Source: a virus
Strand: one strand, 5' to 3'
Virus record (IMG/VR): IMGVR_UViG_3300007754_000004
Coordinates: 20,413-84,412 of that record
Length of the DNA stretch: 64,000 bases
Both the position numbers and the translations under genes were made by a program. The notes under the pieces were generated by a model. It saw nothing but the letters and a program-made list of their open reading frames with translations. It had not been told where the DNA came from and did not search any database. Positions 1-64,000 of the stretch are shown piece after piece. The first letter of the stretch is position 1; the number at the start of each line of letters is the position of its first letter.

Positions 1-415
1 CTTTCCTCTTTGTTTTCACGAGGTTATCGACCAAGGAGCTAATCCTCGGCCGGAGGCTCTGGACTGACCACGCCCCGAGAGCGTCCGCGGCGTTGAAGAG
101 ATTGTCCTCTGATCCCTCAGGGGGGACATGCACCTGCCCCCAGGTGGCGGAACCTCCGGCTTGCCACACCGAGAGGAGCACACGAAGTCCTGGAGAATAA
201 TGACCTGACGACTGGAGAGACCGCTTCCCCGCAGGGCTCGCGAGGCTGTACCGGAAGTACCCCCTGTCCAGGTTGTGTACCACGGCGATCCGATCGATCT
301 GCTGCTCGATCTCAGGCACCAGTCGAGGAAGCCCCGCGAGAACCGCCTCCCCGAGCCCGATCAGGATTCGATTGCGGGGCGTCCTGGCCTCGCGAATGGT
401 CTCCAAGAAATTCAT
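1..415 (-). CDS. partial hypothetical protein, C-terminus outside the window
   Basis: Reading down the minus strand from the ATG at 415, the frame stays open to the window edge, giving at least 138 residues and no stop. The product begins MNFLETIREARTPRNRILIG and continues as a soluble-looking protein with an acidic helix (PEIEQQIDRI) and a segment ending VDNLVKTKRK. I do not recognise a family. The ATG lies one base after the TGA of the peptidoglycan-binding-like gene upstream, so the two are probably co-transcribed and translationally coupled. The frame continues beyond the window, so length and function cannot be judged. Confidence 0.7.
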   Translation of the reverse strand, partial: MNFLETIREARTPRNRILIGLGEAVLAGLPRLVPEIEQQIDRIAVVHNLDRGYFRYSLASPAGKRSLQSSGHYSPGLRVLLSVWQAGGSATWGQVHVPPEGSEDNLFNAADALGAWSVQSLRPRISSLVDNLVKTKRK

Positions 416-416
416 T

Positions 417-1196
417 TCAGCCTCCAATTTCCACGATAAGCCTTCCGGGCCCTTCAATCGCCAGGGAAGCTCCTTGAGCTGTTTGAACCGCGGCGACTCC
501 ACCCGTGGCGATGGTCCTCACGACGCCGGGAGCCACCACGTATCCCCAGCGACGCGATGCCTTCCCGGAGACGCTCTCGGGGATCTCACCGAGGGCAACC
601 GCAGCCTTCGTGAGCGGCTGCCCCTGGAGCCCCAGGGAACGCAAAGCTGAACTGGTCCGCGGGCCGATGATCCCATCCACGGGACCGCAAGGAGCCCCGA
701 GTCGATGGAGCTGGGCTTGGACAAATCGCTCCGTCGTCTTGCCCCCACCCCAGGTCCCCACATCCACCTGTGCCGCCGCACATACGGACTTCCAGGCGAC
801 TTCCCCTCTCCCCTCGCCCAGGAGAGAATCATACAACCTCTGCCAGGGTCCGAAAAAGTGAAACACGCCCTGCGTAGGGCTCGGGAGGGGGTATCGATCG
901 AAGGGCGTAAACCCCAGGGGGATGACCAACCCCCAGAGAGCCTCCAGGGACTCCTGAGACGCTCTACCGGCTACCTCCAGGGTCAGGGTCACCTCCCGCC
1001 CTGAACGCCGAAGAGAGAGGCTCTCAGGCAGCCCTGTGAGACCCGCATCCGTCTTGACCTGGGTTCTCCGAACCCCTGTCGCTGTCAGGGCTCCGAAGCC
1101 TCTCTCAGCAGCTCGCCTGTTGGCCTGACGCAGTCCTTCCACGAGGTCCGGCGTAAACACCGAGGAGCGAGTGCTGATCAGGGAGGTTCGGAACAT
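417..1196 (-). CDS. protein with a peptidoglycan-binding-like domain
   Basis: 259 residues from an ATG with an AGGAG ribosome site about 9 bases upstream. The segment around residues 155-190 (FVQAQLHRLGAPCGPVDG followed by IGPRTSSALRSLG) matches the PG_binding_1 pattern: an 'LxxLG' helix, 'GxVDGxxGPxT' turn and closing helix. The N-terminal half (TSLISTRSSVFTPDLVEGLR) and the C-terminal tail (PGRLIVEIGG) look like a beta-rich virion protein. No lysozyme, amidase or peptidase motif is visible, so it may be a virion-associated wall-binding protein or the binding part of a lysis protein. It follows the secreted two-TM protein, which fits a cell-envelope role. The domain call rests on motif resemblance only. 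Confidence 0.6.
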   Translation of the reverse strand: MFRTSLISTRSSVFTPDLVEGLRQANRRAAERGFGALTATGVRRTQVKTDAGLTGLPESLSLRRSGREVTLTLEVAGRASQESLEALWGLVIPLGFTPFDRYPLPSPTQGVFHFFGPWQRLYDSLLGEGRGEVAWKSVCAAAQVDVGTWGGGKTTERFVQAQLHRLGAPCGPVDGIIGPRTSSALRSLGLQGQPLTKAAVALGEIPESVSGKASRRWGYVVAPGVVRTIATGGVAAVQTAQGASLAIEGPGRLIVEIGG

Positions 1197-1221
1197 CCAG
1201 GGGTCTCCTATCCCGAGAGGG

Positions 1222-1235
1222 GCATAGGAGGTATA
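1222..1235 (-). promoter_or_regulatory. possible late-type promoter (variant)
   Basis: On the minus strand this reads TA-N6-CTATGC. That is a four-of-six match to the CTATAG element found before the structural operons, with the same upstream TA spacing. It lies 26 bases before the ATG at 1196 and just after the stop of the upstream gene. The divergence from the core element makes this a weak call. Confidence 0.3.
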
Positions 1236-1238
1236 CCG

Positions 1239-1712
1239 CTAGGGCCCCTTGGGCTGGAGAGCCCCGATATGCTTGAAGAGAGCTTCCCACCCCCCGATCG
1301 CCGCGAGTCCCGCGGTCAATCCCTGCATCAGGGCAGCGTCAACCGCGGCGTTTGCTGAGAGGGCCGCCCCCGTGGTTCCGAGTACGGCGAGGCTCAAAGT
1401 CACCCACGGCACCGCTTTCTTAGGGACCTTGTTCTTCAAGGCGTACTTTCGAGCCAGAGCTACCAGGATGCTGAGGAGCAGGCCGACCACCACCGGCCAG
1501 GACTTGCTATCCAGGGCTCCCACAAGAAGCCCGACTTCGTCTGCGACCTCCTGAAGGGCTTCAGCTCCCTCGACAATCGCCTCTTCAATCTCCTCCGGAT
1601 TCGGAGCGTCTCCCACCCGCTCCACGGGTGCCGGCTCAGACGGAGGGCTATCCTGTCCATAAGCGACAGGGGAGGCCAAAGAGACCATCAGGAAGAAGTA
1701 GAGAAATCGCAT
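1239..1712 (-). CDS. secreted or membrane protein with signal peptide and two TM segments (holin-like candidate)
   Basis: 157 residues from ATG 1712, chosen because GAGGA sits five bases upstream; an in-frame TTG at 1724 would add only four residues. The N-terminus MRFLYFFLMVSLASPVAYG is a typical Sec signal peptide with an AYG cleavage site followed by QD. A Pro/Glu-rich acidic linker follows. Two hydrophobic helices follow, one around WPVVVGLLLSILVAL and one around WVTLSLAVLGTTGAALSANA, with a Lys/Arg-rich loop between (RKYALKNKVPKK). Two TM segments, small size and proximity to a peptidoglycan-binding-like gene make a holin or envelope-associated virion protein possible, but a cleaved signal peptide is unusual for a holin. 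Function unproven. Confidence 0.55.
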   Translation of the reverse strand: MRFLYFFLMVSLASPVAYGQDSPPSEPAPVERVGDAPNPEEIEEAIVEGAEALQEVADEVGLLVGALDSKSWPVVVGLLLSILVALARKYALKNKVPKKAVPWVTLSLAVLGTTGAALSANAAVDAALMQGLTAGLAAIGGWEALFKHIGALQPKGP

Positions 1713-1720
1713 GGTCGTCC

Positions 1721-2083
1721 TCAACGATGAGCGAGGATGGTTTCGACAATCCTCGCTTTTGTCATGTCCGGGGTTACGAGAGCACCCTCTCCCCGAGCCA
1801 CCGTCAGGAGATCGGATTTAGGGAGACGTTGAAGAGCCGATCGACTCAACAGGATGGGGCTCGGTTCACCGGTCCCGGGGTCGATAGCCCCTGGAGGCGG
1901 GGGGCTGTCCGCCCGGTAGGTCTTAGGCTTACCCAACTCCAACAGCCGTCGCTTCACGTTCTGCCTCTGGTCCTCAGAAAGTCCCGGGTTCAACAAAGCA
2001 GACCTGAGCTGAGACCGGTACCTCGCGAGGTGTTGTTCCCGCAGCTCAAAGGGAACGTCCATCTGACTCAAGAAGTGAGGCAT
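1721..2083 (-). CDS. small protein with C-terminal HeH/LEM (SAP-like) motif
   Basis: 120 residues from the ATG at 2083, which shares its A with the TGA of the 1783-residue gene (TGATG). The N-terminal part is helical and Arg/Gln-rich (LREQHLARYRSQLRSALLNP, then SEDQRQNVKRRLLELG), followed by a Pro-rich linker. The last 40 residues (LQRLPKSDLLTVARGEG followed by TKARIVETILAHR) match the helix-extended-loop-helix/LEM pattern common in phage proteins, a 'sKxeLlxxar..' helix, loop and 'TKaxivexI' helix. That fold usually binds DNA or protein. Sitting directly behind a fibre gene, it may be a small virion component; no specific role can be assigned. Confidence 0.6.
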   Translation of the reverse strand: MPHFLSQMDVPFELREQHLARYRSQLRSALLNPGLSEDQRQNVKRRLLELGKPKTYRADSPPPPGAIDPGTGEPSPILLSRSALQRLPKSDLLTVARGEGALVTPDMTKARIVETILAHR

Positions 2084-5000
2084 CAACCCACCGTGCTAGA
2101 GACGTCGCCGCCAGAGTAGACAGCCAACACAACGCCGGCCACATCGGGCGAACTCCGACGACGACCCTTGACCATCGGCCGCCCCTCAAGCCGATACCTG
2201 TCCGCGGCGGCGTAGCCTTCGCCATATCCGCTCGGGGAGATGATCCCACTCAAGGAGAGACCATCATCCTGAATGCTGCTCCCCAGGAGCCCGTAGGTCG
2301 CGACGACCATCTGAACCTCGTCTCCCTGGCTCACCTGAGCGTTGGTGGAAAACGCCTGCTCGGGGAAGTTCCGGACCAGCATTGCCTTGCAGACCAGGAC
2401 GCCACCCTTGAGGACCGGCTTGAGGCTGGCCTCAAGGGCTCCGCTTACCCAATCCACGGGACCACCCGGGTTGGGGTCGTCCATGACGAACACGGAGCCC
2501 CCGCCGCGATAGAGGCGGTACTTCTTGCTGCCCGTCGGCTCGTTCACGTCGTGGTACGCCGTGTAGGCCAGGATCCCACCGTCCGCCATCCCGACCCAAT
2601 GACCCGCCCCACCCGTGAAACGGGTGTAGGCCCCGCTCCCGCTGTTTGTCAACGGAAGGAGAGTCTGTACCGGCCGAATCCCAGGCGGGAGCGTCTGCAT
2701 CGCAGATGCTTTGTTGCCCAGGGGATCCTCGCAAAGGAAGTCGCTGTCCTGAAGGAGAATCCCAAGCGGGAGTCGCTCCGTCATTCCCGTCAAGTCAATC
2801 TGAGAGGTGCCCGACCCGGCGTTCATCACCAGATCAGACCCATCCCGGAGATTCGCCGCCGTCGGGGTGCCCACTCCGGGCTCCGGCGTCGTCGGAGTCA
2901 GAAGCTTGAACGCCGCCGGAGTGTCGTGAGACACCTTGATCCCATTCCCCTGAGCACCTACAGGGACCGCCTCGATCAACAGGACGTCGTCACCCTCCGT
3001 CCGCGCCGTCACCACCGCCGTCAAAGACGTGTGGGCGTTGATCCCAGCGACCAGATTCACGATCGAAGCCGCAGCGTCAGCTCCGACCTGAAACTCAGTT
3101 TGGTCCGCAGGGGACCCCGAAACTGCCGTGAGGGTAATCTTTGTCCCGCTCAAGTTGTAGATGGTCAGAATAGCCCCGGTCAGGGAGCCGTTAGCAATGA
3201 CCTGAAGGAGAACGGAAGCCCTTGAGTTGTTTTCCCGCTGGCCCTCACTGAACGCCCTGGGGAGAATCCTCCAGGGGTTCGCGGAGGCTGAAGCCGGCAC
3301 CCGAGAGGCTGCCGCTGCGGTGTCCTCCGTGTATCCGACGTCGAGGATCGTCCCGGCCTTGAGCTGGCCTCCGACCTTCCCTGTTCCGAGGGTCGTGTAG
3401 AAGTCGATGCTGGCGAGCACCTGAACTACTCGCCGGTTGGGGGTCTCGATTTGAAGAACCCCGGAGCTGTCGAATTGCTGAATCGGAGTCGCCAGAGCGT
3501 AGGCATCTGAGACAGCGATCTGCCCATAGCGATGCTGGTAGTCGCTGGTAGTGCGGGTACTCCCCGCTCGCGTCATGTAGGGGTCCCCCTGATAGACCGT
3601 CCGGTCGTATCCGACATACACCTGATCGTTAAGGGGTGCCGCAGCGGGGATCGTCATGTTGATCCCTTCCAGCTCCACGTTGGTCCCTTCGGTGACCGCA
3701 GCACCGGCCCCCGTGTTCCTCCGAGCGAGGACGAAGTTGTTCAGGTTGATGAATCCCCGGGCGAAACCGAAGACCACGCACTCAACCACATACTCCAGGT
3801 CGTCGAAGGTCTCGCCGGAGACATAATCCGGGCTCAGGCTGATATCGAGGGCGTTGGACGGAATCACGTAGGTGTGATCGTCCGCGTCGCCGGTCACGTC
3901 GTTCGCCCCACCCTTCCGAATGAACAGGGTTTGAGCCTTGGCGTCCTTCCTCAAGAGGTTGGTCGCCGCGTCTGAAGACACCGTGACCCGGTCGGCGTCG
4001 AAAGTCGCCCCACCCTTATCGATGAAGTTCCGACGATCATAGACGCCGTAGAGGCGAGCAATACCCAGATAGGGAGGCAGCTCGATCCCCTTCAGAGTCC
4101 GTCCGAGATCTGAAGAGACTACCGTGGTGTCCGTGACCAGCCGGGCCTGATACGCCGGGGTCGCGGGACCGGCGATGGTTCCATACTCCCCGTAATCCAG
4201 ACCCGAAGTGCTCCCGGTCTGGAGGTAGAGAGAGGACACCAGATTCCCAGCGGAGTCGTTGTTCTGCCCGCCCACGACATAGAAGACCGGCTTGGTCTCG
4301 TCAGCGTCATCGGTAAAGAGGTGGTTGATCCCAGGGAGAAAGGTCCCCGTGGTCACCGAGGTGTCATGGTAGGGAATGTCCTGGCGACCAAACCGGGGCA
4401 TGTACTCCCAGGGGACCACGAATCCCATCCTCAGGTTTGAGGTAAAGATCGTCGCCCCATCCTTGTCTGTCCCGATGGTCGGGGCCGGGCCCGGATAAGT
4501 GGTCGCGCCGACTAGGCTGGAAGCCGCCATGTTCACGGAGAACATGGTCATGCTCCGGTCCAAGAAAGGCCGGAAGACAAGAGACTTGCTCCCCTTATCG
4601 AAGAAGACCTCAACCTCTCGATCCTGCTCCGAGAACGCGATGATCTCGCCCCCGTGGGCCGGGGCAGCGGAGCCATCCAGCCCCAGGCCACTCAAACGAT
4701 TCCAGACCTGGACATGAGCCGAGTCGAAGTGCGTCTCTGCGGACGCGACCCCGGACTCAGAGGAGAACGTGGAGTCCAGCGTAGACCCCGCCTGCCGGAG
4801 ATAGTTCGCCCCAGCACTCCTCACGGCGACGCGGCGGATTTCGTCCGCGACTCTCGCTGTACCGCCACGACCAGGGTGATACAGCAGAGAGGTGGAGAGG
4901 ATCGCCTTGCTGGCGATCGGCTGGCTGATCGCGTTGGCCCCGAGCGTCCCCGCTGCCCAGGGAGCGGATCCCGCTCCCTCCAGGTCCGTCAGGACAACAC

Positions 5001-7434
5001 AAGCTGCCGCCTTCCCGTCCGTGAACCCGGTCCCGTCCTGAGAGTTGCAGTGCTGTGACCGCACCTCAGCGTTCAGAGTCCCCGAGCTGGGCAACGTAAA
5101 CTCAGTCACGCCCTGACAGATAAATTCCACCCGGAGACGATCCGCAGCGGAGGCATCCTTGTCGGTGTACCCAGCCGTCCCCGCTCCGACGACCTTGAAA
5201 ACTCCGTTGTTGTCCGCGTTGGTGTCGTCCCCATACACCACGATGTAGACTTCAGAGCTAGCCCCTGTCCGATCCTGACCTCCGTTGGTCAGCATGTCAT
5301 ACAGCGTGCGGGTGCTGTTGATCAGAGTCTTCGATGACCCCGTCGTAGACAGGCTCATGTCTCCGTTGGTCTCCAACGAGAACCACGTACCTGCGGTGTC
5401 GAAGTCTAGACCCGGGAGATCGATCTCGTACTCACTGGACGAAGGGCTGTCGTTGACCAGGGTGACCGCGGAGACCTGGAGGTCGTTGTGCAGCAACCCG
5501 CCCAGGAACATGAAAGGCTTCTCAAAGTTCTCTGAAGCCAGAGGGTACATAGGCCCCGGATGCAGAGCGGCGACCTCACCCGGGGCGGCCGGGTTCATCG
5601 CGTCCTCTTCAATGAACCGGAGAGTCACGGACTTCTGGAGCCCCGTGGAGCTGTCCGGGTCATCGGTCTTCCAGTATTCCCGGGGGGACAGGAACCGGAC
5701 GGCTCGCTCTGTGGTGTCCCGGAAGGTGGCCCTTGCTCCCTCGGAGCCGTTGTCCCCGCCGATGTGGAGGAAGAATACGGAGCCGTTGTTGAACCCCGTC
5801 GCGTCCGTCATGAAGCCGCTGGGCTTGAAGTCCGCCCCTACATCCCACTCTGTCACTGCATCAAAGCTCGTGACGCTCCCGCTGGTCTGCGTTGCCTCGT
5901 CATCTAGGAGGACCGTCACCCCAGGCTGAATGACCGCGGCGTCAGACCAAATGGTCCGGATCCCGTCAGGACCATCCACCGCTTGCGTCTGGTTGGGTAC
6001 GGAAGCAGCCCCGTTGGCGTAGAGGTAGTCTACCTCCACCACCGAAGGCCCCTGCGTGTCTCCCGTGTCCGACTGCTTGTGGCACGTCTGGAGGCGACCA
6101 AGGATCAGCTTCGTCAGGTTGTGGCGGAGCAGGTGGTCGTAATCCCACTGGCCCAGGGAGATCCCCCGGCGAAGGTCCAGCACATCCCCCGCTGCGATCT
6201 CATCCGCAAAGCGACCATCCGGCCGGCTGTTGAAGAAGCCGATGGAGGCACCCGCCGAATGAGGGAGAGCCATCGAGCCATTGCGACCCCGGCCGCCCGT
6301 CGGGATTGTGATCGTCCCGGCGGTCGTGTCCACCGCCGAGATCCCCATGACCTCCCCATCGATCACCATGAAGGTGCTCGAAACCGAGAGGCTCGGGTCA
6401 TCCCAGCCAGAGTTGGTCAGCCCCGTGACCTGGATAGCTCCCGTGTCATCCTCATCGATCGCGTTCGTCAGGGTCGCGGTTCCAAAAGCCTTCGCCCCAT
6501 CCCGGGGGTTCGTCAGGGACGCCGCGGAAGGGTTCCGATCAAAAGAGCCGTTCTGGTTCGCGTTACCTGAAGTCTCCACCGCTACGAAGGCGTTCGCGTT
6601 CCTCCGGAAGACCGCACATAGGGGGATCGCGTACACGTAGCCGTCATAGGTCCCCAGGCTGTTGGTCGCGTCTCCATCACCCGCCCGCCAAAGCGAAGGG
6701 TCGCCCAAAGTCTCCCGCATGTTCGTGAAGACCATGCCGCTAACCGGAGCCGTCGCCACCCCCTGCCCCAGCACGTTGGGGTCGTCCAGCCCGTCCGGAT
6801 ACTGGTCCAGCGCAACAGAGGAACCCGATCCCGCCCCCTGCCCAAATACCCGAATCCGATACTGAAGCTGGAGTCGCTCTGTCGTCTCAAACCCGAAAGC
6901 CGGGTCTTCAATATCGTCCGTGATGTTGGTCCCCCCATACTCCACGTTCCCCCACTTGTAGACGGTGGAAGCTGAAGGCTTGTTCGTGGTGCTCGGGTTA
7001 GGCCCCACCTGAGTCAGCCACACCTCCAGAAAGACCAGATCGGTTCTGGCATCCGTAGCCGGAGGGGGGAAGAGCTTGACGAGGTGGCTCGTGTCCGTGT
7101 CCGCAGACACAGCGGTTCCTACAACCGGAACCACCCAACCATTGACCAGAGCCCAGAGGATCGGCTCCAGCTCCCCAGACTGCTGCCGGCCGAACTTGAA
7201 GTAGTTGCTCCAGGCAGAGTTGAATTCGTAATCCGTCAGGGCAGACACCGGATCCAGCAAGAAGCCTGAGTGGGATTGACTCTGGAGAGCCTCCCGCATC
7301 CTCTCCCAGGCAATTTGAGCCATTAGATTTAGCTCATGATCTAACGGCGGTTTCCCAGCCTGCCATACTACTGAGGCGAACTGCCTGTCAAGAGCAGACA
7401 GGGTACGACTAGGTCCATTGAATCGCTCAGCCAT
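2083..7434 (-). CDS. giant virion or tail-fibre-like protein, 1783 residues (paralogue of the protein at 33990-37280)
   Basis: Starts at ATG 7434, overlapping the end of the HNH gene by eight bases. The N-terminal region carries VVWQAGKPPLDHELNL, resembling the 'QxGxxxLDxDxN' start of phage appendage proteins, then TDLVFLEVW, DIEDPAFGFETTERLQLQYR and YVYAIPLCAVFRRN. The same ordered motifs occur in the 1096-residue protein at 33990-37280, so the two share a paralogous head of about 450 residues. The middle is beta-rich, Gly/Thr/Ser/Asp-rich and includes a NNGVFKVVGAG module seen in other virion proteins here. Near residues 1400-1500 a segment with FQVGADAAASIVNLVAGINA and GNGIKV resembles an inserted domain of tail-sheath-type proteins. 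The C-terminus is short and basic (VKGRRRSS). It is probably a long tail fibre or virion surface protein. Confidence 0.75.
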   Translation of the reverse strand: MAERFNGPSRTLSALDRQFASVVWQAGKPPLDHELNLMAQIAWERMREALQSQSHSGFLLDPVSALTDYEFNSAWSNYFKFGRQQSGELEPILWALVNGWVVPVVGTAVSADTDTSHLVKLFPPPATDARTDLVFLEVWLTQVGPNPSTTNKPSASTVYKWGNVEYGGTNITDDIEDPAFGFETTERLQLQYRIRVFGQGAGSGSSVALDQYPDGLDDPNVLGQGVATAPVSGMVFTNMRETLGDPSLWRAGDGDATNSLGTYDGYVYAIPLCAVFRRNANAFVAVETSGNANQNGSFDRNPSAASLTNPRDGAKAFGTATLTNAIDEDDTGAIQVTGLTNSGWDDPSLSVSSTFMVIDGEVMGISAVDTTAGTITIPTGGRGRNGSMALPHSAGASIGFFNSRPDGRFADEIAAGDVLDLRRGISLGQWDYDHLLRHNLTKLILGRLQTCHKQSDTGDTQGPSVVEVDYLYANGAASVPNQTQAVDGPDGIRTIWSDAAVIQPGVTVLLDDEATQTSGSVTSFDAVTEWDVGADFKPSGFMTDATGFNNGSVFFLHIGGDNGSEGARATFRDTTERAVRFLSPREYWKTDDPDSSTGLQKSVTLRFIEEDAMNPAAPGEVAALHPGPMYPLASENFEKPFMFLGGLLHNDLQVSAVTLVNDSPSSSEYEIDLPGLDFDTAGTWFSLETNGDMSLSTTGSSKTLINSTRTLYDMLTNGGQDRTGASSEVYIVVYGDDTNADNNGVFKVVGAGTAGYTDKDASAADRLRVEFICQGVTEFTLPSSGTLNAEVRSQHCNSQDGTGFTDGKAAACVVLTDLEGAGSAPWAAGTLGANAISQPIASKAILSTSLLYHPGRGGTARVADEIRRVAVRSAGANYLRQAGSTLDSTFSSESGVASAETHFDSAHVQVWNRLSGLGLDGSAAPAHGGEIIAFSEQDREVEVFFDKGSKSLVFRPFLDRSMTMFSVNMAASSLVGATTYPGPAPTIGTDKDGATIFTSNLRMGFVVPWEYMPRFGRQDIPYHDTSVTTGTFLPGINHLFTDDADETKPVFYVVGGQNNDSAGNLVSSLYLQTGSTSGLDYGEYGTIAGPATPAYQARLVTDTTVVSSDLGRTLKGIELPPYLGIARLYGVYDRRNFIDKGGATFDADRVTVSSDAATNLLRKDAKAQTLFIRKGGANDVTGDADDHTYVIPSNALDISLSPDYVSGETFDDLEYVVECVVFGFARGFINLNNFVLARRNTGAGAAVTEGTNVELEGINMTIPAAAPLNDQVYVGYDRTVYQGDPYMTRAGSTRTTSDYQHRYGQIAVSDAYALATPIQQFDSSGVLQIETPNRRVVQVLASIDFYTTLGTGKVGGQLKAGTILDVGYTEDTAAAASRVPASASANPWRILPRAFSEGQRENNSRASVLLQVIANGSLTGAILTIYNLSGTKITLTAVSGSPADQTEFQVGADAAASIVNLVAGINAHTSLTAVVTARTEGDDVLLIEAVPVGAQGNGIKVSHDTPAAFKLLTPTTPEPGVGTPTAANLRDGSDLVMNAGSGTSQIDLTGMTERLPLGILLQDSDFLCEDPLGNKASAMQTLPPGIRPVQTLLPLTNSGSGAYTRFTGGAGHWVGMADGGILAYTAYHDVNEPTGSKKYRLYRGGGSVFVMDDPNPGGPVDWVSGALEASLKPVLKGGVLVCKAMLVRNFPEQAFSTNAQVSQGDEVQMVVATYGLLGSSIQDDGLSLSGIISPSGYGEGYAAADRYRLEGRPMVKGRRRSSPDVAGVVLAVYSGGDVSSTVG

Positions 7435-8044
7435 AGGACACCTCAGAGTTTAGAGGGAACGACCTGGGGCCGCCGTTTCTCCCTTGCTTGGAAAAACTCG
7501 GAATCCCCATCCGTTTCCGATATATACAGACCATCGACTTGGAGACACCACCGATTTCGGCTACCGCTGCGTCGGTCATGGTCCCGGCTAATGGGTGCCA
7601 ATCTCGATGGGGTGGCTTCGATGTTTTGAGTCGGTAAGGCACGAAGTCTGCGGGTGCTTCTACCTGAGTCTTGAGCCCCTTCCCACGTCGCTTCCACACC
7701 ATGTCAATGTCTGCGGGGTCATTTCGGGAAGCCCCCTTACTCGTCTGCTGAGTCCGCTCTCGGTGGCAGTTGGCACAGACCACCTCACACTTGGCAGCCT
7801 CAGCACGGATGGCATCCTTCGATCCCATGTGAAGAACGCAGCCCAGCTTCCTACCCCGAACGTGGTCGAAATCGAGCTGACAGTAGTGCCACGCCAATCC
7901 GCTCCACTCCCGCTTTGCGGCCCGCTCGCACTCCCGACACTGGCGGTGACGAGGCCGGAAATCACCGGGTTCCCCACACTTTGAACACAACTGCCGCTGG
8001 AGGGCTGAGAGCGTCCAGGAAGCGTTCGGGGTTTTCTCTGCCAT
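7427..8044 (-). CDS. HNH endonuclease, homing type, with C-terminal HTH
   Basis: 205 residues. N-terminal zinc ribbon Cys20/Cys23 and Cys36/Cys39, then the HNH core with DFDH at 58-61 and CANCH at 90-94 (catalytic His61, metal site near His94, extra Cys pairs 86/90/93). The C-terminal part (TDAAVAEIGGVSKSMVCIYR then KRMGIP) is the helix-turn-helix typical of phage HNH proteins, 'DaexAxxxGVSxxxVxxxRxxxGIP'. Such free-standing genes cut DNA site-specifically and spread by homing. The gene sits alone in front of the fibre gene, whose start it overlaps by eight bases, and behind a late-type promoter. Its first 18 residues resemble the start of the fibre protein, treated as a finding. Confidence 0.85.
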   Translation of the reverse strand: MAEKTPNASWTLSALQRQLCSKCGEPGDFRPRHRQCRECERAAKREWSGLAWHYCQLDFDHVRGRKLGCVLHMGSKDAIRAEAAKCEVVCANCHRERTQQTSKGASRNDPADIDMVWKRRGKGLKTQVEAPADFVPYRLKTSKPPHRDWHPLAGTMTDAAVAEIGGVSKSMVCIYRKRMGIPSFSKQGRNGGPRSFPLNSEVSYG

Positions 8045-8105
8045 CGATCGATCCTAGGCGTGGTTCAGTAGGCTGAGTCAGCCCTCAGACCCTACCCAGG
8101 CTCCC

Positions 8106-8119
8106 CTATAGCCTCCTTA
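8106..8119 (-). promoter_or_regulatory. late-type promoter before the HNH/fibre operon
   Basis: Minus strand TAAGGAGG-CTATAG, the TAN6CTATAG motif shared by structural operon starts. It lies in the 89-base gap between the receiver-protein gene and the HNH gene, about 60 bases before the HNH start. A short inverted repeat, GGCTGA-G-TCAGCC, lies downstream of it at 8071-8083. Confidence 0.5.
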
Positions 8120-8133
8120 CCACGGATCACATC

Positions 8134-8730
8134 TCAGCCGGACTCGTAGGGCTCCACTTCATCGTGATCGTAGTATCCCTCGCCTCCCGCCTCATGCCGG
8201 ACCTTGTACATCAAACCGTGGGAATCACTGACCTCAACGACCTCTCCCACAACACCCCAACGACACCGCTCGCGGACACCCGGCGCCCACCCAGCTTCTT
8301 CGCTGGACGGTTCCAGCGTCCGAACTGAGGCCCCCACCGTCAGCCGATTCTTCCGGCCGATGATATATCGGACGTCCCGAAGGGGTTCCGCCATCCATCC
8401 GATCAGCCGCGTCCCTCCGCAGAGAATCCCGGCTTCAGACAGGGCCCCCATCATCTCCCGACGCCCCAAGTCGTGATTGGTGTTGACCAGGACCGGGATG
8501 GTGAACCCGTGCTTTACCAATCGCTCGCAAAGCCACTCCCCGTTACCCGGGCCCATGCTGTAGTCGAGGATGATCACGTCAAAGCAGGGATCCTGACCCA
8601 TGAGGAGATAGTCCAGAGCTTCCTGCCCATTCTGCTTCCAGACGAGGTCACAGGCATGACCCAGCTTCTTCTGAGCGGCTTCCCACTCCGTGCTCATGTC
8701 GTCCACGACCAGGACTCGAAACTTCGTCAT
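8134..8730 (-). CDS. response-regulator receiver protein with C-terminal SH3-like domain
   Basis: 198 residues, starting at an ATG that overlaps the previous stop (TGATG). Residues 1-115 are a CheY-like receiver: strand FRVLVVDD with acidic pair Asp10/Asp11, phospho-acceptor Asp56 in VIILDYSM, conserved Thr84 in PVLVNTNHD. The usual Lys near position 105-110 is not evident; that stretch reads CGGTRLIGW, with Arg. Residues 118-198 (VGASVRTLEPS, WGVVGEVVEVSDSHGLMYKV, then YYDHDEVEPY) look like a small SH3/KOW-type beta barrel, a 'GxVxxVxxxxxxxxVxxxxxxxxxyxxxeLep' pattern. No histidine kinase is in the window. It could intercept host phospho-relay or act as a phosphorylation-independent switch. 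It is last in the operon driven from 10684-10711. Confidence 0.8.
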   Translation of the reverse strand: MTKFRVLVVDDMSTEWEAAQKKLGHACDLVWKQNGQEALDYLLMGQDPCFDVIILDYSMGPGNGEWLCERLVKHGFTIPVLVNTNHDLGRREMMGALSEAGILCGGTRLIGWMAEPLRDVRYIIGRKNRLTVGASVRTLEPSSEEAGWAPGVRERCRWGVVGEVVEVSDSHGLMYKVRHEAGGEGYYDHDEVEPYESG

Positions 8731-9314
8731 CAGGGGCTCCCCATCGGAGGGTCGGGAAGCCCGAGGGCTTCTCGCAGGTTGGTCAGGGCTTGCCTGACTA
8801 GGAAGTGGTCATCCCGCCGAATATCAGGCATCCCATCCAAGACCACACGGGTGGGGCTCCCGTAGGGAAGCGAGACGATCTCGAAATCCAAGGCGTGCCC
8901 CTCATCCCGGCGATCTCGGTACCGGAAATATCGATCAGGGACTTCCGACAGGTCCGCCTCGCGAGCCTTCTTGTACCAATCCGCAAACACGACAGGGATC
9001 ACCCTGGCCTGAAACCAGGAGCCTTCAGCCGGGAAGTTCTGCGTCCACCGGAACACCCGGAGATTTTGAACGGAGGGGATTACCAGAACAAAGCCATCCG
9101 GGAAATCCGAGGTACAAGAGTCGAACACCGTGGTCGCCCGAGCTACCCGCAAGGTACCGCTCCCCCAGGCTACCAACCCCTGTCTGTCCATCAGGTCATA
9201 GAGAGCCGAGACCGTCTGACCCAGAAGGAGATCCCGGCGACAGCAACTCTCATAGAGAGCCGACACCAGCTCTTCGTTGTCACACCAGGGGTGATCGTGG
9301 AGGTAGAACCTCAC
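8730..9314 (-). CDS. hypothetical protein
   Basis: 194 residues from GTG 9314, which forms a GTGA overlap with the upstream stop; a second GTG at 9338 is less likely. The N-terminal 60 residues (VRFYLHDHPWCDNEELVSAL then LGQTVSALYDLMDRQGLVAW) look like a winged-helix module with a 'wing' ending in G-L-V-A-W. The rest is mixed alpha/beta with FPDGFVLVIPS and a basic, aromatic segment (VPDRYFRYRDRRDEGHALDF). The gene is co-directional and overlapping with the receiver-protein gene downstream, so the products may work together. No family recognised; the winged-helix idea is an inference. Confidence 0.6.
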   Translation of the reverse strand: MRFYLHDHPWCDNEELVSALYESCCRRDLLLGQTVSALYDLMDRQGLVAWGSGTLRVARATTVFDSCTSDFPDGFVLVIPSVQNLRVFRWTQNFPAEGSWFQARVIPVVFADWYKKAREADLSEVPDRYFRYRDRRDEGHALDFEIVSLPYGSPTRVVLDGMPDIRRDDHFLVRQALTNLREALGLPDPPMGSP

Positions 9315-9796
9315 GACTGCCCCGAAGAGTTGGACCACGCATAGACCACCCGGGCCTTCTCCAGCCCATGCTCCTCCTCAAATCGATCGAGGGTGAACCG
9401 GGGACGGTCAGGGTTCGACCCAAGGGGGCTCCCCTTGGTCGGCATCTCCCCCTCAGGGACAAGCTCCGCTCCGAGGAGGAAGAGACGACGGTCCATCTCT
9501 ACCGCCATCGCGGTCAGATCGTCCCCGATGTGTTCCTCCTTGAGGAAGGGAAGACCTTCAACCCGCCTGTAAAGCAGGGCGGGGCCAAACTCATCCTTGA
9601 GGGAGACAAAGAGAGACCACTGATGGCGACCTGAACGCCGCTCCAAGGCCCCCTGTGACGCCTCCCAGGGGAGGAAGTAGACCCACCCCATGAGCCCGAA
9701 CTCCGGATGCCTCGCCGGGACACGGATAGCGGCGTCGATTGGCTCACCTCGCTCAAGAGCGTCGAAGGCTTCTTCTTTGGTGCTCGGGGTGGTCAT
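9311..9796 (-). CDS. hypothetical protein, paralogue of the protein at 10165-10656
   Basis: 161 residues from ATG 9796, overlapping the preceding stop as ATGA. It shares with the protein encoded at 10165-10656 an ordered set of short matches: AAIRVP near the N-terminus, R-LF-LGAE-V---GE-P in the middle, DRP-F-L and a closing G-E-AR-V. The two therefore look like diverged duplicates separated by one gene. Sequence is mixed alpha/beta with WVYFLPWEASQG and no catalytic motif that I can name. Probably an early-expressed accessory protein, as it sits in the operon read from the promoter at 10684-10711. Confidence 0.65.
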   Translation of the reverse strand: MTTPSTKEEAFDALERGEPIDAAIRVPARHPEFGLMGWVYFLPWEASQGALERRSGRHQWSLFVSLKDEFGPALLYRRVEGLPFLKEEHIGDDLTAMAVEMDRRLFLLGAELVPEGEMPTKGSPLGSNPDRPRFTLDRFEEEHGLEKARVVYAWSNSSGQS

Positions 9797-10155
9797 ACCT
9801 GCTCCAGGGCGTTCGCGATTTCATCCAGATATCGAGAGCCTTCCAGAATCCTGAGTCGGCCGGACGACTCCGTGAGGTACCAGTCCCCGGCGTTCCCGTT
9901 TCGCCGGCCCTTGACGACCAGCCGGATCCCGCTGCCTGGACCCTCCTCCACGAGGGTATCCACGTCCTCCTCCAGATAGCGGCGATGAGCCTCCCGGAAC
10001 ATCCCGACCAGTAGAGCCCTTTCCTGAGTAGGCTGGACAACCTGCTTCCCCCCATCCCGAGCCCTCCCGAGCCACGTCCCCTCCTGTAGGAGGAGCCGAT
10101 GCTCCTTCCTGCTCACCAGGATAGGGAAGTAGCCGTTGGATTGCCGAACAACCAA
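9793..10155 (-). CDS. hypothetical protein
   Basis: About 120 residues. The only start in frame after the upstream stop is a TTG at 10155, with a purine-rich AGGGAG unusually far away, so the start is uncertain; an ATG at 10168 lies in another frame and its product looks like a shadow. The protein has charged helices (RALLVGMFREAHRRYLEEDV), a beta hairpin around GDWYLTESSGRLRILEGS and a C-terminal amphipathic helix (LDEIANALEQV). It is between the two paralogous genes and overlaps the next one by ATGA. No family recognised. Confidence 0.5.
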   Translation of the reverse strand: MVVRQSNGYFPILVSRKEHRLLLQEGTWLGRARDGGKQVVQPTQERALLVGMFREAHRRYLEEDVDTLVEEGPGSGIRLVVKGRRNGNAGDWYLTESSGRLRILEGSRYLDEIANALEQV

Positions 10156-10164
10156 GGGGGTAGC

Positions 10165-10656
10165 TCATGACCGCTCCCTTGAGCTACCCCGGAAGACCAG
10201 CTTTCGGGCTTCCTCTCGCCCCAGATCATCCATCGCCCACCGCAAGCTGAACGGGGGGCGATCCTCCCGGTACCCAGCCCCGACGCAGTTGCCCGGCCAC
10301 TCGCCATCAAGGACGACCTCCGCCCCCAGGCGGAAGAGGTAGCGATCCACCGCCACCGAGATCTGCTCCGCGGTCATGCTGCTGTCCATCTCGATCTGGG
10401 CATACTCCAGCCCGACCTCTCCAACCTTGCCATAGGCCGGCTGACCCTGGTATGCCTCCACAGCGGACACGGAACCGATGCCCCCCATGTGACTCCGCCC
10501 CCACCAGCGACCCATCTGGTTCCAGCAGCGGAAGTAGAGCCAGCGGCCGGTGTTGGTTCCGTCCGAGAGATAGACCGGGACCCGAATCGCGGCCCGGATC
10601 GCGATGCCCTCGTTGAGGAGGTCTTGGGCGTGTCCCTGGCTGGTCGGGCGGATCAT
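10165..10656 (-). CDS. hypothetical protein, first gene of a five-gene accessory operon
   Basis: 163 residues from ATG 10656 with GAGG six bases upstream, placed just behind a clear GTAAGT/N16/TATACA promoter. It is the paralogue of the 161-residue protein at 9311-9796, sharing AAIRVP, a WLYFRCW-type aromatic strand, RYLFRLGAEVV, GEWPG and DRPPFSL. No enzyme motif is visible. Position first behind an early-type promoter suggests expression soon after infection. Confidence 0.65.
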   Translation of the reverse strand: MIRPTSQGHAQDLLNEGIAIRAAIRVPVYLSDGTNTGRWLYFRCWNQMGRWWGRSHMGGIGSVSAVEAYQGQPAYGKVGEVGLEYAQIEMDSSMTAEQISVAVDRYLFRLGAEVVLDGEWPGNCVGAGYREDRPPFSLRWAMDDLGREEARKLVFRGSSRERS

Positions 10657-10683
10657 GAGCTACCTCGTGTCTAAAGTCCCTGG

Positions 10684-10711
10684 TGTATACGAACTTGCTC
10701 GAAAAACTTAC
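10684..10711 (-). promoter_or_regulatory. accessory (early/middle-type) promoter
   Basis: Minus strand GTAAGT, 16-base spacer ending TTCG, then TATACA. It drives the operon 10656 to 8134. The upstream hexamer overlaps the TAA of the 82-residue gene. Confidence 0.65.
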
Positions 10712-10956
10712 CTGTAAAGATCAAGGTCTCGGACTTCCCCGACCACACTCCGCATCACATCGACAGCCTCCTGCTCGGAGTTATAGATGGGTGCGGAGTT
10801 GACGAGGGGCTTCCACTTCATCCGGTCATGGTCGATCAACTCGATCCACCCGGTCCACTTCCCCTCTTCATTAGGCCCCCCCGCGGTACAGGAGACGTCG
10901 CGGGTTTGGATGATCAGCATGGTCCCGCGACTCAACCTTGCGGTGAGGGGACTCAT
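10708..10956 (-). CDS. small hypothetical protein
   Basis: 82 residues from ATG 10956, overlapping the stop of the previous gene as ATGA. It contains a beta-rich N-terminus with MLIIQTRDVSCTAGG and WTGWIELIDHDRMKWKPLV and a helical end (EQEAVDVMRSVVGEV). No recognised family. Co-directional overlap with the 302-residue gene suggests coupled translation. Its last codon lies within the promoter of the next operon. Confidence 0.6.
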   Translation of the reverse strand: MSPLTARLSRGTMLIIQTRDVSCTAGGPNEEGKWTGWIELIDHDRMKWKPLVNSAPIYNSEQEAVDVMRSVVGEVRDLDLYR

Positions 10957-11861
10957 CGGTCTAGCTTTGACCAGGAAGGAGCCTCCCAGGTAACCGGCTC
11001 GTGGCCGAACCCGCTTCGGTGCTCGCTGACACGCCGCACCAGCTCTTCAGCGTCATCCTTGTGGATGTAGACGAAGTGGTAGCCCCGTCCATCCCTCCAC
11101 TCGATCCGCAGGTCTTCACAGAGCTGAGTGGTGTGCTCCGCCGCCGCCTCGGCGGGGTAGAGATAGCGAGAGAAATACTGGTTCTGCATCCCGAAGAGCC
11201 GGGAGAACGTCCGGATCTCGTAGAAGCCATCCCAGAACCAGCTCATCCAGAGCTTGAAGAGATCCCACCGAGCCTGGGCGAGTCTCCAGGCGACCATCGG
11301 GGTCTCATCCTCCCCATAGGCGGTGACCCGGAAGCAACCCGGGTCGTTCCAGAACTTCCCACCATGCCCCAGCCACCCGCCGAAGCGATACTCCCGAACC
11401 GGCTCCGCCTTCATCATGGCGTGGATGAAGTCACGTCGGTCATGTCGTGAGGAGTGGGCCCCACACCGGTTCACCAGCACATCGTAGACGGCTACCGCCT
11501 GCTCCTCAGTCAGGGTCCGCGGATCCCGGCGAGGGGTCGGCCAGTCGAACGACGGCGGGGGCTTGGGGATCTCCTCCGTGAGACCCTTCAGGTAGTGCCC
11601 CAGGTAGGCGTTAGCGGCCTCCCAGCGGGTCTTGAAGGGCCCGAGGGACTCCCGGGGGCTGGTCAGCTTGAGGTGGACGTACCAATCCCCTCGCTTGCCC
11701 TCCACGGTGCAGAGATACACCGGGATGTTCCCCTTGAAGGGAGGGAGGTTCCGATCAGGCTGAGTCCAGTCGCAGTAATAGCTGTGACGACCCTCACCCC
11801 TGCCGCTGATGTGGCGGCCTCGGAAACTGAAATCAATCTCGGCACCCATCATCGTGTCCAC
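10953..11861 (-). CDS. hypothetical protein, 302 residues
   Basis: Starts at GTG 11861 with GAGGAT about seven bases upstream; an ATG at 11852 is an alternative. The product has an N-terminal beta-rich domain (FSFRGRHISGRGEGRHSYYC), then VYLCTVEGKRGDWYVHLKLT, a Pro-rich linker, and a helical aromatic middle (WDLFKLWMSWFWDGFYEIRT). It ends in a basic/acidic strand-helix unit with YHFVYIHKDDAEELVRRVSE. I do not recognise it. It overlaps its neighbours on both sides and belongs to the operon that starts at 12058. A small-domain fusion is plausible from the composition changes. Confidence 0.6.
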   Translation of the reverse strand: MDTMMGAEIDFSFRGRHISGRGEGRHSYYCDWTQPDRNLPPFKGNIPVYLCTVEGKRGDWYVHLKLTSPRESLGPFKTRWEAANAYLGHYLKGLTEEIPKPPPSFDWPTPRRDPRTLTEEQAVAVYDVLVNRCGAHSSRHDRRDFIHAMMKAEPVREYRFGGWLGHGGKFWNDPGCFRVTAYGEDETPMVAWRLAQARWDLFKLWMSWFWDGFYEIRTFSRLFGMQNQYFSRYLYPAEAAAEHTTQLCEDLRIEWRDGRGYHFVYIHKDDAEELVRRVSEHRSGFGHEPVTWEAPSWSKLDR

Positions 11862-12058
11862 CTTTCGATCCTCTCGACCGCTTCCTCTACGTCTTCGGCC
11901 ATCGCGAGGAGCACGTCCGCCGTCTCCTCGTCCACATGACCAGCCTGAGACCGAAGGATCTCCGGGTCCGGCATGTTGGCGATCAGACCCTCCAGAAGGG
12001 CCACCACGGCTCGCCTGTCAAGCCCTCGCACCCGCTCTCGTAGCCTCAACCTGTCCAT
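11849..12058 (-). CDS. small helical protein
   Basis: 69 residues from ATG 12058. This start is fixed by AGGAG seven bases upstream and a strong promoter ending at 12075; longer in-frame extensions would begin upstream of the promoter. The product is almost entirely helical and charged (RLRERVRGLDRRAVVALLEG then DEETADVLLAMAEDVEEAVE), possibly a short coiled coil or dimerisation module. It is the first gene of the operon running to 10708. No family recognised. Confidence 0.6.
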   Translation of the reverse strand: MDRLRLRERVRGLDRRAVVALLEGLIANMPDPEILRSQAGHVDEETADVLLAMAEDVEEAVERIERWTR

Positions 12059-12074
12059 TCGTATCTCCTGATTG

Positions 12075-12102
12075 AGTATACGAATGGGATCAAGAAAGTT
12101 AC
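12075..12102 (-). promoter_or_regulatory. accessory (early/middle-type) promoter
   Basis: Minus strand GTAACT, 16-base spacer ending TTCG, TATACT. This is one of the best matches to the family. It sits in the short gap between the gene at 12106 and the start at 12058. Confidence 0.7.
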
Positions 12103-12105
12103 CGG

Positions 12106-12801
12106 CTAAGAGCAGGAAGCTTCCCACCAGAGTGCCACGGGGATGCCTTGTTCGTCGCAGGAGAGCATGACCACGACGTTTCCACCGTCTCCCCACCCGG
12201 TCTCCAGGGTAGCGAGGCAGGAGGCACTGACGCCGTCATGAGAGGGGAAGACGGGCTCCTGATTGAACCCAGGCTGGCCTCCCCATTGGTCCACACCATG
12301 AGGTCTGGGGAGGACCCTTCCGCTGGTCAGGTCGTCCAGAGCCATCTGCTTGTGGTGAATCTGACTGAGTACCTCCCGCCATCCCAGAGTCCGAAACTGC
12401 CCGTTAGAGCGGTAGGCTCCATCATGGAGCCGGTTGATCTCGGATTCCAGAGCGGCCACCTTCTTCCGAGCCTCCCCCACTTCGTCATACGGGGTGAAGG
12501 GTGTCTCCGGTTCGCTCACCGGGAAGAAATAACCGATGACGCCGTCATACCCCCCAGCTCGGGAGCACTGAAGAGCGAGCACCACCCGATAGTTCTGACC
12601 ATGGATGGGGACGATGATCCCTGATCCATGGGGTCTCCCAGGGTAAAGCCGCGGGGAGAACAGCTCCGGCCACCGAGAGGTCTTGTAGTGGATTGTCTCC
12701 CCGGAATCCGAGATCAGGTGTTCCCACTGGCAAACCTCTAAGCCCTTCAGGGGGCCCGGCGGCCGGTAAGGGGCCCGCTTTGCGGTCAGGGTGATCAGCA
12801 T
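12106..12801 (-). CDS. hypothetical protein, 231 residues
   Basis: ATG 12801, overlapping the end of the Zn-ribbon gene by seven bases. The N-terminus (MLITLTAKRAPYRPPGPLKG) leads into a beta-rich domain with IIVPIHGQNYRVVLALQCSR. A charged helix follows (ARKKVAALESEINRLHDG) with a second (LSQIHHKQMALDDLTSG), and then a C-terminal beta domain ending VVVMLSCDEQGIPVALWWEA. No motif identifies an activity. It lies behind the Zn-ribbon gene in a two-gene operon with a weak promoter at 13339-13366. Confidence 0.6.
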   Translation of the reverse strand: MLITLTAKRAPYRPPGPLKGLEVCQWEHLISDSGETIHYKTSRWPELFSPRLYPGRPHGSGIIVPIHGQNYRVVLALQCSRAGGYDGVIGYFFPVSEPETPFTPYDEVGEARKKVAALESEINRLHDGAYRSNGQFRTLGWREVLSQIHHKQMALDDLTSGRVLPRPHGVDQWGGQPGFNQEPVFPSHDGVSASCLATLETGWGDGGNVVVMLSCDEQGIPVALWWEASCS

Positions 12802-13319
12802 AGGATTATCTTAATCAAGGGGAGGGAGCCGCAACCCTTACAGGTGGTCTCCAAGGTAGGCCCCACCACCCGCACCTGAAGGGGATGACAGAGGCTCGGG
12901 GAGGTCTGAAGCGAGGGACAGCGAACCTTCTTCATCAAGAGAGTTGAATCTGCTCTCCGATACGTCCTGATAGGACCACCGCAGGGGGAGCAGACCACAT
13001 GGACGAGCCCCGGAGCCAACCAGACGTTGACAAACTGGTAAATGCACCGGGAGCACTTCAGAACCTCCGTCCCCGAAAAGGAGCCCTCTCTGGGGGACCA
13101 GTCTGGGTAAAGGCTCTCCGGAAGCTGCCCAGCGGGGCAACCTGACCCGTGCTCGGGTCGTGGGCCCCGCCACCACTCATGGCAGTGGAGGCACTTCGAC
13201 AGCTTGCTATCACCGAGCCCGCCCTGTGAGGCTAGGATCCCCCCGTAGCTGCTCCAGCCAGGGCCCGGGTCTCTCGCCTGGAAGCCGGGTGGGGCTCCAA
13301 TGGGGGGTTTCCAAGCCAT
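12795..13319 (-). CDS. Cys-rich multi-zinc-ribbon protein
   Basis: 174 residues from ATG 13319 with TAGGAGCG just upstream. Four Cys pairs stand out: CLHC near residue 43, CSRC near 88, CSPC near 110 and CKGC near 162, with further single Cys and a His between them. The spacing suggests two zinc ribbons (CxxC...CxxC) connected by Pro/Gly-rich linkers. Such proteins may bind nucleic acid or act as adaptors. It is followed in overlap by the 231-residue gene. No named family; metal binding is inferred from the Cys pattern. Confidence 0.6.
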   Translation of the reverse strand: MAWKPPIGAPPGFQARDPGPGWSSYGGILASQGGLGDSKLSKCLHCHEWWRGPRPEHGSGCPAGQLPESLYPDWSPREGSFSGTEVLKCSRCIYQFVNVWLAPGLVHVVCSPCGGPIRTYRRADSTLLMKKVRCPSLQTSPSLCHPLQVRVVGPTLETTCKGCGSLPLIKIILC

Positions 13320-13338
13320 CGCTTCGCTCCTACTCCCC

Positions 13339-13366
13339 GCTATACGAACGAGGTCCCCATTATTGC
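13339..13366 (-). promoter_or_regulatory. accessory-type promoter, weak upstream element
   Basis: Minus strand GCAATA, 16 bases ending TTCG, TATAGC. The downstream half is a good match to the family and the upstream hexamer is poor. It lies 20 bases before the ATG at 13319. Confidence 0.45.
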
Positions 13367-14775
13367 CGGCTCTTGTGGAGGATCATGTACACCGTATTGA
13401 TCCGAGTGCCTGATTCAAGGAAAGACTCAGGGGGGAGATCGGTGAAGAGATGCCCCCACCGGGACTTCTGACTCTTCGCCCAGGCCCGGAACCGCTTGTG
13501 CTTCGCGGTGGTGCCCAGGTCCGCGGAGATAGGCAGCACCGCGACCAGAGTGCCCCCCGGAGCCAGGAAGTCAAAGGCGTGGGTGACGTGCTCCATCCAG
13601 TGAGTCCCGTAGAACGGGGGGTTCATCACCACATGGGTGTAGATCGGATTGGCGGGGAGGTTCAGGAAGTTCGCCGGAATCACGGTGAGGCGAGGATTGT
13701 TGATCCCCTCCAGGGCAGAGACGCGGTCAGGATGAATCTCCACCGCGTCCACCTGACCGGCACCCTGACTCAGAAGATGGCGGACGATATGACCCGTTCC
13801 AGCGGACGGCTCCAACACCCGGGAGCCTTCGGAAAAGCGAACCCGATCGAGGATCTTCCCCACGACCGGGCTCGGAGTCGGGTAGAAGCTGAGATTCTTT
13901 GCGGGGAGGCCCGCCTTGGTCTTGAGGCTGTCCGCCGTGTCCCCACGAGGAGCCGCGTCCGGGAGAACCTCCCCGTAGTAGTCCGCCAGGACTTGATTGG
14001 CCTTCTCGACCAGATCATCCCGCCGGAACCAGAGGTGTGCGTTCCCATTCTTGAAACACCGCACGCGGAAATAGGGAGTCTCCGCGTAGGACTGTCGGGG
14101 GTTGTAGCCCCGGCCCCGGGTTTCCTCGATCGCCTTGGTCAGGGCACCGGGCTCCGGCTTCTTGCCGTCCAAGACAGCGAAGACACGCTCGATATCCGCC
14201 ATCGTGTCCCGCATCCCGGAGTGGTAATTCCACGACCCCCACGAGTCGAACACGTTGGTCAGAATGATCCGGGTCCCGAGCTTGAACCCGTCGTGAGACT
14301 TGAACCTCCGATCCAAGTGCGTGAAAGCTCTGGCGAGCCCACGCTGAAAGATGAGGTTGGCGTCTGAGAGCAGGCTCTCAAGAATCCCCCGAACGTTGTC
14401 CACCGTGACCTCAGGCACGTCCCCACAGAGATCCTTCTCCAGGTCTTCCTTCGCCTTCCGGTCCATCAGGGTCCCCATCCCTGTCAAGACGACGAGGTTC
14501 TTCCAGACACGGGCGTCCACGTACTTACGCCACACGTCCAGGGACGCCCCCGGATCGAACTGCTGGAAGAGGCGACGATAGGCCCCATCCTCAGAGCGGT
14601 CGCGGAGGGCAAAGACGGCAGCCCCGTGAGCCTCCCGGGCGATCACTGCTGCCTCATCCACCATGTCATGACCCGCCTGGATCATCTCCACAGCTCGCCG
14701 CATCCTCTCAATGGAGGCATCGCGGGCAGCCACGATCCGAACGATCGTAGTCCGGGGGATAAGCTCCTGATCCAC
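13360..14775 (-). CDS. DUF4942-type class I SAM-dependent DNA adenine methyltransferase
   Basis: 471 residues from a GTG with AGGAG six bases upstream and a strong promoter behind it. Residues 1 to about 280 are helical and match the N-terminal architecture of phage DUF4942 proteins. From about 298 (YPTPSPVVGKILD) a class I methyltransferase begins: motif I VLEPSAGTGHI at 320-330, acidic VDAVEIHP after it, and the catalytic NPPF at 385-388 of amino-methyltransferases (N6-adenine or N4-cytosine). A tail ending SGTRINTVYMILHK follows. It probably modifies phage or host DNA, for example against restriction. It is monocistronic or first in its unit. The residue-level motifs are clear; the exact target is not. 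Confidence 0.85.
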   Translation of the reverse strand: MDQELIPRTTIVRIVAARDASIERMRRAVEMIQAGHDMVDEAAVIAREAHGAAVFALRDRSEDGAYRRLFQQFDPGASLDVWRKYVDARVWKNLVVLTGMGTLMDRKAKEDLEKDLCGDVPEVTVDNVRGILESLLSDANLIFQRGLARAFTHLDRRFKSHDGFKLGTRIILTNVFDSWGSWNYHSGMRDTMADIERVFAVLDGKKPEPGALTKAIEETRGRGYNPRQSYAETPYFRVRCFKNGNAHLWFRRDDLVEKANQVLADYYGEVLPDAAPRGDTADSLKTKAGLPAKNLSFYPTPSPVVGKILDRVRFSEGSRVLEPSAGTGHIVRHLLSQGAGQVDAVEIHPDRVSALEGINNPRLTVIPANFLNLPANPIYTHVVMNPPFYGTHWMEHVTHAFDFLAPGGTLVAVLPISADLGTTAKHKRFRAWAKSQKSRWGHLFTDLPPESFLESGTRINTVYMILHKSRQ

Positions 14776-14798
14776 GGGACAACTCCTGTTGTTGACTT

Positions 14799-14826
14799 TG
14801 TATACGACCCGACCCCAGAAAGTTAC
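14799..14826 (-). promoter_or_regulatory. accessory (early/middle-type) promoter
   Basis: Minus strand GTAACT, 16-base spacer ending TCG, TATACA, about 25 bases before the GTG start of the DUF4942 methyltransferase. Confidence 0.7.
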
Positions 14827-14849
14827 CCCCTAAAGTTCCTGGGCTAGCG

Positions 14850-14855
14850 TATACC
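14850..14855 (+). promoter_or_regulatory. possible -10 element, plus-strand accessory promoter
   Basis: AGCG followed by TATACC matches the downstream half of the accessory promoter family. An AAAGTT upstream is too close (12 bases) for the usual spacing. Divergent to the promoter at 14799-14826, and about 30 bases before the membrane-protein start. Confidence 0.35.
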
Positions 14856-14882
14856 GGGTATGAGCCAACGTGAGACAAGCCC

Positions 14883-15293
14883 GTGATAGCCCTTGTTCGT
14901 TTCCTGAAGCGGCGTCTCGGGGTGAAGACATGGCATGTAGAGTCAGCCTTCGTCCTCTCGGTGCTGGTAGCCGTCGCTTCCCTGAACTGGTCCCGTTGGG
15001 AGGAGTGGCTTGGGGTAGCCGCTGTTTGGCTCACCTTCGGCCACGCCTCGGTCTCTGACCGGCTCTCTGAGAAAGAAGGACTCCGAGCAGCCTCCGGGGA
15101 CCCCAGCATCGTTGAGTGCTGGGAATGGGAGCGGAGGTACTTCTACGGCAAAGAAGTGACGTGGTTCGTCTATTTCCTCGCCTTGGAAGCGTGGAGTGCC
15201 CTGGTGGGGGTGGTGGTCTTCCTCTTCCATCGGAAGTGGAGAGCCCACTGGAGAGCCTACAAGTCAGTTACCGAAGAGACCGGACCAGAATAG
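14883..15293 (+). CDS. small integral membrane protein
   Basis: 136 residues from GTG 14883, with only a weak GAG-containing ribosome site. Hydrophobic stretches are visible at SAFVLSVLVAVASLNW, WLGVAAVWLTFGHASV and WFVYFLALEAWSALVGVVVFL, so two to three TM segments. A basic N-terminus (RFLKRRLGVK) and a basic region after the last helix (HRKWRAHWRAYK) suggest cytoplasmic ends. It is a lone plus-strand gene divergent from the methyltransferase, and its 3' end overlaps the opposite-strand gene by 37 bases. Possible roles are membrane takeover or superinfection exclusion, but nothing in the sequence proves either. Confidence 0.6.
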   Translation: MIALVRFLKRRLGVKTWHVESAFVLSVLVAVASLNWSRWEEWLGVAAVWLTFGHASVSDRLSEKEGLRAASGDPSIVECWEWERRYFYGKEVTWFVYFLALEAWSALVGVVVFLFHRKWRAHWRAYKSVTEETGPE

Positions 15294-15637
15294 GGATAGG
15301 GATAGGAGTAAAGCCCACCCGCCCGCACGTAGAAGGTGTCCCCATCAGAGCAGGCGGCGAAGATGACGTTGGCCTCTTCTGGGGAGCACTCTCCAGAAGG
15401 GATGCTCATCTCCTCGATCGACTGGACAAGCGCATTGGCCTCAGCCCACTCAGGATCCTTGAAAAAGCGGAAACGAACCCCCGCGGCTTCCAGGGCTTTC
15501 ACCATGTCCCTTTGGGGAGCCCCTGAGGACCACTTCGTCGGTGGTCTGGGATAGTAGAAGTGTAAGAGATTGATTCGGACTCCCCGGCGAGTACAGCCGG
15601 GGTGAGTCGGGTCGCCTTGGAACTCCAGACCGAACAT
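15257..15637 (-). CDS. hypothetical protein, 126 residues
   Basis: Starts at ATG 15637 with a GAGGTGATC ribosome site; a GTG two codons upstream is the alternative. The sequence has a basic beta start (RRGVRINLLHFYYPRP), a helix-strand unit (MVKALEAAGVRFRFFKDPEW), an acidic region (MSIPSGECSPEEANVIFAAC) and a Tyr/Pro repeat tail (GLYSYPYPYSGP). No family recognised. It is read from the promoter at 15653-15680 and converges on the membrane-protein gene. Confidence 0.6.
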   Translation of the reverse strand: MFGLEFQGDPTHPGCTRRGVRINLLHFYYPRPPTKWSSGAPQRDMVKALEAAGVRFRFFKDPEWAEANALVQSIEEMSIPSGECSPEEANVIFAACSDGDTFYVRAGGLYSYPYPYSGPVSSVTDL

Positions 15638-15652
15638 GATCACCTCGGTCCT

Positions 15653-15680
15653 TCTATACGACCGAGGCTCGGATAGTTTC
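15653..15680 (-). promoter_or_regulatory. accessory (early/middle-type) promoter
   Basis: Minus strand GAAACT, 16-base spacer ending GGTCG, TATAGA, 16 bases before the ATG at 15637. It overlaps the stop codon of the virion gene at 15679. Confidence 0.6.
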
Positions 15681-16437
15681 AGAAGAGGATCGAGTAGGCG
15701 GCGAGGTATCTCTTCGTGGACGTGCTTCGGTTCACGAAAGCGAGCCTCAAGGTGGCGGACTTCACGCAGAAGCCTGTAGGCTCCAATCTGCCTACCTGCG
15801 TCCAGGCGAGCCCGTCATTGAGACTCAGGTGGACCTCAAAATCCCCAGGCTCCTGGTTGGTCTCCGTGACGGACTTGACCGCGGGGGAGTTAGTCCCGCT
15901 GGTCGCCCCGTAGGAGGATCGAATGTCGTGGCTGGTGGAGAAATCATAGATCTGCCACCAGACCATAAACTCGTCCGCCCCGACGCCGCTGGTCTGAGCT
16001 GAGATATCAATGGAGTCTGTGACTACGCAGCCGGGGCGAACCGGTGTCACCATGGCATTCTGGGAGAGGATCGCAGTCATACAGGGAGCGGTGCCCGTCG
16101 CTGCGGGGCCCGTACCCCGACCTGTCTGCACCCGAGCAATCGCGGATCCCGGCCCGGTGGTGCTGAGGTCCAGGTCAGCCACGTCGGATGCAGACAGGAG
16201 AGGGTTGAAAACGATGTTCCCGTATTGGGGATACTGAGCGAGTAACCCAGCTTGAGCCAAGCTGGAGACGTCTCCCCCATCCACAGGAGAGATGTACGAA
16301 GCCGGACCCACCTCGACCTTGGCCCCATCCGGGACGGGAATAATGAACTTCCCGTTGAATGGAGTGGGATCGCCCACCGCCGGGGTCTTCTCGACCTGAA
16401 GAATCTTCAGATCTGCGAAGTTTCCGAGGATCCTCAT
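15679..16437 (-). CDS. virion protein, 252 residues, partner of the giant 3412-residue protein
   Basis: ATG 16437 overlaps the end of the giant gene (ATGA), so the two are translated together. The product is beta-rich with few charges, Thr/Ser/Gly-rich stretches (TGRGTGPAATGTAP) and a C-terminal domain with WWQIYDFSTSHDIRSSYG, EPGDFEVHLSLNDG and a final TKRYLAAYSILF strand. It resembles receptor-binding or carbohydrate-binding beta-sandwich tips in composition only. It may form the distal part or cap of the structure made by the giant protein. Confidence 0.6.
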   Translation of the reverse strand: MRILGNFADLKILQVEKTPAVGDPTPFNGKFIIPVPDGAKVEVGPASYISPVDGGDVSSLAQAGLLAQYPQYGNIVFNPLLSASDVADLDLSTTGPGSAIARVQTGRGTGPAATGTAPCMTAILSQNAMVTPVRPGCVVTDSIDISAQTSGVGADEFMVWWQIYDFSTSHDIRSSYGATSGTNSPAVKSVTETNQEPGDFEVHLSLNDGLAWTQVGRLEPTGFCVKSATLRLAFVNRSTSTKRYLAAYSILF

Positions 16438-19400
16438 CGGTCATTCCCCAGGTGGTTGACGTTCTCCACATAGGCGGTGCCGTCTGCGGTCTCGACCTCA
16501 AAGGCCGCCTTCACGCTACCCACCCAGCAACCCGCTCCGGTGGAATTGGTCACGTCGCCATTACCCGCGGTGATTTCCAGGTACACCCGAGCCCCTGGAG
16601 GCAACATAGACCCAGATGGGGCCGCGATACCGTACCTCTCCAAGATGTAGTCCAGCCAGTTGCCCACCTTGAAGGGCCTGTCCTTCGGACGGAAGCTCCC
16701 AGGAGTCAGCCGGCGACCGAACTTCTGGATGCTGGCCGAGTCCGTCGCGTCGAAGTCATCCCCAACCGGGGTGAGCGCGATCGTGAAGGCGTGGGGACAG
16801 GTCGTAGGGACATTGTTGATCGCTGATCCGGCGTTGATATCCGGAGCCTTCGGGTTCTCGCCGCCATGAGCGACCACGATCCCTGTCAACGCCTGCGGGC
16901 AGACAGCAGGCGGGGTCGTACCCGAGAAATCATCCATGTCCGGCCAGAGACCGCTGGTGAAGGCCGAACGAATTCCGCCGCTCGTAAGGGAGGACCGAGG
17001 CAGAGGGCTTGCGAGCACAAGGGAGTCATCCCGAGCCCCCCAGACGCTCGCCGTGAAGTCCTGAGAGCCCCAGACAATCGGGTTGTGGGCGTTCCCCAGA
17101 TAACTGATGGAGCCGTGAAGGTCGTTCGCTGAGGACTCACTGGAGCAGCCGAAGCCGTACTCGGGATCTCCGGTACGCCAGTCAGACTCCGCGCCTGGAG
17201 TGTTGGAGGGGCCCGCGTCCACCCAACGCTCCATCACGTTGGGCATGATATCCCCGGCTTCCCGGTTCACGTACAGGGGAACCACGACGGCACCGCCCGC
17301 CTTGTGAGTCCCTGTGTTGTCGTCGTGGTTGTACATGACCGTAGGAGCCCGGCCACCGAAGGGGCTGATTCCCGGACCTGAAGCGTAGGGGTGCTCCTCA
17401 AGGGAGATCCCCGACTTGAACTCGCGGGCGTGTGAACCCGGAAGCTCCACGATCAGGTTGAACGCCATGTAGTAGGGGGCCAACGGATCACCGCTGGTGT
17501 CCACATAGCCCGGGGTGGCTTCCTCACCTCGGCTGGGGAGATTGTTGCCCCAGACGCCGAAGTTTACCCAGAGCCGAAGCAGTCGAGCACCCTTGGGCTG
17601 CTTCCCCGGGAAGGGAGAGGCGATTCCGCCACCCGGCTGCATCGCCTGGGTGAAGGCGTCCGTCAGGTCCACCCGGAGGGTGGGCATCGGCTCCTCTGCG
17701 TCCCGCTGGTTGTCCGGGCTGGGAACCCAGAGCTGCCACCAAGCAGGTCCAGGAGTCCAGACGTAATTCCGTCCGGTGTCCGCATTCCAAAGCAGCGTAC
17801 CCGTCCGGCCGGAGACCATTGACCGATCCATCAGTACCCAGGGCGTCGAGAGATCGAACCCAAGCCCCGAGGTGGTGTTGGTCATCACCTTGGGCCCTGT
17901 TCCAACATCTACGTCGCCAGAGGTCGTGGCTCCCGGGACTACCCAGGTGCTCGACTTCATGTTGTTGGGGGAGATGGTGACGATCCGCTCGCGAGCGACC
18001 GGCTGGATGGCGTACTGCATCACGTAGTTGTGTCCCCGAGAGGGGATCTCCCCCGACACCGTGTCCGGCCAGAATCCATAAACCCCAAGAGGGGAATAGA
18101 GCAGAGGCCGACCTCGTCCTGAGTCTCCGTTGGTACCAGAGACCACTCGACCCACCTTGATCAGCTCAGTGTAATACTCCTCGCAGTCTCCCCCGAGGAT
18201 CAAATCCGCGGTGGTCGGGCACCGGTTGATCCGGAAGATATCCACCTGCTCGTCGATATCATCGCCAGGGTACGGGTTTCCACCCACCCATGCCTTCGTG
18301 GTCAGGGAAGCCCCTGCTTCGGACTGCGAAGCCAAGAGCGTGTTGAACCGGTACTTCGCCGGCCTCTTCAGGTGGACATAAGACCCCGAGTGCTCTTCCG
18401 TCAGGGGAGCTGAGAACACCCACCGGAGACCGGCAGCGGCAGACCGAGAGAAATGCTGGCTGTTGTCTACGATGGGGAGAGCGTTGTTTCGATCACCGAA
18501 GCCCCGGTCAAGCTGAGAGGCGTGACCCGGGTAGGAGTGGAACCCGATCGACATGGGATCACGAGCGTTCCCCGCTGTCGGCATCGTGTGACCGGTAGAC
18601 GTAGAGAGCCACTCCACCCGGAGTGCTGCCCGGTTGCCTGTCACCTGAGCCGCTTGGGTAGCGGTGAGCAGGCTCAGGTCGTAGGTGACCTCCAGGGAAG
18701 CCCCGTTGCTGGACCAGACAATGAACTGAACCCCGAAAGAGGTCGAGAGCCCGTTGAACGCTGCCGTGCTGTTCAACAACGTCACGATCCCATCCGGGTC
18801 TGCGGAACCCGGAGCCAGGATGGTAGGCCCAGCCGTGTAGAATGAAGCCCCGGTGTTGTCCGTAATCCACAGGGACATGTTGCCGAAGTCACCCGGCGTC
18901 CCGGACATGAGAGATTGATTCGTCCGGAAGTTGCTCGCAGCCTCAAGCAAAGGAGCCCGAGCGACCAGCGGAAGAGCCCCATCGAAAGTGGTGGAGTGTT
19001 TCTTCGCGTCACCCTCTCGACGAAGCTTCCGAACTACGGCTACCGAAGTCGTCAGAGCCGCATTTGCTCCGGTCCCGTCGAACTCGTTCACAATAGCTGG
19101 CTGGACCTCGTAGTTGTCCAGCACGTCAATGACGACCCACCATCCCGTGTACTTATAGTTGTACGTCCCGCAGATGTAGATCATCCGACCTACATCCCCC
19201 GCTCCGAAGTCACCCCCAGGGGGTTTGAAGGAGTACCGGGTGGAGTAGAAGATCGCGTCGGCGGAGTCGATAGACGTCGTGGGATCCGTGGCGTCCGTCC
19301 ACGGCGGAATGAGGCCGCCCCCTACTCCCCGAGGCCCGAGCACCGGGACAAACTCCACGTTCGGAGTGATCCGATACCGGTGACCCACCAGGGGCCGACG

Positions 19401-22400
19401 AACCTGCTCAATTTCCTGATCCGAAGCAGCGACCACGACGGTGACCGTGTCAATCCGATCACCGAAGCCGTTGGAGGTACCGTTCACCGTGTCCGCTTCC
19501 GGGTCTTCGCTCACGTCCACGTAGGGCCCGATATCGTAGACCACCTGAAGCTCGTTGGTCACGCCCCCGTGGTTGATGGTAATGCTCCCGTTGATCGGAC
19601 CGCGGGTGCCATTCCCCAACTCTCCGGAGAGGGTGTTCACGTTCGTGTAAGCGAACTCTCGACCCAGGTGCCCGGCGGTGAAGAAGCACCCGTTGGACAC
19701 ATCCTCGATGACCATCCCATCGAGGATCCGCATCTGCTCCGCGGTCCCGCTATTGGGGTAGTCCCCCGTAACGCTGCGGCTGCGAGAGTGCCGGTACGCC
19801 TGAGACAGGACCCCCGGACCTGCTTCGTGGGAAGCCGGCCCTTCGGTCCTGTCCCCATCCTTGGTCCTCTCCGCGGAAGAGAAACACATCTCGGGGCTGA
19901 TTCCGAAATCCGTGGTCTTGTTGGCCCGGAATTCATACAGCGGGGTGTCCGTCGGGGTGCTTCCCACCGCGGTGTCGGTGACGAAATCCGCCCACCCGCT
20001 ACCCGCCATCGTCGGGGGGCCCTTCGGGAGGAGGAGACACTCCCCGAATGTCGGGACCTCAATCCCACGGATACCCGAGCTGGGTGCCCCCAGAAGGGCG
20101 TTCATACCCTGGTGACCACCCTTGGCGTCGATTACCCGGAAGGGCCTCTCATAGCGGACGGTACCCGGCGAGCGGAACCTGATGCCCGACCAGGGAGCCG
20201 GGAAGAGGCTGTCATTCGGTGTGATGTGGATATTGGGTTCGTCCGTACCTCCCAGATCAGGACTGGTCCTGGCGATGAGCAGTCGGGCGGGGCTCGCGAA
20301 TGAACTCGCCGCGACAGCGTTCTCCTTCAACCTGAAGGGCAACCCCTGAGCCGCTCGGGCATCTTCAAACTGGAGAGAGCCGTGGGGGCCTACGACCGTG
20401 GCGTCCTCAAAGAATTCAACAGTGTTGAACGTAGAGGGGACGCTGGGGGCCCCGTGGCTCCGAGACCTGAAGTGGGAGGTCAGGGGCCACGCCGACGCCT
20501 GACCGACGACGGAGAATCCCGCGAGGGTCTCCATCTCTACCGGACGGGGAGTTGCCCGGAAGGCGGAAGCCATCACCAGACCGAGGCCGCCATCCAACAG
20601 GACACCGGGACCAAGTCGCTGAGTGTGTCCGACGAAGCTGACACGCCCCGCCCTGTCCATCGCGAATTCTCCCCAGGTGCTCGCAGAGGAGAGGTCGTCG
20701 AGCCCGTCAGCCCGAGCCGTCGCATGGACTACCGCTCGGGCATAGACGTGGTGGGTGGTGGTCGTGCCGGGAGTCCCGGACCAGGAGAACCAAGCGTGGC
20801 TGGTGACCCGTCCCCGGGAGTCTTCAGAGGATCGAATACCCAACAGCCGAGCCGCTCCTGGGAGCGGCCAGCGATCGGTACCCGGACCATCCCGGAAGAC
20901 CGGGATCATCTCCATCGGGAGATCTTCCCGCCCGAGCCAGCTCGGATCCAGGCTCATCCCGTGGATGCCCTGCGGGGCACCAGTCGGAGAACCTCCGGGA
21001 TCCACTACGTCCGCGACGTAAACCTTTTCCGTCGCCTGGATATCCGCGTAAATGCCCCAGGGGTGACCCTGAAGCTGGTTGGCCCGGACACTCTCCGGAA
21101 CAAAGCTTTCAAGGGTCGCCGCGACGTTAGCATCATTCGCAGGCGGGACCGCGTACCTCTCAACGCGGAGCTGGAGGACAGAGACGACGGCGGAGGCCGG
21201 GAGAGTGCCGTCTTCCATGTCCCGGATGTTTGCGGTCGATCCCGTCTGACCGGTCGCGAGGGAAGTCAGAGCCGGGAACTTGCTCTCCAGCTCAGCACTC
21301 AACCCGGACATGGTGATCACCGGAGCCCCGACGATCCTCCACACCCCGTTGTTGTTGTCGCTGGTGTATCCCCCAGACGTATCCTCAAGCTGGAGATACT
21401 TGCCCTCAAGGAAAGGCATCAGGACAGGCATGTCCGGATTGCCAACCCACCACGCTGCCCGAAGAGCACCGATCGCGTCGGCCCCCCGGATCAAGTCGTC
21501 CTGGGTACCGGGCCAGTCAAGCTGACCCGATGCCATGAGGAAGGCGTGGAGGTCGGCCCGGGTCAGACCCAGGCTTACCGTCGCCTCCTGAATGAACATG
21601 GTCTCGGCAGCACTACCCGCTCGTCGAGCAGCTCCGAAACCGGAGATCGCGTGAGCCATCCCGTTGTCGTAGCCACCCGTTGCAGCGGGGCCGACCTCCA
21701 TGAGGTTCCACCCGACGGAGCCCTTAACGGCCAACATCCGACGGACGTAGGCAGTCGCCTGCGTGGAGGCCAGAGGGCGGGGATTGGTCAACCAGATCTG
21801 AGCGTCACCAGACACCCTGAGACCCGCCACACCGCCGACATGGGCTCCCCCGGCGTAAGACCCCTTGGGGAGCCTCTGGAGGCTCTCAGAGGTGCTCTCA
21901 CCGGTCGCAAGGCCCTGATCGTAAACGCCACCTGAGTCCGGGGCGGGCCAGTCGAGGTTACCCAGGGCGACCGAAGTCGAAAAGACCCCGCTCTCAAGGA
22001 AGGTGGTGGTGACCTGAAGAGGGGAAGCCGCGAGACCCTCTCCCACAACCGGCGTGGTAAACGAGACACCGGGGAGAGCTGAAGGCCCGATCAGGCTGAT
22101 GAGGTCTACTCGACCTCCGCCGACCAGGACACCGGAGAATGAAGATGTAGCTGTGGTGTCTGCCGAGCCTCCGTCAAGCCCCTGTCCGTACTCATCCGAC
22201 GTGTTGGTCAGTGCCGTATTGGCGTGCTTCGCCAGTGACCTGAAAGCGGAAGCGAACTGGTTGAATCCCGGTCGGGGAATGATCGAGACTTCCAGGTCCG
22301 TCGAAGCGGTGTTCGCCGTAGGGGAGAACGCTCCAATGGACGTGGGCTGGAAGCCCTGAGGGAGGAGATGACCATCCGTGGTCTCGTAAGTCCCTCGGGA

Positions 22401-25400
22401 GACCACCAACAGCTCGCCCGTGTTGGTAGAAGTATCCCAAGCCAGCACCCGCCCCTCAAAGGCTTCCGTGGTGCCGTCCCTGATGCCCGTAACCAGATCC
22501 CCGGCGGCGATCGAATTGGGAGCCACCGAAGGTGAGTCGAACTCCGTTCCAGTCGCCGTCACCTCGATGAGGAAGGACGGGTAGCCGACCTGGGAAGTCG
22601 CTGTCAGAAGACAGGAGAACCCCATCTCCCCATGCGGGGAGAGACCGTAGCTCACCCAGATATCCGCGAGTCCGGCAGCGGAACCCGTCGTCCGGTCGAT
22701 AACCGTCAGATCCTCGGCACCCCAGACCCACCGGCCCATGTAGCCGTACTCATAACCCTTGTCAGGCCACGCCTGAGCCGGCGTCGATCCCGGCTCCAGG
22801 TCTGTCCCCACTTGGAAGACCGGCGCCCGACGAGGACCAGCGAACCAATCCGAGCCATGCCCGCGAAGGATCTCGATCCGAGCCCGAAGAGGACTCGATG
22901 CCGTGCTCTTGACGCGGTGAGATCCGACGAGATGCCCTAGCGGACGAACACCATTCTGGGAGAAACCGAGATCCGTGGCTCCCGAGTTGGCCGCCGCTTC
23001 CGAAGGGAAGTCACCCGCAACCGGAGGCGAGGGAGTGTCATTGGCGTCGTCCCCGAAAAAGAGCCCACAGGTGGGGATCTCGTAAGGGTCCGGGTCGAAG
23101 TCCCCAGCGAGGAGCCCCGCGATATCCCCTGACGAGTCCTCCGCGTTGACTCGCCCGACCTCAATCATGACATTGTAGAAGTCCTGAGCAGACGCGCTAG
23201 CGTCACCAGAACCCCACCCACCGCAGATGAGGCAGACCGTCTCCGAGCCCGTCGGGTGACGGGCATCCCCTGGTCCAATGAAGAGGAACTGACGCTCTCC
23301 AACAGGGGCTCCAGTCGGAGCCGCGATCGACCCGGCAGCGGCACCGCCAATCCAGGCGTTCGGGGAAGCCGAGACCCCCGCGGGGGTCTCGTAGAACCCC
23401 GCATCGTCCAGCTTGTCCCCAACATACCCGGCGTAGGTGGTCTCGTAGAGAGCCTGATTCAGGAAAGCTGCGACCTCATCCGGATCCGTGGACGTGATCG
23501 TCGTGTCGTAGTTCAGAACGAGGGTAGCCCACTTGCTGCCGTTGTCGTTCTTGGGATCTGCGGAGAACACCGACAGAGCGAACCCAGAGGCCACGCTGGT
23601 GGTGAACGGGTTGAGGGCGTTGATTACCTGAGACTCCAGGTAATACTGAGCCGGGAGGACCCGGACCTGTCGGCCGGACACAAGGAGCCGCTCAGTGGCC
23701 CCACTCCCCTCCGTTGTTGATGGAGAGGAGGCCGGGGTGAGCCCGGAATAATGGCTGTTGATCGCCGTCTGGATATCAGTGGGGCTATCACTCCCCACCG
23801 CCGTGTAAGCGAACCAGTTGAGGGGGTTCGCGGGGGCCTCGGCATACTCCCGGGCGGTGATCAGCTTCCCACCAGCACGCCCGAAGATCTTAGCGTCTAC
23901 CACCAGCCGCACACCGGCTACCAGCGGCGTCCAAGAGGCGTTCTCTGCCGACGCGATGGTGGAGCCTTCCACCACGGCACAGAGCCCCGCCACGTTGGTC
24001 GGGAGAGCCGTCTGGAAGACCGAAGAAGCCTCATCCACCACGAGGTCAAACTGATTCGGCGGGGAGGCAGAATCAGGGATCGTAGCGTTAACCGAAGAGA
24101 CCTGCTCCACTCGGTTGAGGAACCGGGTGCTGGAGAGCGTCCCGGCTGCGAAATCTAGCGACAAGGAGGCGTAGAGACGTCCCCTCGCCACCTCCAACCC
24201 GACCTCGTTGTCCTCAGAGTCCGAAGCCCAGGAGGGTGCTGTGGTCGTCCACCGGTTCGACTTCGTATCGAGGAAGAGACGGGCCACCTCTGACGAGCCG
24301 CCCAGAGGGAAGCCCGCCCTCAACTCCGCCGCCGGCCCCTGGACCGCAGTTGGGGTGATCAGCAGAGAACCATCCGGCTGAGCCGTCAAATCACCGTAGG
24401 CGATTCGCCATGTACCTGACCGCCACTTTGCACCATAGGTGGTATCCAGGCGGAGATCGCCGTCGCCCTTCCTCAGAACCACGGTCGCCGGAACGGTGAA
24501 CGGAATGGCGGCGTCCGTCGCCACACCAGTCAGGTCAAACGTCGTACCCGTGACGTTCCCGAGCCCGGTCCAGAAAATCCGACCCTGGCTCAACCCGAGA
24601 GGGCTTCCCCCCTCGTAAAGCACTTCGGCGGAACCCGTCTCCGGCCAGTTGGCCGAGTTGGTCCCCGTCAAGGTCATAGTGTGCGGGTTGCTGCCAGCCG
24701 CATGAGCAGTCAGCGTCGCGTGAACCCGACCCCCGAACACATCCCGCTGCGTCGCGGAAGAATAGCCCAGGGTCGCGGACTCCAGATCGCCACCCGTGAC
24801 CCGTAGCCCCACGCCCGTCTGCCCTGACTCACGGGAATACGGGACACAGGCAGCGAAGAGCACCACCTCACCCCGAGGGTTGTTTCCCCCGGAACCGATG
24901 ATCCCCGCCGGGACAATCGCCCCCCCGGAGGACGCCGGGGGTGCGTGGGAGAGGTAAACGAGTCCGCCAGCGTAGTCCACCTCGATGAACTGGCTGTCTG
25001 TAGTGACCGAAGGATCGATCACCACATCCCGAGTGTAGATCGGCCGGCTGAAATCCGGGACCGCGTCCCCACCGCCGTCATCCTTCGCAGGGAAGAGCAC
25101 CATCCGGAAGCCCAGGTCCAACAAGCTCCCAGGATCCGCCTGCCCGGTCCCGGATTCTGTATCGAAGATGGACCGATCCGCCCGACCCGGGCTCCCGCCA
25201 GAAGGCACCTTGCCGGAGGCATCGATCTTGGTCGTTCTGCGGACCCACTCCGGATCGATCAGATTCCCGAGCCTCGCCGCCTCAACCCGGTCCAGATCGA
25301 AATCACCCGTGAACAACTCGCTGATGGCATCGTGGAGCGTGAAAGTCACCTCCACCTTGGCAGCACCGGTATGCCCCGTGGTGTCAAAGTAAGGACCGGG

Positions 25401-26672
25401 GCCGAAGAAGTACCGACCCGTCGCCGGGTCCACTTCAGGCAACCTCTTGAGCTGGTACTCGTCCGCGGCAGAGGCGTCCACGATCTCGTAGTAGCCAAGA
25501 AGGGCCGCCTCATCTCCGTGAGACAGGGCCGCCCCGTCTACCAGATTGACACCCGTGACCCGGACAACCTTGCCGGCGTCTCCCGCAACGACAGGGCTCC
25601 CCGCAATATCCTGAATCCGCCAGATCCCAGGACCGTCAGCAGGGGTGCCGCCGCCGTATTCCACCACACCTTGCATGGTCCTGCGGGCTACAGGGATGGG
25701 CGTCGCCGCCTGTCCGCCGTAAGAAGCCACCTCACCTGCCGTTGAGGTAGCCTCAAACCCTCCGTCCTCCCACACCTTGTAAGGAGGGTAGAAGCCGGAA
25801 GAAGCCGTGTTCTCCGGCGGCACCACGACAAAGATCCGCTCCCGCCCCACTGCGGGGCCGGAACCCGGCATACCAACCAGCCTCGTAACCTGAGGCTGGA
25901 AGAGCATGATGGAACGGAGGGCCGGGTTCAAAGGAATCGTGAAGACGCTGGACAACCTCTTTTCAGAGGCCAGCGTGATCACCCCGCCCGTGTAGGAGGA
26001 CACCCGGAAGATTTCAAACCGAGCGGACCCCACATACTTGCTCAGCGGAGTCAGCCCATTGACCCCAGCCGCCAGGGTGCCGTCCACGGATCCCGTGTCC
26101 GAGATCACCAGATAGAGGCCCCCGTTGTAGGCAGAGATCCCCGTCCCGGAGAGGTTGTAGGCTTCTGCGAGATCGGCGGCAGACCGCGAGCCGCTAGGCC
26201 CGTCCGCCATCGTCAGAGTGTCATTGTTCCCTACAGATCCGACCGTCCACTGCCAGTCGCAGAAGGGAGAGGCCTTCGTGGGTCCAATGACATGGAAAGC
26301 GATCGGGTGACCGAGCAGCGAGGGGCCCTTTGGCCCGAACCGATGGGAGCCGTGGTCATAGGGCCTGAAGTTAATCTCAGGGTGGCCCGCGAGACCAAGT
26401 CGAGAGTCGATGGTCTGAACGTCGTGGGGGAACGCCGTCGCTGTCGATCCGCTCTTGTCCGCATTGCTGGAGTCGGGCTCCTGAGTCGCCTGGAAGCTCC
26501 GCTCAAGAGAACCAGCCCAGGAACCAGCGAGACCCGAGACGACCTCACTGCTCTGAATCTGAGCAACGCGGCTCAGATGCTCCTGCCAAGCCTCGCGAAC
26601 GAAATCCGTGGCAGCCCTGTTCTCCAGAGCCTTGCGTAGGCGGATCAGGGTTTCGTCGTCACGAGTCGCCAT
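16434..26672 (-). CDS. giant virion protein, 3412 residues, probable fibre or adhesin-like appendage
   Basis: The largest gene in the window, starting at ATG 26672 behind a late-type promoter. The N-terminus is helical (LIRLRKALENRAATDFVREA) and probably anchors the protein to the particle. The rest is a very long Gly/Ser/Thr/Asp/Pro-rich, beta-predicted array with few Lys. Recurrent modules of the 'xxxGxxxI(V)xxVxxxxxY' kind are visible, such as LLGYYEIVDASAADEYQLKR, NNNGVWRIVGAP and GWWVVIDVLDNYEV. Embedded segments with SPTDIQTAINSHYSGLTP hint at carbohydrate-binding or beta-helix parts. No catalytic motif or signal peptide was seen. Its size, order within the structural block and composition indicate an appendage rather than an enzyme. 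The whole ORF is uninterrupted over more than 10 kb. Confidence 0.75.
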   Translation of the reverse strand: MATRDDETLIRLRKALENRAATDFVREAWQEHLSRVAQIQSSEVVSGLAGSWAGSLERSFQATQEPDSSNADKSGSTATAFPHDVQTIDSRLGLAGHPEINFRPYDHGSHRFGPKGPSLLGHPIAFHVIGPTKASPFCDWQWTVGSVGNNDTLTMADGPSGSRSAADLAEAYNLSGTGISAYNGGLYLVISDTGSVDGTLAAGVNGLTPLSKYVGSARFEIFRVSSYTGGVITLASEKRLSSVFTIPLNPALRSIMLFQPQVTRLVGMPGSGPAVGRERIFVVVPPENTASSGFYPPYKVWEDGGFEATSTAGEVASYGGQAATPIPVARRTMQGVVEYGGGTPADGPGIWRIQDIAGSPVVAGDAGKVVRVTGVNLVDGAALSHGDEAALLGYYEIVDASAADEYQLKRLPEVDPATGRYFFGPGPYFDTTGHTGAAKVEVTFTLHDAISELFTGDFDLDRVEAARLGNLIDPEWVRRTTKIDASGKVPSGGSPGRADRSIFDTESGTGQADPGSLLDLGFRMVLFPAKDDGGGDAVPDFSRPIYTRDVVIDPSVTTDSQFIEVDYAGGLVYLSHAPPASSGGAIVPAGIIGSGGNNPRGEVVLFAACVPYSRESGQTGVGLRVTGGDLESATLGYSSATQRDVFGGRVHATLTAHAAGSNPHTMTLTGTNSANWPETGSAEVLYEGGSPLGLSQGRIFWTGLGNVTGTTFDLTGVATDAAIPFTVPATVVLRKGDGDLRLDTTYGAKWRSGTWRIAYGDLTAQPDGSLLITPTAVQGPAAELRAGFPLGGSSEVARLFLDTKSNRWTTTAPSWASDSEDNEVGLEVARGRLYASLSLDFAAGTLSSTRFLNRVEQVSSVNATIPDSASPPNQFDLVVDEASSVFQTALPTNVAGLCAVVEGSTIASAENASWTPLVAGVRLVVDAKIFGRAGGKLITAREYAEAPANPLNWFAYTAVGSDSPTDIQTAINSHYSGLTPASSPSTTEGSGATERLLVSGRQVRVLPAQYYLESQVINALNPFTTSVASGFALSVFSADPKNDNGSKWATLVLNYDTTITSTDPDEVAAFLNQALYETTYAGYVGDKLDDAGFYETPAGVSASPNAWIGGAAAGSIAAPTGAPVGERQFLFIGPGDARHPTGSETVCLICGGWGSGDASASAQDFYNVMIEVGRVNAEDSSGDIAGLLAGDFDPDPYEIPTCGLFFGDDANDTPSPPVAGDFPSEAAANSGATDLGFSQNGVRPLGHLVGSHRVKSTASSPLRARIEILRGHGSDWFAGPRRAPVFQVGTDLEPGSTPAQAWPDKGYEYGYMGRWVWGAEDLTVIDRTTGSAAGLADIWVSYGLSPHGEMGFSCLLTATSQVGYPSFLIEVTATGTEFDSPSVAPNSIAAGDLVTGIRDGTTEAFEGRVLAWDTSTNTGELLVVSRGTYETTDGHLLPQGFQPTSIGAFSPTANTASTDLEVSIIPRPGFNQFASAFRSLAKHANTALTNTSDEYGQGLDGGSADTTATSSFSGVLVGGGRVDLISLIGPSALPGVSFTTPVVGEGLAASPLQVTTTFLESGVFSTSVALGNLDWPAPDSGGVYDQGLATGESTSESLQRLPKGSYAGGAHVGGVAGLRVSGDAQIWLTNPRPLASTQATAYVRRMLAVKGSVGWNLMEVGPAATGGYDNGMAHAISGFGAARRAGSAAETMFIQEATVSLGLTRADLHAFLMASGQLDWPGTQDDLIRGADAIGALRAAWWVGNPDMPVLMPFLEGKYLQLEDTSGGYTSDNNNGVWRIVGAPVITMSGLSAELESKFPALTSLATGQTGSTANIRDMEDGTLPASAVVSVLQLRVERYAVPPANDANVAATLESFVPESVRANQLQGHPWGIYADIQATEKVYVADVVDPGGSPTGAPQGIHGMSLDPSWLGREDLPMEMIPVFRDGPGTDRWPLPGAARLLGIRSSEDSRGRVTSHAWFSWSGTPGTTTTHHVYARAVVHATARADGLDDLSSASTWGEFAMDRAGRVSFVGHTQRLGPGVLLDGGLGLVMASAFRATPRPVEMETLAGFSVVGQASAWPLTSHFRSRSHGAPSVPSTFNTVEFFEDATVVGPHGSLQFEDARAAQGLPFRLKENAVAASSFASPARLLIARTSPDLGGTDEPNIHITPNDSLFPAPWSGIRFRSPGTVRYERPFRVIDAKGGHQGMNALLGAPSSGIRGIEVPTFGECLLLPKGPPTMAGSGWADFVTDTAVGSTPTDTPLYEFRANKTTDFGISPEMCFSSAERTKDGDRTEGPASHEAGPGVLSQAYRHSRSRSVTGDYPNSGTAEQMRILDGMVIEDVSNGCFFTAGHLGREFAYTNVNTLSGELGNGTRGPINGSITINHGGVTNELQVVYDIGPYVDVSEDPEADTVNGTSNGFGDRIDTVTVVVAASDQEIEQVRRPLVGHRYRITPNVEFVPVLGPRGVGGGLIPPWTDATDPTTSIDSADAIFYSTRYSFKPPGGDFGAGDVGRMIYICGTYNYKYTGWWVVIDVLDNYEVQPAIVNEFDGTGANAALTTSVAVVRKLRREGDAKKHSTTFDGALPLVARAPLLEAASNFRTNQSLMSGTPGDFGNMSLWITDNTGASFYTAGPTILAPGSADPDGIVTLLNSTAAFNGLSTSFGVQFIVWSSNGASLEVTYDLSLLTATQAAQVTGNRAALRVEWLSTSTGHTMPTAGNARDPMSIGFHSYPGHASQLDRGFGDRNNALPIVDNSQHFSRSAAAGLRWVFSAPLTEEHSGSYVHLKRPAKYRFNTLLASQSEAGASLTTKAWVGGNPYPGDDIDEQVDIFRINRCPTTADLILGGDCEEYYTELIKVGRVVSGTNGDSGRGRPLLYSPLGVYGFWPDTVSGEIPSRGHNYVMQYAIQPVARERIVTISPNNMKSSTWVVPGATTSGDVDVGTGPKVMTNTTSGLGFDLSTPWVLMDRSMVSGRTGTLLWNADTGRNYVWTPGPAWWQLWVPSPDNQRDAEEPMPTLRVDLTDAFTQAMQPGGGIASPFPGKQPKGARLLRLWVNFGVWGNNLPSRGEEATPGYVDTSGDPLAPYYMAFNLIVELPGSHAREFKSGISLEEHPYASGPGISPFGGRAPTVMYNHDDNTGTHKAGGAVVVPLYVNREAGDIMPNVMERWVDAGPSNTPGAESDWRTGDPEYGFGCSSESSANDLHGSISYLGNAHNPIVWGSQDFTASVWGARDDSLVLASPLPRSSLTSGGIRSAFTSGLWPDMDDFSGTTPPAVCPQALTGIVVAHGGENPKAPDINAGSAINNVPTTCPHAFTIALTPVGDDFDATDSASIQKFGRRLTPGSFRPKDRPFKVGNWLDYILERYGIAAPSGSMLPPGARVYLEITAGNGDVTNSTGAGCWVGSVKAAFEVETADGTAYVENVNHLGNDR

Positions 26673-26717
26673 GCAATTAGCTCCCGGTAGCCTGAGGCAC
26701 CTCTACCGAAGGGCCGG

Positions 26718-26731
26718 CTATAGCCCTCATA
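26718..26731 (-). promoter_or_regulatory. late-type promoter before the giant virion gene
   Basis: Minus strand TATGAGGG-CTATAG, the TAN6CTATAG motif, 46 bases before the ATG at 26672. A plus-strand accessory promoter starts eight bases away on the other side, so this intergenic gap holds divergent promoters of the two classes. Confidence 0.55.
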
Positions 26732-26738
26732 TTGAGAG

Positions 26739-26766
26739 GTAATTTCCAGGGGCCAGATCGTATGAC
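26739..26766 (+). promoter_or_regulatory. accessory (early/middle-type) promoter
   Basis: GTAATT, 16-base spacer ending GATCG, TATGAC. Drives the membrane-anchored protein gene that is broken by the methyltransferase cassette. Confidence 0.55.
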
Positions 26767-26786
26767 CCAGCAACCGGAGTAGATAA

Positions 26787-27215
26787 ATGAGTCTCTTCCT
26801 TTCCCTGGTCGTCGGGGCTACCCTGCTCGCCATCCTCCTCGCGGGCTCCCTAAAGCAGAAGCCACGGAAGCCGCCCCCCCTCGCCCTGGTAGGACCAGCC
26901 CCGTACATCGGGCCGGCGACCCACACCCACTCCTCAATGGGGACTCCCTACGGGAAGGAGCTGCCCTGGCAGGAAGCCACCCCGGACGGACACCTCGCGT
27001 GGGCTCACGTCCTGCTGGGCTCCGCTCCGCTGGATGAAGGAGCGGGCTACTTCCACAACGTCGGCCACGAAGCTGTCGTGCTGAAGACGGATCTCTCGCC
27101 GGAGCTGGTGGCAGCGTCCATCGCAACCACCTCTGGGCTTCAGGGGCAGGTGCGACGCAGCGGATCCTACCCGAACACCTACCGCTGGATCAGCTACGAG
27201 GTCTCCTCGACGGAG
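26787..27215 (+). pseudogene. 5' part of an interrupted membrane-anchored protein gene
   Basis: ATG 26787 follows CCGGAG and an accessory promoter. Codons 1-143 encode an N-terminal TM anchor (LSLVVGATLLAILLAGSLKQ), a basic Pro-rich linker (KQKPRKPPP), and a soluble domain with EGAGYFHNVGHEAVVLKTDL and SYPNTYRWISYEVSSTE. At 27215 the native reading ends and the frame runs on for about 270 codons antisense to the downstream methyltransferase, to 28037, which cannot be native coding. Joining codon 143 directly to the sequence from 30149 restores an uninterrupted 163-residue protein ending FGTYTRFSIEVRRLT. The intact protein would be a small membrane-tethered phage protein of unknown role. I call it a gene disrupted by the cassette. 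Confidence 0.75.
27041..27215 (+). repeat. 175-bp direct repeat, left copy
   Basis: Identical to 29974-30148 except for one base, G at 27157 against A at 30090 (Arg124 to His). The offset between copies is 2933 bases. It is a coding segment of the interrupted gene, and marks the left edge of the methyltransferase cassette. Confidence 0.95.
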
Positions 27216-27254
27216 TCGGACGACTGCTCCATGGAGTGTGTATCCGAAGGTCTC

Positions 27255-28358
27255 TTACCAACCGAGCGAGAGTTGACCTCCAATGCCCTTTCGCACCACT
27301 TTTCCGGTTCTCCGCCGCTCCAAGGCCACCAGCACCGCTTCCCCAAGCCGCCGAGCCAAGAGGGGGGGCACGGCATTTCCCACTTGGTGGGCAGTTGGTA
27401 CAGTCTTGCCAACAAAGATGAAATCGTCGGGGAAGCTCTGAAGACGAGCGGCCTCACGCATGGTGATGTTCCGGTCGGCCACCGGGTGGGCGAAACGGCC
27501 GCGGGTAAAACTATTACACTTGGTGGTGATGGTTCCCGCAGGCTTATCCCAGTGGAGACGACCGTAAACGCCTCGGTGGCCAGCCTTTTCCACGCTGACC
27601 CGGTGACATGGAAGACGGAGTTCCTCGGGGATATCTGCTCGGCCGCCGCCCATTGGGACGTGGGAAATACGCCGGCGATTCTGGGCCGAGATGTTGTCTC
27701 GGTTGTGATTGGGAATTCTGGATGCGGCCTCCGGACGGGCAAACGGACACGGAAGGTCGCCTATAGCGTCACGAACTGTAGACCACGACTCCGAATTGTG
27801 GGTCGGTTCCGGCCAAATGAAAGCCTTGGGGCGATCGACTCGTTCGCCGACCAAAAACGCACGTTTTCGATGTTGAGGCACACCAAAATCAGCGGCATTC
27901 AATGTGTTCACATCGGTTCGGTAACCGAGAGTTCTTGCAAATTCAATCGCTTGAGACAATTGCGCCTTGCCCCTCCTGTTGCGGATGGCGGCGACATTCT
28001 CCATGATGAAGAACTCAGGCTCCATCTCACCAACTAACCGAATGAAATCGAGTACGAGTTGGTTTCGATCGTCTTCGTTGCTTCCCCGTCGCTGTCGGGA
28101 AAAACCCTGACATGGAGGGCCGCCGACAACAAGAGCGGGGTCTCCTCGATACAAATTAGCCTTGGCGAGCAGCATGTCCCCATGTAGCGTCGAGGCATCA
28201 GCCTCCAACACATGGTCGCCGAGGTTGTGGCGGTGGGTTCTGACGGCCTCCGTGTTCCAGTCGAAGGCGGCGCCTAAGCGGAAGCCGGCTTGGAGCAAGC
28301 CAAAAGCGAACCCGCCGGCTCCGGCGAAGCAGTCGATAGCAACGGGAAGGTCGCTCAC
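27255..28358 (-). CDS. DNA (cytosine-5-)-methyltransferase, second of a pair
   Basis: 367 residues from a GTG overlapping the stop of the upstream methyltransferase (GTGA). C5-methyltransferase motifs occur in order: motif I DCFAGAGGFAFGL from residue 9, motif IV GGPPCQGFS at 79-87 with catalytic Cys83, motif VI ENV at 120-122, motif VIII QHRKR at 162-166, motif IX around REAARLQSFP and motif X GNAVPP at 327-332. The target-recognition region between VIII and IX is about 130 residues, so one short recognition sequence is likely. It methylates C5 of cytosine in DNA with S-adenosylmethionine. No restriction endonuclease gene accompanies it. Its 3' end lies 40 bases from the left repeat. Confidence 0.95.
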   Translation of the reverse strand: MSDLPVAIDCFAGAGGFAFGLLQAGFRLGAAFDWNTEAVRTHRHNLGDHVLEADASTLHGDMLLAKANLYRGDPALVVGGPPCQGFSRQRRGSNEDDRNQLVLDFIRLVGEMEPEFFIMENVAAIRNRRGKAQLSQAIEFARTLGYRTDVNTLNAADFGVPQHRKRAFLVGERVDRPKAFIWPEPTHNSESWSTVRDAIGDLPCPFARPEAASRIPNHNRDNISAQNRRRISHVPMGGGRADIPEELRLPCHRVSVEKAGHRGVYGRLHWDKPAGTITTKCNSFTRGRFAHPVADRNITMREAARLQSFPDDFIFVGKTVPTAHQVGNAVPPLLARRLGEAVLVALERRRTGKVVRKGIGGQLSLGW

Positions 28359-29656
28359 TTGAGCCTCTTGGTGTGCTTGCGACCAGGGATGCTGCTCGAG
28401 AACGAGTTGCTGGTCGGCTCCAATACATCACCGTCCGTGTTCATCTCGACGACCTCGTTCGGATCGCGGGACAACTCCGTCAAGATGTGAGCAGCCAGAT
28501 GAGCGGCGAATTGCGGCGGCACGGCGTTGCCAATCTGCTGAAACCTGTCGTCAAATGGTCCCTCAAACATCCAAGAGGAGGGGAAGGCTTGCAACAGGGC
28601 CGCTTCTCGGATGGACAGGCCACGGTCTTGTTCCGGATGAACGTACCGACCGCTGGCCGGATTGCGGGAGTAGCCGGTGATCGTGTTGGCAGGTCGATCC
28701 CAGAACATGCGCCCGTAAACATCACGGTAACCATCCACTCTGTCGAGGCACTTTGGACCTACGCCGGGTGGTCTTGAGCCGCCGTCCTTGGGGATTTGTC
28801 GAATCGTAGCGACGGTGCTGGCTCGGTGTCGGGTACAGGCATGCATCGGATCGTCGGGTGACGGGGAGCGGGGCCCGATGGGAGGCAGGTGCCCAATGGC
28901 GGAGCGTACGGTGCGGTAGTCAGCGCTGTCGGTCAGGAAGGGGTCAGGCATTCGGAATGGGCGTGGAGAGGCCAACACCAGGGCTCGGAATCGGGCCTGA
29001 GGTACACCAAAACCAGCAAGGTTGTGGATGCGGGCCCGCACAATGTAGTCGGGATCGAGCAATTTCTTCAGGGACTGAAAACGGTCTAAGTACTTATGAG
29101 CCAGCAACTCCGGCACATTTTCCATGACTATGAAGTCAGGGTTGAGACGGCGTGCGATGCGAGCAAAGGCGTCTACGAGGTGGTTGCGTTCGTCAGATTC
29201 CCGGCGAAGGCGCTTTCCGTGAGCGGAGAAGCCCTGACACGGGGGCCCCCCGATGAGAACCTTGGGGGCCCCCGAAACGAGGCCGAGGCTACTCAAGAAG
29301 TTGTCGATGTTGTCATCGGATGCCGCGACAACGGCCAGATCTTCTCGTCGCACCCGTACCGGCAGGTTGCGGTCGAACGTGTCGGCCGCGTGGGGGTCGA
29401 GGTCTGCCGCACCCGCCAGTCGGAAACTGTTGATAGAGCGCCCGATAGCTTCAAAGCCGGCAGCAAGCCCACCACAACCGCAGAAGAGGTCAATGACTTC
29501 GATCGGGCCGGAGGCCGGGGGGGCTTGAGGATCGAAGGCGGCGACAGCCTGCTCCGCTATCGCGCGGAGTGGATACCGAGCCCCTTCTCCGCCTTGGCCC
29601 TCTCGACTTGTGGCCAACGGTTTCGGCTGAATCTGGCTGGACGGGACAATTCTCAT
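28355..29656 (-). CDS. DNA (cytosine-5-)-methyltransferase, first of a pair
   Basis: 433 residues from ATG 29656, which overlaps the TGA of the regulator gene (TGATG); a longer in-frame form starting at 29779 would run inside the regulator and is unlikely. Motif I is DLFCGCGGL at 56-64, motif IV GGPPCQGFS at 136-144 with catalytic Cys140, motif VI ENV at 179-181, then FGVPQARFRALVL (motif VIII), REAALLQAFP (motif IX) and GNAVPP (motif X). A 50-residue N-terminal extension rich in Gln/Arg/Pro and a basic C-terminal tail (GRKHTKRLK) flank the core. It differs clearly from the second methyltransferase, so the pair is not a recent duplication and may recognise different sites or strands. Confidence 0.95.
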   Translation of the reverse strand: MRIVPSSQIQPKPLATSREGQGGEGARYPLRAIAEQAVAAFDPQAPPASGPIEVIDLFCGCGGLAAGFEAIGRSINSFRLAGAADLDPHAADTFDRNLPVRVRREDLAVVAASDDNIDNFLSSLGLVSGAPKVLIGGPPCQGFSAHGKRLRRESDERNHLVDAFARIARRLNPDFIVMENVPELLAHKYLDRFQSLKKLLDPDYIVRARIHNLAGFGVPQARFRALVLASPRPFRMPDPFLTDSADYRTVRSAIGHLPPIGPRSPSPDDPMHACTRHRASTVATIRQIPKDGGSRPPGVGPKCLDRVDGYRDVYGRMFWDRPANTITGYSRNPASGRYVHPEQDRGLSIREAALLQAFPSSWMFEGPFDDRFQQIGNAVPPQFAAHLAAHILTELSRDPNEVVEMNTDGDVLEPTSNSFSSSIPGRKHTKRLK

Positions 29657-29865
29657 CAGGGCTGCTTCCGGTTGACGGGGTCGAAGAGGGGGCGTTGTTC
29701 GGGGAAGCCGACCGCGTCCAGGTGTTGCTTGATCAGGTGATCTGCAAACGTGCTTTTCTTGCGGCATGTCTGCTCGCAATAGGCTTGGTAGCGCTCATAC
29801 TCAACAAGGCTGAGGCAGACGGTGATGCGTCGAGTGGTCTGGTGCTGTTTGCTCTCCGCAGGCAT
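29656..29865 (-). CDS. ribbon-helix-helix regulator of the methyltransferase operon
   Basis: 69 residues from ATG 29865, chosen because GAGAGGAGC lies seven bases upstream and because the longer TTG start at 29916 would place translation inside the promoter. After a polar N-terminus the sequence RRITVCLSLVEYERYQAYCE reads as a beta strand plus first helix of the CopG/Arc fold, followed by KKSTFADHLIKQHLD as the second helix. Such proteins bind short operators as dimers. Three regularly spaced TGCGC boxes lie across its promoter, so it probably represses its own operon and thereby limits methyltransferase levels, as controller proteins of restriction-modification systems do. Family assignment is by pattern only. 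Confidence 0.75.
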   Translation of the reverse strand: MPAESKQHQTTRRITVCLSLVEYERYQAYCEQTCRKKSTFADHLIKQHLDAVGFPEQRPLFDPVNRKQP

Positions 29866-29886
29866 GGGTCGCTCCTCTCTCCCGGC

Positions 29887-29954
29887 AGTATAACAAGCCT
29901 GCACAAGATTGCGCAAAACATCTCAAAAGTGCGCACTCTTACGTCATAGTGCGC
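29887..29954 (-). promoter_or_regulatory. sigma70-like promoter with three 20-bp-spaced operator boxes
   Basis: On the minus strand TTGCGC (29911-29916), 18 bases, TATACT (29887-29892). TGCGC starts at 29910, 29930 and 29950 on the plus strand, exactly 20 bases apart, about two helical turns. The first box overlaps the -35 element. The middle box is a perfect 10-base palindrome (AGTGCGCACT). This is unlike the phage promoter families in the rest of the window. Confidence 0.7.
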
Positions 29955-29973
29955 TATTCGCCGAAGGAAGCGA

Positions 29974-30148
29974 AGCGGGCTACTTCCACAACGTCGGCCA
30001 CGAAGCTGTCGTGCTGAAGACGGATCTCTCGCCGGAGCTGGTGGCAGCGTCCATCGCAACCACCTCTGGGCTTCAGGGGCAGGTGCGACACAGCGGATCC
30101 TACCCGAACACCTACCGCTGGATCAGCTACGAGGTCTCCTCGACGGAG
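29974..30148 (+). repeat. 175-bp direct repeat, right copy
   Basis: Copy of 27041-27215 with a single base difference. Just before it the sequence reads GAAGGAAGCGA, against GAAGG in the left copy, so weak homology extends a few bases further with a six-base indel. Confidence 0.95.
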
Positions 30149-30211
30149 GCCCGACGCCGGGACTTCGGAACCTACACCCGATTCTCTATCGAAGTCCGGC
30201 GCCTGACATAG
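29974..30211 (+). pseudogene. 3' part of the interrupted membrane-anchored protein gene
   Basis: Contains the duplicated segment in frame, then 21 further codons (30149-30211) encoding ARRRDFGTYTRFSIEVRRLT and a TAG stop. It lacks promoter, anchor and a good start; the nearest in-frame start is a TTG at 29909 inside the regulator's operator region, without ribosome site. Its natural 5' half is the fragment at 26787-27215. The last 26 bases overlap the 3' end of the lipoprotein gene on the opposite strand. Confidence 0.75.
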
Positions 30212-30878
30212 TCACCTCGATAGCGACGTAGGTGTAGCGGTCATCCTGAGTAGGGACGCTCCCCGTAGTCACCACTAGCGTGTGGTCTCCCCGATCCCAC
30301 TCGCGGTAGACTCGGACATATCCCCACTCGACTGCGTAGAAGAAGGGGACTTGGCTGCTCTCCCAATCCCGACAACGGAAGTTGGTGAAGTAGCCCTGAG
30401 CGGAGGGGTTGCTCCAATCGCAGTGCTTCCCGGGCGTCCGGGAAGGGGTCGGGAGGGAGCGCATCCTTCCCCGGCCCTCCTTCAACCAGAGTGCCTCATC
30501 CCAGACGAAGGACTCTTCGTACTCCCCCTTGAGGGACGCCGTGAGAGCCTCGAAATAAGCCCACTCTTCGTCGGTGGATCGCTCAGGGCTGTAGAAGAGC
30601 TGGCTGTCGTTCCCAGGGTACAACGGCTCCGGGAGGAACAACCACTGAACCAGTGTCCCCCCTTCGTCGAACCTGTACTCCGTCTCCCCCGCAACCCCCA
30701 TCCGAGTCTCCTTGTACCGGAGAATACCGGACTGGACCAGGAGAGGCGGGAGGCCCTGATGGGCGTGGCGGACCAGATGCTCGGAGGAGCCCAGCGGGGG
30801 CCCCATCATGTCAAAGGTCACGGGGCCCTTGTCACAAGCCAGGGTCAGCAGGCAGAAAATCGTCGGGGGAAGTCTCAT
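30186..30878 (-). CDS. predicted lipoprotein
   Basis: 230 residues from ATG 30878. The N-terminus MRLPPTIFCLLTLACDKG is a lipoprotein signal with lipobox LTLAC, modified Cys15 and Asp at +2, which in Gram-negative hosts often means retention in the inner membrane. The mature part is acidic and aromatic, with WLFLPEPLYPGNDSQLF, a helical middle (WAYFEALTASLKGEYEES) and a C-terminal beta region (DRYTYVAIEVTMSGAG). Phage lipoproteins often act in superinfection exclusion or lysis, but no specific family is recognised. Two promoters precede it, one of each class, so it may be made both early and late. Confidence 0.7.
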   Translation of the reverse strand: MRLPPTIFCLLTLACDKGPVTFDMMGPPLGSSEHLVRHAHQGLPPLLVQSGILRYKETRMGVAGETEYRFDEGGTLVQWLFLPEPLYPGNDSQLFYSPERSTDEEWAYFEALTASLKGEYEESFVWDEALWLKEGRGRMRSLPTPSRTPGKHCDWSNPSAQGYFTNFRCRDWESSQVPFFYAVEWGYVRVYREWDRGDHTLVVTTGSVPTQDDRYTYVAIEVTMSGAGLR

Positions 30879-30901
30879 CTCATTGCTCAGTAGTTCCCTT
30901 C

Positions 30902-30929
30902 CCTATACGAACCCGCCCAGGAAACTTTC
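30902..30929 (-). promoter_or_regulatory. accessory (early/middle-type) promoter before the lipoprotein
   Basis: Minus strand GAAAGT, 16-base spacer ending GTTCG, TATAGG, 24 bases before the ATG at 30878. Confidence 0.6.
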
Positions 30930-30964
30930 CGAAGAAAGATTCCAAGAAACCTGTGGGCCCGCGT

Positions 30965-30978
30965 ATATAGGGGGTTTA
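30965..30978 (-). promoter_or_regulatory. possible late-type promoter before the lipoprotein
   Basis: Minus strand TAAACCCC-CTATAT, five of six matches to CTATAG with the conserved TA eight bases upstream. Overlaps the stop region of the 1004-residue virion gene. The complement also reads CGTATATA on the plus strand, so the orientation is not fully certain. Confidence 0.4.
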
Positions 30979-33900
30979 CGAGCGGATAATTTCCAAACCC
31001 ACGAGGCCGCGGAGGTTATCTACGGTGCCGCTGCTACCCCCCTGCTCCAGGTTGAGGGCCTTCCCTCCGGCGGTATCCTTGATGATAACCTTCACGAGGA
31101 CCGGGACGGTCCCTTCAGCGGAGACGAAGAGAGTCGCCGCTGGACCTACGTGGACCCGCACCTGACACTCCACAACGCCCGAGACAGCGTCCACATCATC
31201 AAACGTGGCAGGTCCCGTGACCTGACAGCCGGCTCCATCTTGGAAGGAATCCTGCTTGCTAGGGCCGGCACCGTCGCCCCGCCCAAGGTCCATCCAGGTC
31301 GTCCGTCCAGGGACCTTGACCAGGATAGCAATCTCCGGAGCCCCAGGCCCGGGAGGATCGTAAGCGAAATCGTTGAGGAGAAGGCCCTTCACCTTGAGAG
31401 TGAATAGGGCTGAACCTTCGGCTGCAACCGGGGTACCCGAATTCTTGAACCCTACATCGAAGGCTCGGATGTAGATCCGGTCTCCAGTCTCCGAGCTGTA
31501 ATCCGGCTGGTCTGCGGCGATATCAGAATCCCCTGAAGGACCGGAGGGACGCATCCCGGAGCTGTAGTCGTGCTGGGGGAAAATCAACACGCCTGCGCTG
31601 GGGAAAGCAGACGCCACCCCGTCCGAGAGGGGCGGGTTCCGATCCGGGAGACCCGCGACCTGAAGCTCTCCCGCAGGGATGGAGCTGAGATGGTTCCCAA
31701 GCTGCACCCAGGAACTCGTATCGTAGCCCGAGACCGCCGTAGTCCCCGCTCGTACAGGGACGTCAATCGCAGAAGAGGCCCCGCCGAGCCCTGGCCCCAC
31801 CAGGAGAGCCTGATCTCCCGCCGACACCCCCGGGAAGGTAGCATCATAGCGGTAGACCTCATCAAGGAACCGCTCCTCTACGTCCTTCTGAGCCGTCTGA
31901 GTACCCGCCGCCGCAGTGGTCGCCGTCGCGGGGTTGGCATACACGGACTCATCGGTGCTGTGGAAGAGCAGGGTGTCCCCGTTGGTCTCCAGAATCGTTG
32001 TTCCATACACGGCCGTCGCCGCTGCGCTGTTCCCCAGGGGACGACGGATAAACATCCTGACCCGAGCATCCCTGGAGAAGCTGGGAGCCGAATCGTCCCC
32101 CGTGGGCTGGAAGCCTGTACCGGCGATCGTAAAATCAGCCTTGTCCGTGAGACCAGGAGGGGCGACCAGGGAGAAAGGACCGTCAGTGTCCCCGAGATGA
32201 GTCATGTTCATCTCAATCCGGCCTGCCTTGGACGTGCCTGTACCAGCGGGCACGGAAAAGGTCGTCCCCTGAGCGAACGGGCCCACCCAGAGGAAACCGA
32301 CGTCAGGGCCTTCCAAGCCAGAAGAAGCGGGGGTCCCGTTCCCCACTCGATAGCTGCTATCCCAGACCCCCGTCGCCTCCATCGGGAGCGACGTGATCTT
32401 CCAGGGGTTGAGCTGGGTGGACGGGATGAAGTAGCTGACACCGCTCAACACCTGGACGTTCACCGGAGAACCCGGGTCAAAGGTGTAGACCGTGTTGACA
32501 AACACGGGAGCCGCCGTGCCGTCATCATCCTCGATATGAGCACCGCGGACGATGCGGTAGCTCCCCGCCGGATCGAAGGGCGAGGAACCCGTGGAGAGGT
32601 TGGCCGGAAGCTCCACGTTGGTCCAATTGACGATATTGGCAGACCATAGGGCACTGTCCGCAGGGGAGGTGCCGTCCACCACGAGGGCCTCAAAAGCGGC
32701 CTCCGTCTTGAAGTGGAGGAGCAGGAAGGAGCCGATATCCCGGGCGTCGCCGCCAGCTACCGTGGGGAACTCGAACCGCTGACGGAAACGAGCCAATTGG
32801 AAGGTCCAATAGGTCGTCTCAAAATCGGTGAAATCACCCGCCTGAGTGAGATCCGTCCCTGCATTGAGGGCGATTGTCGGCTTGCTGAAATAGCGAGTCC
32901 GCTCTGCCGTCGGTGTGAATCGCAACCCCGTCGAGGTGCTGTAGTCGTTCAGGTAGGGCAACCTGTATCGGAAGAAGTTGTTGTCATCCCGGTTGTCCGC
33001 CGCTCCCGCGAGTGTGGGAGCCGACGCGGAGGTAGTTCCCCCGAGGATATCGAAGCCCAGACGGGTCATGCCGACCGTCGTGTCCGCCGCCGGGGGGGAG
33101 ACGCCACCCGTGGAAGAGACTCCCGTGTGCAACTCAGAGAGATCAAACTGACCTGTTGCTCGCCCAGGGAAGGTATAGGGATCAAAGCCGTCTGAAGTCG
33201 AGTCTCCCAGCGTGAACATCCCGCCCGGGTCACCGTCGCATCCAGAAACCTTCCCCGATCCAAGGGAGAGAGCGGCGATGCACCGAAGGTTCTGAGCCTG
33301 ACCGGTGAAATCCGCAAGGGTTCCTCCGGCTGGGAAGTACAGGAGAGCCAACACGCCTCGATCAGCGGGGTAAACCGCGCCGCTGACTACAGCGTAGCTG
33401 TTCCCTGATCCGGGCTTCGGCATCACCCGAGCGGTCTCGATGACCGCACTCCCCCGAGTGAACCCGCCCTGATAAGTGTCCCCTGAACCCCCGCCCGTAT
33501 AAGTCCCGTCCGCGACGTTGAAGGTGCTGTCCGTTGAGGGGTCATTCCCCGGCGTCGTGAAGCCGTCAGCGTACTTCGGGAGGACGTGGAAATAGGGGTA
33601 GATATCCGTGTCAGCGTTGGGGGCTGTTATGTCCGGACATGTCACCACACCATTAGCGACGAGGCCGGCGTCGTTCAGCTTCAGGACTCCCCAATCCGGG
33701 ACACCAGAGAACGTCAGGTAGCTGAGATCCTTCCCCAGACCAGGAGGTCGGGGCGGAACCAGAGCAGCCAGCTCGTCAAAACCCTCCTGCGTGCTGTCTC
33801 CGTCAAAGGAGCCCGACTCGTCTTCCAGAGCGATGGCTGACGCCGCGTGAGCGGCTGTCGGGTCATCAACATGCCCGCTGACGCTGGAAACCCCGCCCGC

Positions 33901-33990
33901 GCTTGGGGCAAGGGAAACAGCCTCAACGCTGTCCTGGGCAGCGAGACCCGACCCGACCTGGAGGTCACCGGGGTTGTTACTACGAGGCAT
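30976..33990 (-). CDS. virion or tail-fibre-like protein, 1004 residues
   Basis: ATG 33990 shares its A with the TGA of the upstream gene (TGATG). The N-terminal part has a DDPTAAHAASAIALEDESGS segment and TQEGFDELAALVPPRPPGLG. This is the 'ddxxxxHaaxaI..' plus 'vQeaLdeLa' linker type common in phage fibre and appendage proteins. The body is beta-rich and Gly/Ser/Thr-rich with long strands (TYWTFQLARFRQRFEFPTV). The C-terminal domain (AGSA-type turns, ATLFVSAEGTVPVLVKVIIK, LRGLVGLEIIRS) looks like a beta-sandwich tip. It is the last gene of a two-gene fibre operon. Its exact place in the particle is unknown. Confidence 0.7.
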   Translation of the reverse strand: MPRSNNPGDLQVGSGLAAQDSVEAVSLAPSAGGVSSVSGHVDDPTAAHAASAIALEDESGSFDGDSTQEGFDELAALVPPRPPGLGKDLSYLTFSGVPDWGVLKLNDAGLVANGVVTCPDITAPNADTDIYPYFHVLPKYADGFTTPGNDPSTDSTFNVADGTYTGGGSGDTYQGGFTRGSAVIETARVMPKPGSGNSYAVVSGAVYPADRGVLALLYFPAGGTLADFTGQAQNLRCIAALSLGSGKVSGCDGDPGGMFTLGDSTSDGFDPYTFPGRATGQFDLSELHTGVSSTGGVSPPAADTTVGMTRLGFDILGGTTSASAPTLAGAADNRDDNNFFRYRLPYLNDYSTSTGLRFTPTAERTRYFSKPTIALNAGTDLTQAGDFTDFETTYWTFQLARFRQRFEFPTVAGGDARDIGSFLLLHFKTEAAFEALVVDGTSPADSALWSANIVNWTNVELPANLSTGSSPFDPAGSYRIVRGAHIEDDDGTAAPVFVNTVYTFDPGSPVNVQVLSGVSYFIPSTQLNPWKITSLPMEATGVWDSSYRVGNGTPASSGLEGPDVGFLWVGPFAQGTTFSVPAGTGTSKAGRIEMNMTHLGDTDGPFSLVAPPGLTDKADFTIAGTGFQPTGDDSAPSFSRDARVRMFIRRPLGNSAAATAVYGTTILETNGDTLLFHSTDESVYANPATATTAAAGTQTAQKDVEERFLDEVYRYDATFPGVSAGDQALLVGPGLGGASSAIDVPVRAGTTAVSGYDTSSWVQLGNHLSSIPAGELQVAGLPDRNPPLSDGVASAFPSAGVLIFPQHDYSSGMRPSGPSGDSDIAADQPDYSSETGDRIYIRAFDVGFKNSGTPVAAEGSALFTLKVKGLLLNDFAYDPPGPGAPEIAILVKVPGRTTWMDLGRGDGAGPSKQDSFQDGAGCQVTGPATFDDVDAVSGVVECQVRVHVGPAATLFVSAEGTVPVLVKVIIKDTAGGKALNLEQGGSSGTVDNLRGLVGLEIIRS

Positions 33991-36900
33991 CAGCTACTCA
34001 CCGTCAACAAGAGGTTGCGAGTCCGATAAACCGCGGCACAGGTTCGGTTACCTGAGTCCACGAATCGGACAGTGTTTTCCTCGTCCAACTCTGCAAGGCG
34101 ACTGACCACCACCAACAACACCTCATCCTTCCGGAAGAGCAGCGAGTCCGCCGTCGCTCGGGCCAGGAAAGGAATGAAGACCTTGTGGCGGACGACTCCG
34201 CTGAGACCCTGGGCGAACGCGGTAGGCCGGTAAGAGGAGGTGTCCGAGACCTTGTACATTGCCCGGAACTCAACATCCTTGTCCGCAGACGAGAACGTGA
34301 AGTTCCCGGTGCCGTCTACAGGAACCAGCCCACGGAGGTTGAGCAACCCTGTCTCTGCGTTGAAATCGTCAATGGAGATGTTGCTCGTCGCCGCGAAGTA
34401 CCACTCACCTGGGAAGTTGCTGGTCCCGTCGTCGTTGACGGGAATCTGATCCAGGGGAGCCAGATACGGGTAAGGCAGATCGACCGACCCCATCCCTACC
34501 TGACCCGTCCACAGCCCCTCGGACATAACCAGAGGTTCTACCGTCAGGGGATCCGGAAGCTCGCTCATCGGAGCGTTTCGAGTGCCCACAGTTTGAGGTG
34601 CGTTGCTACGGAAGTAAACCCCGACCTGATAGCCGCCCCCGCTGGCACCATAGTTCGGGACCGGGTCCTGAGCGAAATACGTGATCTGGCAGAGGGTCTG
34701 CCCCGCTCCGGAGAGAGGATCCTTGGACGGTGATCCACCCGCAGTGTCGAGCACGATCTTTCGGCTACTCGACCCGTACTCGGTAGACGCAGCGGCTACA
34801 TCATGTGCCTGAGAAGCCACCTGATCCGTAACCCCCGTGAGGTGAGACCCTGACCCGTAGATCCGGCGAAGAGGGTGGATGTTGGTCGTGTCCCGTGAGA
34901 CCACCGTGTCCGTGATAGGGGTACCTGATCCGAAACCGGTCCCGGGGTCGTTCGCTATATACTCCAGCCCGACCTCACGATAACCGCTACGGAAAGTCGG
35001 GCTCAAGAGATTCTCCATGTCGCCGGGGCGTTGGCTGGTGGCGTTCTCCAGAACCGGACCACGAGGCCAGGGGCCAGCGTCCGGGCTCAAGGTCACGTCC
35101 GGGGTATCCGTGACGCCCACACCCATCGGGTAGGTCAGCTCAACCTCAAGGAAGACCCGCCGCTGAGAACCAACGTCCGAGCTGGTGCCCACCATCGCAT
35201 GATCAGGGTTCCCAGAGTCGCCCCCGTTCACCTGAACCTCATTAGCGTCCAGAGTGAGCTGGAGATGACCCGTCCCGACCCCGGTGATGGACTTGAACTG
35301 GACCGCCTGATCTACAGCGGTGGTGTAGTGCCCGTCATCATGCCACGCCCCGAGAACATCCGTAATCATCGTCCCTGGAGGAGCGAAATCAAGAACACTC
35401 GCGTTGTGACCAGGACCGGGGCCCGAGAAGGTCGCGTTCGCGGGATCAAAAGCCCCCATCGTGGAAGCATTCAACTCCGTCAAGTCCAGGTTGAGAACGT
35501 CGCCCTCACCCCAGCCATTCCAGGCTCCATTCGCCTGGGCCACATACTTCCCAGGGTATGTCCCTGAGTCATAGGAAGGCACGAACTCGAAAACCACCCG
35601 CTCGACCACCGCCTGATCAGCAAATCGTCGAGCGACGTGATCGAAATTCCGGATCGTGTCACCGCGAGTTGTCGAACCGCTCGTGGGGTTGTTTCCGCCG
35701 TGGGTCGTGTCTCGGCCAATCTGATTGCAGACCAGGAACTTCGTGGACACATCACCCGAGCCTGACCCGAGGGTCTGCTTGTCCGAAGCGTCCACAGCCC
35801 AGGTAGCCGTCTGCCCGTCAAGGAGACTCTGCATCTGGAATTGCAGCTCAGCGGCGAAGTCAAAGCCCATCGCCGCGACGTGCCGCCGGAGGTCAAGGAG
35901 GTCCCGGCTGTTAATCGCGTCCGAGAAGGCGCCGTCAGGACGATCGGACTCTCCCACCGCAATGACACCAACCTGAGGATTCGTGAACCCCGTGTGCGTG
36001 CTGGGGAGCCCTCCGTTCGCGTTCGTCTGCGGATCCCAACCTGATCCAGCCCCCCCGTTGTAGGAGTTGTTCCGCCGGAACACGAAACATACCGGGATGG
36101 CGTAGACGAAACCATCTACCGTGCCCAGAGCACTCGCCGCAGTGGAGGAACCATCACCCGCGACCCACAACCCGCTGTCCTCTCGATCATAGGCGACAGC
36201 GGAGCTGTTGGAGCTGGTAGAAGACAGGTCCGCGGCGACAAAGGGATAGCCAGCGACCGGGCTGGCTTCCGCCCCTTGAGCGAGAATCGCGGTGTTGGAG
36301 AAACCCTCGGGCTGTGTCTTGTGGTTGACCGCGATGGTCTGACCCGTCGTGCGAAGCCGATACTGGACCTGCACCCGCTTGGTCGTCTCCGCGTCCACCA
36401 CCGTGTCCTCGATATCATCATCAAGCCACACGCCGCTGGGAGAGTCTACATTGCCGTGCCGGTAGATCTTGTCCTGAGCAGGCTTGTTCGCCGTATCAGA
36501 ACCCCCAGCCAGAGTCGCCCCGGATAGGACGAAAGCCGTCGCATCGCTAGTCGCCAGAGTGATCGAGTTGCCGGCGGCGCCTGGGGTCGCGGCCTTGACG
36601 GTGACCGTGTCCGTTCCGTTGGACGCCGCGGTCACCGTCGTGATGTAGGTCCCGATAGCCGAAGCGAGGTTGGACGCCGTCAGAACATCCGACGCCCCAA
36701 TCAAAAACTCGTTCGCCCCGGGAGCAGCAGCCCTCGCCGTCAGCACAGTCCCGTCAATGGTCGTTGTGTCCCCGTCGTCCATATTGGAGGTGACCGTCTG
36801 AATAGTCCCGGACGCCCGAGGGGACCGAGAAACCAGGGCTCGCCACACCTCCAAGAAGACAAAATCTGTCCGCTTCACGTCCGGGGCTGAGCCCCCGAAG

Positions 36901-37280
36901 ACCGGAGCCGAGTCCAGGGTGATCAGGTTGTCTCCGCTCGTGGTGGTCCCCGTAAACTCAACCACCACAGGCATCCCGGCGACTACAGCGGTCCTCCTCG
37001 TCATATGGAAGGCGTCAACCGCAAATCCGGGATCCGCAGGAAGATCAAAGCTGAAATCGGCGTACCCGTTGTGTCGAGTCTGACCCCTGAGCCAACCCGA
37101 GGGATGCTGCCATTGGCGGAGCAAGCCCCGAACCTCTTGAGCGATATCCCCCGGGAGGTTCAAATCCGCGTCCAAGACCGGATGACCCGCCTGCATCACC
37201 ACGGCATCGAAGGACCGCTCCCCTGCGGGGAGATGCCGCGATACATCTGATCCCGAGAAATACTTATCGCGGTTCGCCAC
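33990..37280 (-). CDS. virion or tail-fibre-like protein, 1096 residues (paralogue of the 1783-residue protein)
   Basis: GTG 37280 with CGGAGG five bases upstream and a late-type promoter at 37317. The N-terminal half follows the same motif order as the protein at 2083-7434: VVMQAGHPVLDADLNLPGDI, TDFVFLEVWRALV, DDDIEDTVVDAETTKRVQVQ, QYRLRTTGQ, YAIPVCFVFRRN, RPDGAFSDAINSRDLLDLRR. Inserted near residues 170-260 is a segment with VLTASNLASAIGTYITTV and ATPGAAGNSITLAT, resembling a domain found in tail-sheath-type proteins and also present, elsewhere, in the larger paralogue. The second half is beta-rich and ends VFIPFLARATADSLLFRKDE followed by a strand-rich tail. Probably a tail fibre or appendage component; translationally coupled to the 1004-residue gene. 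Confidence 0.75.
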   Translation of the reverse strand: MANRDKYFSGSDVSRHLPAGERSFDAVVMQAGHPVLDADLNLPGDIAQEVRGLLRQWQHPSGWLRGQTRHNGYADFSFDLPADPGFAVDAFHMTRRTAVVAGMPVVVEFTGTTTSGDNLITLDSAPVFGGSAPDVKRTDFVFLEVWRALVSRSPRASGTIQTVTSNMDDGDTTTIDGTVLTARAAAPGANEFLIGASDVLTASNLASAIGTYITTVTAASNGTDTVTVKAATPGAAGNSITLATSDATAFVLSGATLAGGSDTANKPAQDKIYRHGNVDSPSGVWLDDDIEDTVVDAETTKRVQVQYRLRTTGQTIAVNHKTQPEGFSNTAILAQGAEASPVAGYPFVAADLSSTSSNSSAVAYDREDSGLWVAGDGSSTAASALGTVDGFVYAIPVCFVFRRNNSYNGGAGSGWDPQTNANGGLPSTHTGFTNPQVGVIAVGESDRPDGAFSDAINSRDLLDLRRHVAAMGFDFAAELQFQMQSLLDGQTATWAVDASDKQTLGSGSGDVSTKFLVCNQIGRDTTHGGNNPTSGSTTRGDTIRNFDHVARRFADQAVVERVVFEFVPSYDSGTYPGKYVAQANGAWNGWGEGDVLNLDLTELNASTMGAFDPANATFSGPGPGHNASVLDFAPPGTMITDVLGAWHDDGHYTTAVDQAVQFKSITGVGTGHLQLTLDANEVQVNGGDSGNPDHAMVGTSSDVGSQRRVFLEVELTYPMGVGVTDTPDVTLSPDAGPWPRGPVLENATSQRPGDMENLLSPTFRSGYREVGLEYIANDPGTGFGSGTPITDTVVSRDTTNIHPLRRIYGSGSHLTGVTDQVASQAHDVAAASTEYGSSSRKIVLDTAGGSPSKDPLSGAGQTLCQITYFAQDPVPNYGASGGGYQVGVYFRSNAPQTVGTRNAPMSELPDPLTVEPLVMSEGLWTGQVGMGSVDLPYPYLAPLDQIPVNDDGTSNFPGEWYFAATSNISIDDFNAETGLLNLRGLVPVDGTGNFTFSSADKDVEFRAMYKVSDTSSYRPTAFAQGLSGVVRHKVFIPFLARATADSLLFRKDEVLLVVVSRLAELDEENTVRFVDSGNRTCAAVYRTRNLLLTVSS

Positions 37281-37316
37281 GTAGCCTCCGAAGGACTCGA
37301 CCTTACCTGCTGCCTG

Positions 37317-37330
37317 CTATAGAGCGCCTA
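37317..37330 (-). promoter_or_regulatory. late-type promoter before the fibre operon 37280-30976
   Basis: Minus strand TAGGCGCT-CTATAG, 37 bases before the GTG start, in the 61-base gap downstream of the duplicated-domain gene. Confidence 0.55.
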
Positions 37331-37341
37331 CCGGAAGAGGA

Positions 37342-37998
37342 CTACGATTCGCCTTCATTGGTGACCCAGAAGTCTCGGGTCAGCATAGAAGCTCGCCCCT
37401 CAGACATGCTTATGGCTTCCTTTACCCGCAGGCCGATCCCTGACTTGAGCGTCTGCGAACCCTGCTTGAGACGATGAAGGTTCAAATACACAATCTCTTG
37501 CGCGGTCACGTCCACGAACCCAACAAGAAGCTGGGAAGGGTCGTCCGCGAGGAGGAGGCTATGACCCTCAAGGGCTCTCGCCCTCATCGTCTTCAAGTAA
37601 CTATCCAACGAATCAGGCCGGATAACCGCTCGCCAGTCCGAATTTGGGTTCCGCCCTGTGTCTATGTCGTCTGAAGGCAGGGGATCCCCGGACCAGAAGG
37701 CTTCCGTCAGAAGGAACGCCCGTCCAGCCGGGTACCGGATTGCTTCCCGGATTCTTTGAGCTTGGGAGCCCGCCGGCTCATCGTCACCGCCTCCCCATCC
37801 CTTGATGTATCGAAGGCCCACCTTGAAGGACTCGCCTGTATCCTTATCCACGAAGCCAATATGTCGAGTCCGAGGGTTATCCTCGCTCTCCAAGGAGGCC
37901 CCCGCCTCTACCCGAAGCTTGATCTCCGCAAGAAACTCGTCGAAGGAGTAGAACTCAACGATCCTACCCAGATCAAAGACACCGTGCCCTTTTTTCAT
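37342..37998 (-). CDS. hypothetical protein with an internal duplication
   Basis: 218 residues from ATG 37998, preferred because GAGGGAAGAG lies directly upstream; a GTG at 38079 would add 27 residues. The protein is made of two related halves of roughly 90 residues. Half one: FDEFLAEIKLRVEAGASLES, HIGFVDKDTGES, IREAIRYPAGRAFLLTEAFW. Half two: LDSYLKTMRARALEGHSLLL, LVGFVDVTAQEI, VKEAISMSEGRASMLTRDFW. Aligned anchors are a helix, GFVD, a second helix and 'GRAxxLTxxFW'. No known fold recognised. It stands alone between accessory and structural genes; no clear promoter was found. Confidence 0.65.
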   Translation of the reverse strand: MKKGHGVFDLGRIVEFYSFDEFLAEIKLRVEAGASLESEDNPRTRHIGFVDKDTGESFKVGLRYIKGWGGGDDEPAGSQAQRIREAIRYPAGRAFLLTEAFWSGDPLPSDDIDTGRNPNSDWRAVIRPDSLDSYLKTMRARALEGHSLLLADDPSQLLVGFVDVTAQEIVYLNLHRLKQGSQTLKSGIGLRVKEAISMSEGRASMLTRDFWVTNEGES

Positions 37999-38018
37999 CT
38001 CTCTTCCCTCTATGCCTG

Positions 38019-38046
38019 GGCACATTACCCGAGATACTCGTATAAG
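38019..38046 (+). promoter_or_regulatory. possible accessory-type promoter, weak upstream element
   Basis: CTCG followed by TATAAG at 38041-38046 matches the downstream half of the family, with GGCACA 16 bases upstream as a poor partner. Between it and the GTG at 38176 lies a short open frame of 37 codons (TTG 38073 to TAG 38186) overlapping that start. It has no convincing ribosome site, so it is not called as a gene. Confidence 0.3.
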
Positions 38047-38175
38047 AGCGTGACCCTCAAACCGAGCAACCTTTGACACCGCTCCAAGAACTCTGCTGCC
38101 TCGTAGGATTCCCGGCCAGCATCGACCGAGACCTGCTCATCACGAGAGCCGTGAGCCGACACTGCGGAGGCAACC

Positions 38176-38622
38176 GTGTTCCCTAGCCACGACCTGTCCG
38201 GTCTCTATGGCTTCCTCTCCCCTTCCCAGGGTCAGCAGTTGGCAGCCCTGGAGAAGGACTACCGGAGGCTCCTCGCAGCCGCGGAAAAGGACCGTCAGAT
38301 TCTCCTCGGCGTGCTCGACACCATCGGAGTGCGGCTGGACGAGCTGGTCCCGGACCCCGAGGTAGCCAAGGCCCGGGTTCTCCACTATATGAACCTCTGG
38401 AAGGAGGATAGGGCAGACTCCTCCCGATGGCAGGAGATCGACCAGGAAGACGAATCGACGTGGCCCCCGAACAACGAGTGGACTCTCAACTGGAACGAGA
38501 GTGAGTGGTACGTCGAGGTCCCCGGGAATTTCCGAGGGATGGTGGACGAGTCCCCTGAACACTTCCACGGGATCAAATACCTCATCCTCTCCTTCCACGG
38601 GAAGGTGCCCGGTGGATCCTGA
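38176..38622 (+). CDS. hypothetical protein, 148 residues
   Basis: GTG 38176 with CGGAGG six bases upstream. The N-terminal half is a long charged helix or coiled coil (QLAALEKDYRRLLAAAEKDR, then LGVLDTIGVRLDELVPDPEV). The C-terminal half is aromatic and acidic (WPPNNEWTLNWNESEWYVEV, FHGIKYLILSFHGKV). No family recognised. It overlaps the DUF262 gene by 11 bases, so the two are translated together and may act together. A longer opposite-strand frame here is a shadow of low-complexity composition. Confidence 0.6.
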   Translation: MFPSHDLSGLYGFLSPSQGQQLAALEKDYRRLLAAAEKDRQILLGVLDTIGVRLDELVPDPEVAKARVLHYMNLWKEDRADSSRWQEIDQEDESTWPPNNEWTLNWNESEWYVEVPGNFRGMVDESPEHFHGIKYLILSFHGKVPGGS

Positions 38623-39154
38623 ATCCTGGCCCGCCGCCCTCCCCAGCGGCAGCACCTACGCCAATATCCAACATCCGGTACTCGCCCGAAGTCAATCGCA
38701 CAAAGAGCCCGTGAGAGCGATCCTAGGCCCCTATCGGCGGGGTGAGCTGGTCGTCCCCGACTACCAGAGGGGGCGAGTCTGGACGCCTCGACAGCAGGCG
38801 GAATTCACGGGCTTCCTGCTGGAAGGCGGACCCGTCCCCGCGATCTTCATCCGAGACGTGGACACCGACGATGGGTTCCGAGACGAGCTGGTAGACGGGC
38901 AGCAACGGATCCTCGCCCTCATCGCGTGGGAAGATGAGAAGATCCCCGCGATCCTGCCCTCGCAGAACCGCTGCATCTGGAAGCGAGATATGGAGTGGCC
39001 CGGCTGGAGGATGAACATCTGCCTACCGGTTGGCCGTTTCCGAGGAACCCGAGCAGAAGCCATGAGCCTCTACCTCGCCATCAACACCAAGGGGACGCCG
39101 CATACACAAGCGGAACTCGACCGGGTTCGGGGAATGTTGGAAAAGGAGAGGTAA
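38612..39154 (+). CDS. compact DUF262-domain protein
   Basis: 180 residues from GTG 38612, which lies before the upstream stop and behind GGGAAGG; an earlier ATG at 38501 would run inside the previous gene. The DUF262 core is clear: VPDYQRGRVW at 48-57, a helix with QQAEFTGFLLEG, PAIFIRD, and the signature DGQQR at 95-99, then INTKGTPHTQAELDR near the C-terminus. DUF262 forms the ParB-like nucleotide-binding half of GmrSD-type restriction and related defence proteins, where the DGQQR motif acts in nucleotide hydrolysis. Here it stands without DUF1524 or any nuclease domain. It may be a phage counter-defence or nucleotide-sensing protein; that role is inference. Confidence 0.8.
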   Translation: MDPESWPAALPSGSTYANIQHPVLARSQSHKEPVRAILGPYRRGELVVPDYQRGRVWTPRQQAEFTGFLLEGGPVPAIFIRDVDTDDGFRDELVDGQQRILALIAWEDEKIPAILPSQNRCIWKRDMEWPGWRMNICLPVGRFRGTRAEAMSLYLAINTKGTPHTQAELDRVRGMLEKER

Positions 39155-39179
39155 CTCTTAGGGGGTTGGTTCGTATACC
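39151..39179 (+). promoter_or_regulatory. accessory (early/middle-type) promoter
   Basis: GTAACT, 17-base spacer ending GTTCG, TATACC, about 20 bases before the ATG at 39200. The upstream hexamer overlaps the DUF262 stop codon. Confidence 0.65.
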
Positions 39180-39199
39180 CCATTAACCTGGAGTTGAAC

Positions 39200-39418
39200 A
39201 TGTCCCCCCGACTCATCAACCTCACCAAGAGAATTCTCCGGGCGCGTTCCGTCATCGCGGCGGACGTGAATCGGGCGAGTCCTGAGAACGACCTCCTGAG
39301 AGGGGTCGCTGGGAGCCTGTCTCACCTCACCCGGGATATCGCGACCCTGACCGTTCTCATGGAGAACGAGGGTGCCGCCTGGGAGGAAATCCTCGCTCAT
39401 CTGGAGAACAGCTCGTGA
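39200..39418 (+). CDS. small helical protein, 72 residues
   Basis: ATG 39200 with TGGAG six bases upstream. Nearly all helical, Arg-rich N-terminus (RLINLTKRILRARSVIAADV) and a heptad-like second half (SLSHLTRDIATLTVLMENEG, EEILAHLE). Looks like a short coiled-coil or dimerising protein. First of a three-gene plus-strand unit; its TGA overlaps the next start (GTGA). Confidence 0.6.
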   Translation: MSPRLINLTKRILRARSVIAADVNRASPENDLLRGVAGSLSHLTRDIATLTVLMENEGAAWEEILAHLENSS

Positions 39419-39705
39419 CCGTCGAACGTTTCGTCAAGTCTCCTGGGGAAGCCCCCTCCACCACCCTCCCCGACGGCTCCACGATGACCGTCTACGGCGA
39501 CCACACGCCCACCTGGGTCCGCCTCCCGCCGGACCTGGGAGGCGCCCGAGTGGCCGTGACCCACGCCCGGGAAGTGACGTGCCCCATGATGGGCTGCGGG
39601 AGTCACCGGGGCTTCGTTACCTCCGCGCCCGCTCCCAGGGACGGGATGATCGCCTTGGTGGAATGCCCAGAGTCCTCCCGGATCTTCTGGGTTCGGGTTC
39701 AGTGA
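39415..39705 (+). CDS. hypothetical protein, 96 residues
   Basis: GTG 39415, coupled to the previous gene by GTGA. Beta-rich with STMTVYGDHTPTWVRLPPDL, then a CPMMGCGSHRG segment and a late Cys (ECPESS), which could form a small metal site. No recognised family. Probably translated from the mRNA starting at the promoter 39151-39179. Confidence 0.55.
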   Translation: MTVERFVKSPGEAPSTTLPDGSTMTVYGDHTPTWVRLPPDLGGARVAVTHAREVTCPMMGCGSHRGFVTSAPAPRDGMIALVECPESSRIFWVRVQ

Positions 39706-39739
39706 GACTCGCCTGGAGTCTCCTCTCGGAGGCTGAGAC

Positions 39740-40261
39740 GTGAACCTCCCAGACTTATGCGAAGCCCTCGGGATCCCTTATTCTCCGGACACCGCCCATC
39801 GTACCGAAGACAAGATGTGGGAGACCCCCTGGGATGGGAAGCAGCTCCACGGGGCTTGTGAGGGCGGCCTGAGTCGTGAAGCGGACCTCTTTCACGATAT
39901 CGGACACTGGCTAGTGGCGTCTCCTGACCGCCGACACCTCATCGGTTTCGGTCTAGGACCGTCCTACGACGGAGCTGGGGGGGATCAAAAAGACGATCCC
40001 CTCTTCAAAGCCTATGTCCTGGTGGAACCGGAAGTCCAAGCCTCCGCCGTTGGAATCCTACTCCACGCACAACAGGATCCAACTCAGGCCGGCTTCCATG
40101 CCGACGAACATGGCTGGTTTGACCCCGGGGATCGCTGGACAGATCTCCGAGAATCTATCCGGAAAGAGATCCCGGAACGAGTCCTCGTGCTCCTAGAATC
40201 CGCTGGTGTGGAGATTGACTGGTCCTGCATCGATTTCAGGAAGTCAACCCCTCCTCAGTGA
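39740..40261 (+). CDS. hypothetical protein with a His-rich site, 173 residues
   Basis: GTG 39740 with CGGAGG about eight bases upstream. The central segment SREADLFHDIGHWLVASPDR contains an H-D-x-x-H arrangement, and later residues include LLHAQQ and GFHADEHGWFD. Together these could bind a metal, but they do not match a named enzyme family that I recognise. The C-terminal part is helical (LRESIRKEIPERVLVLLESA). Its 3' end overlaps the convergent minus-strand gene by 26 bases. Confidence 0.55.
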   Translation: MNLPDLCEALGIPYSPDTAHRTEDKMWETPWDGKQLHGACEGGLSREADLFHDIGHWLVASPDRRHLIGFGLGPSYDGAGGDQKDDPLFKAYVLVEPEVQASAVGILLHAQQDPTQAGFHADEHGWFDPGDRWTDLRESIRKEIPERVLVLLESAGVEIDWSCIDFRKSTPPQ

Positions 40262-40565
40262 CCGTGAATTCATCCCGCTCCGTCACCTCGTTCATCTCCT
40301 TGGAGTCCGGTGCATACTCCTTGGGGAGACCCTTGACCTTCAAACGGTCAATCCCATCCCCATCCACGAACACCTTGACGACCCGACTGGAACCCCAGAC
40401 CCCGAGTAGTTCCACGGCTCCAAGGAAACGACAGATCTTCTGGACGGTCTCGGGTCTCCCCGAGATTTTCAAGTCCACCGTCTCGGTCTCCTGAGCCTGA
40501 CGACGAAGCCAATGGCCGGCAACACGAGAGGATGAGGGTTTGGACACGGTAACCTCCTGTTCCAT
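40236..40565 (-). CDS. hypothetical protein, 109 residues, possible leaderless start
   Basis: ATG 40565 has no ribosome site; a late-type promoter element ends seven bases upstream, so transcription may begin at the start codon itself. A GTG at 40589 is the alternative. The product is basic at the N-terminus (SSRVAGHWLRRQAQETET), followed by a strand-helix-strand unit (VDLKISGRPETVQKICRFLG, VVKVFVDGDGIDRLKVKG) and an acidic tail. This has the look of a small alpha/beta domain. No family recognised. Confidence 0.5.
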   Translation of the reverse strand: MEQEVTVSKPSSSRVAGHWLRRQAQETETVDLKISGRPETVQKICRFLGAVELLGVWGSSRVVKVFVDGDGIDRLKVKGLPKEYAPDSKEMNEVTERDEFTVTEEGLTS

Positions 40566-40571
40566 CCAGGA

Positions 40572-40585
40572 ACATAGAGGGACTA
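40572..40585 (-). promoter_or_regulatory. possible late-type promoter (variant) directly before an ATG
   Basis: Minus strand TAGTCCCT-CTATGT: conserved TA and CTAT, divergent last two bases. Its distance to ATG 40565 would give a leaderless transcript. Confidence 0.35.
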
Positions 40586-40686
40586 CCACCTCAAACGAAA
40601 CGACCTAGCTCGTCCCGTGACGACAAGCAGAGCAGGTTTTCATGCCTGGGATATTAGGTTTTCCCTACCCGCTACGTCAAGTGATT

Positions 40687-41334
40687 TTAACCCGAGCTGA
40701 TCCGCCACGTAACCCCGAAACGAGCCGTTGCGGCGATCGTGACGACCCCGTGGGTCAAGTAGTTCGCGAGGATATCGTAGTTGGTGAGGTCCACCGTCGT
40801 ATCCCGAGTCGGGTAGGTGTCCGGGTTATGGTTCTTCACCGCGACGTTGGAGGAGATGGTGGACAACAAGCCCATCTCATTGAGAGGGCCTACAGCCTCT
40901 CCCTCCCCGAACGAGACCGTATAGTCCACGATGTTGGTCGGGTAGCTGACCGCTGCCCCATCAGTATCCCGATAGACGACGGAGCTGAAGGCTTTCCGGG
41001 CGATCTCAGCGTTGAGCTTCCGCTGAGCCTTGTCAGGAGCGTCAGGGGACAGCAGGGCTCCTGTAGCCCCGGTACCCACCGCCAACATGTTGATCCCGTT
41101 GGTTCGACTGGAAGGATCCTTGAGGAGGATCGCGGCTAGGATGCCGGCGTCGTGGGTGATGAGGTTCCGCTTGTGGAACTTGTGGAGGGTTCGCCCGGTC
41201 TTCGCATCCCAGGCGTGGAAGAACACCTCCCCGATCTTCTGACCCGGAGCCGGGTCAGCGTAATGGAAGTGGAAAGCCATCGACACGTCATCGCCGCCGG
41301 GCTTCATCTCGTCGTAGTGAATGATGTTGCTCAT
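40687..41334 (-). CDS. virion or tail-fibre-like protein, 215 residues
   Basis: ATG 41334. The order of motifs is typical of small phage fibre or tail-associated proteins: KFHKRNLITHDAGILAAILL, INMLAVGTGATGA, LNAEIARKAFSSVVYRD ('N..t..G...la..l ... i..lavGtGt ... L..Ei.Rk...'), then a beta-rich C-terminus (VVTIAATARFGVTWRIS). It follows the 1749-residue protein with a 29-base gap, so it probably belongs to the same appendage operon from 49561. The 121-base gap beyond its stop (40566-40686) holds the late-type element at 40572-40585 and otherwise no feature that I can support. Confidence 0.65.
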   Translation of the reverse strand: MSNIIHYDEMKPGGDDVSMAFHFHYADPAPGQKIGEVFFHAWDAKTGRTLHKFHKRNLITHDAGILAAILLKDPSSRTNGINMLAVGTGATGALLSPDAPDKAQRKLNAEIARKAFSSVVYRDTDGAAVSYPTNIVDYTVSFGEGEAVGPLNEMGLLSTISSNVAVKNHNPDTYPTRDTTVDLTNYDILANYLTHGVVTIAATARFGVTWRISSG

Positions 41335-41363
41335 AAAGTCCTCGATGCCACCTTACCGGGGCC

Positions 41364-44300
41364 TCAGTTAGCTGCTTCCACGGAACCATCCGTGATCGTC
41401 GGAGCGTCCACGGCAGCCCCACCGAGAAGAACGAATTCGCTGCCATCCAGAGCGACCCCGCCCGCCAGGAGACTCTCCTGGTTGAGAGCGACGAGCCCCG
41501 GACCCCAGGGGGCCGCTCTGGAGTAGAGCCCGGCACCGTCCGTGATTCGATACGCGGCAGCCCCGTTGCCTTCCGCCCCTGCGGTGCCGTTGCCCCCATC
41601 GACGGTCGCCGGAGGAGCATTGTCCGTCCCCAGAGCGACCGTGTCCTCAAGAGCCGTCTCACTCCCAACATCATTGGCGTCGGTCAAAACCGACCGGATC
41701 TTGAGATCCCAGGAGACCCGCTTTCGGGTGGGGCTCCGGGTCGATTGACCGGAGTGCTGAGCATTGGGCCAGAGGAGCATGGTGCCTGGGCCCAGAGTCC
41801 CTCCGGTGTACACTCCCCCAGAGCAGAAGAACAGGCTCGTTTGCTGGTGGCTGTTGTCCAGGCTGTCCTGAATCAGGGCATCTGACTTGACCGCCTGTTC
41901 GGTAAACTGCGTCCCCTCCAGCGTGATCTCAATCAGCCCCTCACCGATAGCAGGACCATCGCAGAGCATAGAGAGGAGTCCTTCCTCCCCCCCATCGTCC
42001 GCCTCAAAGAAGTCCAGGGATTCATAGCGGGCGTCGGGGTCCTTCGTCTGAACCGTCCGATAGGGGTCGTTCAGGATGAAATCCATGTCCCCGAGCGTGT
42101 CGTTGGGGTCGTTGACCCGCGACCCGTGCTGGACCTCCGTGGTTGTCGTTCCCAGCTCGCTCTTGGGGAAGGGGGGAGTCCCCTCGTTCAACCGGGTGAC
42201 CGTTTGATGGAAAGCCTGCCCCTGGAGGTACGTGCTGGTAACCGGACCCCCAGGAGCGAAAGTCACCGTCACCCCGGAGGTGGGGTCAGTCAACGCCGTC
42301 GTCAGGGTGATCGTCTGGGCGTCCGCGTCGAAAGTCCAAGCGGAGGAACTGAGTACGACCCCACCCGCAGTCACCGAGAAGACCCGACTCGCGTTGATGT
42401 GGGCGGGGCGGAGGGAGACCAGGGTGGCAGTCAAGGGAGTGACTACCACGGTCTCCACCGACACATCTGTCCCCAGCTCGCCGCTGTGGATGATGTTGCC
42501 GCGGTTGAGAACCATGTGGTGCGGCGAGATGAAGTCTTCTGTCGGATACTGGTAGATCCGGTAGCGGACTTCTTTCCATCTCTGCTGGGTAATCGAGCCC
42601 GCCCCTAAAGCCCCCCAACGGACCATTCCGAAGGACTCGCTGGACCGCGGGAGGTCCCGGTACTCTACGTTGATCCACGCCGCGGAAGGCTCCGTGGTCT
42701 CCGTCGCGAAGTCCCCATCATACCCTGAAGGCAGGTCCATATCGGGGCGGAGGAGACTGACTCCCCAGGCCGGATCCCGATGGAGACGGAGACGAATCGG
42801 GCTCCTCCAATCCATTTCCTGAAGCGTGGCTGCCGTAGAGGAGTTGACTGCGTCGGTCCCGTCCGTCCGGGGTAGCCGCCAATGGTCAATATCCCCCGGC
42901 GTTGTCCCTACGAAGATGCCGAGAGTACGCTTGGCGGTGGCGGGAGGAAGCTCTTGGACGCTGAAGGAATCGACGTCCATTGAAAATGCCGTGTCGGCCC
43001 CCATCGCACCCACAAACGCCATTGTATCCGTGGTCGCGAGGGTAAAATCAGTGAGCGTCGCCGTCCCCTGGAGGACGTCGTCCACCAGGAGGGAGACCAC
43101 ACCCGTCGTGGGATCCGCCAACACTCGATAGACGTGATGAGCCGCATCAGTCCAGTCAAAGCTGAAGGTCGCGATCGGGGTCCCGTCGCTGTGTAGGATC
43201 ACCCTCGCCGGGTTGGCGAGGAAACCCACGGCTACCGTCCGAGCCGCTGGCGCGGTGCCTACCTCCGCTCCCCAGACAGGCCCCATTTCATCAGACCCGT
43301 TCGCCGTGTAGCTGAGCACGGCAGCCCGAGCCTCGATGATCCGACCTCCGCTGGCTGGGGTTTTCAGGTCGGAAAACCATGTCCCCGTCTGACCGACGAC
43401 CTGGGTAATCCTGATGAGCGAGTTTTCAGCCGCCGCCGTGATATCCAAACCCGTAGCCGCGGTCCAACCGGCTCCCGCTGGTGTCTCAAGCCCGGAGAGA
43501 GACGCCTCGCTCAAGGTCAGGAGAGATCGGGTGGAGCCCGACTCCTGGTAGAGCAACGTCCCGAGCTGAACCTTCCGAGTCGCGTCGTCAATAACGAGGG
43601 TGGCGTCCCCCGGAGCGGTCCCGCTGTCCAGCCAGAAATGAGCATCCAGATCGAGATACCTGGGTGCTGTCAAATGAGGCTCGACCCGACCATAGCCAAA
43701 CGTCGTGGCCCCCCCCGAAGACCCTCTCAGGAGAAGTGTATCCCCGGAGCTGTCGATCTCCGAAGTCCCGAAAGACTGCGTGATGAACCACTTGTTGTTG
43801 CTGTCGTTCTCGGGCTTGGCCCCCATCTCTGCCGCGACGACCACCCCTCGGGAGTGGTAAGTGGTCGCGTCCGGAGTCACCCCGTATCGACGGAAAGCCC
43901 ACCGAGATCGGCTCTTCGCCGCTTCAGACAAAGACCCGAAGAAGAACTGCCCCTGGTCTCCCGTAGGGAGGAGCAACCCGGTCTGAGCAGGAAACGCGGT
44001 CGCAGAAGATAGGCTCGCAGCTTTTCCCGCCAACTCCCCCGCGATATGTAGCTCCGCCTGTCCGGTCTCCGGGGTCGCCGCCAACCGAAGCGTCGTGAGG
44101 GTGCTGGACCAGTCCGTCTCAAAATAAACCGTAGGGTTGTCATTCCCCCACAGCTTGTAATCTGCCGGGAAGGACGACTTCAGGACCACCGTGCTCGTCC
44201 CGTTCGTCAAATGCGAAATCGAGCTGACGGTGTAAATCCCAGCTTGGTTCCCCGAGAGTACCTGAAGCCGAGTGTCCTCCGCGATGTTCTGAGGGAGGAG

Positions 44301-46613
44301 GCTCGTCGTAGCGGAGAATGTAGTCGCCGCCGTGATTTCTACCTGGACCCCCAACCCGATCTGCCAAGAAGCCACCAGATCGGGCCTGGAGGCGTCTTTG
44401 AGCAGGCCGATATGCTTGACCCCGTTAACGTCGAGACAGCCCGCCAGGAACAAGCTCAGGCTGTTGTGGAAGCCAAAACCGACACCGCAGAAGACCCCGG
44501 TAGCCGTGTAGGACTCCACCAGGATTCGAGCAGAATCCGTGACCGAAGAAGAATAGGAGAAATCCCCCTCGCGGTGATAGACAGCGGCGGTCGTCGCCCC
44601 CTGATCATCAACGATCCAGGTCTTGTCTGCGAAGTTCCCAGACCCGGACTCCGTCCCCGTAAGACCCCACCCCGAGGATTGCGGGTCGTCAGGGCCTTCA
44701 AACGCAATCGCGACTCCCGGAGGAGTCCGGGTCATGTCGTGGAGTCCCGCCCTATGGGGGTCCCGGTTGAGCAAGAGCGTAGAGGAGTTGAGTAGAGCAC
44801 TCTGCTCCCGCTCAAATCCCATATACCGGTGTCCGATGAACTTGGGCTTCTTACGGGCCGGGGGGCCTAGGACCACGCTCATCGGGAAGCGGTTGGACTT
44901 GGCGACTCCGTTTGGAGAACTCGTTGAGGTGGTGTTTCTGCCCTGGGGATGATCCCACTGATTGAGAACCAGCCCGAGCGTGTTGAGTCCAGAGAGCGAA
45001 ATCAAAGGAGTCTGGAACCAAGTGTAATCCACCTGGACCGTCATCTCCCCGATCGGCATTCTCGGGATAGGGGTCGCCAGCGTCACGAGACCCGTATACG
45101 GGTTGATCTGGCTGATGGTCACCGCGGTTCCGTTGACCCGGACAGTCACGTCCTCTTTAGCAGCAGGGGTTCCATCGCCCCACCCCTTCACTAGCGGGCC
45201 CCGCTGAGTCTGCAATGTGGAGAGAGCGAGCCCGTCATCCCCCGTGAAAGTCGTAGTGCCGCCATGAACGAAGTTCCAGGCGGAGGAGAACACCGTCTGA
45301 CTGCTGGTGAAGTCGAGGCTCTTGAGGGGGAGCTGAGTCACCCCGTGCGTGACCCCCAGGGTGAACTGACAACCCGGAGAGATAGTCGGAGAGCCGTCTA
45401 GAGCCGTAGAGGCTGCGGAGAGAAGAGGGGTGTCGTTGAAAAGGAAGCCGAAGAGGGACCCCTTCTGATTCCGAACGACCGTGATCTTGGACTGGTTACT
45501 GGACCAAGCCGCCGGCACCTGCGCTGTGTAGGAACCGCTAACGATATCCAACACATCGACACTGCTGACCCGCTTGAGCGAGATGCTGAGCTGGACCGAT
45601 CCGTCTGAAACTATCCAGGTCCCGAGAGTCGTGTCCCCCAGAGCGGGGCTGTAGGTCGCGGAGGTTGGGTCGATGACCAGATCGACCCGGTAAGAGGACC
45701 CCGCCTGAATCTTCCCCGTCGTGTCTTGGAAGCTCCAGCCATAGGTGTCCCCTTCCGCTTTTGTCAAAAGCAGACCTGAGACAGCCACCGCTGACGACCC
45801 GACGCCGACTTCCACCCCCGTGAATCCTGTCGCCGCTGTAGGGAGCACGTCACCGTCATAGTCGATCGCTGTCGCGGGACCGATCTCCGCCGTGTAAGCG
45901 GCGGTCGTCTGCCCTTTCACCGTCAGGACAACTTGATCGGCCTGAGGCTGGTCTACCTCGGTGACCGCGAGAGTCACCGGGTAGCTGGAGGTAAAGACAT
46001 AAGCGGAAGTCGTCTCGATACCGGGAGAGAACTCCGTCTCCGTCAGCATGTCCTGACTGAAATCTACCTGGAGGCTGTCCCCCGCGGTCGGGGTGACCGT
46101 GAACGTCGGAGTCGAACCCAGGGAGTAAAAACTCGCAGTCCAGACCGAGTCTACCTCGTTATCTGAGAGATCCGTGACCCCCGAAACAGCGATAAGATAG
46201 CTGCCGCCCAGAGTCGTCCCTGAATGGGTCACGATGACGCTGGTGTAGCCGCCATAGGAACCTTTCACCCCGCCGGCCACACTCGTCGCTGTCGCAGGTG
46301 CTCCGAGGGTCGGCGTGAAGGTGTAGTTCGTGGCGTCCTTCAAAACGGCGTCGTCTTTCATCTCTTCGGAGAAGAAGACTTCAACCCGGGAGCCATCGAG
46401 TGACTGAGCCGACGTGACCCGAGGGCTCGTAATATCCGACGAGCCATAAGGACCCGTTCCGTAAGGGCTGCCGCCGTATCCACCACCAGGAGGATAGGGG
46501 CTCCGCGGGAGCAAGGCTCCGCCATAAGGCGAGAAGCCATATTCCGGGCCGCCGTAGCCATACCCTGCTGGTGGGCTCGGGATATAGAGCCCGCTGACAG
46601 GATCAATAGGCAT
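41364..46613 (-). CDS. multidomain tail-fibre-like protein with Gly/Tyr/Pro-rich head, 1749 residues
   Basis: Starts at ATG 46613 (TGATG with the upstream stop). Residues 1-60 are a Gly/Tyr/Pro/Ser-rich low-complexity head (SPPAGYGYGGPEYGFSPYGG). Next come two or three Ig-like (Big/SbsC-type) domains: VEVFFSEEMKDDAVLKDATN, then LQVDFSQDMLTETEFSPGIE, of the 'vxfsexmxxxal.xxxxY' type. Concanavalin/LamG-like modules follow: FHNSLSLFLAGCLDVNGVKH, LDLDAHFWLDSGTAP, VYRVLADPTTGVVSLLVDD. LSGNQAGIYTVSSI is a copy of the recurrent AG-x-Y module. The C-terminal part includes SSAWTFDADAQTITLTTALT. It is most likely a fibre that binds the host surface. Confidence 0.75.
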   Translation of the reverse strand: MPIDPVSGLYIPSPPAGYGYGGPEYGFSPYGGALLPRSPYPPGGGYGGSPYGTGPYGSSDITSPRVTSAQSLDGSRVEVFFSEEMKDDAVLKDATNYTFTPTLGAPATATSVAGGVKGSYGGYTSVIVTHSGTTLGGSYLIAVSGVTDLSDNEVDSVWTASFYSLGSTPTFTVTPTAGDSLQVDFSQDMLTETEFSPGIETTSAYVFTSSYPVTLAVTEVDQPQADQVVLTVKGQTTAAYTAEIGPATAIDYDGDVLPTAATGFTGVEVGVGSSAVAVSGLLLTKAEGDTYGWSFQDTTGKIQAGSSYRVDLVIDPTSATYSPALGDTTLGTWIVSDGSVQLSISLKRVSSVDVLDIVSGSYTAQVPAAWSSNQSKITVVRNQKGSLFGFLFNDTPLLSAASTALDGSPTISPGCQFTLGVTHGVTQLPLKSLDFTSSQTVFSSAWNFVHGGTTTFTGDDGLALSTLQTQRGPLVKGWGDGTPAAKEDVTVRVNGTAVTISQINPYTGLVTLATPIPRMPIGEMTVQVDYTWFQTPLISLSGLNTLGLVLNQWDHPQGRNTTSTSSPNGVAKSNRFPMSVVLGPPARKKPKFIGHRYMGFEREQSALLNSSTLLLNRDPHRAGLHDMTRTPPGVAIAFEGPDDPQSSGWGLTGTESGSGNFADKTWIVDDQGATTAAVYHREGDFSYSSSVTDSARILVESYTATGVFCGVGFGFHNSLSLFLAGCLDVNGVKHIGLLKDASRPDLVASWQIGLGVQVEITAATTFSATTSLLPQNIAEDTRLQVLSGNQAGIYTVSSISHLTNGTSTVVLKSSFPADYKLWGNDNPTVYFETDWSSTLTTLRLAATPETGQAELHIAGELAGKAASLSSATAFPAQTGLLLPTGDQGQFFFGSLSEAAKSRSRWAFRRYGVTPDATTYHSRGVVVAAEMGAKPENDSNNKWFITQSFGTSEIDSSGDTLLLRGSSGGATTFGYGRVEPHLTAPRYLDLDAHFWLDSGTAPGDATLVIDDATRKVQLGTLLYQESGSTRSLLTLSEASLSGLETPAGAGWTAATGLDITAAAENSLIRITQVVGQTGTWFSDLKTPASGGRIIEARAAVLSYTANGSDEMGPVWGAEVGTAPAARTVAVGFLANPARVILHSDGTPIATFSFDWTDAAHHVYRVLADPTTGVVSLLVDDVLQGTATLTDFTLATTDTMAFVGAMGADTAFSMDVDSFSVQELPPATAKRTLGIFVGTTPGDIDHWRLPRTDGTDAVNSSTAATLQEMDWRSPIRLRLHRDPAWGVSLLRPDMDLPSGYDGDFATETTEPSAAWINVEYRDLPRSSESFGMVRWGALGAGSITQQRWKEVRYRIYQYPTEDFISPHHMVLNRGNIIHSGELGTDVSVETVVVTPLTATLVSLRPAHINASRVFSVTAGGVVLSSSAWTFDADAQTITLTTALTDPTSGVTVTFAPGGPVTSTYLQGQAFHQTVTRLNEGTPPFPKSELGTTTTEVQHGSRVNDPNDTLGDMDFILNDPYRTVQTKDPDARYESLDFFEADDGGEEGLLSMLCDGPAIGEGLIEITLEGTQFTEQAVKSDALIQDSLDNSHQQTSLFFCSGGVYTGGTLGPGTMLLWPNAQHSGQSTRSPTRKRVSWDLKIRSVLTDANDVGSETALEDTVALGTDNAPPATVDGGNGTAGAEGNGAAAYRITDGAGLYSRAAPWGPGLVALNQESLLAGGVALDGSEFVLLGGAAVDAPTITDGSVEAAN

Positions 46614-49561
46614 CAGTCAATCCGGAAGAGTAGCTCGAAATAGGTACCTGACCCGTTGAAGGCGCCATTGTCCGACGCGAAGCTAGCCGTCCAGCGGTCT
46701 CCATCGGAGAAGCTCAGGTCAGCCGCGTTTGCGGTCAACGTTACCGGGGTCACCGTCGCTGGGCTCAACGTGTTCATATCGAAGGGGGTGGCATTGAGAA
46801 CCGTGTTCCCCGTCGCTTCGTTGGTCACCGACAAGTCGTAGGCTCCCGTTGAGTTGACAGTCTGCATGTAGACCGTCACCCGCACCAGCGTGCAATCCCA
46901 GGAGACCCACCCGCGATGGTTCACCGTGGAAGCGGGAGCCGGAGCTACGTTGAACTGGAAGGGGATCTGATAAGAAGAGACCGCCTCCGGGGTGGCATCG
47001 CTAGCCGCTCGGAAGTACAGGGCTCCCTGCTGGAGGCCCCCAGACCCGTCGCTGACGAAAATAGCTCCCTTCCCGGCAGCCGTCGTCGGGGCCGCCGCTT
47101 CGTCGAAGATCAATCCCGTGGGATCAATCAAGCCCGGGACCGTCAGCTTGCCCGTGACCGCATCATAGACGAGGTCATTGACCCCGTTCCCAATCGTGAC
47201 CTGCTGGGTGCCAGAGCAGGACATGTCCACGAAGGTCGGGTAGGTGCCCGCTGTAAAGGTAGCCCCCCCGGCGACCGTAAAGTCACCCAGAGCGGCGTTG
47301 ACACCGGCATCGGCGGAGAGGAAGAAGACCTCCGCCGTAGAGCCCAGGGCGACCGTCGTTACAGTAATGACGCCAGCGGCTTCAGCAGCCGTGAGCCCCT
47401 TGAGAGCGGAGAGCTTGGTCACCACCTGAGCCAGCGTATCCGCTGAGTCCAAGCTCGCGGTGACAGCCCCCATGCTCGTGGCGAAGGTCACATCCCCGGT
47501 GACCCCGATGGGATCTGCCGAAGCGGCATTCGCTTCCAAAGTAGCCGCCGTCGCCGCCGTGGGATCCACCAGACGAACCGATGAAGCGGTCGATCCGGTC
47601 AACTCCTGACCGGGGACAAGGAACAAGGTTCCTGCGTCGCCGCCATTCGCCGGGTCGTAAGCTGCGCCCGCGATCAGATACAGGTCCGCGGCGTTGGGTG
47701 GGGTCGCGTCCGGAAGGGAATCCCCCCCTTGAAGGACCAGATTCCCGATATCCGAGCCGGAGACGCCGCTCTCCGTCTGAATCAGCAAGTTGTAATTCCG
47801 AGCCAGGACTTCCTGGCTTCGTGCCTGGATTCGGGCGTTCCCTTCCGCGTGGGCTACATCTGCGGGGATGACTGCCCAGCCCAGGGAGATCTGAGGACCC
47901 GCTCCGTAGGGGTTCGGGTCAAGAGAAATCTCCGGCTTGGTCAAAGCCCCGAGCGAAACCGCTCCCACGACCTCCAAGCCGCCGTCGGTGTTGCCGGCAG
48001 GCGGGGGATCTGAAGGGCTAGCGGCGTCTACGATCTGAACCGCCCCCTGATCCGCGATGATCGTCCGCCCACCACCGGAAGCCGCGACGCCATTGTCATA
48101 GGCGTCATCCAACGAGGTGACCAGGACGGAGAGACCATGAAGTTCATCCAGGGCGGCCTGGACCTCCGCCGCGGTCATCCCCGTGGTGCTGTTGTCGTAG
48201 AAGAGGGTGCTAGAGAGTACCGTCGCCGCGATGGTGGGCGAGCCTGTAGTAGAGACCCCACCGTGATAGGTAGAGCCCGCGTGGAGGGCTCCAGTCCCCG
48301 AGACGCCCGTGTCGTCAATGGTGATGGACCCGTCCACCCAACACCAGCGGAGACGGGCTCTCACGTCCCCGGAGATAGCTCCCCCGCTCGGGTGAATCGC
48401 GAGCGGAGTCCCCGTCCCGTCCATCTCAATCCGCGTATACTCCAAGAGGAGCAACTCCGCTGACGACTGGATGCCCGTAGCTCCCGTTCCGCTGGTCTGA
48501 ACCAGACACCCCACCATCGTACAGGTGGCCGAAGCGTCCAGGGCGAGGTTGATATCAGCTCCGCTCGGGCCCTTGAACTTGCAGCGGTGAAACTCCGCCG
48601 TGGTGCTGCTGCCCGTCTGGGTATACGCCAACCGATCTGCGGCCCCACCCGACGCGAATTCGATCCAGCAGTCGTGGGCCAGAAGAGATCCCCCGCTCAA
48701 ATCCAGAGCGGGACCCTGGCTAGCTGAAATCCCATCCTGAACAACATGGCAGCGGTAGAGGACCAGCTCCCCCGCCCCCGACTTGTCCAGTGTCGCGGAT
48801 GCCGAGGTGTTGACATTCTCCAGGGTCAGCCCCGAGACAGAACAACGATCCCCGCTGTTCGTCAGTGGAGCTGTGTGCAACCCCCGAAGAGCGGCGACGT
48901 TGTTGTCCTCGTGTCCCTTCTGATTCCCAGGCCACCCAACGAGGTGAACGTGGGCCTTCAGGGTGAGATCTTCCGCGTAGACACCCGGCCGGATGGCGAT
49001 GACGTAAGGCGAAGCCAGGGTGGCTCCTGCCGTGTCCGCGGCATCAATCGCCGCCTGAACCGTGCTGTGATCCGCGTACCCGGTCGCGGATCCATCCACG
49101 TACAGGATCTTCCCCGAGGCCGACACCGACTTGCAGAAAGCCAGGAGCGTCTGAAAGTTGGCGTTCTGCTCGTTGGTCCAACCCTCGGTGTCCACGTCTA
49201 CCGGGATCGTTCCCGTGCCATCCCGCCGCTCACCAGCAGCGACCAGCTTGAGACTTCCAAACACCGTCAGAACACGCAAGCGGACATGCTGCGTGCTCTC
49301 GGAGCCGAGCCCGGCGTCTACCGTCAGGCGGACCAGATAGGGGCCTTCCTTGTCCGCGACGAAGCCGCCCGGAGACACCGCAGTGACGTCCCCGGAGAAC
49401 GTCGCTGTGCTGCCCTCAGGCACGAAAGCGAGGGTCCAGGCGTAGGTGGTCGCGGAATCCACCGAGGAGACCGTGACGGTATCTCCAACGCCTACATCGT
49501 CGCGGCTCTGCCCATCAAGCTGAGACAGCCCGTTGACCAAACTACGGATGTTGGCGGCCAT
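46613..49561 (-). CDS. PKD and beta-helix (pectin-lyase-like) tail-spike-like protein
   Basis: 982 residues from ATG 49561 with GAGGAG five bases upstream (a TTG four codons earlier is less likely). Near residues 25-100 an Ig/PKD-type domain is visible (YAWTLAFVPEGSTATFSGD ... GPYLVRLTVDAG). From about 160 a right-handed beta-helix begins: KILYVDGSATGYADHSTVQA, AIDAADTAGA, YVIAIRPGVYAEDLTLKAHV, then repeated short rungs. The linker MTAAEVQAALDELHG is typical of phage fibres. The C-terminal half has Ala/Thr/Gly-rich modules and a final beta domain (SFSDGDRWTASFASDNGAFN). Beta-helix spikes often cleave or bind surface polysaccharide; no catalytic residues can be assigned here. Confidence 0.75.
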   Translation of the reverse strand: MAANIRSLVNGLSQLDGQSRDDVGVGDTVTVSSVDSATTYAWTLAFVPEGSTATFSGDVTAVSPGGFVADKEGPYLVRLTVDAGLGSESTQHVRLRVLTVFGSLKLVAAGERRDGTGTIPVDVDTEGWTNEQNANFQTLLAFCKSVSASGKILYVDGSATGYADHSTVQAAIDAADTAGATLASPYVIAIRPGVYAEDLTLKAHVHLVGWPGNQKGHEDNNVAALRGLHTAPLTNSGDRCSVSGLTLENVNTSASATLDKSGAGELVLYRCHVVQDGISASQGPALDLSGGSLLAHDCWIEFASGGAADRLAYTQTGSSTTAEFHRCKFKGPSGADINLALDASATCTMVGCLVQTSGTGATGIQSSAELLLLEYTRIEMDGTGTPLAIHPSGGAISGDVRARLRWCWVDGSITIDDTGVSGTGALHAGSTYHGGVSTTGSPTIAATVLSSTLFYDNSTTGMTAAEVQAALDELHGLSVLVTSLDDAYDNGVAASGGGRTIIADQGAVQIVDAASPSDPPPAGNTDGGLEVVGAVSLGALTKPEISLDPNPYGAGPQISLGWAVIPADVAHAEGNARIQARSQEVLARNYNLLIQTESGVSGSDIGNLVLQGGDSLPDATPPNAADLYLIAGAAYDPANGGDAGTLFLVPGQELTGSTASSVRLVDPTAATAATLEANAASADPIGVTGDVTFATSMGAVTASLDSADTLAQVVTKLSALKGLTAAEAAGVITVTTVALGSTAEVFFLSADAGVNAALGDFTVAGGATFTAGTYPTFVDMSCSGTQQVTIGNGVNDLVYDAVTGKLTVPGLIDPTGLIFDEAAAPTTAAGKGAIFVSDGSGGLQQGALYFRAASDATPEAVSSYQIPFQFNVAPAPASTVNHRGWVSWDCTLVRVTVYMQTVNSTGAYDLSVTNEATGNTVLNATPFDMNTLSPATVTPVTLTANAADLSFSDGDRWTASFASDNGAFNGSGTYFELLFRID

Positions 49562-49594
49562 GCAGCTCCTCAACCAGTTTCTACTCGCTGGGGG

Positions 49595-49608
49595 CTATAG
49601 GCGGACCA
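49595..49608 (-). promoter_or_regulatory. late-type promoter before the spike/fibre operon
   Basis: Minus strand TGGTCCGC-CTATAG, 34 bases before the ATG at 49561. The upstream dinucleotide is TG rather than TA. Confidence 0.5.
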
Positions 49609-49661
49609 TTGACCAGCAGGAGTAGGGTCACATATGAACGCCCAATTCCACGAGCCACTCT

Positions 49662-49689
49662 GAGAATTTCAGAGCCCGAGTCGTATTCT
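49662..49689 (+). promoter_or_regulatory. accessory-type promoter
   Basis: GAGAAT, 16-base spacer ending AGTCG, TATTCT, 20 bases before the ATG at 49709. It lies divergent to the late-type promoter at 49595. Confidence 0.5.
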
Positions 49690-49708
49690 CCTGTAGAGAG
49701 GCATCGAC

Positions 49709-49951
49709 ATGACCTGCCAGGGAACGCTGAAAGAAACTCTCCGGGTTCAGACCCGGCTACTGGAAGAGCTACACCGAGCAGAGAGGGAAACGGACAAGTG
49801 GTTCCCCCACCAGAACAAGGGACAGTTCTGTGCCCTCGTCAGAAACTCGCTGGAGGCGGCTGAGGCGATCCTCGGTCCTCATGACCCGGTCATGGCGGGG
49901 GCCTGGACCATGTTCGACCAGTACGCCGGGATCTACAAGAGGGGCGGCTAG
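49709..49951 (+). CDS. small helical protein, 80 residues
   Basis: ATG 49709 with AGAGAGG eight bases upstream. Strongly helical and charged (LKETLRVQTRLLEELHRAER, then FCALVRNSLEAAEAILGP), ending in an aromatic tail (WTMFDQYAGIYKRGG). No family recognised. It is a single plus-strand gene inserted between two structural operons; its TAG and the TAG of the convergent gpI-like gene overlap in CTAG. Confidence 0.65.
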   Translation: MTCQGTLKETLRVQTRLLEELHRAERETDKWFPHQNKGQFCALVRNSLEAAEAILGPHDPVMAGAWTMFDQYAGIYKRGG

Positions 49952-51243
49952 ATATAGAACTGAGCCGACACGTCTTCCGCCGAGACGACCTTCGGTACCC
50001 GCATCCCGAGCCGGTCTACGGTCACCTCATACGCTTGCCCTGTCCCCACCGCGGGCATTCTCTTCCGCAACCGGAGAATGCTGGGGGCCGCTCGAACCTT
50101 GGTAGCGGGTCCAGATGCCGTCCCTACCGGACCACCAGACGCCCCCAGGAGCGTCTTGAGGAGATAAGTCCCGATGTTGGCCCCAGCCGTGAAAGTGATC
50201 GTCTCTCCCTCCACAGCCTGTCCAAAATCCTGGGAGGCGTCTTCGATCACGTCCTCCGTGACGGTCGCTGTCCCGGTCAAGCCGGTAGGCGAGGTCGTGT
50301 AGCTCCTCGCTGTGCTGTCGTTACCCGCTGGGAAGACGAGTACATCGCGGACCTCATAGCGGCCGATATTATCCCCTGCCGAGAGCACCAGGAGAGCGTC
50401 GGCGGAGATGCTGGTGAAGTCCCGGGAGGGATCCGAGAATAGAGTCCGATCCGTGTGCGTCTCCCCCGCCGTCCCCGTAATGGACTTCGCCCCGTAGCAG
50501 TAACCCCGGAGATCGTCGTAGTAATAGTTCTCGACGGTCCATGAAACCGTGTCCGTGAACACATCTCCGAAGGCATCCCGGAACAAATGCCTGTACTCAT
50601 AGAGAGTGTGGGCAGGCTTAAGAGCCTTCAGAACCAGCCGGACGTTCTCCTGAAGTATGATCGGGTCCTCTTCCGGCCACTCGGTTCCACCCTCCCGCTC
50701 GACGTTCACCTCAAAAGTAAATTGGTCGTCGAACCCCCAAGCGGTCCCCTCATCATGAGCATGAGCCACCTTGTCAATGACGGTTACGTCAGCGGTGGTG
50801 AGAAGATCTACTCCTTCTTCCATTGTGGCCCGGGTGGCTCCCTTCAAGAGCAGAACCACCATGTTCTTCAGAAAGGCCCGATAGGTTACGTCCCCATCGA
50901 TCTGGGGAATCGACCCATGACGGAGAGACTCCGGGAAGATGAGCTGACCGAGAATCTGCCAGAGGAATTCAGCCCGCGTGTAGTCGAAGTCCGTATCTAA
51001 GAAGACCTGCTGAGCCCCGACCTGAATCCTCGCCAGCTCCTCCGCGAGAGCCTGGAACTGGAGGGTGTACCAGGGGCCGTTGACCTGGGCGATGTAGTTC
51101 GACGGGAGCACCTTGAGGAAGGCCGCCATGACCTTCTGCGTCTGGGCTTCGACTCGGTTCTCATAGTCCTGACCAGAGAGGTCCGCCTGAGCGGGGTTCT
51201 GCTCAATGAGGTCAGGGAGCCCGTGCTGGGTAGGATCCGCCAT
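49948..51243 (-). CDS. baseplate or tail protein, gpI-like
   Basis: 431 residues from ATG 51243 (TGATG). The N-terminal 130 residues resemble phage tail protein I / baseplate components. They include FLKVLPSNYIAQVNGPWYTL, helices with LAEELARIQVGAQQVF, DTDFDYTRAEFLWQILGQLI, and YRAFLKNMVVLLLKGAT. The C-terminal half holds two tandem beta modules, SADALLVLSAGDNIGRYEVR and VEGETITFTAGANIGTYLLK, each preceded by a short D-x-S-x-DF element. Position directly after the J-like protein matches the J-I order of contractile-tail phages. The gene thus probably encodes part of the baseplate wedge that attaches fibres. Confidence 0.7.
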   Translation of the reverse strand: MADPTQHGLPDLIEQNPAQADLSGQDYENRVEAQTQKVMAAFLKVLPSNYIAQVNGPWYTLQFQALAEELARIQVGAQQVFLDTDFDYTRAEFLWQILGQLIFPESLRHGSIPQIDGDVTYRAFLKNMVVLLLKGATRATMEEGVDLLTTADVTVIDKVAHAHDEGTAWGFDDQFTFEVNVEREGGTEWPEEDPIILQENVRLVLKALKPAHTLYEYRHLFRDAFGDVFTDTVSWTVENYYYDDLRGYCYGAKSITGTAGETHTDRTLFSDPSRDFTSISADALLVLSAGDNIGRYEVRDVLVFPAGNDSTARSYTTSPTGLTGTATVTEDVIEDASQDFGQAVEGETITFTAGANIGTYLLKTLLGASGGPVGTASGPATKVRAAPSILRLRKRMPAVGTGQAYEVTVDRLGMRVPKVVSAEDVSAQFYI

Positions 51244-51716
51244 CAGACGTTGAACCGCTTCCGAGCGTCCGCAGGAGAGGAGCCGTTGGGGAGATAAACC
51301 GCCCCGTCACCGATCCAACGGTTTCCGACTTGATACTCCAGCACCCACTTTTCCGTGTTGAGCCGACCCATAGCTCTGACGCCGCTGTCCGGACCAAGGC
51401 CCCGCACCCGATAGGGAGTCCCCTCATACTCGAAATGATCCACCCCATGACGAGCCAGCCGGATCCGTCGGGATCCGTCGTAGAGTCTCCACGCCATCCC
51501 GTCACCGGAATAGTCGTAGCTGGCTTGCTCTTCGACCCATCCCCGGATCCGCTCCAGGGACTCGTCGAAGATCAGCTCAAGAACGGCACCGTCCGGGCGA
51601 GCAGAACCCACGGGGGTCATGGTGACCTTGCGGAGACCCCGGCCGAACTCCTCCTCGGCTTCCATTTGAACCAGCTCCAGGTTGTCCTTTCGCGATTCCA
51701 CAATCACGCCGATCAT
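51243..51716 (-). CDS. small baseplate-region protein
   Basis: 157 residues from ATG 51716, overlapping the J-like gene (ATGA). Beta-rich with acidic patches: VIVESRKDNLELVQMEAEEE, AVLELIFDESLERIRGWVEE, DGMAWRLYDGSRRIRLARHG, ending LPNGSSPADARKRFNV. No family recognised. Located between the J-like and gpI-like genes with overlaps on both sides, so it probably is a structural or assembly protein of the baseplate. Confidence 0.6.
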   Translation of the reverse strand: MIGVIVESRKDNLELVQMEAEEEFGRGLRKVTMTPVGSARPDGAVLELIFDESLERIRGWVEEQASYDYSGDGMAWRLYDGSRRIRLARHGVDHFEYEGTPYRVRGLGPDSGVRAMGRLNTEKWVLEYQVGNRWIGDGAVYLPNGSSPADARKRFNV

Positions 51717-54700
51717 GCCGAATCCTCGTCGTAGGTGAAGGTGAGGGTGCCCACGCTCAGATAGGCCGCCTTGCTCGGGTCGATGTTCTTCGCACCCGTG
51801 TCCGTCCCCACAATATAGGTCACCGTGTAATCGTGCTCTGAAGGGGCATCAGCCGCAGCCAGGGAAATGACTACCCGATTCGCGGTCAACTCCTTCAGCC
51901 GATCTTCTTTCTCCTGGTCCGTCTCATACCCAGCGGCGTCCAAGGTCGTGTCATCCGTCAAGCCCTCGATCAGATGACCATCTGAGCCGATGATATAGGC
52001 TCGACCCGCGGCGAGGCCCAACGCCGTCTGAGGCGGCACAATCTGGAGATCCAACTCGTCGTCGTCCTGATAGACCCCGCGATACTCCGTGGACGCACCC
52101 CCTCCGGTTGTCGTCGCGGCGTCCAGCTCCTCTTCAATCAACCACACGCTGATCTCAGGAGTGGACCAGGAGGCAAGGTAGGTGACGTCTCCTGACTGGT
52201 CGGTTCGCAGAGCCTCCCGAATCACCTGTGACCCAGCTTGCCTCACCATGAGGGTGAGAGGCTCCACCACATAGGAGACTTGAGTGGCCCCGCCGATAGA
52301 TCCGGTGACGTTGGATTGCCGAAGCGGCTCGCCAAGCCGAAGCCCGCTGAAGAGATTTTCGAGGTTGGTCCGAATGGCTGAATCCGCGGCTGCTTGATCG
52401 GCTCTCTTCTTCAATACGACCGTAGCTGAAATATCTACCGGGATTTTCACCGCGTCTTTGACCAGGATATCGCTGCACACATGGCGGGAGCTATCCAGGT
52501 CTCCCTGAGCGACTGAGACCACCTGATTGACTTCGTACTCAACCGTGAAGTTCTCGTCGTGCTTATAGCTGATCAGGACGGAAGCCCCTGAGGCGATGTT
52601 CCCTCCCTCGACTCTCTTGACGGACACCGCAGTCGTCTGATTCCCTTCGACGATGGTGTAGTCACTCACTCCAGAGCTGTCGTTGGGGCCCCGGTGAGTC
52701 GTGAGCCCGTCTGAAGACTTCACCACCAGAGTCCGCGAATCACACCCGAGGTTGTTCAGGTACTCCAGGTACTCCCCAATCAGAGTGTGAGCCTCATCCG
52801 TCACCTGGATGCTATCCCCGCTGGGTGTCAGCACCCCAGCGGAGTTCGTCGTCCCCGTGATCAAGAGATAGTCTCCCGCCTTGGTAGACCTCCCGATCCC
52901 CAAAGGGGCCTCCGGGTGGTAGAGCGCATAGGCGGCGGAAGCCAGCTCGCCGCTGATCACCCCTGTCACGGACTTGATCGAACGAGCCGGCTGACGAGGC
53001 AACGTAAACTTGCTCCCTGTCCTATAGCGATAATCCCCCAACACCACGTCCGTCAGGGTCACAGCAGGCTGGGCGACGCTGGTGTCCAGAACGATGGTGT
53101 CGTAGCTGGAGATGGTCACGTCGTCCAAGGTGAACACCTGACCCGTGCTGGCGTTTCTCAGTTCATACCCCGCGTCGGAGTCGTCCAACATCTCAACGAT
53201 CGGGTTCTCCAGGGAGAGATTAGCGTCCACCGCCCGGAAAGTGAGATCAGCGGGATCCCCGACGACTTCAAATTGAACGTCCTGCTTGATTTCAAAGGTG
53301 AAGGCGAAGGTGTCTGTGACCTTCGCCACGTTCTCCCCCTGGAGCCAAACATCCACCTTTCCGCCGACATGCTTGGAGCCGTCGTAGTCTCGTTGCATCA
53401 GCGTTTCGCCTGCGGTCACCACCTCCGCTTGAAGGACGCCGGACACATCTGCCGCGATCTGTAGGAGACCCCGCTCCGTCCCTGAGTCCACGCTGGCGAG
53501 AGCGTTCTGACACCGCTCCGCGAGTTCCTTGTTGGACTCCGAATTTTTACCGCCGAAGGTCGCTGCCGCGTTGCTGACCGAGAGCCCGAGAGACCGAGCT
53601 GCGTTGCTCTGGATGGTCCGAATCTGACCTGCCCCAACCTCACCGGCAGATCCCACAGAAGAAGCCTTCACCGGCAGCGTAACCGACCAACGACCCGTGG
53701 AAGGGTTGTAGTGGCTGGCAAGACTGGACAGGCTGATACTCCCCGCCCGGGTGGTCTTGAAAGAAACCGAGCCTGAAGAAACTGTCGTCCCGATCGCCAC
53801 CGTCAAAGTCCGAGTCGGCTGGGAGGTCGTGTAAAAAGTCACCTCCCCCCGAGCAAACTGACCCGCCCGACGGGTCGCTCCATAACGAGCCGCCAAGGCT
53901 TCAAACCCGCGATCAATGAGACTCTGAACGTCAGAGTTGCTCGTCAGGAAGAATGCCTTCTTCAACGCCTGCTTGTACGTCGAAGCGGATACGTCCACGC
54001 TGCTGCCCGTGCCTGAGGGGTCGTCGATCAGCAACAGCGAAGAGAAGCTCGCCATTCGGTGCAAGAAATCCTGAATGAAACGAAGCCGTTCCGCTTCCGC
54101 CATCGCAGGATCGATCACGGTATCCCTGAGGACACTCCCCGGACCCACTTTGATTTGAGGATTGCTCCGATAGATGGCGGCGACCATCGTCCTGGTAAGC
54201 TGTTGACGAGTCCTCGCGGGGAAACTCCCAAGCGTGTTGGTCACCGTCACGGGGCGAGCCGCTACCTCCGATGAGTACCCGGATTCAATCTCTCTCCGGG
54301 TGGTCGAGTCGTAGTAAATCGCCGTGACCACGTAATAGAGAGGGTCCTCGACCCGAGTCGCGGCGAAGTCGCCATTGGAGATCGTGGCCGGGGTAGAAGT
54401 CGGCCCCCCTGATCGAACGTGGTCGAAGCTGTATGAGGTGATCTGGCGAACGGTGTCGATCTGAGCCGTCACCCGCACATCTGTCGCCGTCTCCGGGATC
54501 TCCAGCTTGTCGTCAAAATCGCTCTGGAGGAGGAGATCCTTGCTGTCTACCTGCGTGCCAACAACCCGGACATAGAGAGGATCCGAAGCGTGGTCTCCTG
54601 CGGCGTCCAGCTTGATCGAGTTGTCCGCCGTGATTGACCCGACGGAGGTTACCTCTTCCTCCGTCGTACCCGAATCCACCGGGCTCAAGTTGATGAGCTG

Positions 54701-55177
54701 GTACCCCGTGGTACCCCCGCCGGACTCCGTCGAAGCGTAGAAGTTGTACCCGATAACGTTGGAATCGGAGAGGCCCTCGACCTTGATCCGAACCTTGTTG
54801 TCAAAGCTCTCGACCGAGATGTTCGTAGGGGCATTCGCGACAACCCCCACGTCCGCTTCCTGAACCAGGGTCGCCTCAATCACCACAGGCTCACTGACCT
54901 GTCCTGTGGACGCAATGGACCTCACCTGGAGGTTGTTCACTCCAGCGATGAGCGGGAGACCATCCGGGTACGCCGCCGGGTTGGGCAGAGTCCAAGCCGT
55001 ACCCGTGAAGTACACAAGGTCCGGGTCCGAGACGAACGCTCCACCCCGAACCGAGACCTCCATGTCTACCGTGCTGGAGTCCATCGTCCCTGAGAAGAAC
55101 CGAGTCCCCAAGGTAGTCGAGAACTTCCATGAAGCCCGAGCCACGCTATCCGAGCCCGTTACCACCGGGGCAGCCAT
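51713..55177 (-). CDS. baseplate J-like protein with extended N-terminal domains
   Basis: 1154 residues from ATG 55177. The baseplate J/gp6-type core is recognisable from about residue 330: LTRTMVAAIYRSNPQIKVGP, GSVLRDTVIDPAMAEAERLR, YGATRRAGQFARGEVTFYTT, VGSAGEVGAGQIRTI, the strongly typical AERCQNALASVDSGTERGLL, IAADVSGVLQAEVV and GGKVDVWLQG. The N-terminal ~320 residues contain Ig/FN3-like beta domains (GYNFYASTESGGG is typical of fibronectin-type turns), which extend it beyond simple J proteins. The C-terminal part has a second J-related region (SDILVKDAVKIPVDISATVV, RQSNVTGSIGGATQVSYVVE). It forms part of the baseplate wedge of contractile-tail phages, and is the strongest evidence here for a myovirus. 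Confidence 0.85.
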   Translation of the reverse strand: MAAPVVTGSDSVARASWKFSTTLGTRFFSGTMDSSTVDMEVSVRGGAFVSDPDLVYFTGTAWTLPNPAAYPDGLPLIAGVNNLQVRSIASTGQVSEPVVIEATLVQEADVGVVANAPTNISVESFDNKVRIKVEGLSDSNVIGYNFYASTESGGGTTGYQLINLSPVDSGTTEEEVTSVGSITADNSIKLDAAGDHASDPLYVRVVGTQVDSKDLLLQSDFDDKLEIPETATDVRVTAQIDTVRQITSYSFDHVRSGGPTSTPATISNGDFAATRVEDPLYYVVTAIYYDSTTRREIESGYSSEVAARPVTVTNTLGSFPARTRQQLTRTMVAAIYRSNPQIKVGPGSVLRDTVIDPAMAEAERLRFIQDFLHRMASFSSLLLIDDPSGTGSSVDVSASTYKQALKKAFFLTSNSDVQSLIDRGFEALAARYGATRRAGQFARGEVTFYTTSQPTRTLTVAIGTTVSSGSVSFKTTRAGSISLSSLASHYNPSTGRWSVTLPVKASSVGSAGEVGAGQIRTIQSNAARSLGLSVSNAAATFGGKNSESNKELAERCQNALASVDSGTERGLLQIAADVSGVLQAEVVTAGETLMQRDYDGSKHVGGKVDVWLQGENVAKVTDTFAFTFEIKQDVQFEVVGDPADLTFRAVDANLSLENPIVEMLDDSDAGYELRNASTGQVFTLDDVTISSYDTIVLDTSVAQPAVTLTDVVLGDYRYRTGSKFTLPRQPARSIKSVTGVISGELASAAYALYHPEAPLGIGRSTKAGDYLLITGTTNSAGVLTPSGDSIQVTDEAHTLIGEYLEYLNNLGCDSRTLVVKSSDGLTTHRGPNDSSGVSDYTIVEGNQTTAVSVKRVEGGNIASGASVLISYKHDENFTVEYEVNQVVSVAQGDLDSSRHVCSDILVKDAVKIPVDISATVVLKKRADQAAADSAIRTNLENLFSGLRLGEPLRQSNVTGSIGGATQVSYVVEPLTLMVRQAGSQVIREALRTDQSGDVTYLASWSTPEISVWLIEEELDAATTTGGGASTEYRGVYQDDDELDLQIVPPQTALGLAAGRAYIIGSDGHLIEGLTDDTTLDAAGYETDQEKEDRLKELTANRVVISLAAADAPSEHDYTVTYIVGTDTGAKNIDPSKAAYLSVGTLTFTYDEDSA

Positions 55178-55233
55178 CAGACCTCACTCCAAGTCATCTC
55201 AACCAACCCAACCTGATAAAGCCAATACCGCAG

Positions 55234-55261
55234 GTAACTTTTTCTCCCACACTCGTATATA
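55234..55261 (+). promoter_or_regulatory. accessory (early/middle-type) promoter
   Basis: GTAACT, 16-base spacer ending ACTCG, TATATA, 20 bases before the ATG at 55281. Confidence 0.7.
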
Positions 55262-55280
55262 CCCGTAAGAGGAGTTCAGA

Positions 55281-55505
55281 ATGAACCTGCCCGGCTACGA
55301 TTCATGGAAGATCGACGGAAACCGAACTTACTGCTACGACTGCGGGGAATACTGGTATGAAGCCTACGGGTGTGCCTGCGACGAGGGTGATGTGCCCGAC
55401 GACCAGGACTACCCGGACGAGAACCCGGCCCCGGCTTGTGGAGACCCCGAGTGCGAGGAGCCCGAGTGCCAGCCCGTCGGTGGGGATTTCTCTCTCCCCT
55501 TCTGA
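55281..55505 (+). CDS. small Cys-rich acidic protein
   Basis: 74 residues from ATG 55281 with AAGAGGAG nine bases upstream. It contains YCYDCGEYWYEAYGCACDEG and later CGDPECEEPEC, seven Cys in a strongly Asp/Glu-rich chain. The first half fits a small zinc ribbon (CxxC plus CxC); the second half is a Cys/Glu/Pro repeat. No family recognised. Encoded just before the 213-residue gene in the same direction; the latter has its own promoter. Confidence 0.65.
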   Translation: MNLPGYDSWKIDGNRTYCYDCGEYWYEAYGCACDEGDVPDDQDYPDENPAPACGDPECEEPECQPVGGDFSLPF

Positions 55506-55531
55506 AAAACTCCGGGGGTCGGTCGTATAGG
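55504..55531 (+). promoter_or_regulatory. accessory-type promoter directly before an ATG
   Basis: GAAAAA, 16-base spacer ending GGTCG, TATAGG, ending six bases before the ATG at 55537. A transcript from here would be leaderless. Confidence 0.55.
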
Positions 55532-55536
55532 GGACC

Positions 55537-56178
55537 ATGAGCTACATCGCGACCCCTTCCCGCAGTACCCTGCCCACCTCCATGAAGAGTCGCTTCTACG
55601 ACTCCTTCCAGCCCCGGACGTGGTCCGAGCTGGCGGAGCACGCCGGCATGTCCTCCCGCCCGGCGTACTACTCCGGGCGGGGGGTAAACCGCGGGGACCT
55701 CGGCTATCGCGAGCTGACCTGCATCTACCGCTACCTGGAGGCCGGAGCCAGTCAACGGCACTTTCCGGAGACCGCTCCCGAAGGATTCATCTCGATGGTC
55801 CTGAGCATCGAGATCCTCTCGGCCACCGCTTTCCTCAATCACTTGAGGGACCTCGCCAACAACGGCTGGGTCTGGTACGAGGCCGCCCCCAAGGAGCAGC
55901 ACATCGCGGTGGACCGGAATGAGGATGGGAGTCCCGGCCCCGGGGCGATGGCTCAGACGCTCTTCGGAATCGTGGGGAAGAGAGAGAGAAACACGAGGAT
56001 GGAAACTCGGGAGACCAAGGGTTTCCAGCGGTCCTTCCTGGCGAAGATCGACCAGAGCCACAGGATGCCACCTCGGGAGACACCTGAGGTGTCGGAATAC
56101 TGCTGGGGGGCTGGGTGGGGCGAGGACGTTTCCGACTACGATGAGTGGCTGGGGGAGCCCTGGCCGCCGCCGGATTGA
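55537..56178 (+). CDS. hypothetical protein, 213 residues, predicted leaderless mRNA
   Basis: ATG 55537 lies six bases after a TATAGG element, and no ribosome site is visible, so the mRNA should have essentially no leader. Residues 15-90 look like a regulatory or DNA-binding helical domain (WSELAEHAGMSSRPAYYSGR then DLGYRELTCIYRYLEAGASQ). There is a hydrophobic helix (GFISMVLSIEILSATAFLNH), then a charged C-terminal region with PRETPEVSEYCWGAGWGEDV. A long reverse-strand frame over it is a low-complexity shadow. No named family; the HTH-like reading of the N-terminus is inference. Confidence 0.65.
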   Translation: MSYIATPSRSTLPTSMKSRFYDSFQPRTWSELAEHAGMSSRPAYYSGRGVNRGDLGYRELTCIYRYLEAGASQRHFPETAPEGFISMVLSIEILSATAFLNHLRDLANNGWVWYEAAPKEQHIAVDRNEDGSPGPGAMAQTLFGIVGKRERNTRMETRETKGFQRSFLAKIDQSHRMPPRETPEVSEYCWGAGWGEDVSDYDEWLGEPWPPPD

Positions 56179-56180
56179 TA

Positions 56181-57254
56181 TCAGAGCCCGAGGCTTAGTC
56201 CGTTGCTCCCCATCAGGGCGACAGCACCGGGGACGGTGAACACCGTGGTGACCACCACGGGCTCCCCTGAGGCGTTGTAGGCGACCACGTCGATCATGAA
56301 GGACGTCTGATCGCTGACATGAGGAGTGACCTCGATCGAGGCGACTCGATACAGCTTTTCCTTCAGGCTCACACGCTGGTACCGAGCCTGATGGGTTTGG
56401 GCTTCCTGCAACTTGGCGAGAGCGTTCTGAACATCCTCTTGGAGGAGTGTCGCGACAGCCCCGATTGCCTTGTGGCCGGTGCGGCTCATCAACAGGCTCC
56501 CGTACCAGGAGTGATACGGGTTGGAACCACGGCGGGTGAGGAGGATCTTCAAGGCCGCCTGCTGGAGCAGGTTCTCATCCTCGACCAGGACCACATCACC
56601 TGAGATACTGAACCGCCAGTCGTTCTCCACGAAGGTCGCCCGACAGCGGAGACAACGCTGCGGCGGGACAGAATAGGTGACCTTGAAATTCGCCTGTTGC
56701 TTGACCGGCTTGACGAACTTCGGGAACCTGTTGGTGATCGTGTCCTGTCGCGTCGCGAGACCCCACCCGGGATACAGCTCCTTCCCGCGAGAAGCATACT
56801 GGCCTCCGAATCCAAGGGCGGCGGTAGCCGTCCCGCTGACTTGAATCCGAGAGGCCGGGCCGATGGCAGCCCCGTCGGTGAAGGCAAGATGCCCGCTCTC
56901 GTTCTCTGGAACCACATCCGACAGAACCGGGAGCAGCTTCCTGACAACAGCATCCGTCGTCACCCTGTACCCGGTCGGGAGAGTCACGGTCGCCGTCTCA
57001 CCACTCCCGGTCACCGTCAGGGTCTCTGACCCCGCGGGGATGTAGAACGGACCACTGGAAGCCCCCTTGAGCCGAGCAGGGATAGAGAACCCGCCGGAGG
57101 GGATATAGAAGCTGTTGTTGACCATCACCCGGACCAGCCCGGCGGCACCCACCGGCTGCATCGTCTCCAAAGAAACCCTGTCCGACCCGAGAGCCACAGG
57201 TTCCTCAATAGAGATATGAGGGCAAGGCCACCCGAGTTGGATCTCCTGGCTCAC
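56181..57254 (-). CDS. probable baseplate protein with a gp25/W-like C-terminal domain
   Basis: 357 residues from an ATG overlapping the previous stop (ATGA). The N-terminal 160 residues are beta-rich (VRVMVNNSFYIPSGGFSIPA, then VTGSGETATVTLPTGYRVTT). A Cys pair CLRC at 201-204 follows, suggesting a small metal knuckle. The C-terminal region QAALKILLTRRGSNPYHSWY then GSLLMSRTG resembles gp25/W baseplate proteins of the 'i.~iLlT..GsrpfhP.yGs.L' type, with helices QEDVQNALAKLQEAQTHQAR after it and a terminal beta sheet. This fits the W-J-I gene order of contractile-tail phages, J lying two accessory genes downstream. The fusion of this domain to a long N-terminal part is unusual. Confidence 0.65.
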   Translation of the reverse strand: MSQEIQLGWPCPHISIEEPVALGSDRVSLETMQPVGAAGLVRVMVNNSFYIPSGGFSIPARLKGASSGPFYIPAGSETLTVTGSGETATVTLPTGYRVTTDAVVRKLLPVLSDVVPENESGHLAFTDGAAIGPASRIQVSGTATAALGFGGQYASRGKELYPGWGLATRQDTITNRFPKFVKPVKQQANFKVTYSVPPQRCLRCRATFVENDWRFSISGDVVLVEDENLLQQAALKILLTRRGSNPYHSWYGSLLMSRTGHKAIGAVATLLQEDVQNALAKLQEAQTHQARYQRVSLKEKLYRVASIEVTPHVSDQTSFMIDVVAYNASGEPVVVTTVFTVPGAVALMGSNGLSLGL

Positions 57255-57553
57255 CTGTACTTCCTGAGAACCCCCTCAAGAACACCCCGGAGAGACCGAC
57301 CCCCAGGGTCACCGCCACGACGGATATCTCGGACAGCTCGGGCGATCTCCGAGTGGGAGTCCGCCAGGGAGGGGCCACCGTCCCGACGGTCCAGGACGTC
57401 CACGACGTCCTCCAGCATCCCGAAAGGGTCGGAGAGTTCCTTGATCGCCCACACAAGATCGCTCCGGTCACTGGCGACCAGAGCCCTCAAGAGAGCCGGG
57501 CGAATCTCCGGGTTCTGGTGAGCGAGACGAATAACTTTGCGGCGAAGCGACAT
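57251..57553 (-). CDS. small structural-block protein
   Basis: 100 residues from ATG 57553, behind GAGG and a late-type promoter; a longer in-frame extension would start inside the upstream gene. Begins MSLRRKVIRLAHQNPEIRP, a short basic helix followed by ALLRALVASDRSDLVWAIKE, an acidic-aromatic region (DPFGMLEDVVDVLDRRDGGP) and an Arg/Gly-rich tail (RRGGDPGGRSLRGVL). The N-terminal peptide looks like a docking or signal sequence. I recall similar 'RLAxxNPExRP' starts in other phage structural proteins, unchecked. Its neighbours suggest a baseplate-associated role. Confidence 0.6.
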   Translation of the reverse strand: MSLRRKVIRLAHQNPEIRPALLRALVASDRSDLVWAIKELSDPFGMLEDVVDVLDRRDGGPSLADSHSEIARAVRDIRRGGDPGGRSLRGVLEGVLRKYR

Positions 57554-57576
57554 GGTAGACCTCTGCCTTTGAATAG

Positions 57577-57590
57577 CTATAGAGGGATTA
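57577..57590 (-). promoter_or_regulatory. late-type promoter before the 57553-56181 pair
   Basis: Minus strand TAATCCCT-CTATAG, 24 bases before the ATG at 57553. It slightly overlaps the stop of the 274-residue gene. Confidence 0.5.
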
Positions 57591-58412
57591 AAGCTCGGTC
57601 CCCACCTCGTAGTCCTCATCTGACATAAGGAAGGGGTAATAAGCCAGGGCATCCTCATTCGGGGTGTCCATATCTCGCACCCCGTCCTCATCTTCAGCGT
57701 AGAAGACTGCGTCGATAAAGCTAACCAGGGAAGCGACGTTAAACTCCCGATTGAAGTCCTCTCGATTCACGCTGTTCAAGGCACCCACGGTGCCCCCTAC
57801 AGCCAGAATGATTCTGGTGACTTCTTGCTCAAGCTGCTCTCGCAAATCCGCGAGCTTGATAATCCGAGCCTCCAGGTCATGACGCTTCGCTCGGATTTCC
57901 TGGGAGACCCATCGACGGCTGTGGTCCACATGGAAGACCGCTCGATCGATATTATCCCGGCGAACCCTCCCGCCGGTTCTAGGGGCAGGATCGTTGCCGA
58001 TGCTCATGTACCCCCCGTCATACTGCGTGGCGTTGATGCTCCCTTGCTTGGGGTACACAACGCCCCCGCCCGGATACGCCTCGCTGGTCACCCCATCGTT
58101 GTAGGAAGTCTGGTCCGGGAGCAGAAAATGGCTGATGCTCATCGGATTACCCCCCTGAGCGACATACGCCTGAACCAGCTTCCCTAGCGAAGACCGCTCG
58201 GGGACAAAGAATCCCACCCGCTGCTCTGAAGCCACGCGATTCCCCTGATCATCCTCCGTCGTCTGATACTCCACCAGGACATACCCGATCCGAACCAGCT
58301 CAGCCCGGATCACAGCGAGGCGGTTACCCACATCACGTCGCTCCTCCAAGACGAAGCGGCGAAAGTCCCGCCAAGACCCCTGACGGAACATCCCGAGCCA
58401 ACCAAAGGACAC
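57588..58412 (-). CDS. structural-block protein, 274 residues
   Basis: GTG 58412 with GAGGAGGG upstream, one base after the stop of the 801-residue gene. Mostly helical: SWRDFRRFVLEERRDVGNRL, AVIRAELVRIGYVLVEYQT, then a linker with GGVVYPKQGSINATQYDGGY. A long charged helix follows (RHDLEARIIKLADLREQLEQ, EVTRIILAVGG) with an acidic tail. A coiled coil of this kind suits an assembly or tail-scaffold protein. No named family recognised. Confidence 0.6.
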   Translation of the reverse strand: MSFGWLGMFRQGSWRDFRRFVLEERRDVGNRLAVIRAELVRIGYVLVEYQTTEDDQGNRVASEQRVGFFVPERSSLGKLVQAYVAQGGNPMSISHFLLPDQTSYNDGVTSEAYPGGGVVYPKQGSINATQYDGGYMSIGNDPAPRTGGRVRRDNIDRAVFHVDHSRRWVSQEIRAKRHDLEARIIKLADLREQLEQEVTRIILAVGGTVGALNSVNREDFNREFNVASLVSFIDAVFYAEDEDGVRDMDTPNEDALAYYPFLMSDEDYEVGTEL

Positions 58413-58413
58413 C

Positions 58414-60819
58414 TCAACCCTCCTCAGGGAAGAAGAGCTTGAGCAACTCGATCGTCACTGACGGCAACCCGCCAGCGACCACGACGACCCCGGCTCCATA
58501 GGAGGAGGCTGCATCTGAAGGCTTGTTCTCCGCAGTAACCAGCCCACTCACCAGCCCATCCGTCCCGTTCCCCGTCACCACCAGCCCGTTCATCGACGGG
58601 AACTGGAAGTCCAGCATCCTCTGAATGAGGGCGTTGATCTTCACGATCAACGCCTGAATCTGGAGGATGCGAGCCTCCACGAAGGCGATGTAAGCGAGGA
58701 TCGCCTCAACGATAGAGTCCGCCGCCGCTTTCAAACCTTCCAGCCAATCAAGGAGCTGCTGGAGAGCGTTCTCCAGGTAAGGAATTCCCTGGGGGAGCAG
58801 CTTGTACGCCACCCAGGCGCCGTCCTCTGCCGGGAGAGAGCTGGATGCCGAAGCGATGTTCAGGACAGCCGCAGCAGCCGCGTAGACCTCAGCCGTCAGA
58901 ACGTTCCGACAGAAGAACGTCTCAGTAGCCGTGAAATACACCGGGGAGCTATCCACGGACCCCTTCACAATTACCCCTCGCATCCTCTGGCCGAATCCGG
59001 GTCCCCGGTCCATCAAGTGCAAGCGAGCCCTGCCGGATCTCTGTTGGGAGACGGTGGTCCCCCCAAACGAAAATGGATTCCTCGTAATCCCTGTCGAAGC
59101 CGTGGACTCCAAGGCTCCGATCAGCGTCGTGCTGTCCGACCACTGCCAATCCAGAAGCGGCTCACCGAGCCCGACAACGTGTTCCTCCACCGCCGCCCCC
59201 AGGGTGCTCGACTGGCGGATCATCAGGTTCGCCATGTTGCGGCACCGATAAAGCACCTGCCGGCGAAACACCTGCGGGTCAGAGGGCTGCTTCCGGAACC
59301 AGTCTGAGGGGTTCCGGATCATCTGGGGAACAAGGGTGTCCGCGAGATCTTCCAGGCCCGTTGCGGTGAGGGCATACCCGGGCCTGAACGTGTCTGACAC
59401 AGGCAGATCCGACCGGGACAACACCATGACGATCAGGGCTGCCGTCACCGTATCAAAATACTGAGCTTCCTGGGGGAAGCTCACCACCACGGCATCGCTG
59501 GTGGGGCCTTTGTCGCTCTCCTCCACGGAAGACCCCGACGCCTGCACCATCACGGGTTGTTTCAAAGCCGACCGACCGATCACATCAGACGGGCTGACAA
59601 GGTACTGGAAAGCCGTGCTCGTCGTCACCGCGTCCGAGACCGCAGAGACCCGGACGTATAAAGTCGTCGCAGGATCGTCATCCAGGGTCACCGAGGCCGC
59701 TCCGGTTGATCCGTCCCGAACCACCTCCGCGTGGTAAGGCATGTCTTCTGCGTTCAGGGTCACCTGATATCCCTGGCCCGGGACCATCGTGGTCGTCAGG
59801 GAGTTTTCCACGTAGAAAACCCGCTGGAAGACGTACCTGTCGCCTTGCTTCAAAGCCTCCAAAGGAATCGGCGTCGCCTCCGCGGGCGACTTGAAAGCAT
59901 AGATCCAGACTTTGCCTGGACCACGGGTGCCGTCGCTGTTGAGAGCCTCCAGGCTCTCAAGGTCTCCGCTCAAAGCATCGTAGCCACCGTAGAGACGGAA
60001 AGCCTTCCCACCCTCCCCCACGAACACGCCACCGATCCGGGTCTCCTGTCCGTCCCCGTCCGTCTTGGGATCGGAGATCGGAGCCTCCCACCCGATCAAG
60101 AGACCCTCCTTGAGGGTGCTGACCTCAATCAGGAAGCCGTCCGGGGCTGGCATCGGATACGAGACCCCGCCAGCGATGACAGAAGCCATCCTCCACCGGA
60201 TCTGGACAGAGACCGGGAGTTCTTCCCGCCTGAGAAGCTGCCCCAACTGCTTGAACCCAGCGATTCCGGTAGACTCGTTGCCATACCCCACCTCCAAGCC
60301 CACCGGCTTGGAGTAAAGCTGCATCCGGCCCTCTCTCATCCCAAAGAACCGCTTGATCAGCTTGATCACTCGGATGATGAGCTGGATGTTCGTAATATCG
60401 ACGTTCACATAGAGGAAGATGGCTACCGCAGTCGTCCGCCCGCTGAAATCCGGTCGGGTAGGGTCCGCTCGGTTGACCAGCCGCGCCAGCATCCTCCGCT
60501 CATAGGCGGAGAAGCCACCCAGGATATCCTTGTATGGAGCCTCAATCTTCAGGTCGCCCGAGTAGTAGATCCCAATGTCCCGGATATCCTGAAGGAGACC
60601 CTCAATGGTCGAAATGATGGCTTCCAGAATGGCGATCAGGGGATCGAGGAAGCCGATCAGGAACGCCTTGACGAAGTTGAGGATGGTGAGGGCGATGTTG
60701 AGGATCGCGAGCAGAGCCGTCGCGACGGAGTCAATCTGCTCCGCAAATGTCTGAAGCTGCTCCGGCACCCCGGGCTTCATCTGCACCCAGGTACCTGACC
60801 CGACCTCGACCTCTGGCAC
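58414..60819 (-). CDS. large tail/baseplate protein with hydrophobic helices at both ends, 801 residues
   Basis: GTG 60819 overlaps the preceding TAG by one base. Near residues 30-80 a hydrophobic helical stretch LLAILNIALTILNFVKAFLI then GFLDPLIAILEAIISTIEGL stands out, and near the C-terminus a second one, SIVEAILAYIAFVEARILQI then QALIVKINALIQRML. The middle is a mixed beta region with EVSTLKEGLLIGWEAPISDP (an Ig/FN3-like piece), a central GSSVEESDKGPTSDAVVVSF segment and ATETFFCRNVLTAEVYAAAA. Hydrophobic amphipathic ends are typical of proteins that oligomerise or interact with membrane, as in tape-measure-like or baseplate hub-associated proteins. No certain family. Confidence 0.65.
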   Translation of the reverse strand: MPEVEVGSGTWVQMKPGVPEQLQTFAEQIDSVATALLAILNIALTILNFVKAFLIGFLDPLIAILEAIISTIEGLLQDIRDIGIYYSGDLKIEAPYKDILGGFSAYERRMLARLVNRADPTRPDFSGRTTAVAIFLYVNVDITNIQLIIRVIKLIKRFFGMREGRMQLYSKPVGLEVGYGNESTGIAGFKQLGQLLRREELPVSVQIRWRMASVIAGGVSYPMPAPDGFLIEVSTLKEGLLIGWEAPISDPKTDGDGQETRIGGVFVGEGGKAFRLYGGYDALSGDLESLEALNSDGTRGPGKVWIYAFKSPAEATPIPLEALKQGDRYVFQRVFYVENSLTTTMVPGQGYQVTLNAEDMPYHAEVVRDGSTGAASVTLDDDPATTLYVRVSAVSDAVTTSTAFQYLVSPSDVIGRSALKQPVMVQASGSSVEESDKGPTSDAVVVSFPQEAQYFDTVTAALIVMVLSRSDLPVSDTFRPGYALTATGLEDLADTLVPQMIRNPSDWFRKQPSDPQVFRRQVLYRCRNMANLMIRQSSTLGAAVEEHVVGLGEPLLDWQWSDSTTLIGALESTASTGITRNPFSFGGTTVSQQRSGRARLHLMDRGPGFGQRMRGVIVKGSVDSSPVYFTATETFFCRNVLTAEVYAAAAAVLNIASASSSLPAEDGAWVAYKLLPQGIPYLENALQQLLDWLEGLKAAADSIVEAILAYIAFVEARILQIQALIVKINALIQRMLDFQFPSMNGLVVTGNGTDGLVSGLVTAENKPSDAASSYGAGVVVVAGGLPSVTIELLKLFFPEEG

Positions 60820-61043
60820 TAAGAGCCTCCTCCATGCTTGATCCTATCCACCTGCTCGTATAGCTCCGCTACCCGGTTCTGGTCCTGCTCCAACTGATGC
60901 TCCAAGAGAGCCTTCACCTGAAGCAACGCCTCCTTTTGCTTTTCCACCAGAGGAGATTTCCGAACACCTCCAGGTGATTCACGCCAGGAGTCTTGTTGGA
61001 TTCCCAGGGCTTCAAGCTGAGCCTGAATCTCTTCAAGCGTCAT
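60819..61043 (-). CDS. small coiled-coil protein
   Basis: 74 residues from ATG 61043 (TGATG). Heptad-like helices: MTLEEIQAQLEALGIQQDSW then EKQKEALLQVKALLEHQLEQ and NRVAELYEQVDRIKHGGG, with a Pro/Gly break between. Likely a short assembly factor or bridging protein between the two large neighbouring proteins. No family recognised. Confidence 0.6.
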   Translation of the reverse strand: MTLEEIQAQLEALGIQQDSWRESPGGVRKSPLVEKQKEALLQVKALLEHQLEQDQNRVAELYEQVDRIKHGGGS

Positions 61044-64000
61044 CAGGTGCCCTCCATGCTCTCTTGAATCTGGAGCAGGTTTTCCTGCTCCTCCAACCGC
61101 TCTTCCAGGCTCTCATCAAATCTCTCCACCGCGGGGAGAGTCCCCGTGACCCGGTGAGATCGGTAGTTGATCCAGGTGTAGCGGAGGTTTCTGAATCTGT
61201 CCGTCCGGTCCAGGGGGTCATCCAGCCGATCCGGGAGCACCGGCCTTCCCTCTCCGTCACCCTGAAAATCGGAGTACGGATCGCTGAAAGAAGCGTAGGC
61301 AGGAGGGGTCAGGTAGTCCAACCTGAGGTCCAGGCACCAGAAACGCCGACCGAGGACGCTGAGACAGTCACTCGTGTTGGCGTAGGGGGACACGAGTACC
61401 AGCCCCTCGATATCCGTAATCAGGTCGTTGAAAGGCACCCCGAGCCCGTTGGGGTACGGGCCGATATCCGTGATGTGCTCCTCAGACTGGAAATCGAGGT
61501 AGCTCCCCGAAGCGTCCCCTTCCATCGGGACCGCCATCTCCTCCATCCAAGAGAGCATCCTCTCCCGCATGAACAGGATGAGGTCGATCGTCTCCGTACT
61601 GAAGAGACTGGAGGGCCTGATGATTTTGTAGCTGAAGTGCTCTACCGAGTAGTTGTCCGCAGCGTAGCTGTCCCCCCCATCCGAAGGAGCTGTGGGGCGG
61701 AGGTCATTCTGATTCTCCCTCCCGCCTACCGCCCAGGGAGCCGTGGAAGCGTTCACCGTAGGCAAGACCACATACTCATAGCCCACCCCGCCGAACACCA
61801 CGTCACTCCCGTCTCCGGCGAAGGTGTGGGCCGGAGAGACGACGATCTTGTCCGGCTCCACGCTGGTCACCCAATAGTGGCCCCGGTTGTCATCCAGGTC
61901 GCTCGGACCCCTCGCCTCATAAGGCCCACCGGGCACGTCCCGATCAGGACAGGAAACGTCGCCAAAGGGACGCATCCCGTCTTCTACCGGGGACGCCGGG
62001 TTGCCGGATGCCCCGACCAGGGAGCCCGCGGGGTCTACCAGGAGAATATCCCCCGCCTGGATTCCCAGGGTGGTGTAGTCCAGCCCGGAATCTCCATCCT
62101 TCAACTCGTTGACGGTCTCGACCCGGCCACCCTCCCCCGCCAGGGGGTCACCTGTCTGGTCAAGCAGAACCGCGTCTGTGATGTAGCTGAGTAGCTCCTC
62201 GTTGGATTGCTGGTGGGGCACCGGGGCTCGCTTCAGGTAAATCTGGAAGCGGGCTCCTGAGGCCACTGAGAGCCCTGGGGGGCGCAACTTCAGCGTTGTC
62301 CCTGACTGGATAACGGCGACCTCCGCTTGGCTGAGAACAACACCCTCCCCATCCAGAACTCGCACCGCATCTCCAACGCTGACATTCACATCAGCGTCCT
62401 CGAAATCCCCAAGCTGGGTTCCCCCGGCCGCGGTAAACACCCGCGTCCCGGCGTCATAGGACCAGGAGGTCCCTTCGCGAATCTCGTAAGCGAAGCGGAG
62501 AGGAGATAGGTTCGACGAGATATCCAGCGTCAAGGCGTGCCAACGTCGAATCCGACGAACCTCAAAGGTGACGGCTTCCGTCGCGGACCCCCCAAAGCTG
62601 CTGGGATCGCGCATCCCAACCAGGAGGCCCGTGCCGGAGTTGCTGGCGTCCACCACCTTGAGGAGACCGTCCCCGAGATCTTGAACCGGGGTCGGAGTGC
62701 TAGGCTCAAAGAAGATCCCCGCGGCAGCCCGGAAACCTGCCGTACCCGTCTGGTCAGCGGAGCTGTTCAAGACAAACTGGTCTCCAACTACGGGACAGGT
62801 GATCCCCTTCACCGCAGAAGAAGCCCCACCCCGGATCGTCTCCCACTCCGCCGCCGTCATCCCTGAGATATCCACGTAGTCGGGGACGCCCGCGAAGTAG
62901 GTCGCCACTGAGCTGGTGTAAATCGCAGGATCAGCCGTGGACCTCTCAGAGACCACCAGAGAGCCCGCCGTGCCCTGAAGCGTCATCCCCGAGGTGTAGC
63001 TGTATGTCTCGGAGCCGCCCTCTTTCGGGTCATACACCGTCAGGTGAAGAAGTCCGGCGGCGGTCGTCGTCCCGCTGTCATAGCCTACAGCGTTGGCTTC
63101 AAGGAGCGACCCGATCTTGTCGTTCATCGGGAGGTAGACCATCCCGCTGACTCGCTGGCCTGCGACGAGGGTTGCCCAGAAAGTCGCTGCGGACACCGCA
63201 GTTACCCCGTCAGCCTCCAACACCGTAGCGTCATTTACGGTGAAGGTCCGAGAGGGCACATCCAAGCTGGTGTAGGTCACCTGGACGGTCAAGGAATAGT
63301 TCCCGACGTTCACCAGGACAAAGAGGGTGCCCCCCGAAGCATCCCAGGCGATACCGTTTGCCGGCTCATTCGTGGTCTGGAGAGCGTCCACCGTGATCGT
63401 CCCCGCCCCGTCATCCCAGGACGAAATGACGGGGAACACCACGTTCAACCATGCCCCTGAACTAGGCGCCGCAGCCTTGGCAGAGACCTCCGCGTATCCT
63501 GTCGGGGCCGCCGGGTTGGAGTCCGCCACCGACCCCCGAATCACATAGGTCCCGGCGGTAGCCGCAGCTTCCCCAGAACCCGACGCCGTGATCCGGCAGA
63601 GGTCCCCAATCTCGATGTTCGACAGCCCCGCGGCGGTAGTGGGATCCGTGATCCCCGTGAGGCTATTGAGAGGGCCTCCAGCGACAGCCGTGCCGGTGCA
63701 AATAGCCGCCGCTTCATTCTCCCCCGAGCTGGGGATAGCGGAGAAGGAAATACTGGATGCCGGAGTCAGAGAGGAATCGTCACCCAGAGCTGCCGAGTGA
63801 GCCTCAAACGCCATCACCTTGAGAGAGCCTTCCTCGTCCCCAGCTCCCGAAGACCCCGCAGCCGCGAACGTCTCAGAGACCCCTCCACCGCTGGCCCGCG
63901 GGAGGAAGGTGAAAGCAAAGCCTCCGTTGACCTCTGCCGGAGCGTTCACCGTCAGGAGTGCGGCCTCTCCTGTCACCTGAGTTACCGAGAGGCCGCACTC
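61043..64000 (-). CDS. large tail/baseplate protein, 5' end outside the window
   Basis: The frame is open to the right window edge; the first in-frame start inside the window is a GTG at 63976, but nothing shows that it is the true start, so I treat the gene as partial (at least 985 codons). The product is beta-rich and Ser/Thr/Gly-rich. An AG-x-Y type module lies in the first 200 residues (IGDLCRITASGSGEAAATAG then TYVIRGSV). The C-terminal quarter is different: helical and acidic/aromatic (FSTETIDLILFMRERMLSWM, FWCLDLRLDYLTPPAYASF), then a charged coiled-coil end (RFDESLEERLEEQENLLQIQ). It is probably a structural protein near the baseplate. Confidence 0.65.
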   Translation of the reverse strand, partial: ECGLSVTQVTGEAALLTVNAPAEVNGGFAFTFLPRASGGGVSETFAAAGSSGAGDEEGSLKVMAFEAHSAALGDDSSLTPASSISFSAIPSSGENEAAAICTGTAVAGGPLNSLTGITDPTTAAGLSNIEIGDLCRITASGSGEAAATAGTYVIRGSVADSNPAAPTGYAEVSAKAAAPSSGAWLNVVFPVISSWDDGAGTITVDALQTTNEPANGIAWDASGGTLFVLVNVGNYSLTVQVTYTSLDVPSRTFTVNDATVLEADGVTAVSAATFWATLVAGQRVSGMVYLPMNDKIGSLLEANAVGYDSGTTTAAGLLHLTVYDPKEGGSETYSYTSGMTLQGTAGSLVVSERSTADPAIYTSSVATYFAGVPDYVDISGMTAAEWETIRGGASSAVKGITCPVVGDQFVLNSSADQTGTAGFRAAAGIFFEPSTPTPVQDLGDGLLKVVDASNSGTGLLVGMRDPSSFGGSATEAVTFEVRRIRRWHALTLDISSNLSPLRFAYEIREGTSWSYDAGTRVFTAAGGTQLGDFEDADVNVSVGDAVRVLDGEGVVLSQAEVAVIQSGTTLKLRPPGLSVASGARFQIYLKRAPVPHQQSNEELLSYITDAVLLDQTGDPLAGEGGRVETVNELKDGDSGLDYTTLGIQAGDILLVDPAGSLVGASGNPASPVEDGMRPFGDVSCPDRDVPGGPYEARGPSDLDDNRGHYWVTSVEPDKIVVSPAHTFAGDGSDVVFGGVGYEYVVLPTVNASTAPWAVGGRENQNDLRPTAPSDGGDSYAADNYSVEHFSYKIIRPSSLFSTETIDLILFMRERMLSWMEEMAVPMEGDASGSYLDFQSEEHITDIGPYPNGLGVPFNDLITDIEGLVLVSPYANTSDCLSVLGRRFWCLDLRLDYLTPPAYASFSDPYSDFQGDGEGRPVLPDRLDDPLDRTDRFRNLRYTWINYRSHRVTGTLPAVERFDESLEERLEEQENLLQIQESMEGT

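Follow-up and report, generated by a model that had tools for sequence, protein, structure and literature searches.

A methyltransferase operon of foreign composition interrupts a phage gene between 175-bp direct repeats: a plausible long target duplication

Introduction

How did two DNA methyltransferase genes come to lie inside a phage gene, between two nearly identical copies of a piece of that same gene, and what may they do for the phage? This question is raised by a 64,000-nucleotide stretch of viral DNA, referred to below as the window (positions 20,413 to 84,412 of the IMG/VR record IMGVR_UViG_3300007754_000004), the relevant features of which are collected in Table 1.

Table 1. Features of the interrupted locus and of its surroundings (window coordinates).
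Feature	Coordinates	Strand	Remark
3,412-aa phage protein	16434..26672	-	flanks the insertion spot on one side
Interrupted 163-codon phage gene, 5' part (143 codons)	26787..27215	+	joins 30149-30211 in frame
Left 175-bp direct repeat copy	27041..27215	+	G at 27157
Inserted cassette, 2,758 bp	27216..29973	.	foreign tetranucleotide composition
M1, C5-cytosine DNA methyltransferase, 367 aa	27255..28358	-	GTG start overlaps M2 stop
M2, C5-cytosine DNA methyltransferase	28355..29656	-	ATG start (29656) overlaps small-gene stop
69-aa small protein	29656..29865	-	likely ribbon-helix-helix regulator by sequence reading
Three GCGC-centred near-palindromes, 20 bp apart, candidate operators	29909..29955	.	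GCGC at 29911, 29931 and 29951
Right 175-bp direct repeat copy	29974..30148	+	A at 30090; G003 contig begins at first base
Interrupted phage gene, 3' end	30149..30211	+	frame rejoining
230-aa accessory phage gene	30186..30878	-	unmatched in the 54 other related loci
1,004-aa phage protein	30976..33990	-	flanks the insertion spot on the opposite side

Results

The Repeat and the Interrupted Gene

The two repeat copies proved identical at 174 of 175 bp, with a single G/A mismatch, exactly where the first-pass annotation of this DNA had placed them. Its claim that a continuous gene lies beneath the insertion was likewise borne out, deletion of the cassette together with either copy of the repeat leaving 163 codons and a stop codon in an intact frame. 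Once both copies are set aside, no 20-mer occurs twice on one strand of the window, so that the repeat cannot be attributed to chance. BLAST was able to extend it leftward by 5-7 bp with two gaps, its left edge being therefore sure only to a few bases, and local alignment of the 40-bp flanks gave scores, taken without a control, of 9 for the left pair and 5 for the right pair. We kept the edges at 27041 and 27215, to within a few bases on the left. The G/A difference sits within a CpG; deamination of a methylated cytosine could be its origin, a single base proving nothing in this respect.

The Cassette and Its Genes

The cassette is foreign to the phage by its composition, with a tetranucleotide distance of 0.321 and a maximum of 0.214 in the 111 other, overlapping windows. 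It holds one operon of three overlapping genes (small gene, M2, M1), all on the minus strand. M2 and M1 matched PF00145 (8.8e-48 and 5.3e-60, respectively) and displayed in alignment the invariant columns of the catalytic motifs, which we take to be those named PCQ, ENV and QxRxR. The earlier description of these 2,758 bp as a regulator and two C5-methyltransferases with no recombinase thus holds for the methyltransferases, and also for the three operon genes, each searched individually, none of which resembled a recombinase, a transposase or an integrase. It holds less firmly for the regulator. The 69-aa protein matched nothing in Pfam, PHROGs, NCBIfam or PADLOC, nor among plasmids, and its AlphaFold model was poor (mean pLDDT 64, two helices), its likely assignment as a ribbon-helix-helix regulator coming from a reading of its sequence.

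A promoter scan returned no promoter-like site, 0.8 being expected by chance. A terminal-inverted-repeat element was rejected as a candidate: no such repeats were found, the end-to-end local score over 60 bp per end being 5, a value reached by 998 of 1,000 shuffles. No restriction endonuclease gene stands beside the methyltransferases, the insert thus falling short of a complete restriction-modification system.

The Insertion Spot in Related Phages

A comparison with related phages, proposed in the first-pass annotation as a way of finding the uninterrupted gene, was run on 54 other related loci and yielded no such gene, the interrupted gene itself being unmatched in all of them. Both flanking large genes were present in 43 of the 54 loci; they were adjacent in 41 of these 43, at an estimated distance of -46 to 113 bp, and 1,467 bp apart in the 2 others. 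The best explanation is that the spot between these two genes is a place where such phages acquire extra genes. Searches with the 163-aa protein yielded no relative among viral contigs beyond this phage or in the phage collection, and none in 7 related records, the last searched without a positive control; a nucleotide search of the phage collection with positions 26000-31500 also gave no match. With no other occurrence of the broken gene, no empty allele was seen, and the pre-insertion state is therefore read from the restored frame alone.

Other Records of This Phage

The cassette was directly seen in two records, that of the window (G000) and IMGVR_UViG_3300008954_000054 (G001). The latter displayed an identical structure, shared the G/A mismatch and showed zero differences over 22979-41990; the two are nonetheless distinct records, separated by SNPs elsewhere. 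Exact scans of viral contigs, from which the record of the window may have been left out, located a 40-mer of the repeat in G001 and G003 (3300007504_000014) only, and a 40-mer of the left flank in G001 only.

The G003 contig has the A-type repeat at its very start, its first base being 29974, and does not contain the cassette; no viral contig with the cassette or the left flank was found for the sample from which it comes. An assembler can be stopped at the first base of the repeat whether all phages of the population bear the cassette or some have the empty allele; reasoning on assembly graphs gives a pure empty-allele population no cause to stop there. This contig end fits both a pure cassette-bearing and a mixed population and therefore does not separate them.

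Relatives of the Methyltransferase Pair

In a Saprospiraceae MAG (L021), consecutive genes matched M2 at 48% and M1 at 42%, and in a genome of the same class (L123) at 43% and 42%. In both, the next gene encodes a 1,059-aa protein, for which type IIG models scored best in PADLOC and which, by reading of the alignment, carries a conserved PD...EAK motif. The order of the two C5-methyltransferases (42-48% identical) is thus shared between the phage and this M2-M1-type IIG-like module, but the phage insert lacks the third gene, and the HTH domain fused to M2 in L021 is replaced in the phage by a separate small protein. The best explanation of these alignments is that the phage genes and the first two genes of a three-gene restriction-modification module descend from a common ancestor.

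A closer pair, at 65% for both M2 and M1, was found on the viral contig IMGVR_UViG_3300009008_002133. Its DNA match to the window is confined to the two methyltransferase genes; the 26-kb record matched neither the type IIG-like gene nor the 69-aa protein of the phage, and no long repeats surround the pair, the left flank being covered for no more than about 1.5 kb. The type IIG-like protein of L021 had no match in records G000, G001, G003 and G209, in a search that included no positive control; a separate tblastn with this protein did detect L021 and L123. The 84-kb record of the window is probably a fragment of the phage genome, so that a restriction gene may lie elsewhere in the phage. Relatives of M1 (about 42%) were found on small plasmids of 4.5-6 kb. 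Among 33 other methyltransferase loci checked for self-repeats, several had repeats, none established as a target duplication.

Discussion

Origin of the Insertion

On balance, and with modest confidence, we favour the view that a foreign modification operon was inserted into an accessory phage gene with a long target duplication and probably protects the phage DNA. A foreign, self-contained operon (small gene, M2, M1) would have entered the gene and left behind a 175-bp duplication of its target, the insert having most likely been joined non-homologously into a break with ends offset by 175 nucleotides.

The first-pass annotation had attributed the structure to a single crossover, in which a circle bearing the cassette and a 175-bp piece of the gene recombined with the intact phage gene, the repeat being the segment shared by both. 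The foreign methyltransferase cassette, the interruption and the duplicated 175 bp all stand, supported by the repeats and the composition; the crossover itself was not established. Its product would look the same, the identity of 174 of 175 bp suits homologous exchange, and small plasmids do harbour relatives of M1, as noted above. Yet the wider search proposed with that claim, covering viral, genome, phage and plasmid collections, revealed neither the cassette nor the 175-bp segment outside this phage. As the interrupted gene is known only here, the donor must first have taken a piece of it from this phage lineage, and we consider this origin doubtful. A circle of 2,933 bp is to be expected whenever the repeats recombine later on and is not necessarily the donor. 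The same final structure, excluded by nothing in the sequence, would arise if a 175-bp tandem duplication inside the gene had preceded the joining of a foreign segment at its junction; such a course is improbable, as it needs two events and an insertion exactly at the junction, and the two records returned by the exact repeat scan carry no bare tandem duplication.

An assembly artefact, merging a free 2,933-bp circle and an uninterrupted phage at their common 175 bp, appears very improbable. The repeat is indeed longer than the common short-read length, and the G003 contig breaks exactly at the repeat, as graph ambiguity would make it do; against this, two records distinguished by SNPs, although possibly not independent, agree on the order and on the mismatch, and a free circle carrying phage sequence would be as unusual as the insertion itself. 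Usual transposon target duplications are far shorter than 175 bp. This length, together with missing terminal inverted repeats and three genes of which none is a transposase or an integrase, makes the view of the cassette as an active transposon, or as a site-specific element recognisable by its recombinase or terminal repeats, scarcely credible, even if the compact operon sits cleanly in the gene as such an element would.

Putative Function

With insertion by long target duplication retained as the favoured origin, the cassette is best read, from the order and similarity of its genes, as the part of a three-gene restriction-modification module that carries out modification. As the type IIG-like gene does not stand beside the pair, the locus should be able to methylate but not to cut. 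The pair is predicted to shield phage DNA, probably from the cognate nuclease: it would methylate the phage genome at the site of the module and thereby protect it in nuclease-carrying hosts, and the small protein may damp expression through the three operator-like sites.

Should the two repeat copies recombine, the intact gene would be regenerated and the cassette released, together with one repeat, as the 2,933-bp circle. That this makes the cassette a reversible module, lost in this way by part of the population and able to re-enter or to pass to other phages of the lineage, seems quite unlikely to us; if true, modification and the interrupted gene would be alternative states. The end of the G003 contig exactly at the repeat is compatible with a mixture of cassette-bearing and excised states.

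Under the favoured reading, this locus clearly exemplifies, in a relative of very large phages, the movement of modification genes with no visible recombinase and with a long target duplication left behind. It would indicate that the protective half of a host-type restriction-modification module can stand alone in a phage locus, and the type IIG-like family provides a candidate nuclease against which protection can be assayed.

Comparison With Known Systems

To our knowledge, the mechanism of long-target-duplication insertion in bacteria is unsettled. Phages encode orphan methyltransferases, and the present locus may be set beside both phenomena. Insertion of restriction-modification genes with a long, variable target duplication has been described (Nobusato et al., 2000; Furuta et al., 2010, as cited in passages of PMC3874152, PMC1643837, PMC3031569, PMC3154945 and PMC4978471). 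As in those insertions, modification genes lie here between direct target repeats of the order of 100 bp, without IS or transposon ends. The published cases, in the passages cited, concern bacterial genomes and carry restriction-modification genes, whereas the present one lies in a phage genome and consists of two methyltransferases with no restriction gene beside them and no type IIG-like match in the 84-kb record. The phage case also has the target repeats but no empty allele seen: the single-copy target, unmatched in the 54 loci and in the phage collection, is represented only by the restored frame. Long target duplication by moving restriction-modification genes is thus already known, and the phage methyltransferase pair without a nuclease beside it would be a variant of it. 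Phage-borne modification enzymes without a nuclease (see also PMC10477858 and PMC12570018) are the other known counterpart; the pair studied here differs from these orphan methyltransferases in being a tandem with counterparts in two genes of a single restriction-modification module and in having its own candidate control region.

Repeat, interrupted gene and insert

The 175-bp direct repeat reported by the first-pass annotation was borne out by self-comparison of the window: 27041-27215 and 29974-30148 are identical save one base, and no other same-strand repeated 20-mer occurs outside them in the whole 64 kb. The claimed gene restoration also holds, as deletion of the cassette with either repeat copy leaves 163 codons and a stop. 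With the cassette present, the left gene fragment is open for 416 codons in total, antisense to M1, one of the two C5-methyltransferase genes, and the right repeat copy sits within a 100-codon ORF. The sole mismatch is G/A at a CpG (27157 and 30090), a pattern such as deamination of a methylated cytosine would leave.

The small gene, M2 (the other methyltransferase gene) and M1 lie on the minus strand, each overlapping the next by a few bases, which suggests translational coupling. Both methyltransferases carry PF00145 and the catalytic motifs. Three GCGC-centred sites, spaced by 20 bp, lie 5' of the small gene. Its product reads by eye as a putative ribbon-helix-helix protein, with a poor predicted structure and no match backing this assignment in Pfam, PHROGs, NCBIfam or PADLOC. 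The tetranucleotide distance between the insert and the rest of the window was 0.321, versus a mean of 0.173 and a maximum of 0.214 in 111 control windows of insert length, which overlap owing to the 500-bp step. GC3 was 0.614 in M1 and 0.678 in M2, both below the lowest of 13 listed phage genes (0.706), and 0.743 in the small gene, which is not below the phage-gene range. The cassette is a real, well-preserved foreign insertion, and probably a recent one. Elsewhere in the window (13360-14775), the C-terminal part of a 471-aa phage protein matches several PHROGs DNA methyltransferase families; this is possibly a further methyltransferase of the same phage.

Insertion spot in related phages

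A profile search with the 1,004-aa neighbour retrieved 56 loci, two of which (L061 and L062) are the window phage itself. Related contigs reach 618,736 bp, the sole match in the phage collection is an uncultured phage of 485 kb, and baseplate matches occur among the phage proteins; on this basis, the window probably belongs to a myovirus-like phage of very large size. In 43 of the 54 other loci, the beginning of the 3,412-aa neighbour was present as well; the spacing between the two genes was estimated at -46 to 113 bp in 41 of these and was 1,467 bp in L083 and L088, which have a 60-mer in common. Gap content was examined in L083, L088 being known from its equal gap length. The L083 gap is filled by a 462-aa TnpB-like ORF (11733-13121) with a match to PF07282, the Cas12f1-like TNB domain found in TnpB-like proteins (28.9 bits, cut-off 26.3), and the spot therefore accepts unrelated inserts. 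Where the 3,412-aa neighbour was missed (11/54), the contig ends too early (L072 and L108) or, in the other nine, different ORFs lie beside the 1,004-aa gene or the neighbour is too divergent to match. Since 19 locus pairs, the window phage's own included, have a common 60-mer, these are not 54 independent phages.

The uninterrupted 163-codon gene, which the first-pass annotation had proposed to seek in related phages, was not recovered: this gene, the adjacent 230-aa gene, M1 and M2 gave zero matches at E <= 1e-3 in the stretches retrieved from the 54 loci, and the block 26673-30975 is therefore accessory. The gene broken by the cassette was accessory in its own right.

Relatives of the methyltransferase pair

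Among genome contigs, the best relative of M2 (48%) lies in a Saprospiraceae MAG (L021), directly followed by a relative of M1 (42%) and then by a protein of 1,059 aa. Of 198 genomes drawn from the same class, 4 (that of L021 counted) had M1 matches at E <= 1e-50. Among the other three (G037, G043 and G205), gene order was examined in G037, whose locus L123 has the same order, with M2 at 43%, M1 at 42% and a third protein that shares 55% identity with its L021 counterpart. M2 and M1 are each nearer to their positional counterpart than to one another. An arrangement of two related C5-methyltransferases that each modify one strand of an asymmetric site is known from type IIS systems.

Methyltransferase modules in bacterial and viral contigs
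Locus	Position	Content
L021 three-gene module	3122-8972	two C5-methyltransferases + type IIG-like enzyme
L123 three-gene module	3192-8694	two C5-methyltransferases + type IIG-like enzyme
L127 pair (26-kb viral contig)	1470-3871	M2-M1, without third gene

For both third proteins, the top PADLOC models are type IIG restriction enzyme-methyltransferases. In Pfam, that of L021 has an N6-methylase domain and, as its strongest match, the Type ISP C-terminal specificity domain; it also matches PDB 7lo5, which we take to be a type IIL enzyme. An N-terminal PD...EAK motif is conserved in an alignment read by eye. We term these proteins type IIG-like because no helicase domain was reported. No paper title among the matches listed in a literature search describes the three-gene module. 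A C5-methyltransferase is also present in L038, a contig of 6,858 bp assigned to an Omnitrophota bin, with 103-bp repeats near its ends (48-150 and 6752-6854), possibly a small circular element.

None of the records of the window phage, of G001 and G003 (two further IMG/VR records) and of L127 yielded a match to the third protein; the positive control for this search lay outside it, the same query matching L021 and L123 in a separate search. The L127 pair, at 65% amino-acid identity for each protein, has a phosphoadenosine phosphosulfate reductase-like phage gene nearby. Nuclease-free pairs are thus found in two viral contexts, so that another phage, rather than a bacterium directly, may have been the source of the cassette. 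Such modification without restriction would most simply shield phage DNA from a nuclease of the same site.

Arrival of the cassette

The window belongs to an 84,412-bp IMG/VR record, and G001 (62,081 bp) holds the entire 26000-31500 stretch at 100%, with zero differences from the window across 22979-41990 and five across 39951-61243, three of them common to G003. The first base of G003 (52,688 bp) is that of the right repeat, and the A variant is present; such a start is compatible with the repeat having two left neighbours in the sample of G003, and scans of viral contigs with M2 and the left flank gave no contig, hence no sight of the cassette, from there. Because the cassette was directly observed in only two records, an assembly artefact gains slightly in weight as the source of the structure, though we consider it very improbable. 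A single crossover with a circular molecule carrying the 175-bp segment is possible; however, one-step non-homologous insertion would be the preferred route, because no donor carrying the phage segment is known. As an overall explanation, a foreign modification operon inserted with a long target duplication has, in our estimate, a little over an even chance of being correct.

The type case of insertion with long target duplication, in H. pylori, is shown in PMC1643837, and the 175-bp footprint of the window cassette fits such events. For forms flanked by direct repeats, PMC3031569 expects amplification by unequal crossing-over. Judged by title, none of the papers found with the phrase "long target duplication" has a phage genome as its subject. 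The class of event had already been described, and it is the phage setting and the nuclease-free pair that set the window case apart.
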